Assembly (NCBI GenBank): GCA_027919835.1
Contig: JANVFP010000007.1
Coordinates: 620,001-684,000 of the forward strand
Source of the DNA: Lentinula raphanica
Taxonomy: Eukaryota; Basidiomycota; Agaricomycetes; Agaricales; Omphalotaceae
Direction of reading: 5' to 3'
Length of the DNA: 64,000 nt
The first letter of the stretch is position 1. The number at the start of each line of letters is the position of its first letter. The notes beneath the pieces were generated by a model that was not told the DNA's origin, did no database searches, and saw nothing but the letters and a program-made list of their open reading frames with translations. The translations under genes and the position numbers were made by a program. Positions 1-64,000 of this stretch are shown in pieces.

Positions 1-58
1 CAAGTGGAGATTACAACAATTATTAATGATAGTCTGTCTGTATGAAATTCAAGAAAGT

Positions 59-2339
59 TCAAAGAATAGTAGGTAAAACAGGTGCACGTTTGAAAAAGTC
101 AGCAAAGGATATGATATAATGGTAAGCCAGATGAAATTCTATGTCTTCGAGCTCAGCAGATGTAAGAGCTGCTGATTCCTGCAAACGAGAAACTATACTC
201 GACGAAACAGTAGACATTCGGGCAGTGCGACTCCATCCGGACATGATATTGTTCAAACCCTGGAGGCTTTTACGGCGCAGAAGAAGGTCCTGTGAGCCGA
301 AGCCCATTTCACCAGCATTCATCAGTCCTGGAACTGCACTCAGCACCTTCATGTTCCGGTCCTGCCGTGATGTCGCTGCCAGTTCATCTTCTCCTTCCTC
401 TATCTCATCTGACACCTCATAGAAGAACCAATTGGCCATAAGAAGCTCCTCAGAGAACGATATACAGCTTATTTCGAGAAGAACCTGCTGACAGATGTCC
501 GCAGGGATGTCAGTGGGGTATTGTCGGCCCTTCCAAGAAGGAACAACAGCCTGGAGATTGTCCATATCAATGTTCTGTGTATCGAGAGTTCAATCATAGC
601 AGATCGTTGAAGTTGAATTTACTTACCAAACCACTCTGGCCATCTGAATTGACAGCGTTTATTATCTCCCTCATTGTACGACGATTATCTGCTGCTCGGG
701 AATTTTGCCTTCCCTCGGCATGGCGCCCTATACTGAGCAAGGTCCTCCATTGTGTTGCGGTTTTCAACGATTCATATGCGCCGAGTTTAGTGATCCGGTA
801 AAGAAGCGCCTGTCGAGTGCGAAGATAAGTAGCGAAGAAAGATTGAGTAGTGCCGTGGTCTTTTTGAGTGAGGAATAGGGCTGGTTCTGGAAGAACATAA
901 CCGCGATTGATATTAGGTCGTCCGGCTTGAGAGTGATTGAAGCGCGACCCGATTATTTCTGCTGCTTGCTGCCATGGAGTTATTGGTTTCGGCGCAAGTG
1001 GAGAGTCGACGAATAGAAATTTGTTGCGGACTTCTTGTTTCGCTTTTTTGACTGGTACCGAGTCTAGATGTGAGTGATTAAGTATGAGTAGAGACTCTTA
1101 TACAAGAATGATCTGATACGCACATGGTTTTGTACGAGACGAACGAGACGCAGACCTGGAAGGTCCATGTGAAGGTGACGAAGGACCGGCGGACGTTGCA
1201 CTTGAAGATGGGAGTGAAGGATCCGGGGTAGATAGTGGCGACAACGGTGGCGCGTGAGTTGAGACAGAGCTGCCTTCGAAGGTGACATCCAACAATAATT
1301 TGTCAGATCCCCAGATGGAAGACGGAAACGCTTGAGCCCAGCTGTACTCCGCCATTTTCTGGTATCGACGAGTATCTGCTAGATGGCCCTCGAAGACGAT
1401 AGGATGGGGGGTATTGCAGGGACGAAGCTGTATACATCCGGTAGCTTCCGCATTGGTATTGGGTTTTCTGGAGTTGACCAACGAACGACGCGAATGGTAC
1501 TTTCAGTGCCCACTTTGCGAATGAACCAGATTGGGATTCCAGCCTTGGATCCAGATGTGAATACACTTCACGAAGTAGATAGTCGATAGTCACTTACGCG
1601 GTAGAGCTTTTCAGCTAGATCACCTCGATCGGTGAGTGCTCCGACTACATTGCGTAGCGGTGGGATTTTCCCGATAGTGGGTGTGTCAAATGAGGGCTGC
1701 ACTTCGGAGAACCAGAGATGCAAAGCTTCGAGCTCGAGCAGATTCCTCTGTGCTGTAACCCAGCAATGGATAGCTTCGTCGAACAGGAGAGGAGACGCGA
1801 GTTTTGTGAGTAAGTAGCGCAGACGGGAAGAGTAATCATTCATGCGTTTCTTATAGACGGGTTCAGATGATTGGGAAGCTATAGAAGGTCTATGCGTGCT
1901 AGCAGTGGCATTGAGGGCAAGGAAATACCGATTCAGTTCTGTGGTGTAATGGTCCGGTATCAAACCCAGAGGATTTTCCGCGAGTTTATGACCATCGATC
2001 GGCTCGAATTCTTGTTCGACAGGGAGATGCCATGGAATCGCGGATGCGTAGCCATATGCGTACGGGTATTGGATAACAGATAGCCACGGCGTCTGGCTAC
2101 TGAAAGGTTGAGCAACCAAACATGGATCGTGCTCTGCGTAATGCATTTGCTGGCGTAGAGATATAGTTTGGCGGCCAAGCAGCGGCACGGTGAGCACCTC
2201 CATGTTCGGCGAGGTCATAAAGACCTTCTCTTCGGTGTATTTGATGCCGATTAGACCTTCGTATGATTTGAGTAGCAGGGGCACCTAAGACGAATAGATG
2301 AATGTATCAGCCAAAACGCAAGAAAGTTCCACGTACCAT
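59..2339 (-). CDS. Unrecognised multi-exon protein, divergent from the hAT transposase
   Basis: I do not recognise a function. Five exons can be placed on the minus strand: a start codon at 2339-2337, then 2284-1598, 1543-1124, 1063-627 and 574-59, with GT..AG introns of 52-60 nt. The product would be about 590 residues. The first long exon contains SLRQQMHYAEHDP and LLFDEAIHCWVTAQRNLLE. Exon 3 holds GIPIWFIRKVG and then, in another frame, TPHPIVFEGHLADTRRYQ and a Ser/Pro-rich linker. Exon 4 reads TPWQQAAEIIGSRFNHSQ and the last exon ends in VLPTIL. Exon 3 needs a one-base shift near 1480 to join its halves, so the gene may be broken, or a different acceptor near 1503 may be used at the cost of the GIPIWFIRK part. 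The one-codon first exon is a guess. No membrane segment or catalytic motif stands out. The reading is long and open across four exons, so it is real coding sequence. Confidence 0.6.
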
Positions 2340-2385
2340 AGCGTAGAGATACCAGCAAACGAGACAGAGGCGCACAGCCGATCCA

Positions 2386-2510
2386 AAGAGCGGTGATAAT
2401 CCAGAGAGCGGTAACAATCCAGAGAGCGGTAACGATCCAGAGAGCGGTAACGATCCAGAGAGCGGTAACGAGACAGAGAGCGGCAACGATCCAACGATCC
2501 CGAGAGCGGT
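2386..2510. repeat. 18-bp tandem repeat upstream of the minus-strand gene
   Basis: About six head-to-tail copies of an 18-base unit close to AGAGAGCGGTAACGATCC lie just upstream of the start of the minus-strand gene at 59-2339. Because 18 is a multiple of three, all frames read as short peptide repeats, which explains several spurious open frames here. It is probably a promoter or leader minisatellite rather than coding. Confidence 0.85.
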
Positions 2511-3212
2511 AACGTGCACACCGAACCAAATTCAGGTGGCAGGCTGCAGCAACGGATCCGTAAACACAAAGTTATACGAGGGGAAGATACCAGCGCAGTA
2601 GCTAGGTATCTAAGTTGTTGCTAGCAGCAGCCCAAAGCTATCTGCTAGGGATCCAGAGGTATGGTGATGGAGTGTAGAGAAAAGAAGGAACGGTGAGAAA
2701 GGTTGATTATCGATCGAGTTCCTCTCGGCAGCTGTTGCCGGACACAGCCACACGAATCACGCGATATGTTTGTCAGCTTCCCCAGCACTTCAACTTTCAC
2801 CGTCAACGTCAAGTCCACATTGTCCTGCCACTCTTTCTCCTGTTTCCTCGCTGCCATCATCCTTCCACCTGAATTTGATTCGGTGGGAGGTATTAGAACA
2901 GGATTGAATTCGATTCGCCTGTTCTATTTCTGCACAACTTCGAGTTTGCAGAACTGTATGCCAGTAACTCTGCGTTCTGGCAATTTCTCCTCTTGTTTTC
3001 ACACTCGTTTCTACTATCTGGTGAGTGTCCATATACCTAGCAACTGTCCTTCTCTTGCTCATAACTGTCAGATTATCTTCAGCTGCTTTTTGGCCACCTG
3101 TAACTTTGAGTTCGGGTGGCGTTCTCAGCTCGTAACTTCGTGTTCGAGCGTTCTCGATTCGACTTCAACCTCCTGTAACTTTGAGTTCAGGTGCTGTAAC
3201 TTCGAGTACAGC

Positions 3213-6091
3213 ATGAAACGTAGGGGCGGCTCTAGCTCTTCCCAACCCCCGAAGCGGTCTCGTTCTTCGCGAAAACAGCCGCGCCGCCGCGAATCTCCAT
3301 CGCCATCTCAGCAATCGTCGCCTGCACCATCTGAACGTCCGTCTCAGAGATCGTCTCTCCCAAGATCGTCTCTTCCACCGCCAGAGCCTATCGAGATATC
3401 CGAGGACGAGACCCCTTCGAAAGCCGATGTTGAAGACAACATTCGTGAGTCGCCCATTGTGTTCGTCTTAGTAAATTCATCTAAATAACATATCAATTGG
3501 TAGGCCAGCAGCTCAAAGCTTGCAAATCTCCCATATACGCCTTTTTCGAAGCCACGCCGGAGATCGTATTCCTTGATGATAATATTACGCCAGACTTCCT
3601 CCTCTATCGCTGTTGCATCTGCAGAGAGGGCATCAAGCAAAGTTTGAGGACATCAGACAAGGCATCGACTGGTACGTTCTGCTTTCACTCCTTTGATTTT
3701 CAGCTATTGACGATAACCTCAAAAGGTGCTCTCGGGCGTCACGCAAAGAAATGCTGGAGTGAGGACACCGTCAATGCGGTCAAAGAATGCAAGAGTTTGG
3801 ACAAAGCCCGCAGCGCCATCGCCACATACGGCCATAAATCACAGTCAAAGTTAACCCTCGCGCTACGGACAGTCAAGTCTTGGTTCCAACTCTTCTCTAC
3901 ACGAGCTCCTGACAAGGATACAATTCGGTAAGTGAAGCTCTTTGAGCGTTCAGTCTTGTATTAATGTCGTTGCTAGCGTCGTTACTGCCAGATGGGTCGC
4001 AGAGTCAGCTCGACCTTTCCTTCTTGTCGCCGACCGCTGTTACCGCTGGCTTCAGAAAGAAGGTCGACCCGATCGTTACGTTCCCAGTGCCACAACCGTT
4101 GCTGAAGATGTGAAGAAGCTTTATCGTGGTACCCGGGAAAAGCTTGCGCGGGAACTCCAGGCATACGATGGCGAACTCCCAGTTGCAATCGACTGTTGGA
4201 CTTCACCCAATCATCTCGCTTTCATGAGCGTAACGATTTCTTGGCCTCGAAAGCAGCCAGACCAGAAGGAAGAACTTACTACTGCTCTCTTGGACTTTTT
4301 GGAGCTGCCGCGGTCTCACTCTGCTCGCAACATGGCCCAAGCTCTTGTCGGAGTCTTGAAAGTGTATGGTATTGAAGAAAAGGTGAACTTTATCTTTGCC
4401 TTGTAGTTAATTGAAAGCTAACGACTGATTTCTAGCTCCTCTCTGTTACTTGCGACAATGCCTCAGCTAACTCAGCTATGTTCCCAGAGCTGGCTGAGCT
4501 CCTTCCAAACTTTTCTGGCCCTGAAGCTCATGTCCGATGCTTCGCTCATACCATAAACCTCACAGCAAAAGGAATTCTGAAACCGTTCGAGGCTAGGAAG
4601 CGCACCGCGAATGAGTCTGATGAATCCACGGAGGATGACTTCAACTTCGACGATCTCTATACGGAATTGAACGATATAGAGGACCAAGTCGGTTCAGAGA
4701 ATGACGATGAAGATGGCTTCACTGAGGTTCTCAATGAAATGTCTGCAGAGGAACGAGAGGAATGGAATGAGGCAGTGAAGCCAATCCGTAGCGCTCTGTT
4801 CAAGGTAAAGTATCCTTCTATTGGCGTCAGTGATATGCTCATGATATCTCAAGGCTCATAAAATCACTTTCAAAATCATCAACTCCTCGACCAATCTGCT
4901 ACCTCGTTGGCGTGCACTGCAGCCTGGCATTCGCGTGCTTCCACGTGATGTTTCAACACGCTGGAATTCCACCTATGATATGCTCAACGCATTTATCGAA
5001 AACAAGACGTATGTCGTGCAGTTTCTTGACAGCGTGTCAACTGGGCTTTTTGAATATCGGCTTGAGGACGAAGAGTGGGAAGCAATCTCTGGATTGACAG
5101 CGACATTGAAGGTAAGTATCTTAGATTCCATTGTGCTCTGACTGACAATTCCGCTTCCTTAGCTACTGAAGGATGCTACCATGTTCTTTTCCAGTAACGC
5201 TGTATCGGTCGCGCAGGTCATTCCAGCCATGGATGCAATTGATGAAGCCTTGGCTAGTGGGATGATAGACAATCAAGCCGTTTCTCAACCCATTCGCCAT
5301 GCTCTTGCAATCGGAAAGAAGACAATGAACAAATACTATGCATTAACCGACGATTCTGATATCTACCATATGGCAATCAGTAAGTCTAGCCTTCTTATGA
5401 TTGACAATATTTAGCTAACCTCGCATTAGTTCTTCATCCGCAGCGCAAGTTAAACTACTTCACTAACGCTAATTGGACACAAGATTGGATTGACAGTGCG
5501 GTAGAGATCACTCGGCGTGCTTGGGAGCATTTCAAACCATCAGACGTGTCGGATTCGGTTACTGGCACTCTACTTACTGGTGATACAAATGTATGTGCTT
5601 CTTTCCATCATACTACGTGAATCTAATGCTCATAAATTGAGCAGAAGACATCAACATCATCCAACCTGTTCATTTCCCTCATGGCCAAGCAATCTCAGAT
5701 TGTTTCGCCCGTTAGTGAGAGAGATGAGCTCGAACGATATCTTGCAGACAGCTGCATTCCCACAGATGATCCATTGCATTGGTGGATCATGAACCGAAAG
5801 GTCTATCCCAATCTGTCGAAACTAGCTATCTCAATACATACCATTCCTGGTGAGTGCATGATATTGAACATGTATACAAGCACTAACTCTCACATTAAAG
5901 CTACATCCGTTGGAGTGGAACGCACCTTTTCTCAAGGGCGTATCCTCATACCCCATCTACGGAACCGCCTTCGTGCTGATACGATACAAGCACTTATGTG
6001 CTTCGGCAACTGGTCACGCCAAGACTTGATAACGAATGAGGAATTAGTCCATTATTTAGTGTCCGACGATGAAGTCGACCTAAGTGATTGA
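3213..6091 (+). CDS. hAT-superfamily transposase, multi-exon, apparently intact
   Basis: This gene encodes a hAT (hobo/Ac/Tam3) cut-and-paste transposase. The start at 3213 (MKRRGGSSSSQPPK) opens a basic Ser/Pro-rich head, followed by a BED-like zinc finger with a CCIC pair and LGRHAKKC. The catalytic core shows LPVAIDCWTSP, then SVTCDNASANSAMF and VRCFAHTINLTAKG, then STRWNSTYDML. An acidic insert (DESTEDDFNFDDL) sits between the core blocks. The C-terminal end carries the hAT dimerisation motif: DPLHWWIMNRKVYPNLSKLA, then VGVERTFSQGRILI and LRNRLRADTIQALMCFGNW. About ten exons join in frame across introns of 45-65 nt and I saw no stop or frameshift, so it could be functional. An alternative upstream start at 2703 reads only low-complexity leader. 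The downstream 280 bases hold the right end of the element. Confidence 0.9.
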
Positions 6092-6375
6092 AATCAAACC
6101 AAGTATACCTAACTGATCTCTTTTTCACCTGTTACTCTTACTTTACTATACCCTGCTAAGCTCTTGTTCTTACTGCACAATAATATAGCTATTTTGCTTA
6201 TTTACTGACATGACCCGAGTGACCCGAGGTCCATACTTGGGATGACCCGAGGATATTGAGCCCGATCCCGAAGACATCTGGGTAACCTGGACCCATGCTA
6301 TCGGGTGCGGGTCACTTGCCGGGTTCGGGACGGGTGCATTTTCAGAGTCCCGAACCCGACCCGGCTTGAACACTA
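6092..6375 (+). mobile_element. Right end of the hAT element
   Basis: The stretch after the transposase stop is full of GACCCGA, CCCGAACCCGACCCGG and related words and ends in CCCGGCTTGAACACTA at about 6375. This GC-rich repeat block reading TAGTGTTCAAGCCGGG in reverse is typical of hAT termini in mushrooms. Gypsy coding sequence starts immediately to the right. A matching left end was not found between 2350 and 3213, so the left terminus may lie before position 1, which would put the divergent gene at 59-2339 inside the same element. Confidence 0.6.
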
Positions 6376-7006
6376 CTCGTTTCACCTGATTCGACTCTAT
6401 AACCACTTCCTCCGCTTGAGCATCCCAGTACCCACTAAGAGCGATTTCTACCTCTCCCTGGTCGCTACTCAGATCCCAGAGGTTATTCAAAAATTTGGTT
6501 GCGGAACTTTCTCTGCCTCCTCGTGAGTGTCTTCCCGTCTTGATTCGGGTTGCAACTGTTGAGTTGGCTGTGATACTTTTCATTCCACCACCTTTCTTGG
6601 TGCTCTCGGTCCATGTCCTTTCGGATATGTACCCATGGTATACCGTTTTCCAGTATTCGGATCCGTAATTGTGAGTTCCTGATCACCCGATCCAAATGTC
6701 TGAATGACACTCTCAGTTAACACATCAAACGGACGTCCCAACAGTATTTCGAAGGGAGCCTTTTCTTGAACATGTAACTGCAAATACACTGTGACTGGTC
6801 CAAATCGAAAGGGCACATTTCGGGCTAAACCTTTGGTCCGCGCGATCCCGCCATGTACATTTTGCATCTGTATGGTGATTCCGGGATCCCAACCTAGACC
6901 TAAGCCTAACGCCACGCTCATATCGATTGCGACTATCTGTGATCCTGAGTCCAGGAGGTTCTCTACTTCGAGATCTTCCCGATCATTCACAACAGGCCAC
7001 ACTGCA
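6376..7006 (-). pseudogene. Gypsy pol fragment: aspartic protease
   Basis: This is the pepsin-like protease part of a Ty3/Gypsy polyprotein, reading on the minus strand from the E1 insertion at 7006. It contains LEVENLLDSGSQIVAID, where DSG is the catalytic aspartate motif, and FEILLGRPFDVLTE, the conserved ILGRPF-type flap end. The frame meets a stop at 6580 (VVE then TGA); other frames continue as far as the hAT end at 6375. Reverse transcriptase, RNase H and integrase are not present in the window. They are either lost or lie to the left of position 1 beyond the inserted hAT element. Confidence 0.8.
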
Positions 7007-8070
7007 CATCAGGAAAAACACTCTAGGCCTAGGCAACTGTGAGTCTCTTTGAGGCTCTCTAGAGGGCCTACATGCTTAGGAGAGCTAGAAAGCACTGAGG
7101 AAAATAGGCATTTCTTAGGCAACCTCAAAGAAATATACTTTGATCTGAGAGCACCTCAAGAAATGGCTAATTCCTAGAGACTCTGAAAGTACCTCAATGG
7201 CCTAGGTTGCCCAGGTAACCCAGGTCACTAAACTGCTTTGTAGTCCTTTGAAGTGCTTTGAGGATCTTTGAGGGTCTTTGAGGATCTTTGAGAATCTTTG
7301 AGGATCTTTGAGAATCTTTGAGGATCTTTGAGAGTCTTTGCAGAGCTTTTTAGCAACTTTTAATATCAAATTAAATGAAGAAAACATCACCCAAATAGGA
7401 AATTACATAACTGCATTGCAGAACTTGCATAATCTAGAAGATACATGCATCAAAAACTGCCATTGACAACTTTGACAAGATCTTGTTTCAATGATATATT
7501 TGGGCTGCCACCGTGAACCATGTACAATCAAAAAGTTTGTCACATGGTCCAAACTTATATATAGCTATATTAACTACATATCTACATGTTGTATATGTTA
7601 TCATATCTCAATGAAGGACTTTAGAGATGAGATTTGTAGATTAGATTCTCTATATAATTTGATAATTAACTAGTACATTATAAATTCTTGTAATTATATA
7701 AGTCTTATGTAATATAATATAATTAGAAATTACATAATACAAGAATATGAAATAGAATGTAATGTAAAATAGAAATAAGAGGAATCAATTGATTTTTGTT
7801 CATATTTTTTGCCTTTGAAAGCATCTCAAAGCACCTCAAAGACACTCAAAGATCCTCAAAGACACTCAAAGACACTCAAACAAAGATCCTCAAAGACACT
7901 CAAAGATCCTCAAAGCACCTCAAAGAATACCCCAGACCTTTCAAGTGGCTGAGAGTGCCTAGGATTTGGGGGTATCTTTGCATGCTTTGGGGGCTCCAAA
8001 GCCTTGAAAGGCTCTAGGGGGCCTGAAAGCAGCTTTTAGTGGCTGAGAGCTCAGTACATTTTTCCTGATG
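7007..8070. mobile_element. E1: non-autonomous element with CATCAGGAAAAA ends
   Basis: A 1064-bp insertion with inverted ends (CATCAGGAAAAA at 7007, its complement ending at 8070) and a 2-bp target duplication CA. Removing it with one CA joins the Gypsy frame GLR to AVWPVVND with no break, which proves the boundaries. Inside the ends are arrays of a ~12-bp word (CTTTGAGGAT at 7247-7345) and its inverted form (ATCCTCAAAG and variants at 7826-7925), a layout seen at CACTA/CMC-type element ends. The middle is AT-rich and shares the words CTGCCACCGTG and TGTACAATCAAAAAG with E2. No coding capacity is seen. Confidence 0.85.
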
Positions 8071-9038
8071 CACGGAGACCATTGCCTATGGTAGCAACTA
8101 TGGTCATATCTCGTCGTTCATCATTCTCGTCGACATCACTTAAGAATGATTCTACTGGATCTACTTGAACAAACGCTCCTGCTTTCATCCCATCCCGATC
8201 CTCAGATAATCTTTCAAAAGCCCAAGCTTCGGGTAATGCTAGATCATCCACGGAAATGACTTGTTCGTCTTCGGAATCATCATTTGAAAGTGTTTCCGTA
8301 GCTAGATCTTGTTGATCAGCCAGGTTCAGCAGCATTTTCTTTCGATCTTGCGGAAGTACTCGCTTATTCCATATCTTTCGTGCTACGATCTGCCTGATCT
8401 TCCCCAAAAGCTGTAAAGCTTTGGAAGAAGTCAATTCAATCGTCTTTCGCACTATCCGGTCAGCAAGCTCTTCCTCTAGACCAGGCGTGAACAGTTCATT
8501 CTGCAGCCTGTATTTTGGTGCCTTCGAAGATCCCTTAGATTCAGGTATCTTTTCCGGCTTGGGTTGATTTCGAGGGTGAGGTGTAACTTCTCTGGGCTGA
8601 ACATCATCAAATGGTCTTCTCGGATTTTCCGTACGAGGAGGTGACGGATCGCAGAATCGTACTTGCTTCGATTTCCGTTGATCTGTCTGATCAGGCTCGC
8701 GTCCCGAGCCTAAAGCACTCTCATCCGTTAAATCGTCAATGGTCACTGACTGTATCCTTTCCAAAGCAGCTTCCCTCAGTGATTGAGAAGAATCGGGGTC
8801 TGATCCAGCAGATCTGTTATGATTAGGCGTAGAATCGTCCAGATTGGACTTCGGTTTTTCGGATGTTTTGTTTTTACTAGGGTTATTTCGATCTAGGGTA
8901 TATGCACCCCGTCAAAGCGTTTATTCTTGACGGCAGGTATTGCTTTTGGTGAGTTAGGCTTTGGGGCACCCTCATGAGTTGTTGCCTGTTGCTGAGACCG
9001 TGTCCTTGGCCCAGAGGTCAACTCAATCATTGGATTCC
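8071..9038 (-). pseudogene. Gypsy pol N-terminal linker upstream of the protease
   Basis: Minus-strand coding remains between gag and the protease. Reading begins near 8890 (SEKPKSNLDDSTPNHN) in a frame offset by one from the short gag-side frame that ends at a TAG near 8890. It runs through TPGLEEELADRIVRKTIELT, VARKIWNKRVLPQDRKKMLL and an acidic stretch to ATIGNGLR, where E1 interrupts it. The one-base offset could be a gag-pol frameshift site or decay. No known domain is visible in this linker, but it leads directly into the DSG protease across the E1 insertion. Confidence 0.65.
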
Positions 9039-10940
9039 TCAGTTTCCCGACTCGTTCGTGTACACCGTAGCCACACCATTGCTAGATCTCCCTTGCACCA
9101 TCTCCGCCAGATTGGCAATGACCATCCAAGCTGGGGATCCGGCCAACTGTTCCGAGTAATCCTCATTGTCCGGGATCATCTCGTTCATCATCGTCGAAAC
9201 TTCGGGCCATCCTTTGGCCTGACCATATTTCATGATCTTTTGGTATCTACTCTCACTTCCGAAGTTGTTCGGTAGCGGAGACCCATCTTTCAACTTAAGG
9301 CACTTTGGATCTTGCGGATCACGCATAATCCAACCTTTCCCTAAGAGTTCCAAGAACATTGGACAACTTTGCATCATATGATTCGGTTCCCGACAAAGGA
9401 AACACAACATCTCAGACCTCTGACCTTGTGCATTATTCGGATTTGTGTTAATGATTCCGCGGGGAGGCCCACTGTTTCCGGGATTACCACTACCAGAAGC
9501 GACAGTATGAGGCTGCACCCGTTGCGCAGGTTGAACATTTCCGGTCTTGATATTAGCCAGCATTTGAGCCAACGTCTCAAGTTCCTCTTTGTAGGTAGCC
9601 TTAAGTGCTCCCAAATCTTTGACCAACACACTGTACTGATCCCTATTTGCAGCTAGTGCTCTTTCTGTTTCCTCGGAAGCCTCTCGTTTCACTTCAACGG
9701 GCTTAGCTGGAGACCGGAAGAAATGCGAGAGATCCGGTACTTCTTCCTTGATCACCGGAGGACCACCAATCGGAACGTATATACCTCCTCTTGAGTGGGT
9801 TTCCGCATTGAAGACCACGCCATCCCGACTTGTTACCGTCCGGTACAACGATTCCAAGGGTGGGTGCCTTGCTACGGCCTCTGCTGCTTCCTTGTACTCT
9901 ACAAACAGATATGGATCATCGACCCGACGTTTCTCTACGCGGAAAGCAGGTACCTGCTGTTGAACCTTTCAATTCACAGCTTTCCGTAACTCGTCATCGA
10001 ATGCTGACAGGAAAAGAGACACCAGTTCTGTGTTTCCTATCGCCGGAGGCGGTTTCAACAACTTATTGGCTTCTACCTCCATCAACAAACAATATCCGAG
10101 CAACCTATCTCCGTCCCGGACACCCAAAGGAGCATAGTTCTGTACGATCTGCAAGAGCGTATTCTTCGAACCCATTGGTCTCCCTAAAGATGCTGGGAAT
10201 CTTTCACACAGGGAACGCAGAAAACAGTCCGCGTCTTCCCTTCCCTCCTGCGCGCCGGGAAGATGCTCGAGAGCCTGCTTGGTCTGAAGAGTCATCCAAG
10301 AAAAGATCTTTTGCATCTTCACCTTCTCGGAGGTGACTTCCGTAGCCTGGAACGTGTTCAAACAGAACCTCACCCACTCGGGGATCATGCTCGGATTGGC
10401 CAAGTCCAGGATCATAGCAGTTTTGTGCATAAGTGGAAACTTGGTATTGTTATACTCTGCTTGTTCTGCAGGAGTCAGTTCAGGTGGACCAAGCATCCTT
10501 ATGATGTCAAGTTGATCCTCCGGTCGTTTTTGTTGGGCAGCCGGGTTTGCTGGTGCGTTAGCATTCGCTCCCGCAGCTCCCTGATCATTTCCGTTATGTA
10601 CTTCGGACATATTGTTGGGTAAAAACAGTCGTATCAAATCAAATGGTTTGGGTTGTAATGTAGGATCTGAACTAGATTGCGGATCTGGTCCAACAGTAGC
10701 TGCCTTCTGTCTACCGTTTCCTGGCACTACGTTAGATCTCTTCGTTACTGGTTGTTCCGAAGATGGTCTAGGAGCTCTCCCGTTATCTGGATTGCTTGTA
10801 CTCGCTCTTCTGAGGTTTCTCGGATCGTAAACAGGTACAGAGGGTTTCTTTGTTGCGCGCTTTCGCTGATCTGAAGCTTGTATCGCTGGATCAAAGAAAT
10901 CTGCTGAGCCCGCGTTCTTCGAAGTCCGAGTAGCTCTTGG
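9039..10940 (-). pseudogene. Gypsy gag with CCHC zinc knuckle, one internal stop
   Basis: This is the nucleocapsid-containing gag of a Ty3/Gypsy retrotransposon, read on the minus strand. It begins before 10727 (TKRSNVVPGNGRQK) and contains the capsid-like stretch WVRFCLNTFQATEVTSEKVK and KIFSWMTLQTKQALEHLPG. A TGA at 9971-9969 breaks it after DDELRKAVN. The same frame goes straight on as KVQQQVPAFRVEKRRVDDP, so this is a point mutation, not a real end. Downstream are a short helical stretch and the zinc knuckle CFLCREPNHMMQSC (C-x2-C-x4-H-x4-C), which binds RNA. The frame ends at 9039. The start codon is not clear. Confidence 0.8.
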
Positions 10941-11032
10941 AGCTATTTTTAATGATCAAATAAATTCGATCAAAGGCAGTAGTTTTGAGAAATCAAGAAG
11001 ATCTCTCGAGTTCGACCAAAATATAGATTCCA

Positions 11033-11051
11033 CCCCTCGCGGTGGGCTCCA
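11033..11051 (-). other. Probable primer-binding site of the Gypsy element
   Basis: On the minus strand the bases TGGAGCCCACCGCGAGGGG sit a few bases inside the putative LTR edge (…CCACA at 11057) and upstream of gag. TGG is expected opposite the CCA tail of a tRNA primer. The spacing and position fit a primer-binding site; the tRNA identity was not determined. Confidence 0.5.
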
Positions 11052-11651
11052 GATAATGTGGTATAAAGTCGGTTCTTAGTATAATGCCTTATGACAGGTC
11101 ACTTAGCACGAACACAGAGTACGACTTCACGGATTCGTCAATCAAATTGTATTTATAGCGAGGTGTGGGCATTGTCAGAGATTCCGCACTATCTTATATC
11201 TCAAGTCGAACGCAGTCTTGTAAGATCTTTTAGATCAGCAATACTGGTCAGCAGAACGAAGTGACATGGATATACCAGTCGTAAGATCTGGACTAAGGGG
11301 TTTGTTTTGAGTGGCTTCCACTCGGATAAGGGTTTTTAGGCTCGGAAAGCAACGGGGTACCAGACGTTATGGTAGACCAATTGATTCCGCTCCCGGGTGA
11401 AGCAGTACTGATCACTATTCTCAGTAAAACCTCGAAGATCACGCAGATCACCAATCACTACGTGTCAACTTGAACAGAGCCACCAAAACTCTGCACGTTC
11501 ACTTGGCACAACCTGAGACCAAGTCCTCTGTATCTCCGGAACTGAGTCTACCTTCAACTAGCAAGTGACAGACACCAAGTCAAACCACTCAAAAGTCGGG
11601 CTTATCGCGATGAAGTAACACACTTAATCTGCAAGGTCCGGTACGGCTTAG

Positions 11652-12920
11652 AAGCCTTTACTCCCACGTATGGATGAAAAGGATTACCAGTTCAGAGAGA
11701 TCCATCAGGAAAAATACCCCTGACCAGAGGTCTTTCAAAGACACCAGAGATTCCCCCAAAAGTCTAAAGTCTTTCAAATAGTTTAAAGTATCTAGACTCT
11801 CAGAACTCTTTGGGAAAAGGGCTCAAAATTTGGTTTCCTTGAAATTCTTTAGAATTGTTTCTGAGTTGTTCAAAGGTAACTTAGAGATTCCCAAAATGCT
11901 CCAGGTTTTTGGGAATAACCTGAGCTCTTCAGATACTCTAGAGAGCTTGGATACTCTGAGCTGCCTAGGTTTTTTCCAATATCCTGAAGATTTCTTGAGA
12001 TTTTTCATGTTCTCTGAATATCTTTGAAAGATCTTTGAATATCTTTGAATATCTTTGAACATCTTTGAAAGATATTTGAGCTTCTCTGAAGACTTTGAGT
12101 GTTTGCAAAAATTTGAAATTTGAGATATTGAATATGAAATAAGATACTATTGCATCTTAACATCTAGAAGATAGTATAGTGTAGTAATACAGTGTAGATA
12201 TCAGTTAAACTATTATAACTCACAGTTGTCAATAATATAGGTAGTCACATGACCTGCCACCGTGGACTGTGTACAATCAAAAAGAACTTCACCAGGTCAA
12301 AATCTGAATATAGCTATAATAACATATACTATATACATTGTTATCTATGTTATTTGATAACATTACACACATATATAATGGTTGTAATAATATATTATGA
12401 TACATATAATCAGAATGTGTTCCGAAATTAATAGTTATCAAGTTCAAATACAGTATATCATAATATATGGGTGTTAGTAGATATAGTCAATATAAGAGCA
12501 ATAGATAGAGTATCATATGATGAAGTAAAAGTGATTGAATAAGTTTTTGAATCATTTGAACTCATTAAAGAGCTTTGGAAAATCTTTGAAAGATATCTAA
12601 ATATCTCTGGAAGACTCTCAGAGATTCTCAGAGATATTCAAAGATTTCTAAAGATTTTCAAAGATTTTCAAAGATATCCAAAGAAATTCAGAGATTTTGA
12701 AAGACATTCAAGGAACTCTGAAGGCTTTAGGTTTTGGGGGGTGTCTCAGGAGACACCAAAGACACTGAAGACTCTAGAGACCCCAGGCAACCTGGAATTC
12801 TTTGAGATCTATGTTGGGTAGCCCTGAGCACAGAACATTTTTGCTGATGTCTGGGCGCGAAAGCCTTTACTCCCACGTATGGATGAAAAGGATTACCAGT
12901 TCAGAGAGATCTGGGCGCAA
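11652..12920. repeat. 60-bp tandem duplication interrupted by E2
   Basis: A 51-base stretch starting AAGCCTTTACTCCCACG at 11652-11702 recurs without change at 12861-12911, and the following bases TGGGCGC also match. Without E2 this is a simple 60-bp tandem duplication (11652-11702 plus 12852-12860, then 12861-12920). The second copy preserves the undisturbed target site of E2. Confidence 0.85.
11703..12849. mobile_element. E2: non-autonomous element of the E1 family
   Basis: A 1147-bp insertion with CATCAGGAAAAA at the left, GCTGATG-type complement at the right (one mismatch) and the 2-bp target duplication TC. Subterminal words such as ATCTTTGAA and CAAAGAT run in opposite senses near each end. 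Its AT-rich core shares CTGCCACCGTG and TGTACAATCAAAAAG with E1. The intact neighbouring copy of the 60-bp duplication shows the empty site with a single TC. No coding capacity is seen. Confidence 0.85.
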
Positions 12921-14921
12921 AACTTATTTCATTTTGCGGATACAGGTCTTTAAGTACACTACGAAAAGTCCAATACCCGTATTTGTCCTTGATCTAGTAG
13001 ATCTAGCTATTTCTACGGACGGAGTCCGATAATATACACTTAAATAGTAAAATATGACTGAAACGATACAAACACGCAAGGAAATAGTAAGGAAAACAGA
13101 GAAAAAGATGAAACTCGTCCGTATTTCGTCGTACTTTCGCCAGATCTAGAAGACCAAGCAAGTTCCGACCATGGTCTGTGCAGCATCCACATGCTAGGGT
13201 GCCTAACTCGTCAGAGTGGCGCCTGCCTGTGTTGCTCAAGTGTTTCCGCCGAATTTGCTTCCGCGGAATAGTAGTGGTCTCCCCAAGTTAATGAGATAGA
13301 CTCGTAACAGTGTTTGATCTCGCGGATCAGGTAGGTCTGGTCCGTAGCTTTCGAACGGTATGCATATAGACTGGTGTTCTGGAGCGGACAACGAAGGTAA
13401 ATGCTTCAGAAGTGTTTTCCGTAGGTTTCCGCGCATTTCCGTGAGTGCTGGTCAAGCTGTACATAGCATACGCTATATCCCAGTTTAGAACTTGAACATA
13501 TGCGTGTTTCCGCTGCGGGTTTCACCCGTACTGCCACGGAAATACTAGATCATCATGTTTCCGACGGTTTCCGCCACTTTGCGTAGGGTTTCCAGGTGGT
13601 AACTCGTCTGGATAGGCTCTAATCGTGTCTGATCTGCTAGATCAAGTGAAATTTCCGTCATCACAGCCAAGTACCAAACTCAGTTGTGCCGATCCGGCAG
13701 ATCTTGATACTAAGTCGATATTCCCTTGGTGTGCTCGTACCAGTAGTCAGCATTCTTGAAGGATCCCCGACCAAGGGTGCGAGCAATAGCTCTAAGTGGA
13801 TATTCATGGCTGATCCTGCCAAAGGATCTGTATCCCAGCTTATACTGATACGAGTTTGACTGCTAGTTCGGGCTCACTACAGTCCTTATTGATACTATGC
13901 AACGGTCTAAATTGATCTTTTTGATCATTGCACGCCTGCGCGGAAAAACCGCGCAACAACGCGATGATGGTAGCGGAGAGAAGAACACCGCATCACATGT
14001 CTGTCCGAAGACTTAAGTTTGCCGCTCCTACGTTGGCGTCAAACAAGCATGTCCGCCATTCGGCATAGGCCCGGTGATTCCGGCGGTAGTGTCAGCTCGG
14101 CATCTTTCTTATTTCGGCATCTGTTGACTCCGGTTGATTCGGTTTATGTAGGGTGGAACTCTACTTTTGAAGGCCATCCTAAGAGTAGAGGAGGGACCTC
14201 TACTCCCAAGCATATATCTGCCTCTACCTCTACTCTACCTCTACTCTACTTTCACTCCAGTTGTCGCTGGTGTGAATGTCCTCCTGAAGAAAGGCGCTCG
14301 CTGACTAAGCGCGCGCGCTTGTTGACCGAGTCTGAGTCTCTCCGAGCCTTTTCCAAACCTTCCATTCAACTTCGACTAGTCACATACTATTCCGGATTCA
14401 TTATCATAGCGGGTAGCTAAGAATCCGCCTCCAAATATCTGACTCAGAAAGGTACTCAAGGCTGTGCTGTAATGTGATTACACCTCAGCCTGAAGAGGCG
14501 GGCTGGGCTGGTCAAATTCGATTTCTGTAGCCCGAGTCAATGCACTGTTCTACCCTCAGACAGGATTTCCGTCATCCGTGTCTACATACTATGCGAGACT
14601 CCGCTTCCAGAGCCCTTCCAAGATCTGCATAGGAACAAGGCACAATATGACCTCGTGGGTATGAGCGTTGAGTATCATCAAAGGTCAGCCAAATACTGAT
14701 ACCGCTTTCGTCCTTTCCTGAGCCATATATCCTCATAACGGTATGTAGTCCGGATTCATCAAGAATGCAGCTGACGCAACCAGGACATATAGAACATATC
14801 AACTCGAGTCCGATGGATTATTCCGTTCGCCTTGGGCCACTATGTCCAGACGTGGATCAATAATTCGATGCAGTACGAGTATATGTGTCTTGAGACTTGT
14901 TCACCTTGGTTCCTGGGCAAC
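12921..14921. other. No gene recognised
   Basis: Apart from the probable LTR and the TCTACC-type microsatellite at 14190-14260, I see no supported gene in this stretch. Open frames are short and show no motif. Confidence 0.5.
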
Positions 14922-15013
14922 ACACTCACATTAGAGCCCGCACACTCACACTAGAGCCCACACACTCACATTTGGAGGCCGCACACTCACACTAGAGGCC
15001 GCACACTCACAGA
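14922..15013 (+). repeat. Left terminal repeat array of the MULE-like element
   Basis: Five copies of a ~19-bp unit centred on CACACTCACA separated by TAGAGCCC, TTGGAGGCC or TAGAGGCC. It is the reverse complement in layout of the array at 23398-23510. Confidence 0.85.
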
Positions 15014-15216
15014 GGCAGAGTATAGTAGTGGTACTGAAGTAGGCCGCCTGTAAGAATTATGTATGCGTAAACAAATGCAAATATTCACGAATCCCGGTTG
15101 AACTGTATCAACAACCATCGGCGTGTCTTTTGCTTACTACTACCAGCATATCACTCCTCACCACGATAGGGCGTTGCGAACATGTCAGATGACGATGAAT
15201 ATATTGGATCAATACC

Positions 15217-15223
15217 TATCAGC
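15217..15223. repeat. Left target duplication of element A (TATCAGC)
   Basis: TATCAGC at 15217-15223 is repeated at 18232-18238. One copy is needed to restore the transposase reading PIST. Confidence 0.9.
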
Positions 15224-18200
15224 CACCCATAGCTGTAGGAGCTTCGTGAAGTAGTCCAATAAGTCTCCAAGATTACTTTGCAAAGTAACCCGAGTGGCTC
15301 TCGAAGCTCAAAAAACCCTTTCAGGCAGGTCAGCAGGGCTCCGGGGGGTGCTTGGCTACTTAGTATATTTATTAATATTCAATAATTCTTTTAATATTTA
15401 ATAGGTATATTATAATAAACCTACTTCGCGAAGTGACTACGTTTACGACAATCATGAAATCAGGTAAATTAGGGTTACATCATTACGTCATTGATTTCCT
15501 TTTTGGGTTATGGTATTTTGAATAGAAAAATGCATATCATGACACTATTGATTTTGGAATGCTAAAAATCACAGATGAATCCAAAAATGGCTATAGGTAG
15601 GTACTGGCTACCTCAGGCACATCAAAATTGCCTAAAAAGGAAATTGGCCCAAAAATAGAACTTGATCTCATCAGGTAGCAAAAAATCTGAAAAAATCATA
15701 AAAAATACTTAAAAAATTCAGGGTCATCTCATTGGCCCTGAAAACACAAAATAAAAAAAAAATATGTGACAAGTGTAAAAATTTTTATCACTCCAAATCA
15801 TACCAGATCCTCTATACATTGAGTATATATGATGTACATGCTATTTTTAGCACCCCTAGTACACTCAGACACTCAGAATGGCTTATATCATTCAATATAT
15901 TCAGCACACTCAATGCTTATTATACTTAACACACTTAACAATGAAAAAACTCGGAATAGTAGTAATGTATATCATACTCAACATACTCAACAATGAAAAA
16001 CCTCAAAATAGTGTTCATGTGTATTATACTTAACACACTTAACACACTTAACAATGAAAAAACTCGGAATAGTAGTAATGTATATCATACTCAACACACT
16101 CAACAATGAAAAACCTCGAAACAGTGTTCATGTGTATTATACTTAACATACTCAACACACTTAACAATGAAAAAACTCAGAACAGTGCTCATGTGTGTTA
16201 CACTTAACACACTTCATCAATCAATATAACATACTTAACAATCAAAAACTTGGAGTAGTGTTATCACACATTATACTTAACACACTTCATCAATAAGTAT
16301 AACATACCTTCAATAGGACATTGTTATACTATGACACACTCATAACAACGAGTTTTGGGCCCTTATGGGCGCTTATTTGGGGTTTTTGAGTCAAAATTCA
16401 TTAATAGCACACTCAATAATTTTTGTGTGGGCTCTATATTGTGTCAGGATGTTGTCTATATCATATTCCTCTAGATATAATTCGGTGAACTCGAAAATAC
16501 AACCTGTGTGGCTAGCTATACTATAATCTTTTGTAATATAACAGTGTTTTATGTAAATGACAGTGCATACACCCATGTTATGAAGTCAAACTGCTGCTGG
16601 GTCATGAAAAGAGTCATTCTACAACCTATTTTATGCTAACTCTATGTGATACAGCCAAGAGGTTTGTAATGGGGGTCATTGAATATGACATCTATTGTTA
16701 CATGTAAGTGTAGACATCTATAGTGTACATGAAACATGTACATGTGTATCATAGAGTCCAACCTTTATGATAGCTATCTGAATCATGTACAAACACTGCC
16801 AGTAGACCGTAGGAGTGCTGTCCTGATGGACCAGCATCAGTATACTTGCATTACATGGACATATGCATTGGCATTTACATAAAACACTGTTATATCAGAA
16901 AAGATCATAGTATAGCTAGCCACACAGGTTGTATTTTTGAGTTCTCCGAATTATATCTAGAGGAATATGATATAGACAACATCCTGACACAATATAGAGC
17001 CCACACAAAAATTATTGAGTGTGCTATTAATGAATTTTGACTCAAAAACCCCAAATAAGCGCCCATAAGGGCCCAAAACTCGTTGTTATAAGTGTGTCAT
17101 AGTATAACAATGCCCTATTGAAGGTATGTTATACTTACTGATGAAGTGTGTTAAGTATAATGTGTGATAACACTACTCCGAGTTTTTGATTGTTAAGTAT
17201 GTTATATTGATTGATGAAATGTGTCAAGTGTGTTGAGTATATTAAGTATAATATATATGAACACTGTTCTGAGGGTTTTCATTGTTAAGTGCATTATGTG
17301 TGTTGAGTATAACACACATGAACACTGTTTCGAGGTTTTCATTGTTGAGTGTGTTGGGTATGAAATAAATTACTACTATTCCGAGTTTTTTCATTGTTAA
17401 GTGTGTTATGTGTGTTAAGTATAATACACATGAACACTGTTTCGAGGTTTTTCATTGTTGAGTGTGTTGAGTATGATATACATTACTACTATTCCGAGTT
17501 TTTTCATTGTTAAGTGTGTTAAGTATAATAAGCATTGAGTGTGCTGGATATATTGAATGATATAAGCCATTCTGAGTGTCTGAGTGTACTAGGGGTGCTA
17601 AAAATAGCATGTACATCATATATACTGATCTGGTATGATTTGGAGTGATAAAAATTTTTACACTTGTTGCGTATTTTTTTTTATTTCGCGTTACCAGGGC
17701 CAATGAGGTGACCCTGAATTTTTTGAGTATTTTCATGATTTTCTCAGGTTTTTTGCTACCTGATGAGATCAAGTTCTATTTTTGGACCAATTTCCTTTTT
17801 AGGCAATTTTGATGTGCCTGAGGTAGCCAGTACCTACCTATAGCCATTTTTAGATTCATCTGTGATTTTCAGCATCCCAAAATCAATGATGTCATAACAT
17901 GCATTTTTCTATTCAAAAATACCATAACCCAAAAAGGAAATCAATGACGTAATGATGTAACCCTAATTACCTGATTTCATGATTGTCGTAAACGTAGTCA
18001 CTTTGCAAAGTGCAGCATAGCTTCGCAAAGTAGATTTATTATAATATACCTATTGAAATAATAAAAGAATTATTGAATATTAACAAATATACTAAATAGC
18101 CGAGCACCCCCCGGAGCCCTACTGGCCTGCCCGAAAGGGTTTTTTGAGCTTCAAGAGCCACTCGGGTTACTTTGCGAAGTAATCTTGGTGACTTATCGGA

Positions 18201-18231
18201 CTACTTCGCGAAGCTCTTACAGCTTCAGCTG
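15224..18231. mobile_element. Element A: 3.0-kb palindromic non-autonomous KDZ-type element
   Basis: The whole element is one giant imperfect palindrome. The left arm (15224 to about 16570) is mirrored by the right arm (about 16860 to 18231), with a ~290-bp loop. Outer ends begin CACCCATAGCTGTAGGAG and, on the other strand, CAGCTGAAGCTGTAAGAG, followed by CTTCGCGAAG-type words and GGCTCTCGAAGCTC; these match the KDZ element ends at 54351 and 63687. The arms are AT-rich and hold runs of TTAACACACTTAACA words. Mirrored 61- to 64-codon open frames near 16391 and 16846 are products of the symmetry. It is flanked by the 7-bp duplication TATCAGC and sits in exon 1 of the MULE-like transposase. Confidence 0.9.
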
Positions 18232-18494
18232 TATCAGCACCATCAACGCGTATCGAGACTCGGTAAGTGACTTGTGCACAGTCTGGAGACCAAACTTTAC
18301 TCAACATGCGTCGAAACAGCTGTTCAGTCCTACGTTCATCGAGCAGAATCCTGCTTTGTTCCTCCAAACTGATTGGATCAATGTCTCTGGTCTGCGCGAC
18401 TTTGTTTTGGCTAGAACACGCGAAGGTACGGATATATAGTGCTTTTCAACCAGTAACAATGTTTTCTCACTGTCTTACCCCATAAGCTCATGCC

Positions 18495-19008
18495 GTGAAG
18501 AAGGAATTCAACGACAAAGCTTTAACCTCAGCTGTTGCCCTGTCTGGCGCGTCTTGCCTTCCACCTTGCACCCGTATCATCTCTGAACGGGACCGTGACA
18601 CGATACTCATTCTGGACTCAGATGAAGAGTCTGATATGATAGATGCCGAGTTCAAACAATGCTCCAGCTCTGAAGGTATGATTGTGAATATTACATGTAT
18701 GTATATGAACTCACATGACCTTGTAAGCTTTTAATGTGAAGGAGGAAGCTACTGATGAAGCTTTTGTATTGCCTCTTGTATCATCTGACTCGACCTCTCT
18801 GCCACGACCCCCACTGAAACACCACGAAGCAATCATCATTCTCGACTCGGACAGTGAGTCCAAGACGATTCACGCGCAAATCAAGGCACCCTCTAGCTCT
18901 CAAGATGGTTCATTCGACTGGGACTCTGACTATTCACAAGAGGATGTTTCGGTAGACAGAAATAAGGTAAGCGAGGCCTCTCAGTATGGAGTTCATACAT
19001 TAGACTGA
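18495..19008 (+). other. Duplicated SUMO-interaction-like exons within the MULE transposase
   Basis: Two consecutive exon blocks each carry a conserved acidic-hydrophobic core (ILILDSDEES, then IIILDSDSES) followed by a Ser-rich tail. Further short exons downstream (RDSFNRDSGRSQ, FDGDLDYSDF, VSFGSDSDYLES) repeat a D/S pattern, and their introns resemble each other. The hydrophobic-run-plus-acidic pattern matches SUMO-interacting motifs. Function is inferred only. Confidence 0.5.
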
Positions 19009-19318
19009 CAAGGACACCAGTCTACGCGTGATTCATTCAACCGGGACTCAGGTCGTTCACAATCTGACATGTCAGAGGCCAAAAATAAGGTAAGCAAGGG
19101 CTATCAATGACATGAGATTCAAGCGCAAGACTGACATTCGTTTAAGGGTGTTTTGTTTGATGGGGATTTGGATTATTCAGATTTCGCTGCACCAGAGGCT
19201 ATCAATGAGGAAAGCGAGGAAAGTGATATCTCTCAACATGTGAATCAAGTACGAGACTGACAAGAACTCTAGTCTAAACATGTTTCATTTGGCAGTGACT
19301 CAGACTATTTGGAATCGG

Positions 19319-19589
19319 CATCAGGAAAAATATTTTCATCTCTAGAGTCCCTAGAGATACCCCCCAATTCCTAGGCTGCCCAGAGATTTTTGTGAGCTTT
19401 TAAAGATCAAAAAACATCCTAGAGATTCTGAAAGATCCTGAAAGCATCTGAAAGCACCTGAAAGCACCTGAAAGCACCCAGAGAATTTTTAGAAGCCTCA
19501 AAGAACTCAGATACTCTAGGTGCTCTGAGACTACCTAGGAATTGGGGGTATCTCTGAGGACTCTAGAGATGAGAATATTTTTCCTGATG
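19319..19589. mobile_element. E3: 271-bp element of the E1/E2 family
   Basis: A short copy with CATCAGGAAAAATATT at the left and its complement at the right and a 2-bp duplication GG. The ends continue as a longer inverted repeat (TCTCTAGAGTCC and TTGGGGGTATC). Removing it with one GG joins YLES to DAAEAIKKEKM in the MULE transposase frame, then a clean GTAAGT donor. Confidence 0.9.
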
Positions 19590-22500
19590 GGATGCGGCAG
19601 AGGCTATCAAGAAGGAGAAGATGGTAAGTGCAGCCTCTTGATACAAGGACATGTGTGAGACTGATAAGAACACTAGTCTAAGCATGGCTCGCCTATGACA
19701 GATATTGACTGGGACATAAAGAGTGTCTCAGAACAGGACCTCAGTGATGAGGATACATCGGACATCGAGATAGTTTCGGTGCACGAGGATGAGGATTCGG
19801 AGGGGAAATGGATGGCATCAGATACGGTATGGCTTGATGAAGGCATCACTTCTGAAGTCCTCAATCAGCAGACACGAATCAACCGGAACGTGACTGTGGA
19901 TCGTGTCGAGCGTATACTTGGTGGTTTCCCCTCATACTATCCTGTCCCTCGTGTCTCGACTGCATACCTGTTAGATGCCAGCGATGAAGAGTATGATGGG
20001 AAGCAAATCCATAAGCTTATTGCAGACAAGGTATGGGCTAGCTCAATATCATTGGTCAATGAATTTATATCTCGTCGACAGGAACAAGAATCTTGGCTCG
20101 GCTCATCTGGTCTAAAAGACTCAAAACCTGGAATCTCACTGTTCACTGGTAACAAAGTCAAGTGCATCCGAAAACGACAGATGTGTTCTGGCGTCTATGC
20201 CTGTGACAAGCTGGACCCGAGCTACCTCAATGTACAGCGCCATGAGCTTGATCCCGATGCTTTGAAAGAGCTAATTCAAACTGAAATTCAATCTCGCATC
20301 ACTGAGACTGACAACATTGATAAGAAAACCCTAGTGTATGTTTTCGAGCTCTCTAGCGCATTTCAAAACATTCACAATATCTGTTTTTAGATTTTGGAAC
20401 GTTATCCATTCCTCCCATTGCAAAGCGGTCGACTCAGATGGGGCTCCATGCAATGGTAGGCCAATCATGAAAGCCCTTAAGGTACGTCTATTCTAGAGCT
20501 TGGTCTTGGATTGTAGACTAATTCTTGTGGTCTCTGGTGTAGCGAAAACGAGACGGATTTAGCTACTTCATTGCATGCAGCAATTGGAGTCAAGATTGGT
20601 CATCTGACCATCAAAGCTTTTCGCTCGTACCTGGTGTCAGCAAAGTAAGCCTTTCGAAACTTTTTCATGATGTCGCACTCTCTGGAATCTCTGCGGTTTC
20701 AACTTGCACGCGTATACTACCTGCTCGCATTGGTGCAAGGGTGAAAATCTGCGGTACGCCGTTCTAGCATGCTCATGTGCGTGGTTCAATGATATGACAT
20801 TTTCCAAAATTCAACAGGCTATCCACACAACGCAAACGGCGAACAAAGCAAGATTGTGAAGATTAAGTGTGGTGCTCAGCGCAGTATCTTCTACCCTGAG
20901 GATACATCCATTCGTCAAGCCTGCATTATCTATAAGATCAAGCCACATGAACATCCAGTACTTCCTGCATCAAAGGCAACACTCGAGGTTCAAGACCTTT
21001 TCCGTCGGTGTGTTGTCGCCTCTGGCCTAGTTGGTCATACGGTCCAGACCGTTGAAGCTGGTGAGTGACCGTCATTGACTCAGTCATTGCTTGAATCATA
21101 CATCGAAGTGTCTGACTATTGTAATATTGAAGCTTCTAGTACAAATCTCCTTCTAGAGGGAAAGTCAACTTCCCTCATTCATCCATCCCTTGTCAATCGG
21201 CGGCAGAGGGAGAAAATCATGCGGGAAGAGAAGACGAAAAAATTTCCTCAAGGTCTTGGCATAGCAGGTATGTTCCCGCCAATGCATGGCTGCCTACTAT
21301 GTTCATCATTATATCTTCAGGTGTCTGGGCATTGTACGAACAACACTCTCTCAAACCTGAGTCTGATCGTTACATCCAGCGTATTACAAGCTCTTTGACT
21401 GGTGGTACGCTGATCTTCACACTCAAATCACGCTTACTCCACCTTGTCCATTCTGCGTCGGCTTTCGAAATCGATGGCACTTTCAAGCGTGTCATTGGTG
21501 AATTTGATGAGGTTGAAATTTCTATATGGCATGATGGTGTCAGCCGAGGTCAGTTGGTGTAAAATTTGACCCTTTGCCTTCTGATTTCCTTGTTTAGCAG
21601 TTACCATTGGTCGAGTGTACATCACGCGAAAGGATGTCGAGACGTATAAGTGCCTCTTCGATCATCTGCAAGAACTTACAGAACATCTTACGAAAAAGCC
21701 ATTGCGGTTCAAAGCACTATCACGAAATGGAAATTTGCTTGCATTAGGTACAGATATGGAGCTCGCAATGATTCAAGGTATGTTTGATCTGCTACAATAT
21801 GTTTCTCTACCTCAGGACTTGATCCTCATAGGTGCTGGCAAGTCATTCCTGAAAACAAATGAACCCGACTACAGCAATATCCATACTTCTGATGCTGAAG
21901 AGATAGTGAAATACTTCTCTCGCATCTGCCTGGTACATTGTAAACGGTATGGGATCTATCTGCTCAATGCCAGTTCATGGTAAGATAATCGGAGTTGTCC
22001 TCTAGTGGTATACAGTGCTTCGACACCCCGGAACTGAAATCTGAATATGAGCGGATCAAGAATTTCATGTATCTATTCTCCGATGCTGAGATCGATGAAT
22101 TCACCTCATGGGTCAATGGGTTGAAGAACACCGAGAAGACCAAGGCAATCAAAGGTTCGTGGTTATCCTTCGATTGTTGGCTACATGTTTATGTATTCAT
22201 GTTTAGCATGGTGGAAAGATAAGCTCAAGCCATGTATACTTTCTGGTATAATTCGATGTCGCTCGAAAATGACAGATACGGCTTGGGCGATCACACCAAC
22301 AATGACAAATATCAATGAGACACAGCACAAATTCACAAATGAACATACTCGAACAAAGACTTCGATTGTTGAGGCAATCTTACTGTATGTGTTCTGTCCG
22401 TCCGCTCAAGTAGATGAGTAATGTTATTCATTTCAGTGCATATGATCTTGATACGAAAGTCGAGAACGAGATATATAGCTCGCTCGAGCATGGTATTCTC

Positions 22501-23397
22501 AAAAATCCACACAATACTAACTTTCACTGCATGGGCCGCAATCTCAACCGTAAAGCGTCGAAGATTCAGAAACACGCAGAGAGTGCAGAACACGACCGCA
22601 CAGTGCAGGACATCCGTGCTCAGATTGCGCGCGCTGAAGGAACAGTGAAGGGGCTCAAGGAAGACCTGCGTGCGAAGCGGAAAAAGCATCCTCAAGTGCA
22701 TCGACCACAACGTGCAGAGTCAAGCTCCAGTGGGCGGGTCAAGATGAGTGCAAGTATAAAGGGCAAAGCACGAGAAATTGCAGCTCCATATCCAGCTCCA
22801 TATCCCACTGTTGATGGTATGCTTACTCTTCGCTGCATGTGCTATCTGCCGGTAACACTGACACTTAGAGAATGGTATTACTGAACATGCCGAAGAAGAT
22901 ATATCGACTAAAGACACTACTTTGGTAGTCTGGGATCATGGTTTGTATCGTTCTATCCTAATCGATGCATTCTCACTGAAATAGAACCACCAGTGCCATT
23001 GTCTTTGGACTCTTCGAACAACGTTGGCCTGCCTATTGACCAGCAGATGCTTGGCGCCAGCTCAGCCCCAGAAATGTTTGACAACGGTGATGGTGTCCTA
23101 CCACCAGTGTTACCTTTCAACCTGCCATTGAGCTCTGAGTCTGTAGGAGATGCGAACATAAGCTGGGGTGGATATAACTCGTTCTTGCATGATTTCGAGA
23201 CGCCGAGGGTCCCAGTGAATGGCAGCGTGGACTGGTACCCGATATTCAACAATCAGCCTTGGTGTCAATAGACTTTGTTCAGATTTCTCATATAGTACTT
23301 GCTCCTAATCGACAGTGTATCTACTACAGTAGCTGAAACATAGATTCCTCATTAACTCGATAAGTTTCCTACTGGTACCCGATACGCTTATGAGTTT

Positions 23398-23510
23398 TTG
23401 TGAGTGTGCTGGCCTGGAATGTGAGTGTGCTGGCCTGAATGTGAGTGTGCTGGCCTGAATGTGAGTGTGCTGGCCTGAATGTGAGTGTGCTGGCCGGACT
23501 GTGAGTGTGT
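23398..23510 (+). repeat. Right terminal repeat array of the MULE-like element
   Basis: Six copies of a 19-20-bp unit, TGTGAGTGTGCTGGCCTGAA, ending GTGAGTGTGT at 23510, with GCAAC immediately after. It mirrors the array at 14922-15013. Confidence 0.85.
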
Positions 23511-24001
23511 GCAACAGGCACGAATGTGAAGGCGTCGAAAGTGAACGATACTCATGCAGTACGGTGTTTTTTTGTCTCGGCGCGCGCCCATTCTGCTCAG
23601 AAACATCCCCACCGCTCACGGAGCATATTCCAAACAGGAAAACGGAGAACGACTGTCGTTTGAGGATAAATACCTCACTCAGTATCAAACTAGTGTTGAC
23701 TCCAATCGTGAACAGTCGGGAACCTTCGAGAACCTGACGTTGGCCAACTTATCGATGCACTGTATCAGCATAATCTTCCTCCAAGAGAATCCGATATCCA
23801 TGTGGAGACCAACCGTCAAGCGATGAGTTTCGTCGCTACAACGTCGATGGTTTCCAATGGGGTTAGCTTATCACACCGCCAAGGTATCTCATTCCTAATC
23901 CACTGCAATGTGCTTGGTGAGAGAATTGATTGATATCTATTCACAGTCCGACGACGGCAGGGATACATAACTACCGCAAGGTTTCATCTCTCGTCTCTCT
24001 T

Positions 24002-24015
24002 CAGAGCTGGTCTCC
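24002..24015 (+). promoter_or_regulatory. Shared leader motif CAGAGCTGGTCTCC
   Basis: The same 14 bases precede five of the six secreted-protein genes by about 80-155 bases: 24002, 25367 and 26434 on +, and the complement at 39555-39568 and 47039-47052. In the minus-strand genes it follows a CTATACATAAA-type TATA box, so it lies near the start of transcription or in the leader. Confidence 0.7.
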
Positions 24016-24136
24016 CTCCACAACAAGCGCAACTGTCTTCGCAAAGCGATCAAAAACGCCGTCTTCTCTACGGACTCTCTGCCGCATACTTCTCACGAGT
24101 CACAACATTCGACATCCTATACTCTAGTTCCTAACG

Positions 24137-24868
24137 ATGACTCGTTCCGTGCACATCCGAGTCCTCCCACTCGGAATCCTCCTCCTCAGCTCTCTTATGT
24201 CCACCATCTCTCCGGAGGTCCTCGCTGCTCCGACCTCTGTTAGTAGTAGACTGAGACGCGGTCTAGGCAGAGATGAGTCGATTCATCCCGAGGTTTCGGG
24301 AGTCCTGCCGCATCCCGTTGAAGCTAGGGGCGGTTCTGCTGGCGCCGGCGCCGGCGGTAGTCGTAGTGAAGAAGTTGAAGTCAAACATGAGAATCATGTT
24401 CCTCCACAAGTAAGTGACAGAGTGATCTGAAATCAATGGGCATGTTTGATTAATAGGATTTTCTCCTTTGAAGGAGGCCAGTAAGGAGCTGTATGTAAGT
24501 AGTCTGATGTTTTTCTGTCGTCTTTCATTCACGGCTGATCGGCTTTGTTTGGGGCTGGGGCTGGACAGGATGAACTGAAGAAGCTTGTCGATAAGTTTCA
24601 TCGGATGGCAAGTGAACTGGAAGGTGCCGATAAAATCGAGCAGGAAGATCATAGGCTGCTCAGGTATAAAAATTTTTGTGTCGCGCACCAGGAGGACATC
24701 CGTTCTATGCATGACCAGGCCTCCCGTATTCGTGACGAAGCCGCGAAAGCTGGTGACGAGTCGTTGAAAGGGTTCGCTTCAGACGTCGTTCATCATCTGG
24801 ACCAGTATTTGGAGGCCTTCGAAACGCCTGCCGAGGAAGGGAAGAACGAAGAAGTAAAGAATCGATGA
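24137..24868 (+). CDS. Small secreted coiled-coil protein 1
   Basis: A predicted secreted protein of 197 residues in three exons: 24137-24409, 24474-24494 and 24569-24868. The first exon encodes a signal peptide (MTRSVHIRVLPLGILLLSS through PEVLAAPTS) with a likely cut after VLAA, a region with RRGLGRDESIHP, and a Gly/Ala stretch (GGSAGAGAGGSRSEE). The middle exon codes only EASKELY. The last exon is helical and charged (DELKKLVDKFHRMASELEG, then IRSMHDQASRIRDEAAKAGD) and probably forms a coiled coil. It is a tandem paralog of the gene at 25522. No catalytic motif and no cysteine pattern is seen. An effector-like or surface role is inference from secretion, small size and lineage-specific look. 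Confidence 0.75.
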
Positions 24869-24949
24869 TGGAGAATCGTTGTATTTTCTTTTCATTTGGT
24901 GTATCTTCATTGCTCCTATGTACCTCGAGACGTGTTTTTCTTGAATATA

Positions 24950-25105
24950 GCTATCTGCTTTCTCGCAGCCGCCATCTCAACCTCTGGGATTCTCGCAGCT
25001 CCCATTCAAAGCGATATGCCCGCCTCCAATGATGATAGCACTGAATCGAACCGTTTTGTCGTTCAAATCGAAAGCGGTATGAGTATCACCGACCTCATAT
25101 CATGA
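24950..25105 (+). pseudogene. Truncated secreted-protein paralog
   Basis: Reads IAICFLAAAISTSGILAAPI, very close to the signal peptide of the gene at 26528, then SDMPASNDDSTESNRF and RFVVQIESGMSI before stopping at 25105. The piece DSTESNRFVVQIESG recurs at about 27487-27531 as DSTESIRFVVQIESG, so two broken relics of the same paralog remain. No start codon in good context and no downstream exon were found. Confidence 0.6.
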
Positions 25106-25521
25106 TAAAGAAGACGGAGGTACCCAACGAGTATACAATAACATTTTCCTTGATACATCCTCAAATTGCCCTCCAATAAGGCTGAAGAGAAGGGAGAACA
25201 ACTACAACGTCAATGTCTCAAATGGGGTTGGCTTATCACACCGCCAAGGTACTTCATTCACAATCCACTGCAATGTGCTTGGTGAGAGAATTGATGGATA
25301 TTTATTCACAGTCCGACGATGGGAGGGATACATAATTACCGCAAGGTGATATCTTTTGTCTCTCTTCAGAGCTGGTCTCCTTCCACAACAAGCGCCATTA
25401 TCTTCGCACTCACCGTCTTTTCAAGTTTCAACGGATTCTCTGCTTTATCTGCCATCTATCGTCCAACATCCTCCATACAACTTCCAACATTCGACATCCT
25501 ACTACACTCTATATCCTCACG

Positions 25522-26382
25522 ATGACTCATCCCGTGCACATCCTCCCACTCGGAATCCTTATCCTCATCTCTCTTGTATCCACCATCTCTCCAGAGGTCC
25601 TCGCTGCTCCGACCTCTGTTGTCAGACTGAGACGCGATCTAGGCAGAGATGAGTCGATTCATCCCGGCGAGGTTTCGGGAGTCCTGTCGCATCCCGTTGA
25701 AGCTAGGGGTGGTTCTGCTGGCGCTGGCGCCGGCGGTAGTCGTAGTGAAGAGGTTGAAGTCGAGGCTGCTATCGACCAGCAGACGCAGGCTCGAAGACGC
25801 GAGGTGTTGTTCGATTCGTTCCTGGTTCCTCGTGCCGACGAGCCAGGCAATGAACATGAGAATCATGTTCCTCCACAAGTAAGTGTAAAAGTTGGCTGAA
25901 ACTTATAGACGTGCTCGACTACTCAATGATGTTGTTCTCCTTTACAGAATGCCGCGGACGTCACGCTGCGAGTTAGTAGTCCAAAGTTTTTCGTTCTTTT
26001 TTTCTTTCACGGTTGAACTAATTTTTGGTTTGGGGTTGGACAGGATCAGTTTGATCAGCTTTTAGGAAACCTCACAGAGGTGGAACACAGACTGAGAGGT
26101 GGCGATAGACTATCAGTGTTCGAGCACGAAGAGCGGATGCTCAGGTACAGCGATTTCTGTGACCACGAGAGGGCCATCCGTTCCATGTATGACCAGCTCT
26201 CCCATATTCGTGAAGAAGCCATAAAAGCTGGTGACGAGTCGTTGGAGGAGGACGCTTCTCTACTCATGCTCCAACTGACCGGATGTTTGGAGGCCTTCGT
26301 TGAAACATGTGCAAGGAAAAGGAAGAAGGAAGGTCGTCCTACAGGCTACCGTAGGCTACCGTCTCCGACGCTAAGACTATAG
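25522..26382 (+). CDS. Small secreted coiled-coil protein 2
   Basis: A 239-residue paralog of protein 1 with the same gene plan: exons 25522-25878, 25948-25971 and 26044-26382, all joined in phase 0. The signal peptide reads MTHPVHILPLGILILISLV through PEVLAAPTS. The mature part repeats RRDLGRDESIHPGEVSG and GGSAGAGAGGSRSEEVEVE but keeps an extra block (EAAIDQQTQARRREVLFDSF) that protein 1 lacks. The 8-codon middle exon is NAADVTLR. The final exon is a charged helix (DQFDQLLGNLTEVEHRLRGG, then ERAIRSMYDQLSHIREEAIK) with a basic end. The upstream ~170 bases are nearly identical to those before protein 1, showing a recent ~1.4-kb tandem duplication. Confidence 0.78.
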
Positions 26383-26527
26383 TCTATACATAGCTTCTTC
26401 ATATAATAATACCCCAGAAGATATTCCCGGCCCCAGAGCTGGTCTCCCATCACCCGATTCTGCTTCGCCTTTGTCTGCCTCTGTCCTTCTACATCGTTTT
26501 CGCAAATCTCTCGCAGCCATGACTCCC

Positions 26528-27422
26528 ATGACTCGTTCAACCCACATTCGCATAGCTATCTGCTTTCTCGCAGCCACCATTTCAACTTCTGGCACTCTCG
26601 CTGCTCCCATTCAGGCGATATGCCCGCATCCAATGAGCTCCAGTTCGACCTCGCCTGGGGCTCAGAGACTTGATAAACTCCATTCCAGAGGCCAGATCCC
26701 GGAATTTGCTTCTTACCAACATCGTGATGTTAGAGATGTTGTCAACCGGAGTTCAACTCAAGAAGTAGGTCTATCTTGTTCCGAGCTAGGTGCTACGATG
26801 GTCATGTAGTTGTTCACTTACTAGGACGACGGCGTTGGTCTTACTGATACTACTGATATCAACGAAGGATCGGAGCACGATTGGAATGGGAAGGATCGTG
26901 CTAGAAACGTGAGCCTTTTAATTTTGATCTTGTTGGTTTTTCTGTCTCAGTTCAACATTGGTGACTTTTTTTGGCCCTACAGACCGCTGACTTTACAATA
27001 TCTGCCAACTTGGAAGAACGACTTCATTTCTCCAAACGTGGCTGCATCATTTCTACTACAAGAGACGCCGCCGCAGAAGAGACAATTCAAAAGGTCTGCT
27101 TCAACTTTTACAGCTAGCCACTTCAAACTCCTGATTGTCCTTTCTCCCTATCTGCACATCCCAGATCAAGGAGAAGCTCCGAGAGATGGAAAGAACTGGA
27201 AAGGAATTCCAGATTCTCAGGGAAAATTGGGACGCTACATATCATATAAAGGAGAGTCGTGCATCGTTCATCCAAACAAACAAGAAGGAGATCGAGGAAA
27301 AGGCCGAAACTGCAAAAGAGGCGAAAGATTGGAACCTTCCTTATAATGATAAATTTAACACCCTTGACGATTATATCCGGTTGCAGTCGGATATTCATAC
27401 AGTACAGGCTGACTTAGCGTAG
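26528..27422 (+). CDS. Small secreted coiled-coil protein 3
   Basis: A more distant family member of 229 residues in four exons: 26528-26764, 26825-26908, 26983-27093 and 27165-27422. The signal peptide is MTRSTHIRIAICFLAATIS through GTLAAPI; an in-frame ATG at 26519 would add three residues. The middle exons read DDGVGLTDTTDINEGSEHDW and TADFTISANLEERLHFSKRG. The last exon is a strong coiled coil (IKEKLREMERTGKEFQILR, then KKEIEEKAETAKEAKDW) ending HTVQADLA. The leader motif CAGAGCTGGTCTCC is 80 bases upstream of the start. There is no enzyme signature; the role is unknown. Confidence 0.72.
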
Positions 27423-27429
27423 ACTGTAC

Positions 27430-29727
27430 ATGGAGTGATGAATATTTAACGAAGATGCTTTTCGATTCGATGCTGGACGCGAATCTGATAGCACTGAATC
27501 GATCCGTTTTGTCGTTCAAATCGAAAGCGGTGTAAGTATAAAGTCGTCGAGAGGTCAAATAGGTAGTGGGTTGTCACTCTTTTCCCGCAACCTCCAACGT
27601 ATCCCATTGGGATACCTCGACGGCCCTTTCGAGTCTCCAGTTCGATTGGCTGTGACTGAGACTTCCGTCTCCCGAGCTTCCCGAACGAAGATGGAGGTAC
27701 CCAACAAGGGTACGATAAAGGTTTCCTCAAGAAATTCTCAGGATGCCCTCCAAGATGGCTGAGAAAAGAGGGGACAACAGAGGAGGAGGAGATCGCGATC
27801 AGAGGTGAAGATCAGAGGAAAGCCCATTATAGGCGTACCTCATTGAACCCCCACCAGCTCTCACCTCGTGTATCCGGCAGAGCTGCCATAATGAAAGACA
27901 GCGAAAGATGGGATTCCTGTTCTGTTCCGTAGTCACGCAACTCGCATAACGGCTCTTCTTGTGCACTCTGAACGAGAAAAACGAGTAATCATGGCGCTTT
28001 GTTGAGCGTTTCCTGCATCGGGATCGACATAATGGCAGAATATATCACTTTGATGATTTCAAGTGACGGAACAACACACGTTGACGATGGAGATAGAGAG
28101 AGGAACATTGTCCCTTGGGAATGGGGTGCGATTGTGTTGGAGAGGCAGAGGCAGAAAGGGAAAGGAAGATGTATCAGCTTTGAGAGATGTGGAAGAGGAG
28201 GTCATCGTTGACGCGGATCCACGATAAACACGACGACAATCAATTGTGTGTAGAATATTGGAACAGTATCGTGTGTACCATGATCGCCTTCAGCCAGTGG
28301 AAGATCTGGATGCTAGGACACTAGAAACAAGAGGGGAGATTGTCAGAAGCAAATCAAAGAGGGAGTGTAGAAGAGAACAGCGCACTTTTAGATAAGATTA
28401 TACCCGACAGCTTTTACCCTCCTCGTCACCCCTTTTCCGCTCGGCCAAGCTCGGTCCCCGCCTCGACACTCGACACACCTGTACCGACGATAGCCTCGGA
28501 GCCGAATGTATTCCGTCTGTTTGGCTATCTCGATGCTTACAACTGAAGCGCAGCGAGCACATAGCACAACTGGAGGGTCCATGTAATTGCTAAGTGCTCG
28601 TTACCCCATATCCCTCCTGACGTCCACTCTCCACGACTCGTCCTCCGGCTGGTATAGAGCGAGCATTTCCGTGTATTCGCGTAATTCGATACAGCACATA
28701 GGTCCACCAAGGGTTCGATTCAAATTAATGCCCAACTGGAGGACAGCAAGAGTACTCGATCACGGTGAGAGAAGCGGGAACATAGAAGCCCAGTCGACGA
28801 CGGGTGTGATCTGTGTCCCTTAGTACATACCAGCAGCAGTTTCTGATGGAGACGAAAGGGAGATACCGAATGAGTCGAGAAAGGTGATTGAAGACGTCAC
28901 TGGTGGGCTGGGAGGATGAGAGGGACTGAAGCGTGTATTGTCTGTATACCGATGGTTCTGCAGAGTGTTTAAGGAATACAAAGGACGCAAAAGAAGACAC
29001 GGAAATTCATGATGTGTACGAGATGATGTGCGTCTCCAAGCGTAATCAAGTTGGAGAACACGCCAGACGCAGATAGTTCGATTCGACCTCCTACCCTTCA
29101 AGCTTCGAACTTTTGGGAAATAAACCATGGTCCATGAGCCATTCTTCTAATATCAGCCGAGAAACTCGACTGTCAACCACCAAACTTCCGGCGCGAAACG
29201 CGGAGAGAAGAGTGCTGAAGAGTCCCAGCGACAGGCAGCACAACCATGGTTGTTGTCTCCCTTAAGCAGATGCGGAGTAAAAGAGACGGAGAGAAGACAC
29301 CCATGGTTCTGCAGTATCGGAGTCAGTGGTATTCACTAAAATCTTCTGAAGCCAGTGTCGGAAGGAGTCGCGGTGCGGGAGTCTCAGGAAAGAATGAGAG
29401 TGGTTTCACGGAACTGAGAGCAATAGAAGTAGTAAAAAGCGACGGAGGTGAATCTGTAAGAGCCTGTTGACCTCTTCTCTATCCTCCTTCATGACGGAGA
29501 GAAAGAGAAAAGTCCTGTACTGACTAAGCGGGCGCTAACTCTCTTCATTTGTTTCTTGGGCGCGCTCTTTCGTCCTTTCAATCATCCAGTTTCAATCTTT
29601 CTTGACAATCGCTCTACTCTCTGCACTTTCTGTACCCCGAGTCTATTCGTGCGATGGATAGCAACCTGACACGAGGAGATCACTCCTCTTTCTTTTCCGT
29701 CTCATCCTTCTCATGAACGTGGGGTGT
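27430..29727. other. No gene recognised
   Basis: Only decayed relics are seen: the RFVVQIESG piece at 27487-27531, and a block near 27688-27775 (GATGGAGGTACCCAACA) that resembles 25115-25200. Other open frames are short and without motifs. Confidence 0.5.
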
Positions 29728-31273
29728 CACCTCATAATCCCAATTAACGGAGAATATAATCATAGCCAATGGGGGGGTATTGGCAATGGTAATCGTTATG
29801 CTGTTTCAGTATCTCACAGGTGCGCTATAAAAGCTGAATATCTACCAACCAACTTAGCACAATAAGTATATTTTCGGGTAGTTGGAAAGTAGTTCCTGAA
29901 CGTCGGGCTAGTATTGCAACTGGCATTGTTCAGATTGCATCATAATATGATCCCACTGCGCTCCCCGCCTCTCTCCATCTATTATCCCGCCCAAATCCCG
30001 CCACTGCAATTCAGATACCGTGCCAGTGACCCATGCTCTGTGTAACTGGATGTCACCGTTGACGGAGGTATGCTTGCATAATTATTCTAACTACTTGAAG
30101 ATATCCTGTGCTCAACGGTAGGGCCCGCCGGTGAGGCAGTAGGCCAGAGCTTCAAGGTTTGTACTACTTCTAGCATTTTATTGACACCAGAAACTGGCGC
30201 AAGTAGGCAGCCTTGCGCCTGTAGTGAGGATGGACACCTAGATGATAGTGAGGTCAACGTTGAACAATCTGACATCAACATTTGGAATTTTGAACGAACT
30301 TTTGGGCCAAATTGTGAGGGTGATACTATCGATTAGTATCTGTCAAGGATGCAGAGTCGAAGGCTCGTGTTGGTGGACTGTGTCTTACATGATGGCTTAA
30401 TGTGATCCAAGTCGGATGTCTTGATGATCGCAGTGCAAAAGACAGGAGTGTTAAGAGGAGCTGCAGGTTATAACTTGGGTGATGTACTTATTTATCACTG
30501 TCGTGCCTGCGAGGACACTTCAGACTATATGCGGCGAGAATCTGGCAGACTCTAAAATCTTGCATGATGGAGTACTTAGTCGCGTCAAGTACGTTGGTCA
30601 TTAATCGTGAAGGACCTGATAACTTGACCCAGCTGAACAGCAAAGATGCATCACTGAACGAGACTCTTCCAAATATAATTCTGACAAACTGAGGGCATCG
30701 ATACAAGGACCACATATGACTGTGACAATCATGATGTGGATTCACTGCATAGTACAGCAGATTGAAACAAACTTCATCATGATGTGCACCGAATGCAAAT
30801 AGTAGTTATCCTATGCAGCTTGCTCACCCACTGTATTGCAGTAAGTACTACATTTCTTCTACTCAAGATTGGTTTGTCTGTGGATGAACCGTTTGGTGAA
30901 ACCTTGGCATCTTCAACCTACAACGAGCAACACTATATTCACAACAGAGACACTGGACTACTTGTCAGTTCCAGCGGGAGAGGCTCCTTTTATGGGAGGC
31001 GCGCAATGATGTTCGGACTTATCCGGAGACGCGTGAACTTGTCTGAGAGCAGAGGGCGCTGCAGCGCATGATGTCGTTGATGAACTAATGAAGCTGAAGG
31101 CTGAAGGAGCACTCGGCCAAGGGCCGATCATTCACTTACTGTACTAAGTTGGTTGCTAAATATCCAGCTTTTATAGCGCACCTGTGAGATACTGAAACAG
31201 TATAACGGTTACCATTGCCAATACCCCCCCATTGACTATGATTACATTCTCCGTTATTTGGGATTATGAGGTG
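29728..31273. mobile_element. Element C: TIR element with 8-bp target duplication
   Basis: Inverted ends of about 150 bp begin CACCTCATAATCCCAA; the left copy runs through GGGGGGGTATTGGCAATGGT and GCGCTATAAAAGCTG, and the right copy mirrors it from 31273 back to about 31130. The 8 bases TGGGGTGT flank both sides (29720-29727 and 31274-31281). The 1546-bp body has no convincing gene. An 8-bp duplication with long TIRs fits a non-autonomous hAT or MULE type; I cannot choose. Confidence 0.85.
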
Positions 31274-31660
31274 TGGGGTGTCCGTCAAGCAATTGCACCG
31301 CCGTCTGTTGGGAATCCCGGTCCTCTTCGATATTATCATGCAATGTCAAGAGCGGGAACGATCATACTGTTGGAACTTGGAAGTTTTCGAATGGACTATG
31401 TAGATGGGTCGATCGAGAAAGTTGTTCAACAGGTGGTGTGAGTTTTGGAATAACGAGGTGGGGACGTTGAAAACGCCAATGAAAACGAGTTCCGTTCTGT
31501 GATCACTCCATTGACTGCGCTCGATTCAACCGGGTGGCCCGGATGTATGTAACTTAAACTGGGACAACGATGTAAGTAGTCTAAGTGGCGGCACACAACG
31601 TGAAGAGGCTTCTCTAATAAAAACTTGAATATACCGTTTAACTAACAAAATAGCTCTACA

Positions 31661-32477
31661 CTACTCTGAACCATTGTGACGTTCGTATTTCTCGGCTTCC
31701 AACTCTCGACTGGCAGTAAAACGTCGTTCACTAGCGAGATAGCGAAGTTGATAGGCTTCTGCCCAAGCACATAGAACATCTATACTCCCCGGATTCTGAT
31801 CTTTCAAAGATTCCAAATCCTTTTCCAGGCCGTTAGCAACCCTCTGAATTCGCTCATACTTCTTTTCCTGTTCCTCCAACGTCCCAGTCCCTGCCTCTTT
31901 GAGAGCTTTCGTCTCCTTTGCGATCTCTTCGGTCAGGTCTTTCAGACGCTGATTAAAAAGTGCAAACAACCAGTCAAATGGGATTCGAAGCAATGATTCG
32001 AATGTCAATACCAACCCGTTCAGCTCCACCGTTCTTGCCATTGGTCTGCTAAATGAGGAGAGAAAGTGATCAGTAGATGCTAAGGATAAGAATTTAAACG
32101 AGAAGAGGTTAGCCACTCACAGCCCCGAGCGCCCCACTGCTCAACTCTCGCGGACAATAGTCGCCAACTTCCTAGAGAAGACGTTCCAGACCACATCGAG
32201 AGTACCCGAGAAACGACGGACGTACCCGTGAAGCACCACCATTGTCATGTCCATTTTCAAGACGAGGAAGCATCGCAATGTTTTCGTTCGCACTTTTGGG
32301 CGATGGTGGACGATGGTCCTGAAGGGCTGGAGGCTGAGGTTGTATAGCCTGAGCCTGAGCTCCGATCGAGCTATCGGAAGAGGGAGGAGTAAGAGTAGGA
32401 GCAGCGAGAACACCTGAAGAGACAGCCGCTCCGATGAACAAGATAGCAAGGACTCGAGACGCAGTTGAACGAGTCAT
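31661..32477 (-). CDS. Small secreted coiled-coil protein 4
   Basis: A 190-residue family member on the minus strand with exons 32477-32226, 32048-32016 and 31948-31661. The signal peptide is MTRSTASRVLAILFIGAAVS through SGVLAAPT, nearly the same as in protein 5. A Pro/Ser-rich stretch follows (IQPQPPALQDHRPPSPK). The 33-base middle exon reads QTNGKNGGAER. The 96-codon last exon is a coiled coil (RLKDLTEEIAKETKALKEAG, then KKYERIQRVANGLEKDLES). The middle exon is the same length as in protein 5 and the last exon is exactly as long (288 bases). The donor after the middle exon (GTTGGT) is weak. The shared leader motif is absent here. Confidence 0.7.
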
Positions 32478-33081
32478 AGTAACAAGCGGGATAAGCAGTT
32501 GAAGGTTTCAAAGAGTCAGAAGACAAGGTGCGTTGGTTGTCACAAGAGGGGAAAAATCTCTTGCGGTCTGGAGTGTATGTATAGCAAACGAAGAAGGCGA
32601 TGCGATGGGCTACGATGGGACATGATGCAGGGATGGTGCCAGGTGGGTTCCATCGTTCGGAGATCGGATGTTTGATATTTCGCCTTATTTCGCTCACCCT
32701 CGTTCAATTCTATCGCAAGGATTACAATCAGACACCAGGATTTGCCGTGGATCGAACTGCCTTGTGTACATCTCTGTATCCTCTTCTTGGTGTAACGAAT
32801 TTTGCCCACCGTCGTCGCATTCGTTGGAAATCATTCACGCAGTAGTTTTCATCAGTCCAGAATGTGATTATGGGCATGACGAGCATGAATGTTTAGTCGA
32901 AGATGGGAGTGAGGGTGAGGGTGATGCTACGACTGGGGTAGCCAACCATATCTAGAAGTACTGTTGAACGTTGAACGTTTGAACAGCGGTTGCGTCCGTT
33001 CAAGGAGGAAGAACTTGAAGTTGAACTGGGCGCTAGTTTGCTTGGCGCTCTCTTGCCAAGTCTTTTTCAGTCTTACCATTC

Positions 33082-33532
33082 TTTTTTTTTTTTTTTTTTT
33101 TTTTTAACTCTATGTATAACCGCTAGCAAGTAAGTCTAAGTACTAAGGCGCGGGGAGGCGCGAAGCGCCTCCTTCCTGTTCTGTATGGTAGTCTATGGTA
33201 GTGTCTGTGTCCTGTGTATAGCTAATAGTTATCGTAGGGGGTGAATTGGGATTTTGAAAGTGTAATGTCGTCGCTCGGCCTCAGGCCTCTGTGAATAAAG
33301 AAAGGAATTTCTACGCTATGCAGAGCACACTCTGTCCCCGGTTATGAGGATGGGCGTTAGGGCAAAACCAAGTTCCCTTTCCGGGCGTAACTGCTCCGTG
33401 GCCGTCAGGCTCTTGCTGAACTTGGGCAGCGTCCCCGGTGTTCCTCTTCACCGGAGACACCAAATCCCACGCAACTGGGTTGTGAGTCCAGCGCACCAAC
33501 GCCCGGGGTTTTGTGTGTCTGCTTTCAGTCTT
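33082..33532 (-). mobile_element. Retroposed copy 1 with poly(A) and 17-bp duplication
   Basis: On the minus strand this 451-bp insertion ends in 24 A residues (33105-33082) and is flanked by TTTCAGTCTTACCATTC at 33065-33081 and 33533-33549 (plus-strand sense). A poly(A) tail and a long duplication are the marks of LINE-type retroposition. Its 3' end (CCCCGCGCCTTAGTACTTAG, CTAGCGGTTAT) is shared with copy 2. The interior reads WTHNPVAWDLVSPVKRNTG in one frame, perhaps the tail of a LINE polyprotein, so it may be a 5'-truncated LINE or a SINE. Confidence 0.85.
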
Positions 33533-33559
33533 ACCATTCGACCACCATCTTTTTTTTTT

Positions 33560-34561
33560 TTTTTGTATTCTTGTGATAACCGCTAGCAAGTAAATCTAAG
33601 TACTAAGGCGCGGGGAGCATCTTCTGCTCCGTCCAGCAGGTTTGGGTAAACTAGTATGACGTGATTTCTGTACAAATATTATTAGCGCCTTGTACATTAC
33701 TCAGCGCCTTGTAAATTCCTCCAGCGCCTCAAATTCAATGCCAAATTTATTCTTTTGGCCGGAACTCCGGCATTTTTTCCCAGCGCACTCCGTAAAATCA
33801 GCGCACTCCAGAACAAATCAGCGCACTCCACAACAAATCAGCGCACTCCACAACAAAGCAGTAGCGCTTTGCAAGTCTAAAATGGCACTTTGAGGTTTTG
33901 GCTCATCCTAGGGTCTTTCCTGGCTCATTATATATTTCAGAACTGCTAATAATATTATATAATGCTCTTAAACACTATCAATGTAGAGAACATAGCTAAT
34001 AAACGGCTCATGTGTAAGGAGATGGACCTGAGGAGGCAGGAGGAGACGCCTGGAGACGCGAAAACATCAGTTCTCAGGAGCATGTGAAAGTCACGTGATT
34101 TAGTCAGGTGCTGATTCCCACTGATTCCGATCATCAGATTTGTCTGGACTTATGAGTCAGAGTCATCTGATTTGAGCGCTAAAGCCTGTGACTTATGATC
34201 TCTGGTGACCTAGTTCTGATAAGATAGCTCTGGATGAGAGCTGATGAGTAGATTTAACCAATATAATCAAGGAAATGAAGAAGGAAGTGTCTATTTGCCA
34301 TTTCCTGAACATCAGATGCCTTAAGATCACAAGGGACAAGTGGAAATCTCTAAGTATTACTGGTTTTATCATGGAGTGCGCTGATTTGTTGTGGAGTGCG
34401 CTGATTTTACGGAGTGCGCTGGCAAAAAAATGCCGGAGTTCCGGCCAAAAGAAAAAATTCGGCATTGAGTTCTGAGGCGCTGGGGATTCACGAGGCGCTG
34501 AGCAATGTACAAGGCGCTAATAATATTTGTACAGAAATCACGTCATAGACTAGTGTGTCCG
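33560..34561 (-). mobile_element. Retroposed copy 2, split by element D
   Basis: A second minus-strand copy with the same 3' end, a 15-base A tail (33574-33560) and a 12-bp duplication TCGACCACCATC (33548-33559 and 34562-34573). It is much shorter than copy 1 and is interrupted by element D, so its own bases are 33560-33654 and 34549-34561. Confidence 0.8.
33655..34548. mobile_element. Element D: 0.9-kb TIR element
   Basis: Inverted ends of about 200 bp begin TATGACGTGATTTCTGTAC and continue through AGCGCCTTGTACATT, TTTTGGCCGGAACTCCGGCA and tandem CAGCGCACTCCACAACAAAT words. ACTAG flanks both sides (33650-33654, 34549-34553) as a probable 4-5-bp duplication. There is no coding capacity. It sits inside retroposed copy 2. 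Confidence 0.8.
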
Positions 34562-35174
34562 TCGACCACCATCACCACACACTCTTTTGCAAAATGGCAC
34601 TATTTGTCTGCTCATAGCTCTCGGTTCGGAATAATCAGCTTCACGTAGTGTGGGATAATGGCGAGCGTAACATTGACTCGGATGGCAGTTGCTCTCCATG
34701 TACATCTGGTGCTCATTAATGGTCGTCCAATCATGGGGTCAGGAGTGTCAAGGATGTCAATGAGCAAGGATGAGATGACAGATTATAACGAGCTCATGAG
34801 ACAGTCATTTATTCAAGTATGTGAGCATTGGCAAAATTTTCATTCGCTTTATTGATGGTTTGACCCTCTAGGCTCTTACTATTAATACCAGTAGAGATCA
34901 TCGAATCTTCAATATACGCTCTCCGTACTCTCTGTGAATCGAATCAATATCCAAAACAGTGACTCGCCGAGAGAAGACGATATCGCTCAATGCTCCACAG
35001 CTTCTGTCTCTCCCTATTCAGGTCTGCAGTCTGGACCAGCGCAGGAGATGGAGTCGAGTACACCTAGATGTACATCTCTCTCCCACTCGTACTCTCTATA
35101 CTTATGCACCCCTCCTTCTGGCAATGAGCCCAACATGCAAGAAGGTGCAAGGTGCAAGTTAAATTCTGTTATTG
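34562..35174. other. No gene recognised
   Basis: Short + strand open frames (34658-34855; 34934 to the element B border) show no motif. The second may be an exon end cut by element B but cannot be supported further. Confidence 0.4.
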
Positions 35175-38100
35175 CACCCGTAGCTGTAGAAACTTCGCGA
35201 AGTAATCCGATAAGTTCCCACCACAGCTTCGCAAAGTAACAGGACTCGCTCTCGAAGCTTAAAAAACCCTTCCGGGTAGGCCAGTAGGGCTCCGGGGGGT
35301 ACTCGGCTATTTAGTATATTTAATAATATTTAATAATTCTTTTATTATTTAATAGATATATTATAATAAATCTACTTTGCGAAGCTGTACTGCACTTCGC
35401 GAAGTGACTACGTTTACGGCAATCATGAAATCAGGTAAATTAGGGTTAGATCATTACGTCATTGATTTCCTTTTTGGGTTATGATATTTTTGAATAGAAA
35501 AAAGCATAGAATGATATTATTGATCTTGAGATGCTAAAACATGACAGAGGAAACCAAAAATAGCTACAATGAGGTATTGGCTACCTCAGGCACATCAAAA
35601 TTGCCTAAAAAGGAAATTGGTCCAAAAATAGAACTTGATCTCATCAGATAGCAAAAAATCTGAAAAAATCATAAAAAATACTCAAAAAATTCAGGGTTGC
35701 CTCATTGGCCCTGAAAACGCAAAATAAAAAAAATACACGACAAGTGTAAAAAATGTTATCACTCCAAATCATACTAAATCTAGGTATATATGATGTACAT
35801 GCTATTTTTAGCATACCTAGTACCCTCAGACACTTAGAATGGCTTATATCATTCAATATATTCAGCACACTCAATGCTTATTAAACTTAACACACTTGTT
35901 AATGAAAAAACTCAGGACAGTAGTAATGTATATCATACTCAATACACTTAACACACTCAACAATGAAAAACCTCAAAACAGTGTTCATATGTGTTATATT
36001 TAAAACACATAATACACTTAACAATGAAAAGTCTTGGAACAATACTAATGTATATTATACTCAACATATTTAACACACTCAACAATGAAAACCCTAGAAA
36101 CAGTGTTCATGTGTGTTATACTTAAAACTCATCATACACTTAACAATGAAAAGTCTCGGAACAATACTAATGTATATCATGCTCAACACACTTAACACAC
36201 TCAACAATGAAAACCCTCAAAAAGTGTTCATGTGTGTTATACTTAAAACACATAATACACTTAACAATGAAAAGTCTCAGAGCAATACTAATGTATATCA
36301 TGCTCAACACACTTTACAATGAAAAAAGTCGGAACAGTGCTCATGTGTATTATACTTGATACACTTCATCAATCAATATAACACACTTCACAATCAAAAA
36401 CTTGAAGTAGTGTAATCACTCATTATACTTATCATACTGAACACACTTCATCAGTAAGAATAACATACCTTTAATAGGACATTGTTATACTATAACACAC
36501 ATATAACAACGAGTTTTGGGCGCTTATGGGCGCTTATTTGATGTTTTTGAGTCGAAATTCATTAATACCTCACTCAATTATTTTTGTGAGGACTTTCTGT
36601 TGTGTCAGGATGCTGTATACATCATACTCCCCTAGATACAATTCGGAGAACTCAAAATTACAGCCTGTAGGGATGGCTATATCATGATCTTTTATGATTT
36701 AACAGTGTTTTAGGTAAATGACAATACATATGTCCATGTATTGCATAGATACCAAAGCTGTCTCATGGGGAGAGCACTCCTACAGTCTACTAACAGTGTA
36801 TGAACATGATCCAGATACTCACCATGACCATTGGACTCTGTAATATACATCTACATATTTCATGTATATTGGTGATATGTATACTTGCATGTAACTACAG
36901 ATGTCATACTCGATGACTCCCATTGTAAGTCTCTTGGCTTTATGACACAGAGTAAGCATAGAATAGGTTGTAGGATGTCTCCTTTCATTGCCCAGAAGGA
37001 GTTTGACTTCATAACATGGATGTATGCACTGTGATTTACACAAAACAGTGTAAAATTATAAAAGATCATCATATATCCAGCTCTATAGGCTGTATTTTTT
37101 GGTTCTCCAAATTGTATCTAGGAAGGTATGATATAAACAACATTCTGACACAATATAAAGCCCACATAAAAAATTATTGAGTGTGTTATCAATGATTTTC
37201 GACTCAAAAACACCAAATAAGCGCCCATAAGCGCCCAAAACTCGTTGTTATATGTGTGTTATAGTATAACAATGTCCCATTATAGGTGTATTATACTTAC
37301 TGATGAAGTGTGTTCAGTATGATAAGTATAATGAGTGATTACACTACTCCAAGTTTATGATTGTGAAGTGTGTTATATTGATTGATGAAGTGTATTAAGT
37401 ATAACACACATGAGCACTGTTCCGAGTTTTTTCATTGTGAAGAGTGTGTTGAGTATGATATACATTAGTATTGTTCCGAGACTTTTCATTGTTAAGTGTA
37501 TTATGAGTTTTAAGTATAACACACATGAACACTGTTCTGGGGTTTTTCATTGTTGAGTGTGTTAAGTGTATTGAGTATAATATACATTACTACTGTTCTG
37601 AGTTTTTTTCATTGTCAAGTGTGTTAAGTTTAATAAATTGAATGATATAAGCCATTCTAAGTGTCTGAGGGTACTAGGTGTGCTAAAAATAGCATGTACA
37701 TCATATATACCCAGATTTAGTATGATTTGGAGTGATAACATTTTTTACACTTGTCGTGTATTTTTTTTTATTTTGCGTTTTCAGGGCCAACGAGGCAACC
37801 CTGAATTTTTTGAGTATTTTTTATGATTTTTTCAGATTTTTTGCTATCTGATGAGATCAAGTTCTATTTTTGGACCAATTTCCTTTTTAGGCAATTTTGA
37901 TGTGCCTGAGGTAGCCAATACCTCATTGTAGCTATTTTTGGTTTCCTCTGTCATGTTTTAGTACCTCAAGATCAATAATATCAATCTATGCTTTTTTCTA
38001 TTCAAAAATATCATAACCCAAAAAGGAAATCAATGACGTAATGATCTAACCCTAATTTACCTGATTTCATGATTGCCGTAAACGTAGTCACTTCGTGAAG

Positions 38101-38349
38101 TGCAGTACAGCTTCGCAAAGTAGATTTATTATAATATATCTATTAAATAATAAAAGAATTATTAAATATTATTAAATAATAAAAGAATTATTAAATAATA
38201 TTAAATATACTAAATAGCCGAGCACCCCCCGGAGCCCTACTGGCCTACCCGGAAGGGTTTGTTGAGCTTCGAGAGCGAGTCCTGTTACTTTGCAAAGCTG
38301 TGGTGGAGACTTATCGGACTACTTCGTGGAGTTTTTACAGCTTCAGCTG
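35175..38349. mobile_element. Element B: 3.2-kb palindromic non-autonomous KDZ-type element
   Basis: A second copy of the element A family. The left arm (35175 to about 36735) mirrors the right arm (about 37020 to 38349). Ends begin CACCCGTAGCTGTAGAAACT and, on the other strand, CAGCTGAAGCTGTAAAAACT. The perfect 7-bp duplication GTTATTG lies at 35168-35174 and 38350-38356. The central ~290 bases match the reverse complement of the element A loop, although the outer ends of A and B are in the same order. The small open frame seen in both arms of A is broken here. Confidence 0.9.
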
Positions 38350-38760
38350 GTTATTGTTTCCTCCCGTTCGTTTTCGCGTTCCTCTCCCACTCCTAACCTT
38401 CCTCGTTTTCTCAAATGCAGAAAGCGCCTGAAAACCCGTTGTCTTCTTCCAGATTACTGTTTATCCCAGGTGTGAGGCATGGATTCGAGTGGAACTTGAA
38501 GATTCCTTTCGGAGTCGGTTGAATGAATGGATTCAAGAGCTGCACGGTCACGGTGGATTTGCCGTAGCCAAGTAGAAGAGCTAATAACAAGTCGGTCGTT
38601 CTCTTCCTTGCTGTCACCCAAGGACCCTCTTTCTACTGCACTCAGTTTAAACATGTGGCCATCTATTTAACTTGAACCTGAATGATGGTCTCAGCGGCAC
38701 TGTACACGATGTCGAAAAGGTTTTCTCTAAAATCTAAACAACAAAATATAAAATATCCAT

Positions 38761-39495
38761 TTACTCTTCTCCACGACTCTTCCTCTCTTTCAATTCCAAG
38801 TTCACATTGCGAAGTGCACTGTTAACTTCACTCCAGAAGCTCAAGACGTCTCTGTAACCCGGACGGTCTTTCAAACTCGGATTTTGAAGTAGGAAGATTC
38901 TGAAATCATTTTCCAACTGCTTAGCAGCTATCTGCATTTGCCCATACTTCCCTTTCTTTTCTTCCAAGGTCAATGTCTCAGTTTTGACCTCGTTGAAATT
39001 CTTCTTCTGCGCTTCGAGCTTTGCGACAAAATCGTCGTAGCTCTTCCCCTGCAAAGAACAAACGACATGATTCAAGGGATGTACATAACACTAAATCTTT
39101 TGATGCAGACCTGTGCGGTTCCAACATTCTTGATTTTGGTGAGCTAAATGGAAAAAATGTCATCAGCAGACGAACAAGACTCGGAAGATTCAGAACAAAG
39201 ATTTGAGACGGTCGACACCATAACCAGAGTACTCAAGGAAAGAAGGACATACCCGAGAAGGACCAGCATTGTCATCTCCAATCTGAAGATCATGGAGTGT
39301 TGCACGGACATCCTCCACGCTTGCGGGCGATGGTGAAGGATCATGTCCCTGAGGGGCTGGAGTTTGCATAGCCTGAGCTCCGATCGAGTTTTCAGAAGAG
39401 GGAAGGGTAGAAGTAGGAGCAGCGAGCACGCCGGGAGATATAGCTGCTCCAATGAACAAGATAGCGAGGACTCGATATGCGGTCGAACGAGTCAT
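38761..39495 (-). CDS. Small secreted coiled-coil protein 5
   Basis: A 187-residue family member with exons 39495-39253, 39143-39111 and 39048-38761, all in phase 0. The signal peptide is MTRSTAYRVLAILFIGAAIS through PGVLAAPTS. A Pro/Ser-rich segment follows (MQTPAPQGHDPSPSPAS). The middle exon is LTKIKNVGTAQ. The last exon (GKSYDDFVAKLEAQKKNFNE, then EKKGKYGQMQIAAKQLENDF) is a predicted coiled coil ending SRGEE. A TATA-like CTATACATAAA and the leader motif CAGAGCTGGTCTCC lie upstream. The gene and its upstream region are repeated in diverged form at 46.3-48.5 kb. Confidence 0.75.
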
Positions 39496-39676
39496 AGTGG
39501 GAGGATAAGCAATTGAACGTTTCCAGAGGAGACAAAGTGCGTCTGTTGTAAAAGGGAGACCAGCTCTGAGGGGAAAAAGCACGAATTGTTGGGGCTTTAT
39601 GTATAGCAAGATTTGAGTACATAAGCACCAAGAAGGCAATGACCTGTGATGGGGGCGTGATAGGGAATGATAGGGA

Positions 39677-40078
39677 ATGGCACGGGATGGTGAATTATCA
39701 ATACCATCGTTGATGAGGGACTTTCTGGCACTTTTCGTGCATCGGCGATGCGATAATAGGATAGACAACAGAGCAGCCCTGCAGCGAACTCTTGTGTCTG
39801 CCAAGTTTACCTTGGAGTTTGTCCTGCGGCCTGCCTCCCTTTACTCTATGGGGTCGGAGATGGTGTTGGGTAACCTTGAACAACTTGGGAAGCAAGAGTA
39901 TTTTGACATCCAGGATGTATCAGAAAGGTTCACGAGGATTTATGCATTATGCGCTCATGGCTCGGGAGATGCCACCCACAAGGTAAATACGCCACTGATA
40001 GGGTTGCTGAATGTCCTCAGCCAGGTCTGTGACTCTGTGCAAGCCTGTGAGGTCGGCGAACCGGAAGTCATTGAGTGA
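39677..40078 (+). CDS. Unrecognised open frame
   Basis: A 133-codon open frame starting MARDGELSIPSLMRDFLALF and ending CEVGEPEVIE. No domain was recognised, no intron signal supports it, and it overlaps the upstream region of secreted-protein gene 5. It may be a fragment or chance. Confidence 0.25.
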   Translation: MARDGELSIPSLMRDFLALFVHRRCDNRIDNRAALQRTLVSAKFTLEFVLRPASLYSMGSEMVLGNLEQLGKQEYFDIQDVSERFTRIYALCAHGSGDATHKVNTPLIGLLNVLSQVCDSVQACEVGEPEVIE

Positions 40079-40329
40079 CCCTAGGTGACCCTATGGACAG
40101 AATGAGTAGAATTCTGATCGGTGTTCAGATTCTGAAACCCCCTCAATGCAGATTACAACAACGGCCCACGCAACATCCAAAGAGAACCAAAGAGATGGAG
40201 CACAAGATAGCCAGTCGCGTTTGAGCCTGAATGTTATCCATATGCTATAGCGATGTGAGGCGATGTGTGGAGTGAAGATAGGTGACCGGTGAAGATTTAT
40301 TCAATGTGCTCACTTCGGTTACCTAGTAT

Positions 40330-40744
40330 TTAGCTGTGCTTGAGCCGGTTAACGTATTGAGAAACATCAGTCGCCGACTGACCAGGATTGTCCAATAGGA
40401 GGATCTCTGCCATCTTTCCAGAGGTGGAAAAGGGCGCGCAGTGTTTTGAGAAGCATAGGTTAAGACAAAACAGAGAGACGATATTTGTCGAACCACTAGA
40501 GTAGCTACTCACGAGATTCTCGTACTGAGTACCTAGAGTTGTACATCTCAACATCGGCACTTGTGGATGTACAATCAGTATATGTAAACATCCGATGTAG
40601 CATGAAATGGTGCCAGTTGAGCAGCAGACAAGTGTTACGAAGCGAAGTATTTGCCTGAGTCTGACGCCGCCGGACACTCCTGTAACTTTTCTCCCCAGAG
40701 CTCATGATCTTGAAGACATATCTTGTTCCGTTCACACCTTGCAT
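40330..40744 (-). repeat. Conserved block, copy 1 (upstream of secreted protein 5)
   Basis: This block and the one at 47526-47859 are related: overlapping frames in both read SGVRLRQILRFVTLV / SGRVLLEGFITLVR, then LGTQYENL / LGSQYKNL, each followed by a GTRAGTAGCT donor. Two frames are similar in both copies, so I cannot say which, if either, is coding. The block belongs to the larger duplication 38.8-41.5 and 46.3-48.5 kb. Confidence 0.5.
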
Positions 40745-41869
40745 ACGTTGTGCTCGCTTCGCTTCATAACTGTCGAAGAATTGATATGGCAGCTTTCTTT
40801 TTTGAGGTGGATAGTGATGGACAACGAACGGCCCAAGACGGAGAACGAGAGCGAAGAGACTATCAACTCGAAGTCAGACCAGGAATAGCAGCCAGCTGGT
40901 TCCTCACAGCAGTGGAGAGACATAAAACAACTTCATGGCCGAACCCATTGTCGCTCTCGGTGTTGTACAAATCGAGACTGGTGGTCCCACACGACGCGAG
41001 CGTGGTGAGGCTAGATACAACGCTCTCCTTGGTATTTCCATCTTCCATATACAGGATACGTGAATCCCAAGTTAGAAGATAATCAGCGTTGCCAATGAAC
41101 CTTGGGAGCCCACAAAGAACCTTGCAAGTTTCACAGGATAGAGTCAAGAACTGCAAGTTCACAGCCCATATACTGTATCCATCAAGCTTTCAAGCTTTTA
41201 GAGCGAGAGACTGGGATATACACCTCAACAACGTGTATGGAAGTGTTGTCCCACTAGCGGCTCCGGGTGACAAGGATGGGAGAGCATGAAAAGAAGAGGA
41301 TCGAAGGAGAGACGCCCAGCAGTTCTTCAGCACCGGAGGAGAGGGAAAGGAAACGAAGGCGGAGGATAGTGTCGAACAGGATTCAGACAACGTGAAGTGA
41401 CACAGGAAATGACATCGAAGGCCAGGAGTTTCATGTAGGAGTTAAGGCCAGGGATAGAGCACTAGACACGCAGATAGACGCGTGTGATTTAGAGACCGAA
41501 AAGTGGAAGGAAAAAGAGAAACACGTACCTGCACAGTATTACACTCTTATTATTAAATTTTCCAACCTTCTCAGAGTGTCAAGATAACTCTGTCCTTGTC
41601 TCAACCGATGGACAAGGAGTCCAGGTCCAGTGAGCTAACAGGTTTCGTGATGTGAAGGATAGCTTCAACAACTTCTAGCACCATTATGACGAAGTTGTTG
41701 TCGTCATCGTGATTGAGGATGGAGATGAGTGGGCGATATTGAACTCGAGCGTCGGATCCACCGATTGAGTTGAACGTCGGACGTTGAGTACTTGAGTATC
41801 CACACAGCTCAACGCTCTCGCATCACTGACAAAACTAGCAGTCAGCCATTGTGGAACGACATCTATTAT

Positions 41870-44800
41870 TAGGGTAGTGTGAATATATCGGTATTTGCTA
41901 ACATATGTTAATTAACATTGTTATTAACATGTTAATAACATGTTAATAACCCAGCACCCCAGGAGGGGGTGTTAGGATTGTTAACAATTTGTATTGCAAT
42001 GGCTGAGCGCCAGAAGGCACCAGAGCCGCCATAGAGGCATGAGAATGAGGCAGATGATGTAATTTCTGGAAAAAAAAACTCAATGACATCATCTGGTTCG
42101 ATTTGCCTCAGTTCTCACCCGGTCCTCACCAGTTGCAAGAACAGTTTGTCATGTCAAGCGATCAGCTGCCTCCGAATATCACGCAAAAACTACATTGGCT
42201 TCGTCTACTCTTAGACAGCCTTCCAAAAGCTCTGCCCTCTCCTCAGAGAGGTGAACTACCCAAACACCCTTTCGGAACATTCCGTCCTGATGCAGCTTTT
42301 CTCGAGCGGACTGAAGATGAGGTGGGAGCGATCAATGAAAGCTTCAAGGCTATTTTTGGTTGGAGAACCAGAACCACAGGTGATGGTATCATTGACATAA
42401 AAGAACAAGGGAAAAACAGCATTGGTGCCGTTGCAGACCTACTCGAGGGATACTTGAAGAAGTATAAGGACAGCTCTGGGGCGCCAAATGCAATTTTGGT
42501 CAAATGGGTCGAAGACATTTCCAAGGGATGTGAAAAGGTTATAAAGCAACATGGAGAATCGGTATGAATTAAAGTCTAAAGATGTATTACATGTCATGGC
42601 TGTTTGACTGAGCCCAACTATATAGGTTCCCGATTTCCCCATCAGTCCACCATTGAACTCGAAACGAAGCTTGGATACTGATACACAAGAAGAAGATACT
42701 GACCCAATGGCAAAGGTATGTCACGTACTGAATGGCTCTGATTTGACAATCTGAAGTTCTTTATCTAGCGTCGGAAACTAGGGAATCAATTCGCAAAGCT
42801 CCATCTCAAGAAGGCTGCTGCTGTAGGATCCAAGTCTGGACCCGGGCGAACAGAGACAGATGTTATCAGGCGGCTTGCCGTAAAGTATGTAAATGAAAAA
42901 GGCGAGCCCTTCTATGGTTGCATTGCGGAGAACTGCCCATGGCTCAAATCTGAGAATGCCGCTCGAGACCGCATTCTCCGTCATTGCACTTCGCCTTGTA
43001 AACATCTCTCCGAGGAGGATCGAAGATTCGCCTTCACTCACTCAGCAAAATCATCGTTAGGCCAACACATGGATACTCAACTGAGTACTCAATCCACTTC
43101 CCCAACCTCCGCTGAAGTAGCAGGCAACAAGCCCACATTGAAGGCAAAATCTATCACCGTCGATTTCACAGAAGCTGGGAAGGAGGAATGGCAGAAGCGT
43201 CTCGACTTTTCTGTCATGAAACTCATATGTGTTCAAGGCATCGCACCGAACGTCCTCGATTCCAATGAGTGGAACAAGCTAATATCTGTCGCTACCAAGA
43301 ACCGGCTCAAGGCTACACACTCCGATATCTTTGAAGAAAGGCACATTCCGAATGAGGCATCCCATATTCGACAACTCACGATCGAGCTGCTCCGCAAAGA
43401 GCACAACCTTACGCTCACATTCGATGGCAGTGATACTCGAGGTGGTGACTCCATCTATACAGCACACGCCACTACAGCGGATCGGAAGACCTACTTTCTG
43501 AATTACTACGAGGGCACTGATGAGCATCATACTGGGGAATGGGTCGAAGAATTCATCCTCAACGTGCGTCTTTCACAAAATTCAATTCCTCAGTACTCAT
43601 GCTATTTCTCTGATAGTCAATGGATCTCGTTGGCCGCCAACATTTTGGTGCGGTCTGTTCAGACGATACAGGCAATACGCGCAAGGGACGCTACAATACG
43701 AAGAACCAAGTCACCTCAATCCTGAATCTTCGCGATGCTTGCCATTTCATCCACAACATGTCGAAGGATATCACCAATCTTCCGGAATTCGTGGAGGTAC
43801 ATATTCGATTGACTACATGACATGTCCATACTGATGATATGCTGTAGATGAAGAAGACATTGTGCAACACGATCAAACTATTCAGTCAATCCAAGTATTC
43901 AGCGCGACTATTGAAAAAGGAACGGCTTGAGGACAACATCATGCAAGGGCTCGTGAAAATTGGAAAAACACGTTTCGCCACTCACTATAGTGCATCAGCT
44001 GCACTCGATAAGTGTTTTGACTATATACAGCAACTTATCTATGATAAAAAAAGTTGTTCCAAAGGTCTGTCACTCTACACTCTTACTGTGAAATCTACAA
44101 AGCTGACCCGGTCTTTGAAGAACAAGGATATCACCAAGACGTTCACTGGTCAGAGGTCAAGCCTAAAGTTCAAACTTGTCCTTGCGCAGTACAACAAAAT
44201 TATGGAGCCTCTCGCACACTCAATCTGGTCGTTGGAAGCCGTTCACATGAATCCAGCGGATGTCTACCTCTTCTGGCTGGCAATGGGTACCGAACTTCAA
44301 TCCTTGTTTGATAAAGATGAGGATGACACTGGGATTGAACCTCAACTTGCACGAAAAGTCATTCAAATCTTCAATCGCCGCTTTTGAGTCTTTATCAATC
44401 AAGCACCAGATGACGTGTACTTCACAACACTTTACTTGGATCCTTGTAAGTCGTTAACCACATACAGTGGCAGGTACTGATCAGTGAAATCAGGCTTTGT
44501 TGATTCCGACTTATTGAAGAAATCTGGAACGATCTCGTCAAGCAGCCTCACAGTCGTTCTTCCTGCACCATCCTCTGGGCTCAAAGATGATGCTCCCGAG
44601 GCGGACACAACACCCAGTCCTAGTGCGTATCGGCGAGTAAAGAGAGCGCTGAAAGGTATATTGCGCGGTGAGGTTGATATGTATCGCAGCTATGGCGATT
44701 CGTCGAGTATCGCCGCTCTTGTAAAGGCTCGAGGATCAGTTCAAGCGCTTGTCAGCAAATTTGTACCGCAGTTGGTTGCGTACTCGCGAAGGGAGTATCC

Positions 44801-45715
44801 ATTTACAGATATGGTTTCAAAATCTACGCTACAATGGTGGCAAGATTTACTTCTCCATCCAAAAGGATGTGTTCTAGCGGTATGTCAATACTTCTTCATG
44901 CATGGCTCATCACTGAATACTGTCTAGTTTTGTGCAGTCAAGTTATACTCGACACTTGCGAATTCAATGCCAGATGAACGCTGGGGTTCCCACAAGACTC
45001 GTATCAATACTCCATCACGCAACAAACAGAGCGCCAGCACTATTGCACGAATAATAGAAGTCGGTGAATGGTACGGTACTCATCAGGTAATGTGCTGCTA
45101 TCTTACACTTGCAAGCCACTTAAACATGGGCGGTGTTTGTAGAAGCCAGAAAAACCTCGCAAAAAACCTCAGGTGGGATTCTCGACCATCTCTGAGAATC
45201 AATCCAAAACACAGGCAACCGACTGTACTCCATCAGATGGTGAAACGGAGTTACAAGAGGCGCTCGAGTCTCAGGTTGAGGTTGAAGGCAAGGATCAGGA
45301 TGAGGATGAACCTGGAGAGGGATTTGATGCTGGTATAGTCGAGTCTGAGTCGATTGAACTCGATGAGGACATCAACCTTGGGTCCAAAATTCTTCGACGG
45401 GTCATACCAAAGGAAGCCTCGGATGGACCCGGTGTCATACTCCAAGCCTTTGCACCGCCGGAAACTGTTGAAGATGATGTGGCTACAGTTGAACATCATG
45501 ATACAAACGGTATTGATTGGGATAACATATAGTTTTGCAATTCTTCACATAGTGTATGTTATTAACATGTTAAAAAAGGCTTTCGAAACATGTTATTATC
45601 TTTCTTTACACTGATGTTAATATACTGTTAATAACCCATGTTAATTAAGGCCTCCAGAGACCCATTGTTAATAACTATGTTACTAACACAGTGAATCTTT
45701 CCTAACATTACCCTA
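41870..45715 (+). mobile_element. hAT element with 8-bp target duplication
   Basis: A 3846-bp element with ends TAGGGTAGTGT (left) and TAGGGTAATGT (right, other strand) and a perfect 8-bp duplication TCTATTAT (41862-41869, 45716-45723), the hAT hallmark. Both subterminal regions are rich in GTTATTAACATGTTAATAAC-type words. It lies between secreted-protein genes 5 and 6. Confidence 0.9.
42151..45532 (+). pseudogene. hAT transposase (DUF659-like) with one in-frame stop
   Basis: Exons can be joined from MSSDQLPPNITQKLHWLRLL (42151-42561; an earlier ATG lies at 42103), 42626-42715, 42769-43563, 43617-43796 and 43848 onward. A BED-like finger reads FYGCIAENCPWLKSENAARD with later His/Cys. Catalytic-core blocks are LTLTFDGSDTRGGDSIYTAH, FGAVCSDDTGNTRKGRY, LRDACHFIHNMSKDI and LVKIGKTRFATHYSASAAL, the DUF659 to hAT order. 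A TGA at 44385-44387 stops the frame after NRRF, yet the same frame continues VFINQAPDDVYFTTLYLDP to a proper GTAAGT donor, so it is a single nonsense mutation. Downstream exons contain STLANSMPDERWGSHKTRI and an acidic tail ending GIDWDNI. The usual dimerisation end is weak. Confidence 0.8.
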
Positions 45716-46293
45716 TCTATTATTCCCTTTGTCCCGTTTGGCAAAGCAGAGTCTCCAGCCGTGATGTTGGGAGTCAGGGAGGTTGTGTGTGTAACAGGCT
45801 TGAAAGTTCGGTTAGGAACGGATGGAGTCCAAGATGGGGATCGGAAGGCAGTTGCGGCTGGGGTGGCCACCAAGAAGAAGGAAAGCATGAAACGGGCGCT
45901 ATTTTGCTCCTTTGGGCGCTTGACGCGCCCTTTCTTCATCTACAGACTAGACAGCGACCAGGACTCACAGGAGCAATGAGGAATTAAGGGAGGTGGACCT
46001 GAAATCGCTAGTCATTCCTTAAAAGTTCAAAAATGGGGTATCCTACAAGGAGTGAACGGCGTATGGTCTCGAGGGTTCATAAGGGAAGTGGTATGAGTTT
46101 TGCTGTCGAGACGGATGTATGAACTGAGATGGAGAGGGGAGATTGAGGTGGCGGTGAGTGTGGAGGGAGAGAGTCTTTGTGAACTTCATAAGCCCTTTGT
46201 CCTTCCTCTCTTCACATTGGATATTTCGCTTTGTTGACCATGAAATTTCTTCAGAAAAAGACGATTAATACAACATACTACGACTACACGCTC

Positions 46294-46978
46294 CTAAAAA
46301 TGAATCTTCTCCAACTCTTTGTCATGCAATTGAGATATACGCCAGGTAATTGCGTTCGCAAGACATGTCGCCTGAAATGATGTTGTGTCACGAGCTTTCC
46401 CGATTGGAAGCGCTTCCAATTCCTGTTCTACACTGTACGCAGTGCCCCGAATCTTCTTCAACTCCTCTACCCTTTCCTTTAAAGTCATTTCCTTGCTTTC
46501 AGCCTCTTCGAAATCTTTTTGTCCTTGAGCAAGCTCTTCTTTTAGTTCGTCATATTTCTGTTCCTGAAAAGGGTGGCAAGCTCAAACTTGAGATGAATTT
46601 TCCACAGGACATAAAGTCAATTCATACCTGTTCGGGCGTCGGTGGTCCTTGAGTCTTGGGCTTGGGCCCGGGCTTGTTTCGGACCTGAGTGGAAAGAGTG
46701 ATGAGAAAGATGAACAGGACGGAGACGGGGAGGCGAGAGAGATAAAGGACTCAGAGAGATAAGGGACTCACCTTTTCATTCTCCCCAGTTGGTGGATCTT
46801 CCAACCTGCAGAGAACGCTGAACGGCCCTGGTTTGGGGGCCAAAGGCCGAAGAAGTGGGTTATCCGAGCTCTGGAGTCTGGTTATAGCCTGGGGAGCAGG
46901 AGCGGCGAGAACGCCAGAAGATATAGCTGCTCCGACGAATGAGATGAGCAGGACTCGAGATGCGGTTGAACGAGCCAT
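46294..46978 (-). CDS. Small secreted coiled-coil protein 6
   Basis: A 177-residue family member with exons 46978-46772, 46684-46628 and 46563-46294, in phase 0. The signal peptide is MARSTASRVLLISFVGAAIS through SGVLAAPAP. The middle exon is longer than in proteins 4 and 5 (19 codons, VRNKPGPKPKTQGPPTPEQ). The last exon is a coiled coil (EQKYDELKEELAQGQKDFEE, then KEMTLKERVEELKKIRG) ending LEKIHF. The leader motif is at 47039-47052 and a TATA-like CTATACATAAA lies just upstream of it. Confidence 0.75.
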
Positions 46979-47525
46979 AGTAGTAAGATAAGCAATTGAA
47001 CGTTTTCAGAGGAGACAAAGTGCGTCTGTTGTAAGAGGGGAGACCAGCTCTGAAGGGGAAAAGTACGAATTCTTGGGAGTTTATGTATAGCCTCAAGCTT
47101 GAAGAAGGAGGCGATGCGCTGTGATCGCGACAAGGTGTGATGCAAGGATGCTGGGTAGTAGTGGTGGGTTAACCCAATCGATACTAGTCGATACCGGTGA
47201 TGAGGAAATTCGCTCAACCCTGCTATTTGTTGCGTCGGCGATACGATTTGTTGAAGCCTATACATAGCAAACCATATGCCTGATATGAGAAAGCTGTGGA
47301 GACGCGAAAGTTTGAATGGAGGCCGAAGCAGCCAAGGACAGCGTCCAAGAGATGGAAAAATCGACAGCGAGTCGCACTTGCGCCTTGATGTGCGCGTGTA
47401 CTACAGCAGCATGACTCGGAGAGATCCAGGCGGTGCGAGGCAATGTACAACGATGGGCAGAATTGAAGTCTACATGATGTTCACTTGGTCAGCTGTGATC
47501 GTAATTTGTGGAGGTGTTGAGCACG

Positions 47526-47859
47526 CTATCTTCCTGGATGTGGAAAAGGACTCATGTCTTGAAAAACATAGACGAAACGAAACGGAGAGATGTAACATAG
47601 ATGGTATTGGTTGAGATAAAAGCTACTTACCAGATTTTTGTACTGAGAACCTAGAGTGGTACTTGCCAACGTCAAGATTCGCGGATGTACAAAGAGTATA
47701 TGTAACCATCTGACGTAGCCCAAAATTGTGCCAGATGAACAGCGAACAAGTGTTATGAAGCCTTCGAGTAGGACGCGGCCGGACACTTCTATAACTGTTC
47801 GATCCAGACTTTATCTCGAGGACGTATCTTAGTCCGCTCATGCCTTTCACACGTTTCAT
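47526..47859 (-). repeat. Conserved block, copy 2 (upstream of secreted protein 6)
   Basis: Diverged second copy of the block at 40330-40744, in the same place relative to its secreted-protein gene. In another frame both read a NSYRSVRPR / KSYRSVRRR start and an NTCSLFIWHNF / NTCLLLNWHHF middle. Confidence 0.5.
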
Positions 47860-48849
47860 GCATTATCCTTGCTTCTCTTGACTACTAGAGTGAAGGACAT
47901 GAGGGCGCAACGAAAAGGACATGATGTTCAATCAACGTGAATACGCGGGGGAGCTTCTTGGAGTGGACAGTGAGGGACGGTGAACGGAGGATAGAGAGCG
48001 GGGGCGGAGTGGAGGTTGAACGCTGAACAATCGAGGATAGCTAACCTAACCAACGTACGTGAGTCCCCAAAGGTAGAAGAGAATCACGCGTTGCCAACGA
48101 ACCTTGAAAAATCCAAAGGACAGATCGCTGACTGCATGTTGAGTGCACTTCCTTCTTTTGACTTCTTCTTGATATCTGGCGAAGGAGGTACTACGTTTAG
48201 CGATAGAAGGATAGAAGCCCCGAGACAGATGAAGGACAGGTGTCCTGCCAGCAGATTCGATGACGACGAGGAAGATAGATTGAAGTATAGATGCTCAAAA
48301 TTTCTGCATGATCAGCACCGAGAGACAGTGCGTGGGGGTTAAGGATGCAGAAGATTGCGAATAGAGTCTGAAGGATGTGGAATGACGCCGTACGCAAGGT
48401 TGAAGCCAGAATCTTGAAGAATCTATGTAGTAGTCGAACGTTGAGGAATACAAAGAGCCACGGACTAGAGTACTAGACACGGAGAAATGAGCCTACCAGT
48501 TAGAAACCAGGAAGATGACAAAAAAAGAGAAAGACGTGCCTGCCGAATACCTTACACAACCCTCTTCTGTGCAAATTGATCCCTTCGTTCCATTTTCCCA
48601 TCCGTCGTCGTCGAATCCGTTGGGAGCCCGGGCATATATGCAAGATTTGGGTAGGAATGGACGGAGATGGGGATTGGTGAAGTTGCGGCTGGGGTCACCA
48701 GCAATGTTATGAATGATGATCATGAGCGGAAGAAGGAACAACGAAACGGGCGCTATTTTGCTTCTTTGGGCGCTTGAGCGCCAGGCGCCCTTTCTTCATC
48801 ACCTCGACATCACAACAACCGAAGACAATAAGCCTGACATATTGATGTG

Positions 48850-50600
48850 AGTTGTCAGGCTTGTATCCCCGATTCCTGCTATTACCGCACATCTCCAATA
48901 ATTCCCAAATAATTCTCAGATTTCTTTGTTTAGGAAGGAGTCCAGAGTCCTCTATAGGCCTCTTACTTAAGTCTCGGAACCAGCGGGACATTCCCGTTAA
49001 CTCCGTCATTCCGTTTTCCCATCAACAGCGCCCACCGTCACCTCACTGCTGTCCCGAATACCCGCTCGTTACCTCTCGCTTAATGGAAACCGTATCAGCG
49101 CCCAATATCGGCGGTCCACTATTCCCGAGCATCCGCCCAACGCTCTCGCTTATGAATCTCCCTCCCGAAATCCCGCCTCCCGCTCTTGCTTATGTCACTC
49201 AACTACTTTCTCACCCGTCGGTCTCTCTCTCCCGAACTCCCGCCCTCACTAAACTTTCTCACACTCTTCATCTCCTCACGCACGTCGTCCTTGTGCTCTC
49301 TTCACACTTATCATCTTCTCAAACTTGTTCTCTCTGGTCGTCGTCTCACCCTTGACATCTCTTCACACCCCTCACGCTCGTTGTCTCCTCGCACTCGCCG
49401 TCTCCTCACACGCGTCGTCCCCTCACTTTCGCCGTCTCCTCACACCTGTCGTCTCCTCACGCATCCCGTCTCCTCACATCCTCACACCACCCACATTGCC
49501 TCATCCCGGCTTTCTGCCTCTATACCTGTTCACCTTATTCAGTGCCCCAAAGTCCTCTCATTGAACGGTTTCCGCGTTTCACATATCTGCCTCCTGCTTA
49601 CCGTCGCGACTGGTGCCAGTTTCGGCGGTCTCGAGTCTTATATGAAGTTGGTGGACAAAGGTTAAGTGGTAGTCCTCAGCACTGAACAGTAACGCCCCGT
49701 CAGTGCGTCGTTGATTTTTCATTCTTGTTCCCAGTCTCATTTTTTTCTCTACAGAAACTTGGGAACTGCATGCTTGTTCCACCGGCGCCCTCCTCCTGTT
49801 CATGCTCTGGCGCATGCCAAGTGCTAGAGCTGTACAGATATTCTCTCGGAACCTACGCTTCGCGCATTTGATACCGTCCTTATCTCATCAACAATACAGG
49901 TTGGCAGTCAGGATCTCGTGCGTTGATAGCCTTTTTCTCATTGTTTAGTGCTGATTCTCTCGGTGCTCTGTTCTTGTAGACACTCTCGCTGGTTGCAAAG
50001 TCTTATCCCCCACATCTCCAACAGCCTTTCTGCAGCTCTCATTGTCCTTTTCACATTGGTTATGTTTCTCTGACTGCACGTCGATACTCCCTCCCTCCCT
50101 CTTGTTATCAACAATGGCACAAACACTCGATTATGGACCCTGGTGTGTTATCTCAATGTCAACTTTTTTTTGCTGCGCTGATTTTTCGGCGCTCTTTTTT
50201 GCGCCCGCCATTCTTTCAGATCAGCGCCCGACACTTCTACCTTCTTCGCCACCTTGTTCTGGCTCGTCCTTTGCCATCTCGTTCTTTGCTTTCTGTAATA
50301 CATATGTTCTTCAACACTAGCTTCTGCAGGTTTCAACTGACTCTGCCACCTTCATTCCCACAACCTCTCAACCTTCCGTGTTGATTTAGTTATAATCTAT
50401 ACAGTACTTCAATACATTGATTGTTGGGATGATCTCATCCAATCCAATGCTGCTTGAAGAAATGAGGTCAGCAGGGCTCACCGCGCCACCTTTTGAAAAG
50501 GAAGTATACATATATTTGTTGCCAAAATCTTACTGAAATTGCAGTGCCTCGAGGCTTCCGAGTGGCCTGAGTGTTTCGCAGTTGGTTACTTCCCTCATTC
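48850..50600. other. No gene recognised; CT-rich imperfect repeats
   Basis: At 49260-49500 there are many imperfect copies of CGTCTCCTCACAC. Open frames here are Ser/Leu/Pro-rich products of the repeat. Nothing else is supported. Confidence 0.5.
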
Positions 50601-50631
50601 TCATATCTTGCATACGGTTATCACCCTCAGC

Positions 50632-50950
50632 ATGAGTGGAAAAGCTAAGGGAAAGGCACGCATACAGCGTACAGTGAGGTCAGGTGTAGGTACAGGACAG
50701 TTTGGAAAACTCCCTCCTACAACTGTTACTCTCGGTCCCCGCGGTCTAGCTCAACGCCGAGAACAAGCTGCTCTTTGTCGATCTCAGGCAATTATGGGTA
50801 AGTAAATGCATGGAGTTGCTCAAATATATTGTTCTTTGACTCAACTGATCCGTCAAAAGGTTTGAGCAATGAAGATCGGCAGGTTTTGGATGAATTGGCA
50901 GGATCGTCTAGCTTACAACATCAGGGAAAAAGAACTTTGCAATGTAGGTC
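50632..50950 (+). CDS. Unrecognised basic N-terminal fragment
   Basis: Starts MSGKAKGKARIQRTVRSGVG and reads TLGPRGLAQRREQAALCRSQ to a GTAAGT donor after AIM. A second exon reads GLSNEDRQVLDELAGSSSLQ and is lost soon after 50940. It looks like the head of a gene truncated by the sequence that begins near 50919. No domain was recognised. Confidence 0.4.
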
Positions 50951-51311
50951 CAAGTAGTTGAAGTAGGCATGATAGTCTGGTAGACAAGTCCCCGTTTAGT
51001 AGTACCTCATAGACAGCATAGTCAGCTACATAGTACACCATAGTACACTGCCATAATGTATGTAGTGCTGGGTAGTACTACGTTGTTAAGGGAGTGCAAG
51101 TGGACACTACCGTAGTTCATCAACTACATTGTCAATGTAGGATACAGAGTGCAGAGTAGATATAGCTGGTTTTTGTATCTTTCTGTACATACCTCTTGAT
51201 AGTTGCTTAACAATCGGGCATAAAAAAGCAACAAACTGATAACATTAAAGAGAGTGATACTATAAAAGATATAATATGATCGAAGAGACTGTCACTGGGC
51301 CAAATTACTTG

Positions 51312-53349
51312 TCAACAATCCACGTCCGAGCCTGGATCACTTGACTCATCGCTAGTATCTCCAGTACGTGCTTCCATTTGGGCGCGAAGCTCATCTTCGA
51401 CTTTGCCTGATATGTGAGTGGTCACACCAGTCTCGGTTTTGCCAGCACATTTAGCTCTGTCGAAGCCAATCAGCAAGCCATCACTATGCTCAACAGAAAA
51501 ATTAGACATACTTGACTTTGTCAAACATCTTGCGGCGGATATTGAGTGATACGGAGGGTTTCATACTATGCCATAACTCGAGATCTTTGAGGTACGCATC
51601 ATAGTAAACTTTGAAACTTTGTTCACTGAATTTTTTGACTTTCTCAAGCTTCCCAGTAGACCATTCCATCAGCGACACTCGAACCTATATCAATGCATGA
51701 GATGCGGACCAATCAACGTTTGAACTTTATCACCTTACCATTGTGCAAACACATGCTAACGTTGGAAGAGAAATAGTGCTGAAGTATCCCTCGAATGTCA
51801 TCGCCATGTGGCTCTCGAAGATATATCTCAAGAATACCAACATAGCCGGATGCTCGATGTATCCACTCCACTGTGGATCTCGCTCCTGTTAAAATGATCA
51901 ATGACCAACCGAAGAGTAAATGCAAACTTCTCATTGACCTTATACAGAAATGCGCTGAAGTTCCTTTCCGACAATGTTTGATACAGAGCTCTGTTAGTCT
52001 TGATTGACTTCTTGTTCCCAGAGCTATCGAAACGATAGCAAGTTTCGACTTTGGTCCGAATATAGTTGAACGCCTCACTGCGTATCCGACTTCCACGGCT
52101 TGTAATCTGAGAAAACGTGAGTAACAATGGGAACAAAGTTTCGTAGTAGACTATATCATACCAATTTGATTTCACGCTTTTCTGGTTTGTAAGTCTGCTT
52201 TGCTATGTCACAAGCACCTTGAAAACATTCCTCGGCCCATTTGATCTGCAATGGAGAATCCGGAAAGCATCCTAAGCCAATAATACGAGCTTCATAGTCA
52301 CGGATCGCTCGCAGGATCAAAGCTTCACCTCCGTTGCTGTAGTCAGAGGCTTTCGCGCGGCCCTTCACTGGTCCAATAAGAGTAAGAGTGGGTAGAGTCG
52401 TCGCAGTTTGACCTGAAGCTGTTTCGCCTATATTATGTCAGTATCATACTGCTTGGAGGTCAAAATAGTACATACCATTTGACACAGATCCTGCATCGGA
52501 GGTTGCAGATGCGAGACCAATATTTTCGGAGGAATTGTTGGTTTCTGAGAAGAGGCTGTTGCTATCATTACTCGCTGAAACAGGTATGCAAGGCATAGCT
52601 TGTTGAGGAGACGACGCGACCGGGGATACTTCTGATGGTTGAGCGACCAAGCTCTGGTACATATTGCGAGATGGCTTCTTCTGCTTCTTTGAGGAAACTT
52701 GGGTCAAATTGAGCATGCGAGGTTTTGGAGTTGAGATACTAGGAAGAGGCGTAGCCTACAGTAGATATCGGTATCTAAATACAATAGACAGAGCTTGTAC
52801 ACGCACCGTAGGTTTGAGCCGCATTGTTGGAAGTGTTTCTTCTTCACTCTCGAGCCCATCCTGTGCACCATTGTGTTGAGCAGCTTTTCCTTCCCGGATC
52901 TCTGCAAACATGTAAGTGACTAAACAAACAAGTGAAGAGTTCTTGCTTACTTGCCCTCCGGAGCTTGCTTTCCAGTTCAGCATTCTTTTGTATCAGCTTC
53001 TGAATATCGGTGGACTCGGAATCTTCAACCAGAATTAGCAACTTAAATGATAATGAGTAGAACATATGAACTTACTAGAAGGCTTCTGTTTTTTCCGACT
53101 GCTTGTACGACGAGTTTGCTCATTTGAGGCTCCAAGAGTTGAACGGTGTTGAATAGGTTTGCTCTTGGATTTCATGTTCTTCCTCTTGCTGTTTTCACCT
53201 TCGTTGTTGTCGTTGTTGTCGTTGTTTTCCTCTTCATCAAGGGAGTCGTCTTCCTCCTCTTCATCTATATCATATTCAGAAGAGCCATTGTGAACCTCGT
53301 TTTCAAGGTCAGAGGAATGTGAGTTTTTATGCTTCCGCTTTGGAGGCAT
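51312..53349 (-). CDS. DUF6532-type protein
   Basis: A multi-exon minus-strand gene starting MPPKRKHKNSHSSDLENEVH at 53349. The head is an acidic-basic disordered region (DIDEEEEDDSLDEEENN) with nuclear-type basic runs. A short coiled stretch (IQKLIQKNAELESKLRRA) and a Ser/Pro linker follow. The conserved C-terminal part reads NGGEALILRAIRDYEARIIG, PDSPLQIKWAEECFQGACDI, ITSRGSRIRSEAFNYIRTKV, KTNRALYQTLSERNFSAFLY and GILQHYFSSNVSMCLHNG. This order resembles DUF6532, a family of unknown function expanded in Agaricomycetes. The last splice joins FDKVK to AKCAGKTETGVTTHISG and the protein ends SDPGSDVDC. It starts 109 bases from, and divergent to, the Plavaka transposase gene, so the two may belong to one element. 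Confidence 0.72.
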
Positions 53350-53458
53350 GAAAAAATCGCGAAGTTACAGGTAGTAGTTCGAAAAGAAGAGAGACCAAGA
53401 ACTAAAATTTAACCGAAACTTTTTACTCACATTCCGACACCTTCTGCCACTGTTATAC

Positions 53459-54350
53459 ATGGCCAGCACTACATACTGCACCCACTGTCTTAAGGGTTTC
53501 ACCACAATCCAGGGCTTGCGCTCACATCTGAGTCAAGCAGAGTTCTGTAAAGCGAAAGAAACAGCTAAAGCAAAAACAACTCAGTCTACCGAAACACCCC
53601 TACCCGCCGATCATAATTCTCCTCCAGTCTTTGACTACGACGCCGTTCCTACATCTGGCAATGAACCCGGACCCGGACCTGGACCTGGACCTGAACCTCT
53701 ACCTGAATCAACTCGTGGACGCAAGCGTCCAAGTGTCATGATCGAAGATTGTGATGAGGATACTGTCGATGTCCTAGAATCAATCTATCACACCAGAACA
53801 TACTACATACAGCACTATCCCGAGGGAGCAGGATGACCCATCCAGTCATGCGAACTCGAGTTTGAGAGATATCGCCGGGAGCAAATACAGGCAGGAGTCC
53901 AGCCGTGGTCACCATTCCAGTCTGAGGATGAATGGGAGCTTGCACGATGGCTGATGGAGTCAGGAGCAAGTCAAGGGAAGATTGATGAATTCTTGAAATT
54001 GAAGAAGGTTTGTACATAACAGTTTCATAGTGGAAGCCAATGCGTTGACAAGTATTTCAGATCCGGAATGATGTACAACCTCAATTCAGAAATAAATGGA
54101 ATTTCCTCCAGTATATCGACTCCCTTCCACGAGGCCCCGCATTCACATGCACACCTATGAAGATTGTTGGAGATTTGAAGGACGAAAGTAACGACTTCCT
54201 CACCGAAACCTTAGAGCTCTGGCACCGGGATCCTCTGGAATGTGTTGCCAAAATTCTGGCAAATCCTTTGTTCAAAGAGCACCAAGCGTATAGTCCAGAA
54301 CGAGTGTACCTAGAGCAGAAAGATGGTGTACCCTCAAATCGAGAGTATGG
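53459..54350 (+). pseudogene. Plavaka transposase, 5' part, interrupted by the KDZ element
   Basis: The N-terminal part of a Plavaka (CMC-type) transposase. A C2H2-like finger opens it (CTHCLKGFTTIQGLRSH), then an acidic/Pro linker with PGPGPGPGPEPLPES. A TGA at 53834-53836 follows YPEGAG; the same frame goes on as PIQSCELEFERYRREQIQAG, then SEDEWELARWLMESGASQG and, after an intron, NKWNFLQYIDSLPRGPAFTC, DFLTETLELWHRDPLECVAK and VYLEQKDGVPSNREYG. Here the KDZ element begins at 54351. The frame resumes at 63688. The nonsense codon suggests the gene was already decaying, unless a splice avoids it. Confidence 0.82.
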
Positions 54351-54594
54351 CAGCTGAAGCTGTAAAAACTCCGCGAAGTAAACCGGTAAGTCTCGAGTAC
54401 AGCTTCGCGAAGTAACCCGAGTCGCTTTCGAAGCTCTAAAAAACTTTTGGTCCTGGTTCTCCTCGTGGGAATCTTCGGTATGGCAGCTCGATTTTTGGAT
54501 TTTGATCTTCGGCAAGCTGTTTTCGGCACAACGGCACACTTCCCAACCTTGTTTCTCGGCGCTTATTCCTTTTTTTTCTTACCACTGCTTTACC

Positions 54595-57500
54595 ATGGCC
54601 TCTGATGACGGTGCGGATCGAGCGTCCCTCCCTTCCCACAGCTCTTCTACCGTCAATTCGACTTCGAATCCTAAACGAAAGCCCTCTCGTTCCAAACGTA
54701 CTTCTAAATCGAAAGCTTCGAAAACCTCCACACTTCCGAATGCCTCTTCTTCGTCATCCACGAATCGTGAATCTGGTACAACGCCTGCCAATCCGGAATC
54801 TCAAAACGAAGAGAATGACGACAACGATGAGGAGGCTCCGCGGCGACGCGGTCACAAAGGGAACTTTCACGGTGCTAGGTTGAAGTTTCTAGAAGCATCC
54901 TTGCTGGAATACGTCAAAGCGAAACCCAGAACGCCTTGTTTGGTCAGGATATGCTCTGAGTGGTTCGAGAAGTGGCCGTGGCATGACAAGGATAAGCAAC
55001 CGGAACAATTCGACGCGCTCGACTCTCCAGATGCAGATATATCCGCCGACGCTCGGGCTGAATTGATTGAGGAAAGGAAGAAGGTTCAGGAAGCGATTCA
55101 AGTCGCCGGCAAAGGTGTAAGTGATCATACATAAGGTCATAGTCATTCATTAATAGTATATGGACTGAACAGCAAATTGAACGATGGTTTTATCGGAACG
55201 CGAAGAAAGCAAGCACCTCCGTTCCTCTGCAGTCAACCCCTTTGGCTCCACTCCTTCGAAAGGCCCTCGGATTCGCTGGAGGAGCTCCGCGTCGTGCAAT
55301 CCTATATAAATTTTGGATGAAGCAACCAGAAAACCAGGCGAGGGTTCAAGAGGCAGTACAGGCTCGTCTCACCGAAGGACGGGTCGAGAGGGCGATGCTT
55401 CTGAAGCTTAGGTGCGACGTTGCCGAGTCGTTATTTGAGGATGAACCAGAGGACGTCAAGCAAGAGATCGAGGAACGCGTTAACGAGATCTATCAGCAGC
55501 AAATGGAGGTGTTCAAGAGGATTACCACAGGAGAAACGGTTACGTTGGAGGAATTAGGTGAAGATGGAAACGCCGAACAATTGCGGGAAGTGTGAGTGCA
55601 TATGTACTTCTGATGATGTATGTATCGCTAACGACGCTCTTTCAGATGTCGGGAATCGTTAACGAAATTCTTACAACCTCTGTTGGATCTGCTTCGTCTG
55701 TATACCGGCTTGAAGTTTTGTTTGCTGGCTGGTGCTCCCCCGCCAACTGACGATGACGATTTTTTTCTTCTTACGTGCGTTTCTATATCTCTTGCTATTT
55801 TGACATCTCACTGAACATTTCCTCCTTTTAGAATCAACTCCGGCGAATGTACAGGCGTAAATCCTCAAACGTTCCAAAATTGGCACAACGATTATTTCAC
55901 TAAGAATGTAATGGCGCTCTTCATGCTTTTCTTGTGTAACCAGAATCCAAGTACGTCTCCTTCGTCTTTCTGCGAATCCTCAGCGACTCAATGTATTCAT
56001 AGAGGACCTCCTTGGTGAACCTGGCCTTATCCACCCTGACACCGCCGGTTCGGGTACGACTCCAACTCCTGGGAATTCGATTGATGACCCATCCCTTATT
56101 CGCATGCCCGAGGAACAACCTGCCCCAACCGATACCACCACCTCTAAGAAACGACGGCGCAGAACGACAAAGAACAGAAAGCGGGCGAGGACGAAGGATA
56201 CGGAGAAGGATTCTGAGGACGAGGAGAGCGGCGAGGATGAGTTGACTTTCAAAGATCAGGATGGAAACACGGTCCTTCTTAGTGACATGAAAGGCCGTAT
56301 CATCGAGACGAGGGATACCGACGTTGCTACCCAGCACTTCGAGGCCGAATCCACACCCGAACCAAATCAACCGCTCCCCGAAGTTCTCAAAGAACACCTT
56401 GCCACTATGCTCACGGAATCTCGTCGGGACATCATCGGTATGCTCAATTCGCAGCCTGAAATCGTTCAGAAGCACAACATCAAAGTTCTCACCAGGAAAG
56501 CTGACGTGTGGAAAGCAGCTCAACAAGTCCGATCTCCGTCGCCTATTCATAATACTGACTCTCAAATTGGATCCGAAGCTTCGGGTCTCCAGGTTCCCTC
56601 GTCTACGACTTCTCCGCGTACGACTTCTCTGCCTACGATTTCTCGTGCTCCTGCTCTGGGTTCTGTCCGTTCTCGATGTGGTTCTGTACCTCTAGGCGAT
56701 ATATTCCAGTCTATTGATAACATATTCCAACTAGATGATCATGCAAACCGTCTCGCCTCTTCCATATCTACGAGGACTGTAAATATCCCGGTCCGATTTA
56801 GCTCTGTTCCCACTCAATTACCTGCTGACAGTGGGAACCTGGACTGGCTATCCACTAATTCCGCTAATTCTAAGATACCGTCGCAGCCGATGGTGACCCA
56901 GTCCAATACATCGGAGGACCCCAATTCTGACAATTCACCCCGCTCTCGACCTAAGCCAAAACCCTTACCTCGGCGCGCCAGGGATAGTTCGAACGAAACA
57001 CCCGATTCTGTCGGTCTCCCTAACACGAATCCGTCGAATGAGCCACTGAGTTCTGCGTCAGCCGGTCAAACTCAAACGCCGGGAATCCAGACTGACCTAA
57101 GTGACTGTCCAAATTGGCTTACCCGAGCGATTGCAGCATTGGGCGGTCTAGAACAGGACATCGAATGGAATCAAACTCTCTCCGCACTGGTGACGTTAGA
57201 GCGCTCATACGATTTTCAGGATCCGAATGGCAAGGTAAGTATCTCTATTGCTTGAATGTTACCGAATGTATATTGATAACGATGATATATTCTCAGGCGG
57301 CTTCCTTCAGCGCAGCAAAAGGCGTCCGTCCGCAGTTAGTCGAGTGGTATTTCAAGAATCGAAAGAACGTCGAGGCGACCCTGAAGCATGAATTCGATGG
57401 CTTGACGACAGAGAAATTAGCTCGGGCCCTGGGTATGTGGTGGTCGGTCATCAATCCTGAGTGGCGCGAAAGGGATAACGCAAATCGGATCGTGCCAAAA

Positions 57501-57821
57501 GGACAAGGTGAAGGGAGTTGGGTTGGCATGCACAGGCCGGGGCAATGTGGTATGATCACAGTTCTATTGTGCGTTCGCTGGTGGTACCTCAGGGTCAAGG
57601 ATGACAAGGAGCAGATGGAGGAATGTCTGATGTTGTTGTCTGATGTTCAGGCCGTGATTGAGGATATGGCTTATGAGCGCGGGTAAGTACCTTCATTGTT
57701 TTCTGAAAACGACGCTCATTACATATCTCTCAGAGCATATGACGGACGTCTCAAACGCAAAGCCCCTGCGTCTATCGCTTCCAATAACCCAAGGCCTACT
57801 CGACGAACCCGGGTAAAGTAA
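54595..57821 (+). CDS. KDZ element accessory gene 1, function unknown
   Basis: Seven exons join in phase (54595-55116, 55173-55591, 55646-55774, 55832-55950, 56003-57234, 57297-57682, 57734-57821) to give a 964-residue protein. The head is Ser/Lys-rich and disordered. Then come a helical part (RLKFLEASLLEYVKAKPRTP, WFEKWPWHDKD) and QIERWFYRNAKKAS, KALGFAGGAPRRAILYKFWM. A basic nuclear-localisation-type run follows (KKRRRRTTKNRKRARTKD). The long Ser/Pro region is disordered. The end is more conserved-looking (VEWYFKNRKNVEATLKHEFD, ALGMWWSVINPEWRERDN, GQCGMITVLLCVRWWYLRVK) with a basic tail. I see no enzyme motif. Its place inside the element, with the same orientation as the transposase and no breaks, suggests it serves the element, perhaps as a DNA-binding partner; that is inference. 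Confidence 0.8.
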
Positions 57822-58091
57822 ACCTGCTTTTCTTTGACTCCATCACCACGTCTTGCTATGGACCACAAACAGCTTTCTATCGCGTTCTCGTAGTTCGTAT
57901 ATACATATACATCGATACAGTGCTTGCTTATCTGGCTCAATAATAAATATAGCCCATTGATCCTCATTGATAAGTCATTGATAAGATCCGTTCGGACCGA
58001 GTGTGATGTAATAAATAATGTGGGAGTCCAGAAAACTGCAGCTCTTATCGATCAGAACACGCCTCACCAGCACCTCTCAACTTTCGCTCTC

Positions 58092-59116
58092 ATGTCCATG
58101 GAGGCTTTCACGCATGAAGGGTCTTGTACGCCCAAGTACTATCCCGATAGCATTCCAGGACTCGTACAAGCTCAGAGAGCACATGAGTACTATGTGATCA
58201 CCGACGGATCTTTTGCTGGTATCTACAAATATTGGTAAATTTTGGATAGAAATTTCTCGATTCATTTTGTTCACCTAGCTACAGGAACTTGGCTAAAGAT
58301 CGCGCAAATCGTTCGGGAAAGACTGCTCATGGAGTCGCTAGTTTTGAGGCAGCTTGCAATCTTTGGAGTTGGACTTGCAAGGAATACCATAAACACGATA
58401 ACCGAGATGTCATGGGTTTCTCTGCTCCGTTGTTACTGAAGGGCATCTCTGCTCCGCCGATGCTCTCAAAGACCTCGCAAGACTCTAGCTCTATTACTGA
58501 CGATGCTAATACCGATAATTCATCCGACGATAATAATCTACCTGCGGTTGATAAACATTCCTACGATGCCAAGCTCAATGACTTGAACAAATACTCCAAG
58601 CCTAACCCGATCGCGTTTAGCACGAAATCTGGCTTTCCGAAGTCATCTGCATCGAAGTTCACTTTCTCACCACCGCCCACACTATCGACTGAGAATTTAT
58701 CCGCTGCTTTGAAGGCGAAGGGAAAGTCTTCCCGTTCTCGTTCTCAGAGTCCCACGAAAGCATCTGCCAAGAATCCGAGTAAACCGCCGACAAACGATAT
58801 CGATTCGATCTCTGCTCAGCTGTCCAAGCAGTCTATTAGAAAATCCTCGACAGCTGGAAAAGCAAGTTCGAGCCGAGCAGAAAGTCAGTCGAAGCCACAG
58901 GGTTTATACGTCGTTAAATGGGAAGGCTCATACGAGCTACATTCCGACTTGTGAGTTTGGTTCTCTCTATATCAGTCATCTACGTATTTCTAACTCATAT
59001 GTAGCCAATCAGCGAAAGACTCGTTCGAGCAGGCCTTACTCTTGCAGAATGAAGTAACAATGCGATTTTCTCCTTCGTGGGATGAAGCGATCGCGTTCGC
59101 TATGAAGGAAAACTGA
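58092..59116 (+). CDS. KDZ element accessory gene 2, RNase H1 N-domain-like
   Basis: Three exons encode a protein of about 300 residues. Near the start, HEYYVITDGSFAGIYKYW joined to NLAKDRANRSGKTAHG and ASFEAACNLW resembles the RNase H1 N-terminal (viroplasmin-like) domain, a small fold that binds RNA-DNA hybrids or dsRNA: the order YYVI-DG-GIY-W-A…F…A matches. A disordered Ser/Pro/Lys middle follows (KGKSSRSRSQSPTKASAKN). The end reads GLYVVKWEGSYELHSDL and WDEAIAFAMKEN, which could be a second, degenerate copy of the same fold. No RNase H catalytic domain is present. The start at 58092 was taken as the first ATG before the domain; the frame is open further upstream. Confidence 0.65.
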
Positions 59117-59426
59117 TATTGTATACATACTGCAGCTTGCCCTTTACTATTTTCCTTTCGCTCTGCTCACGATCTGTTAACAAGTCTTGCTTTGCTACTA
59201 CTGCCCGTTGAATGTCTCATACTGCATACTGCTATAGTCACAATTTCGTAACAATGTCACACTGTCACCTCTTCGTTTACTGCCAACGCGTGAAAAACCC
59301 TGGATAAACCTTCATCAAAGCTTCGCGATGTAGGTTGACAAATATCGTCAGCTGGACAACACAAGGTAGACCCACGCCACGCCGCGTGTGTACAGCTTGC
59401 TTTCTGACCTCTTTCTTCACTGATTC

Positions 59427-62400
59427 ATGGCGTCGTCTTCCAAAGGTAGAGCCTCGAAAAAAAATCAGGGAACCACTATCCATCATCTGAGGCTCTCAGA
59501 CGTCTTCAACTCTCAACGAAATCAGACTCAAATTCGCTCAGAAACTCTTAACGCGAACGGTCAAGTCGTCCAGACACAAATTCCTGCAGAAATTCCATCC
59601 CCTCTCAAAAAGAAACGACGTATCATCACGACTGGAAATCCCGCTTCGGAACAGCGACTGAACGACTTACTCCAGTTCGCTCTCGTGAACGGCGAGCATC
59701 TTCCCACTGTCGAGGTCGACGACTCCACCAAATTAACGCCCGAATCTCTCGACCACCACTTGAATGAATTCAACAAACGTCAGCGTCGATATGCAGCATC
59801 TGTGTGTACCTTATATTTTTCTCATATATTTCATGTGCTAATTTCCATAGGAAGGACAGGCCATTCCTGGAATGGGTACCATACCAAAGCGAATATCTCA
59901 CAGAATTGATAAGGGACGAAGGGAGAGGAGACAGCCCTCTTGAACAATGTTGGAAGTGTGGAGGAGATCAAGTCCCGTTGTATCGTTGTATCTCTGGTTG
60001 TTTTTCTAGTGGTTTGGTGTGTGAAGAGTGCTGTAGACTCGAACATTTGGACAGGCCGCTGGACTTGATCGAGGTACGCTGCGTCTAGAGTTCCTTTATC
60101 ATCTATATACTGACATATCATCGGGTTCTAGAAGTGGAATGGCTCGTATTTTGAACGTGTATGGCTTCAGCAATTAGGTGTATCTGTCCATTTTGGACAC
60201 GCTTTTGAATCTATCTGTCCAAGTCCTCGTATCATCAAGGAATTCACTGTAATCCACACGAATGGAATTCATCGCGTAACCGGCGTTTTTTGCAATTGCA
60301 TCAATAGATCTGTCGCAGGTGAATGGCGGCAACAACTGCTTCGAAGGCGTTGGTTTCCCGCTACACACCTTCAGCCCGAGACTGCCGCGACGTTTGAGGT
60401 CCTCAATCACTTCCATGTTCTAACGCTTCAAGGAAAAGTCACGACATATGACTATTACGCAGGTCTTGAAAAGCTTTATGACAATGTCGGGACCGCAAAG
60501 AAGATCGTAAGTCGCTGCTTATATATTTTGAATGTGTTTACTCATATCGTTTGGAAGGACCGGTACAAAGCTTTCTCAAGAATGATTAGGGAATGGCGGG
60601 GCTTGAAGATGCTCAAACGAGGCGGGAGAGGAAACGACGCCACCAAGGACCCAGGCGATACACATCCAGGCGAGCTGGCCATCGAGTGTATCGCCTGTCC
60701 TCGACCAGACGAGAATCTGCCAAGTGGTTGGGAAAATGAACCTGCACAAACAAGGTGAGTTTGTCATGTCCGAATTAGAGACTGAACTCAGAACTGACCA
60801 TTGACTTAGATTCAAGTATTGGATTTATCTTGCCGAAGACGCCTGCTTTCGACTCAAACGTCGTCTTGTCTCATCCATAGAGGCTGACCCTGGTATCGGG
60901 ACGGGCTCGGCCTACTTCGTCGAAGACACAGCTTTCCGAAAGTACATCGCGCATTGCAACGATCAAACTGAGGTAAGTACAACACACGCACTGGTTTGAC
61001 CTTCCTAATTCATTATAGATGAGTACTTGCACGGGTCTCTCGGCAGTCGATCACGCAAACACAAAGTTTTCCAGAGGTTACGCTACCACTGGTGTTGGTC
61101 TCGCGGTTTGTGCTCGACATGAGCTAGTACAAAAGAACGGCGTTGTAGATTTACAGAAGGGTGAACGGTGAGTGACTCTTCGCTCTTGTGTTTTGTGTTG
61201 AAACTGAAAAATTTACAGGTATTGCAACATGGACTACTCGTTTGGCTCCATTCTCAAAGGAATCGACCCTCGAATCACTATCGTTCAATCCTACGACATC
61301 GCATGCCAATGGTCGAAAAATTTATATCAACGCATGAAAGACTTACCTTCGCAAGTCGCAGTCTCGCTCTCTGAACGCCAGATTTATTTTGCCATCCCAA
61401 AACTTCACATTCACGGACATAATCTTTCCTGTCAACTCTCGTTCTCTCTCAACTGGCTGTGGGGTGTGGGTAGAACCGATGGGGAGGGTGTGGAGCGCAA
61501 TTGGGCACACATGGGCCCCGTTGCAACCAGTACAAGGGATATGGGACCTGGCAACCGTCATGAAGTCCTAGATGACCACTTCGGTCATTGGAATTGGCGT
61601 GCGATATGTCGACTAGGTACGTGTCTTTTTTTTCATTTGACGCCGTTCAATTACTAACCTCTTGTGTAGGAGAACTTCTTTCAAAACGTTACGACGAAGC
61701 ACTCGAAGAACGGGATATACACGGCAAAGCTCTAGATCAGTTCCGAGCAGAGCGTCCCGATGATGCTGACCAATGGGAGGAGATGATCACTGCATGGGAG
61801 GTGGAGCTCATCAAGTCACCGAAGGAACGAAAAGCTGTGAATCCCTATGAATCGTCTAAGTCCGGTAAGAAAATTTACTCTTTGCTTTTTTTCTGCTGCT
61901 TATCCTTGGTCGTAGGGCTGTCGGAACATCAAGTGCGTCTCGCCCTTGCAAGAGATGAAGAGGTCGAAGCTGCCGCTGGTGTAGCAAGTCTCCACGATGT
62001 GGGGCCTTCGGCCTTCATTTCTCAGATGATAGATGTTGAGGATTCTATGTAAGTTTTCTGTCTTTCTTTTGTTCATCTATTCAAAATTATCACAGGCGCT
62101 CTGTCAAGCTGGAACTTGCTAGCAGGAAATCTGAGACCGCCCTGCAGCAAACGAACGCCATCCAACGGCGTACAAAACTTGTTCGATCCATTGCCAAAAT
62201 CCGGTCATTACAAGCCGTCTATATGCCCGCTGCGATTCAACGAGTGTCAGACAACGAAATTGGTGCGGACGTCAATGCCGAAGACATTCCATTGATTTTC
62301 CCATCGGATCTCTCGGAGTCGGAAAGAGTTACAGGTTGTCGCGCCGGACTATTGCTCATTGAACAAAAGCTTCGCGAGAGTCAGCTCTCTACTTCCCTGG

Positions 62401-63386
62401 ATAGGTTACGGAATAATCTCCACATTAAATCGCGCCTTCTCACTTATCGAAACACAAACGTCGTACATCAAGCTCGTGTGACCAAATCTCAAGCACTCTT
62501 GGCACGAACCCAGCGGCAAATCGACTTATCCGCAAATCGTTATCGAACCGCGTGGAGGGCTTTGGCGAAAATTGTGGGCGGCGAGAAAAATGTTGCTTGG
62601 CATTACCTTCACGACAGGGACGTATGTATGATGCGGGAAGAACCTCCCCAGGGTAATCTGAGGAAGAGAATTGGGAAACGCCGACGGGAGGAGGAGCAAG
62701 ATGAACAGGAACGGGAATGGCAACAAGAACAAGAACGTATCAATGCCCAGATCTTGGAACTTCAGGGAACTGAACAGGGCCGACAGATGTCAGAGCTCCA
62801 GCGGCTTCGCGCCGCTTGCGGGGAAGGAAAACGAAGGTTATCGTGGATATGGATGCCATGCGGTAACGGGGAGCTCGAGAACGAAGATATTCTAGAAGAC
62901 GGTAAGTTGCTTAACTGAAATATCCGGTATCCAGTACTAACAATGGTTTAAATAGGTATTCGGGTCGAATTCTGCAAAGCATATGCTCGCGCCAAACGGT
63001 GGGAAGAGGAAGTAGTTCTGATCGAAGAGGAAATGCGCCGATGTATAGTGTCGCTCGAAGCGCGCGCGCAGGTATGGGACGAACGAAAGAATTTCGAAGG
63101 ACCACGAGCCGAACGGATGGACAATATTCAACTAGAGGGCATCGCAGCGTATGCCGCTAGCCAGGCCGATGTCTATCGACGCCTCAAGACTCGCTTTACA
63201 ACATTATGGCAAGCTGCAGCAATCAACCGTAAAAGAGTAGCGGAACGGGGGAATAGCTATGAAGGGATCAATGACGACGATGTCAGGGACGAGGGCAATG
63301 AGCAGGCAGAGGACGAGGATGAGGAGGAGGTGGAGGAGGAGGAATTTGATGAGGACATACCTGGGATCGATGAGTTTGATGATTGA
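59427..63386 (+). CDS. KDZ transposase with CxC2 cysteine cluster
   Basis: This is a Kyakuja-Dileera-Zisupton transposase in about a dozen exons. After a basic head (LKKKRRIITTG) comes DRPFLEWVPYQSEYLTELIR and the CxC2 cluster: CWKCGGDQVPLYRCISGCF, CEECCRLEHLDRPL, and RVTGVFCNCINRS. The catalytic domain reads LSAVDHANTKFSRGYATTGV (first D), IVQSYDIACQWSKNLYQRM (second D), KLHIHGHNLSCQLSFSLNW and GRTDGEGVERNWAHMGPVA (E), followed by a DDHFGHWNWR end. The C-terminal third is a long charged coiled coil (KRRREEEQDEQEREWQQEQE) and an acidic tail ending GIDEFDD. All three expected acidic residues are present and I saw no stop or frameshift, so it may be active. It would excise and insert this element and any element with the same ends, such as A and B. 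Confidence 0.9.
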
Positions 63387-63687
63387 TTGTAGGTTCGCGA
63401 AGTAGATCGACTCAAGTACATACAGCTTCGCGAAGAAGCCCGTAAATCAAATTTACTTTGTACCACCGGCACAAGACAATGCCGATTGATGCCGTGGAGA
63501 TGGCAAAAAGTTGTAAGCAAGCCGAAAATTGGCTCCCCGGGGTGTTTCCCAATTGGGAAGTCCCTCGAAGCGCCGGTAGGGCTGGGCAATATGGCTTTTT
63601 AAAGCTTCGAAAGCGACTCGGGTTACTTCGCGAAGCTGTACTCGGAATTTATCGAAGTACTTCGCGAAGTTTCTACAGCTACGGGTG

Positions 63688-64000
63688 AGTATGGCGAGAT
63701 GTGGACGTGTGACTGGTGGTGGGAAACGCAGGTAAGGGCCAGCAGATAGAAGATAAAGTTAGAACTCACATTTTTGGTAGGAGCAGCTTCCTGAAGGTGC
63801 GACTGTGGCGCCAGTCATCATCGCATCTGATGAAACCCAGTTATCCACGTTCAGCGGTAACAAGAAGGCATGGCCCGTATACTTAACTATCGGGAACATA
63901 GCGAAGGCTGAGCGTCGGAAGCCCTCATCACGAGCATGGATTCTCCTTGGTTATATCCCTATCTCCCAGCTCGAGTGTTACTCAGAAGATCACCGCTCTG
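63688..64000 (+). pseudogene. Plavaka transposase, continuation after the KDZ insertion
   Basis: Directly after the right end of the KDZ element the frame reads YGEMWTCDWWWETQ (overlapping the target duplication), then an intron and EQLPEGATVAPVIIASDETQ, LSTFSGNKKAWPVYLTIGNI and SSRAWILLGYIPISQLECY. These are characteristic Plavaka transposase blocks, including ASDxTQLSxFSG. The gene runs off the right edge of the window. Confidence 0.88.

What the first reader, a model, noticed from the sequence alone, without database searches (positions are those of the whole stretch)
54351..63687. One KDZ end-family shared by a coding element and two giant palindromes
The KDZ element and elements A and B have matching ends: CAGCTGAAGCTGTAAAA-type on one side, CACCCGTAGCTGTAGAA-type on the other, then CTTCGCGAAG words. 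All are flanked by perfect 7-bp duplications (AGTATGG, TATCAGC, GTTATTG). This links a coding KDZ transposase to large non-coding elements it can probably move, and gives a 7-bp duplication, where Zisupton was described with 8 bp as I recall it.
Basis: partly seen in the sequence, partly recalled or inferred. Interest (0 to 1): 0.9.

Follow-up and report, generated by a model that had tools for sequence, protein, structure and literature searches.

The report
Giant palindromes riding KDZ transposon ends
Two 3-kilobase palindromes in a likely Lentinula mushroom genome share their ends and 7-base target duplications with gene-carrying KDZ jumping elements, belong to two families with practically identical copies at different sites, and are likely moved by KDZ enzymes, each family probably by a different KDZ lineage.

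Summary
A (15224-18231), B (35175-38349) and the KDZ element (54351-63687) have matching ends (about 94 bp) and exact 7-bp duplications. Elsewhere in the genome too: 37 of 64 end pairs read carry an exact 7-bp duplication; no other length was seen. The KDZ element has an open 1148-aa transposase model (CxC2 + KDZ) and interrupts a Plavaka gene; a relative of that gene lacks the insert. Four insertions have empty sites, three at 100% identity. B has a copy identical at all 3174 aligned bases with another duplication: recent movement.

Corrections. (1) The ends form two sub-types: 42 of 42 B-type pairs are nearest the window's KDZ element, 11 of 12 A-type pairs (A included) nearest another coding element, K5. 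So the window's KDZ is likely B's partner, not A's. (2) Seven bp with CA..TG ends is already printed for two Kyakuja families; this is no odd Zisupton.

Best reading: foldback-like, non-autonomous KDZ palindromes, likely moved in trans by two KDZ lineages. I found no print of such a partner for KDZ, but the kind is known elsewhere. Movement in trans was not shown; 26 of 62 tabled pairs lack a duplication, which I cannot fully explain.

The parts
15217..15223 (.). 7-bp target-site duplication TATCAGC, left of element A
15224..18231 (-). Element A: 3008-bp palindromic non-autonomous element, A-type ends (R tip at 15224, L tip at 18231)
   Evidence: no ORF of 150 aa or more lies wholly inside
18232..18238 (.). 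7-bp target-site duplication TATCAGC, right of element A
35168..35174 (.). 7-bp target-site duplication GTTATTG, left of element B
35175..38349 (-). Element B: 3175-bp palindromic non-autonomous element, B-type ends (R tip at 35175, L tip at 38349); copy at C7:989447-992622 identical at 3174 aligned bases (3 gap columns)
38350..38356 (.). 7-bp target-site duplication GTTATTG, right of element B
54344..54350 (.). 7-bp target-site duplication AGTATGG, left of the KDZ element
54351..54444 (+). L end of KDZ element K1, the part shared with the palindromes
54351..63687 (+). Coding KDZ element K1, 9337 bp
54595..57821 (+). Gene 1, predicted 7 exons, 964 aa, no Pfam match at E up to 0.1
58092..59116 (+). 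Gene 2, predicted 3 exons, 306 aa, weak match below cut-off to the RNase H1 N-terminal domain PF01693 (E 0.095)
59427..63386 (+). KDZ transposase gene, predicted 11 exons with GT-AG introns, 1148 aa open frame
60165..60491 (+). CxC2 cysteine cluster PF18803 (E 6.6e-38)
61217..61594 (+). C-terminal half of the KDZ transposase domain PF18758 (E 3.9e-40 for this exon)
63594..63687 (-). R end of KDZ element K1, the part shared with the palindromes
63688..63694 (.). 7-bp target-site duplication AGTATGG, right of the KDZ element
53500..54350 (+). Plavaka transposase gene interrupted by K1 (left part; the gene goes on from 63695)
   Evidence: PF18759, E 1.6e-17; uninterrupted relative at C19:798319-798614

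Best explanation
Elements A and B are foldback-like palindromic elements without a transposase gene that share their ends and 7-bp target duplications with coding KDZ elements and are likely moved in trans by KDZ transposases, B probably by the lineage of the window's own KDZ element (K1) and A probably by a second lineage (K5). Shown here: shared ends of about 94 bp with no other match to the coding elements K1 and K2; an exact 7-bp duplication in 37 of 64 end pairs read; an open 1148-aa transposase model in K1; empty sites for K1 and three palindromes; palindromes identical at every aligned base at different sites with different duplications; and two end sub-types, each nearest to a different coding lineage. 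Inferred: the transposase would bind the inner end region (positions 18 to about 94, with TTCGCGAA-like words), where L and R of one element mostly resemble each other more than the same end of another lineage, while the outer 17 bp keep the L and R tips distinct. It would then excise the element and insert it with a 7-bp stagger. The palindromes keep only those ends; their AT-rich arms, with tandem units of 52-122 bp, have no part in transposition that I could show.
For: Ends: in 34 palindromic or mixed elements held in full, every match to K1 or K2 lies within the outer 103 bp (first seen). Duplications: 35 of 62 pairs exactly 7, one 6 of 7, 26 none, plus K4 and K5 exactly 7. Coding elements read at both ends: K1, K2 (C20:552849-562237), K4 (C24:675311-684752), K5 (C39:383417-392994), 4 of 4 with 7 bp. 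Partner match: 42 of 42 B-type pairs nearest K1; 11 of 12 A-type nearest K5, the twelfth being a false 19-kb pair; at 14 diagnostic sites B-type letters are K1 712, K5 159, other 249, A-type K5 198, K1 109, other 1 (40 and 11 elements). Empty sites: K1 at 79% over 298 columns, with one diverged copy of the target; L024 (B-type) and L027 (A-type) at 100% across the whole join; L033 (B-type) at 100% at three loci. Recency: B and L035 identical at 3174 aligned bases (3 gap columns), L032 and L033 at 3097 (no gap), L045 and L046 99.97%, each pair with different duplications. Transposase: CxC2 and KDZ domains, open spliced frame.
Against: Movement in trans was not shown. K1's ends are 81-88% like those of 40 of the 42 B-type pairs, not identical. 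The partner match rests on two palindrome lineages, not on 53 independent events, and B-type has letters of neither partner at 249 of 1120 cells. 26 of 62 end pairs have good tips but no duplication. No empty site was found for A or B themselves, nor listed for L034, L043, L045 (40 of 45 candidates scored). In K2 the inner parts of L and R are only 61% alike, against the rule seen in the others. KDZ genes 69-77% like K1's catalytic part were not tested for ends, and in capped lists I saw only one copy with K1's own ends.
Confidence: 0.85

Rival explanations
1. The palindromes are moved by an unseen coding element with even closer ends (lost, in another strain, or among the KDZ genes not end-tested), and K1 and K5 are only cousins of the real source.
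For: Ends of K1 and B-type palindromes are 81-88% alike in 40 of 42 pairs, while some palindromes are identical to each other. About 110 KDZ-domain places (my hand count of the list, typed) exist in this genome and most were not end-tested. Related transposases are listed from further L. raphanica contigs.
Against: K1 is the nearest of the coding lineages read (medians at the R end: K1 82%, K2 74%, K3 67-69%) and its frame is open. This rival changes the source copy, not the mechanism.
Confidence: 0.3
2. The palindromes are immobile repeats spread by segmental duplication or ectopic recombination, and the shared ends are ancient remnants.
For: 26 of 62 end pairs lack a duplication; some loci show inverted duplications, in two cases with flank (L011, L013, L020).
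Against: 35 of 62 pairs carry exact 7-bp duplications of differing sequence; empty sites at 100% identity; identical copies in different targets.
Confidence: 0.03
3. The palindromes are assembly artefacts (fold-back reads).
For: C7 seems to begin inside a palindrome; inverted duplications that include flank exist. That palindromes are prone to such errors is general knowledge.
Against: Arms differ by about 14% with distinct L and R tips, the same arm differences recur across B-type copies, and copies have target duplications.
Confidence: 0.02

Closest known systems
Kyakuja (KDZ group) DNA transposons of Agaricomycetes, PMC12730594 (passages read)
   Same: 7-bp target duplications and 5'-CA..TG-3' termini (stated there for two Laccaria families), KDZ transposase, Agaricomycetes.
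   Different: Those two families are said to have no terminal inverted repeats and carry a TET/JBP gene; here L and R ends are imperfect inverted repeats of about 94 bp and no TET/JBP domain was found in the K1 proteins. No palindromic partner was mentioned in the passages read.
Cryptococcus KDZ1, KDZ2 and KDZ3, PMC12810828 (passages read)
   Same: KDZ transposase with cysteine cluster, about 9-11 kb, inverted repeats; shown active.
   Different: CxC1 rather than CxC2, TIRs of 139-241 bp, 8-bp (KDZ1) or 4-8-bp (KDZ2, KDZ3) duplications.
Galileo/Newton/Kepler and Foldback-like elements of Drosophila (P superfamily), PMC2775673 and PMC4168063 (passages read)
   Same: Long inverted repeats, non-autonomous subfamilies with near-identical terminal sequence, mostly 7-bp duplications, exchanged duplications after ectopic recombination.
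   Different: Other transposase superfamily; Galileo has a target consensus (GTANTAC), here no strong motif was seen in 35 targets.
Nonautonomous DNA elements assigned by TIR and TSD in Marasmius oreades, PMC8290104 (passages read)
   Same: Nonautonomous elements of a mushroom assigned to autonomous families by TIR and TSD; KDZ abundant.
   Different: In most cases under 1 kb; no giant palindromes in the passages read.
KDZ elements of Pleurotus ostreatus, PMC7641404 (passages read)
   Same: All intact KDZ transposons there are preceded by a CxC2 cluster, as in K1.
   Different: No duplication length or palindromic partner in the passages read.

Membership tests
KDZ transposon (coding element K1) | KDZ transposase domain PF18758 | tested here: met
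   E 3.9e-40 on the catalytic exon
KDZ transposon (coding element K1) | KDZ-associated cysteine cluster | tested here: met
   CxC2 PF18803, E 6.6e-38
Kyakuja | 7-bp target duplication | tested here: met
   37 of 64 pairs exact, no other length
Kyakuja | 5'-CA..TG-3' termini | tested here: met
   55 of 55 elements aligned begin with CA at both tips (three odd pairs left out there; tips were found with patterns that include CA, so this leans towards yes)
Kyakuja | No terminal inverted repeats (as stated for two Laccaria families) | tested here: not met
   L and R ends 87%, 87% and 90% identical beyond the tip in K1, K4 and K5; only 61% in K2
Kyakuja | Transposase groups with Kyakuja in a KDZ tree | not testable with these tools
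   No named Kyakuja, Dileera and Zisupton reference proteins at hand
Zisupton / Dileera | 8-bp target duplication | tested here: not met
   0 of 64 pairs
Foldback-type non-autonomous element (A, B) | Inverted repeats filling most of the element, with internal tandem repeats | tested here: met
   91-92% palindrome coverage; tandem units chiefly of 52-122 bp
Non-autonomous partner of KDZ (A, B) | Ends and duplication length of the autonomous element, no transposase gene | tested here: met
Non-autonomous partner of KDZ (A, B) | Moved in trans by the KDZ transposase | not testable with these tools
   Needs an excision or transposition assay

The most novel reading that the evidence does not exclude
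KDZ transposases drive two co-diverging lineages of giant hairpin elements, whose palindromic form is kept up by arm-to-arm homogenisation; because copies in either orientation can pair, and because even a palindrome with two L ends carries a 7-bp duplication, these elements act as rearrangement engines (inversions and alternative-end transposition) in the mushroom genome.
Probability: 0.25. Interest if true: 0.7.

Novelty: new variant of a known kind. Interest (0 to 1): 0.5.

Why it matters
KDZ elements are abundant in mushrooms yet little studied. This gives them a non-autonomous, foldback-like partner with precise ends, recent copies and two matched coding lineages, so end recognition by KDZ transposases could be tested with small constructs. 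It also points to a possible source of chromosome rearrangements comparable to Galileo in Drosophila.

Tried and rejected
Eight-bp duplication: the K1 flanks also match over 8 bp (GAGTATGG) if the last G of the R end is counted out of the element (seen by eye); with tips fixed as in the other copies only 7 fits. Palindromes as deletion derivatives of KDZ: rejected, only the ends match K1 and K2. A target motif: none strong in 35 targets. Simple reciprocal exchange for the pairs lacking a duplication: only two mate pairs among 120 orphan tips against 0.44 expected by chance (one tip, L150, was read at a wrong place through a slip of mine). One might be an inversion (C7:717 and C7:25500, inverted mates); the other faces inwards over 15 kb (C1:583318 and C1:598578), as a tandem duplication or an alternative-end event would; the second end of the first element was not found where I looked. 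An empty site for A and B: none. Rows dropped: one pair (L092/L093) had no facing tips; L086/L087, L088/L089 and L022 were left out; the 6 L-L and R-R pairs were left out. Tips studied are the 100 listed of 143 R and of 375 L, fewest mismatches first, so worn copies are under-sampled; 65 of those 200 tips had no fetched partner, of which 60 were read singly.
Full report
Host. The window is part of contig C7 (1,616,403 bp) of a 49.06-Mb genome. Proteins named Lentinula raphanica lie on contigs of exactly 1616403, 838391, 1076856, 1876084 and 2145657 bp, the lengths of C7, C23, C20, C4 and C1. The host is therefore very likely Lentinula raphanica; this is an inference from lengths.

The three elements. 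A and B are palindromes of 3008 and 3175 bp with tandem units chiefly of 52-122 bp in the arms; no ORF of 150 aa or more lies wholly inside either. The KDZ element K1 (9337 bp) has three predicted genes. The transposase model has 11 exons with GT-AG introns and an open frame of 1148 aa, with CxC2 and KDZ domains. The exon borders were chosen by eye. No TET/JBP domain was matched in the K1 proteins.

Copies in the genome. The R tip with up to two mismatches occurs 143 times, the L tip 375 times, against 7 and 16 for reversed controls. Pairing the 200 listed tips gave many pairs of 3.0-3.4 kb. I tabled 62 pairs read at both tips: 35 have an exact 7-bp duplication, one has 6 of 7, 26 have none, and no other length occurs. 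Two more coding elements, K4 and K5, have exact 7-bp duplications, giving 37 of 64. A 7-bp match has a chance of about 1 in 16,000 per pair. One of four L-L pairs and neither of two R-R pairs carried a duplication.

Coding partners. Both ends were read for K1, K2 (C20:552849-562237), K4 (C24:675311-684752) and K5 (C39:383417-392994), all with 7-bp duplications. K2 has relatives at C17:270931 (99.6% over 6.9 kb) and C33:155054 (99.3% over 2.7 kb) and an identical R end at C17:310385. K3 (C20:93122, C23:748618) was read at the R end only, which is at most 77% like that of any palindrome. All these were sought from KDZ genes outward, so a coding element of another kind with these ends could have been missed; the insides of two end pairs of 11.7 and 11.9 kb (C7:1079781, C22:886547) were not read. 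In 34 palindromic or mixed elements, every match to K1 or K2 lies in the outer 103 bp.

Two sub-types. Palindromes with L tip ..TAAAA (B-type) are nearest K1 in 42 of 42 pairs; those with ..TAAGA (A-type, with the window's A) are nearest K5 in 11 of 12, the exception being a false 19-kb pair (K1, K2, K4 and K5 compared). At 14 sites where K1 and K5 differ and each has the same letter at both ends, B-type letters are 712 K1, 159 K5 and 249 other; A-type letters are 109 K1, 198 K5 and 1 other. The match is clear but partial: the palindromes also have letters of their own. Since each palindrome type descends from few founders, this amounts to two matched lineages rather than 53 independent events. 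Beyond the outer 17 bp, L and R of one element are more alike (87-96% in K1, K4, K5, A, B, L028 and L045) than the same end of another lineage (73-84%); K2, at 61%, is an exception. The outer 17 bp stay L- or R-specific in the 55 elements aligned, though tips were found with patterns of those very letters. I read the inner part as the transposase-binding region; that is an inference.

Mobility. K1 sits in a Plavaka transposase gene. A relative at C19:798319-798614 runs through the junction at 79% with no insert and one, diverged, copy of the target. Palindromes L024 (B-type) and L027 (A-type) have empty sites at 100% across the whole join in repeated sequence (the L027 target also has nearby partial repeats), and L033 (B-type) at 100% at three loci. 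No empty site was found for A or B, nor listed for L034, L043 and L045 (40 of 45 candidates scored); L025, L026, L028 and L029 stayed unresolved because repeats filled the list (40 of 80 scored). B matches L035 at all 3174 aligned bases (3 gap columns), L032 matches L033 at all 3097 (no gap), and L045 and L046 are 99.97% alike, each pair with different duplications; A's closer of the two A-type copies compared is 97.1% (L021). So both families moved recently.

Arms. In a tree of 28 arms (6 A-type and 8 B-type elements), all A-type arms group together (support 1.000); the B-type L arms split from all the rest (0.997) and the B-type R arms group (0.940); in A-type L045 and L046 the L and R arms are sisters (0.983), but in A, L021, L027 and L037 they do not pair so cleanly. 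So arms resemble each other more within a family than the same arm does between families. That fits homogenisation between arms or repeated renewal of the palindrome; I cannot tell which.

Pairs without duplications. They are nearly all-or-none (0-4 of 7 matching, or 7 of 7, with one 6 of 7), which argues against slow decay. Among 120 orphan tips, two mate pairs were found against 0.44 expected, both within one contig: C7:717 and C7:25500 as inverted mates, as expected for an inversion by recombination (the pattern described for Galileo, PMC2775673, passages read), and C1:583318 and C1:598578 facing each other over 15 kb. Assembly error stays possible.

Known or new. Two Kyakuja families with 7-bp duplications and CA..TG ends are in print (PMC12730594, passages read); Cryptococcus KDZ elements have 8-bp or 4-8-bp duplications (PMC12810828, passages read). 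The paper searches, of which I saw listings and the passages cited, showed no foldback-like or giant palindromic KDZ partner; the library lacks most subscription journals. Foldback-like partners are known for the P superfamily (PMC4168063, passages read). I therefore call this a new variant of a known kind.

Noticed in passing
L025 (C1:1790212-1793102): A palindrome with two L ends (no R end) carries an exact 7-bp duplication (ATAGATG), which hints that an R end is not strictly needed.
   Followed up: partly
L011, L013, L020 (C20:391614-399322, C32:532817-541073, C1:598378-604607): Large inverted duplications of palindromes at 97-99.7% identity, in L011 and L013 including about 200 bp of flank: real rearrangements or assembly fold-backs.
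   Followed up: partly
C7:717 and C7:25500; C1:583318 and C1:598578: Orphan tips whose 7-bp flanks match as mates within one contig, as after an inversion and after a tandem duplication or alternative-end transposition.
   Followed up: partly
L014 (C33:154854-162599): A K2-like KDZ element breaks off exactly where an R-R palindrome begins, with no duplication at that palindrome.
   Followed up: no
L023 (C1:1715131-1718984): The flanks of this palindrome read like palindrome arm repeats, so it seems to sit inside another palindrome (read by eye from the letters).
   Followed up: no
C7:1079781-1091472 and C22:886547-898429: Two end pairs of 11.7 and 11.9 kb, the first with a 6-of-7 flank match, have no KDZ domain among the places listed; their insides were not read.
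   Followed up: no
window 19320-19600: A short element with inverted ends (..ATATTTTCATCTCTAGAGT.. and its complement) lies in the gene-like sequence next to element A (seen by eye).
   Followed up: no
window 29728-31273: Another inverted-repeat pair (150-bp arms, 91% complementary, 1246 bp apart), with no tip of this end-family there.
   Followed up: no
G000, whole genome: About 110 KDZ-domain places were counted by hand from the list (more not listed); L-type tips (375) outnumber R-type tips (143), so a further family with L-like ends may exist.
   Followed up: no
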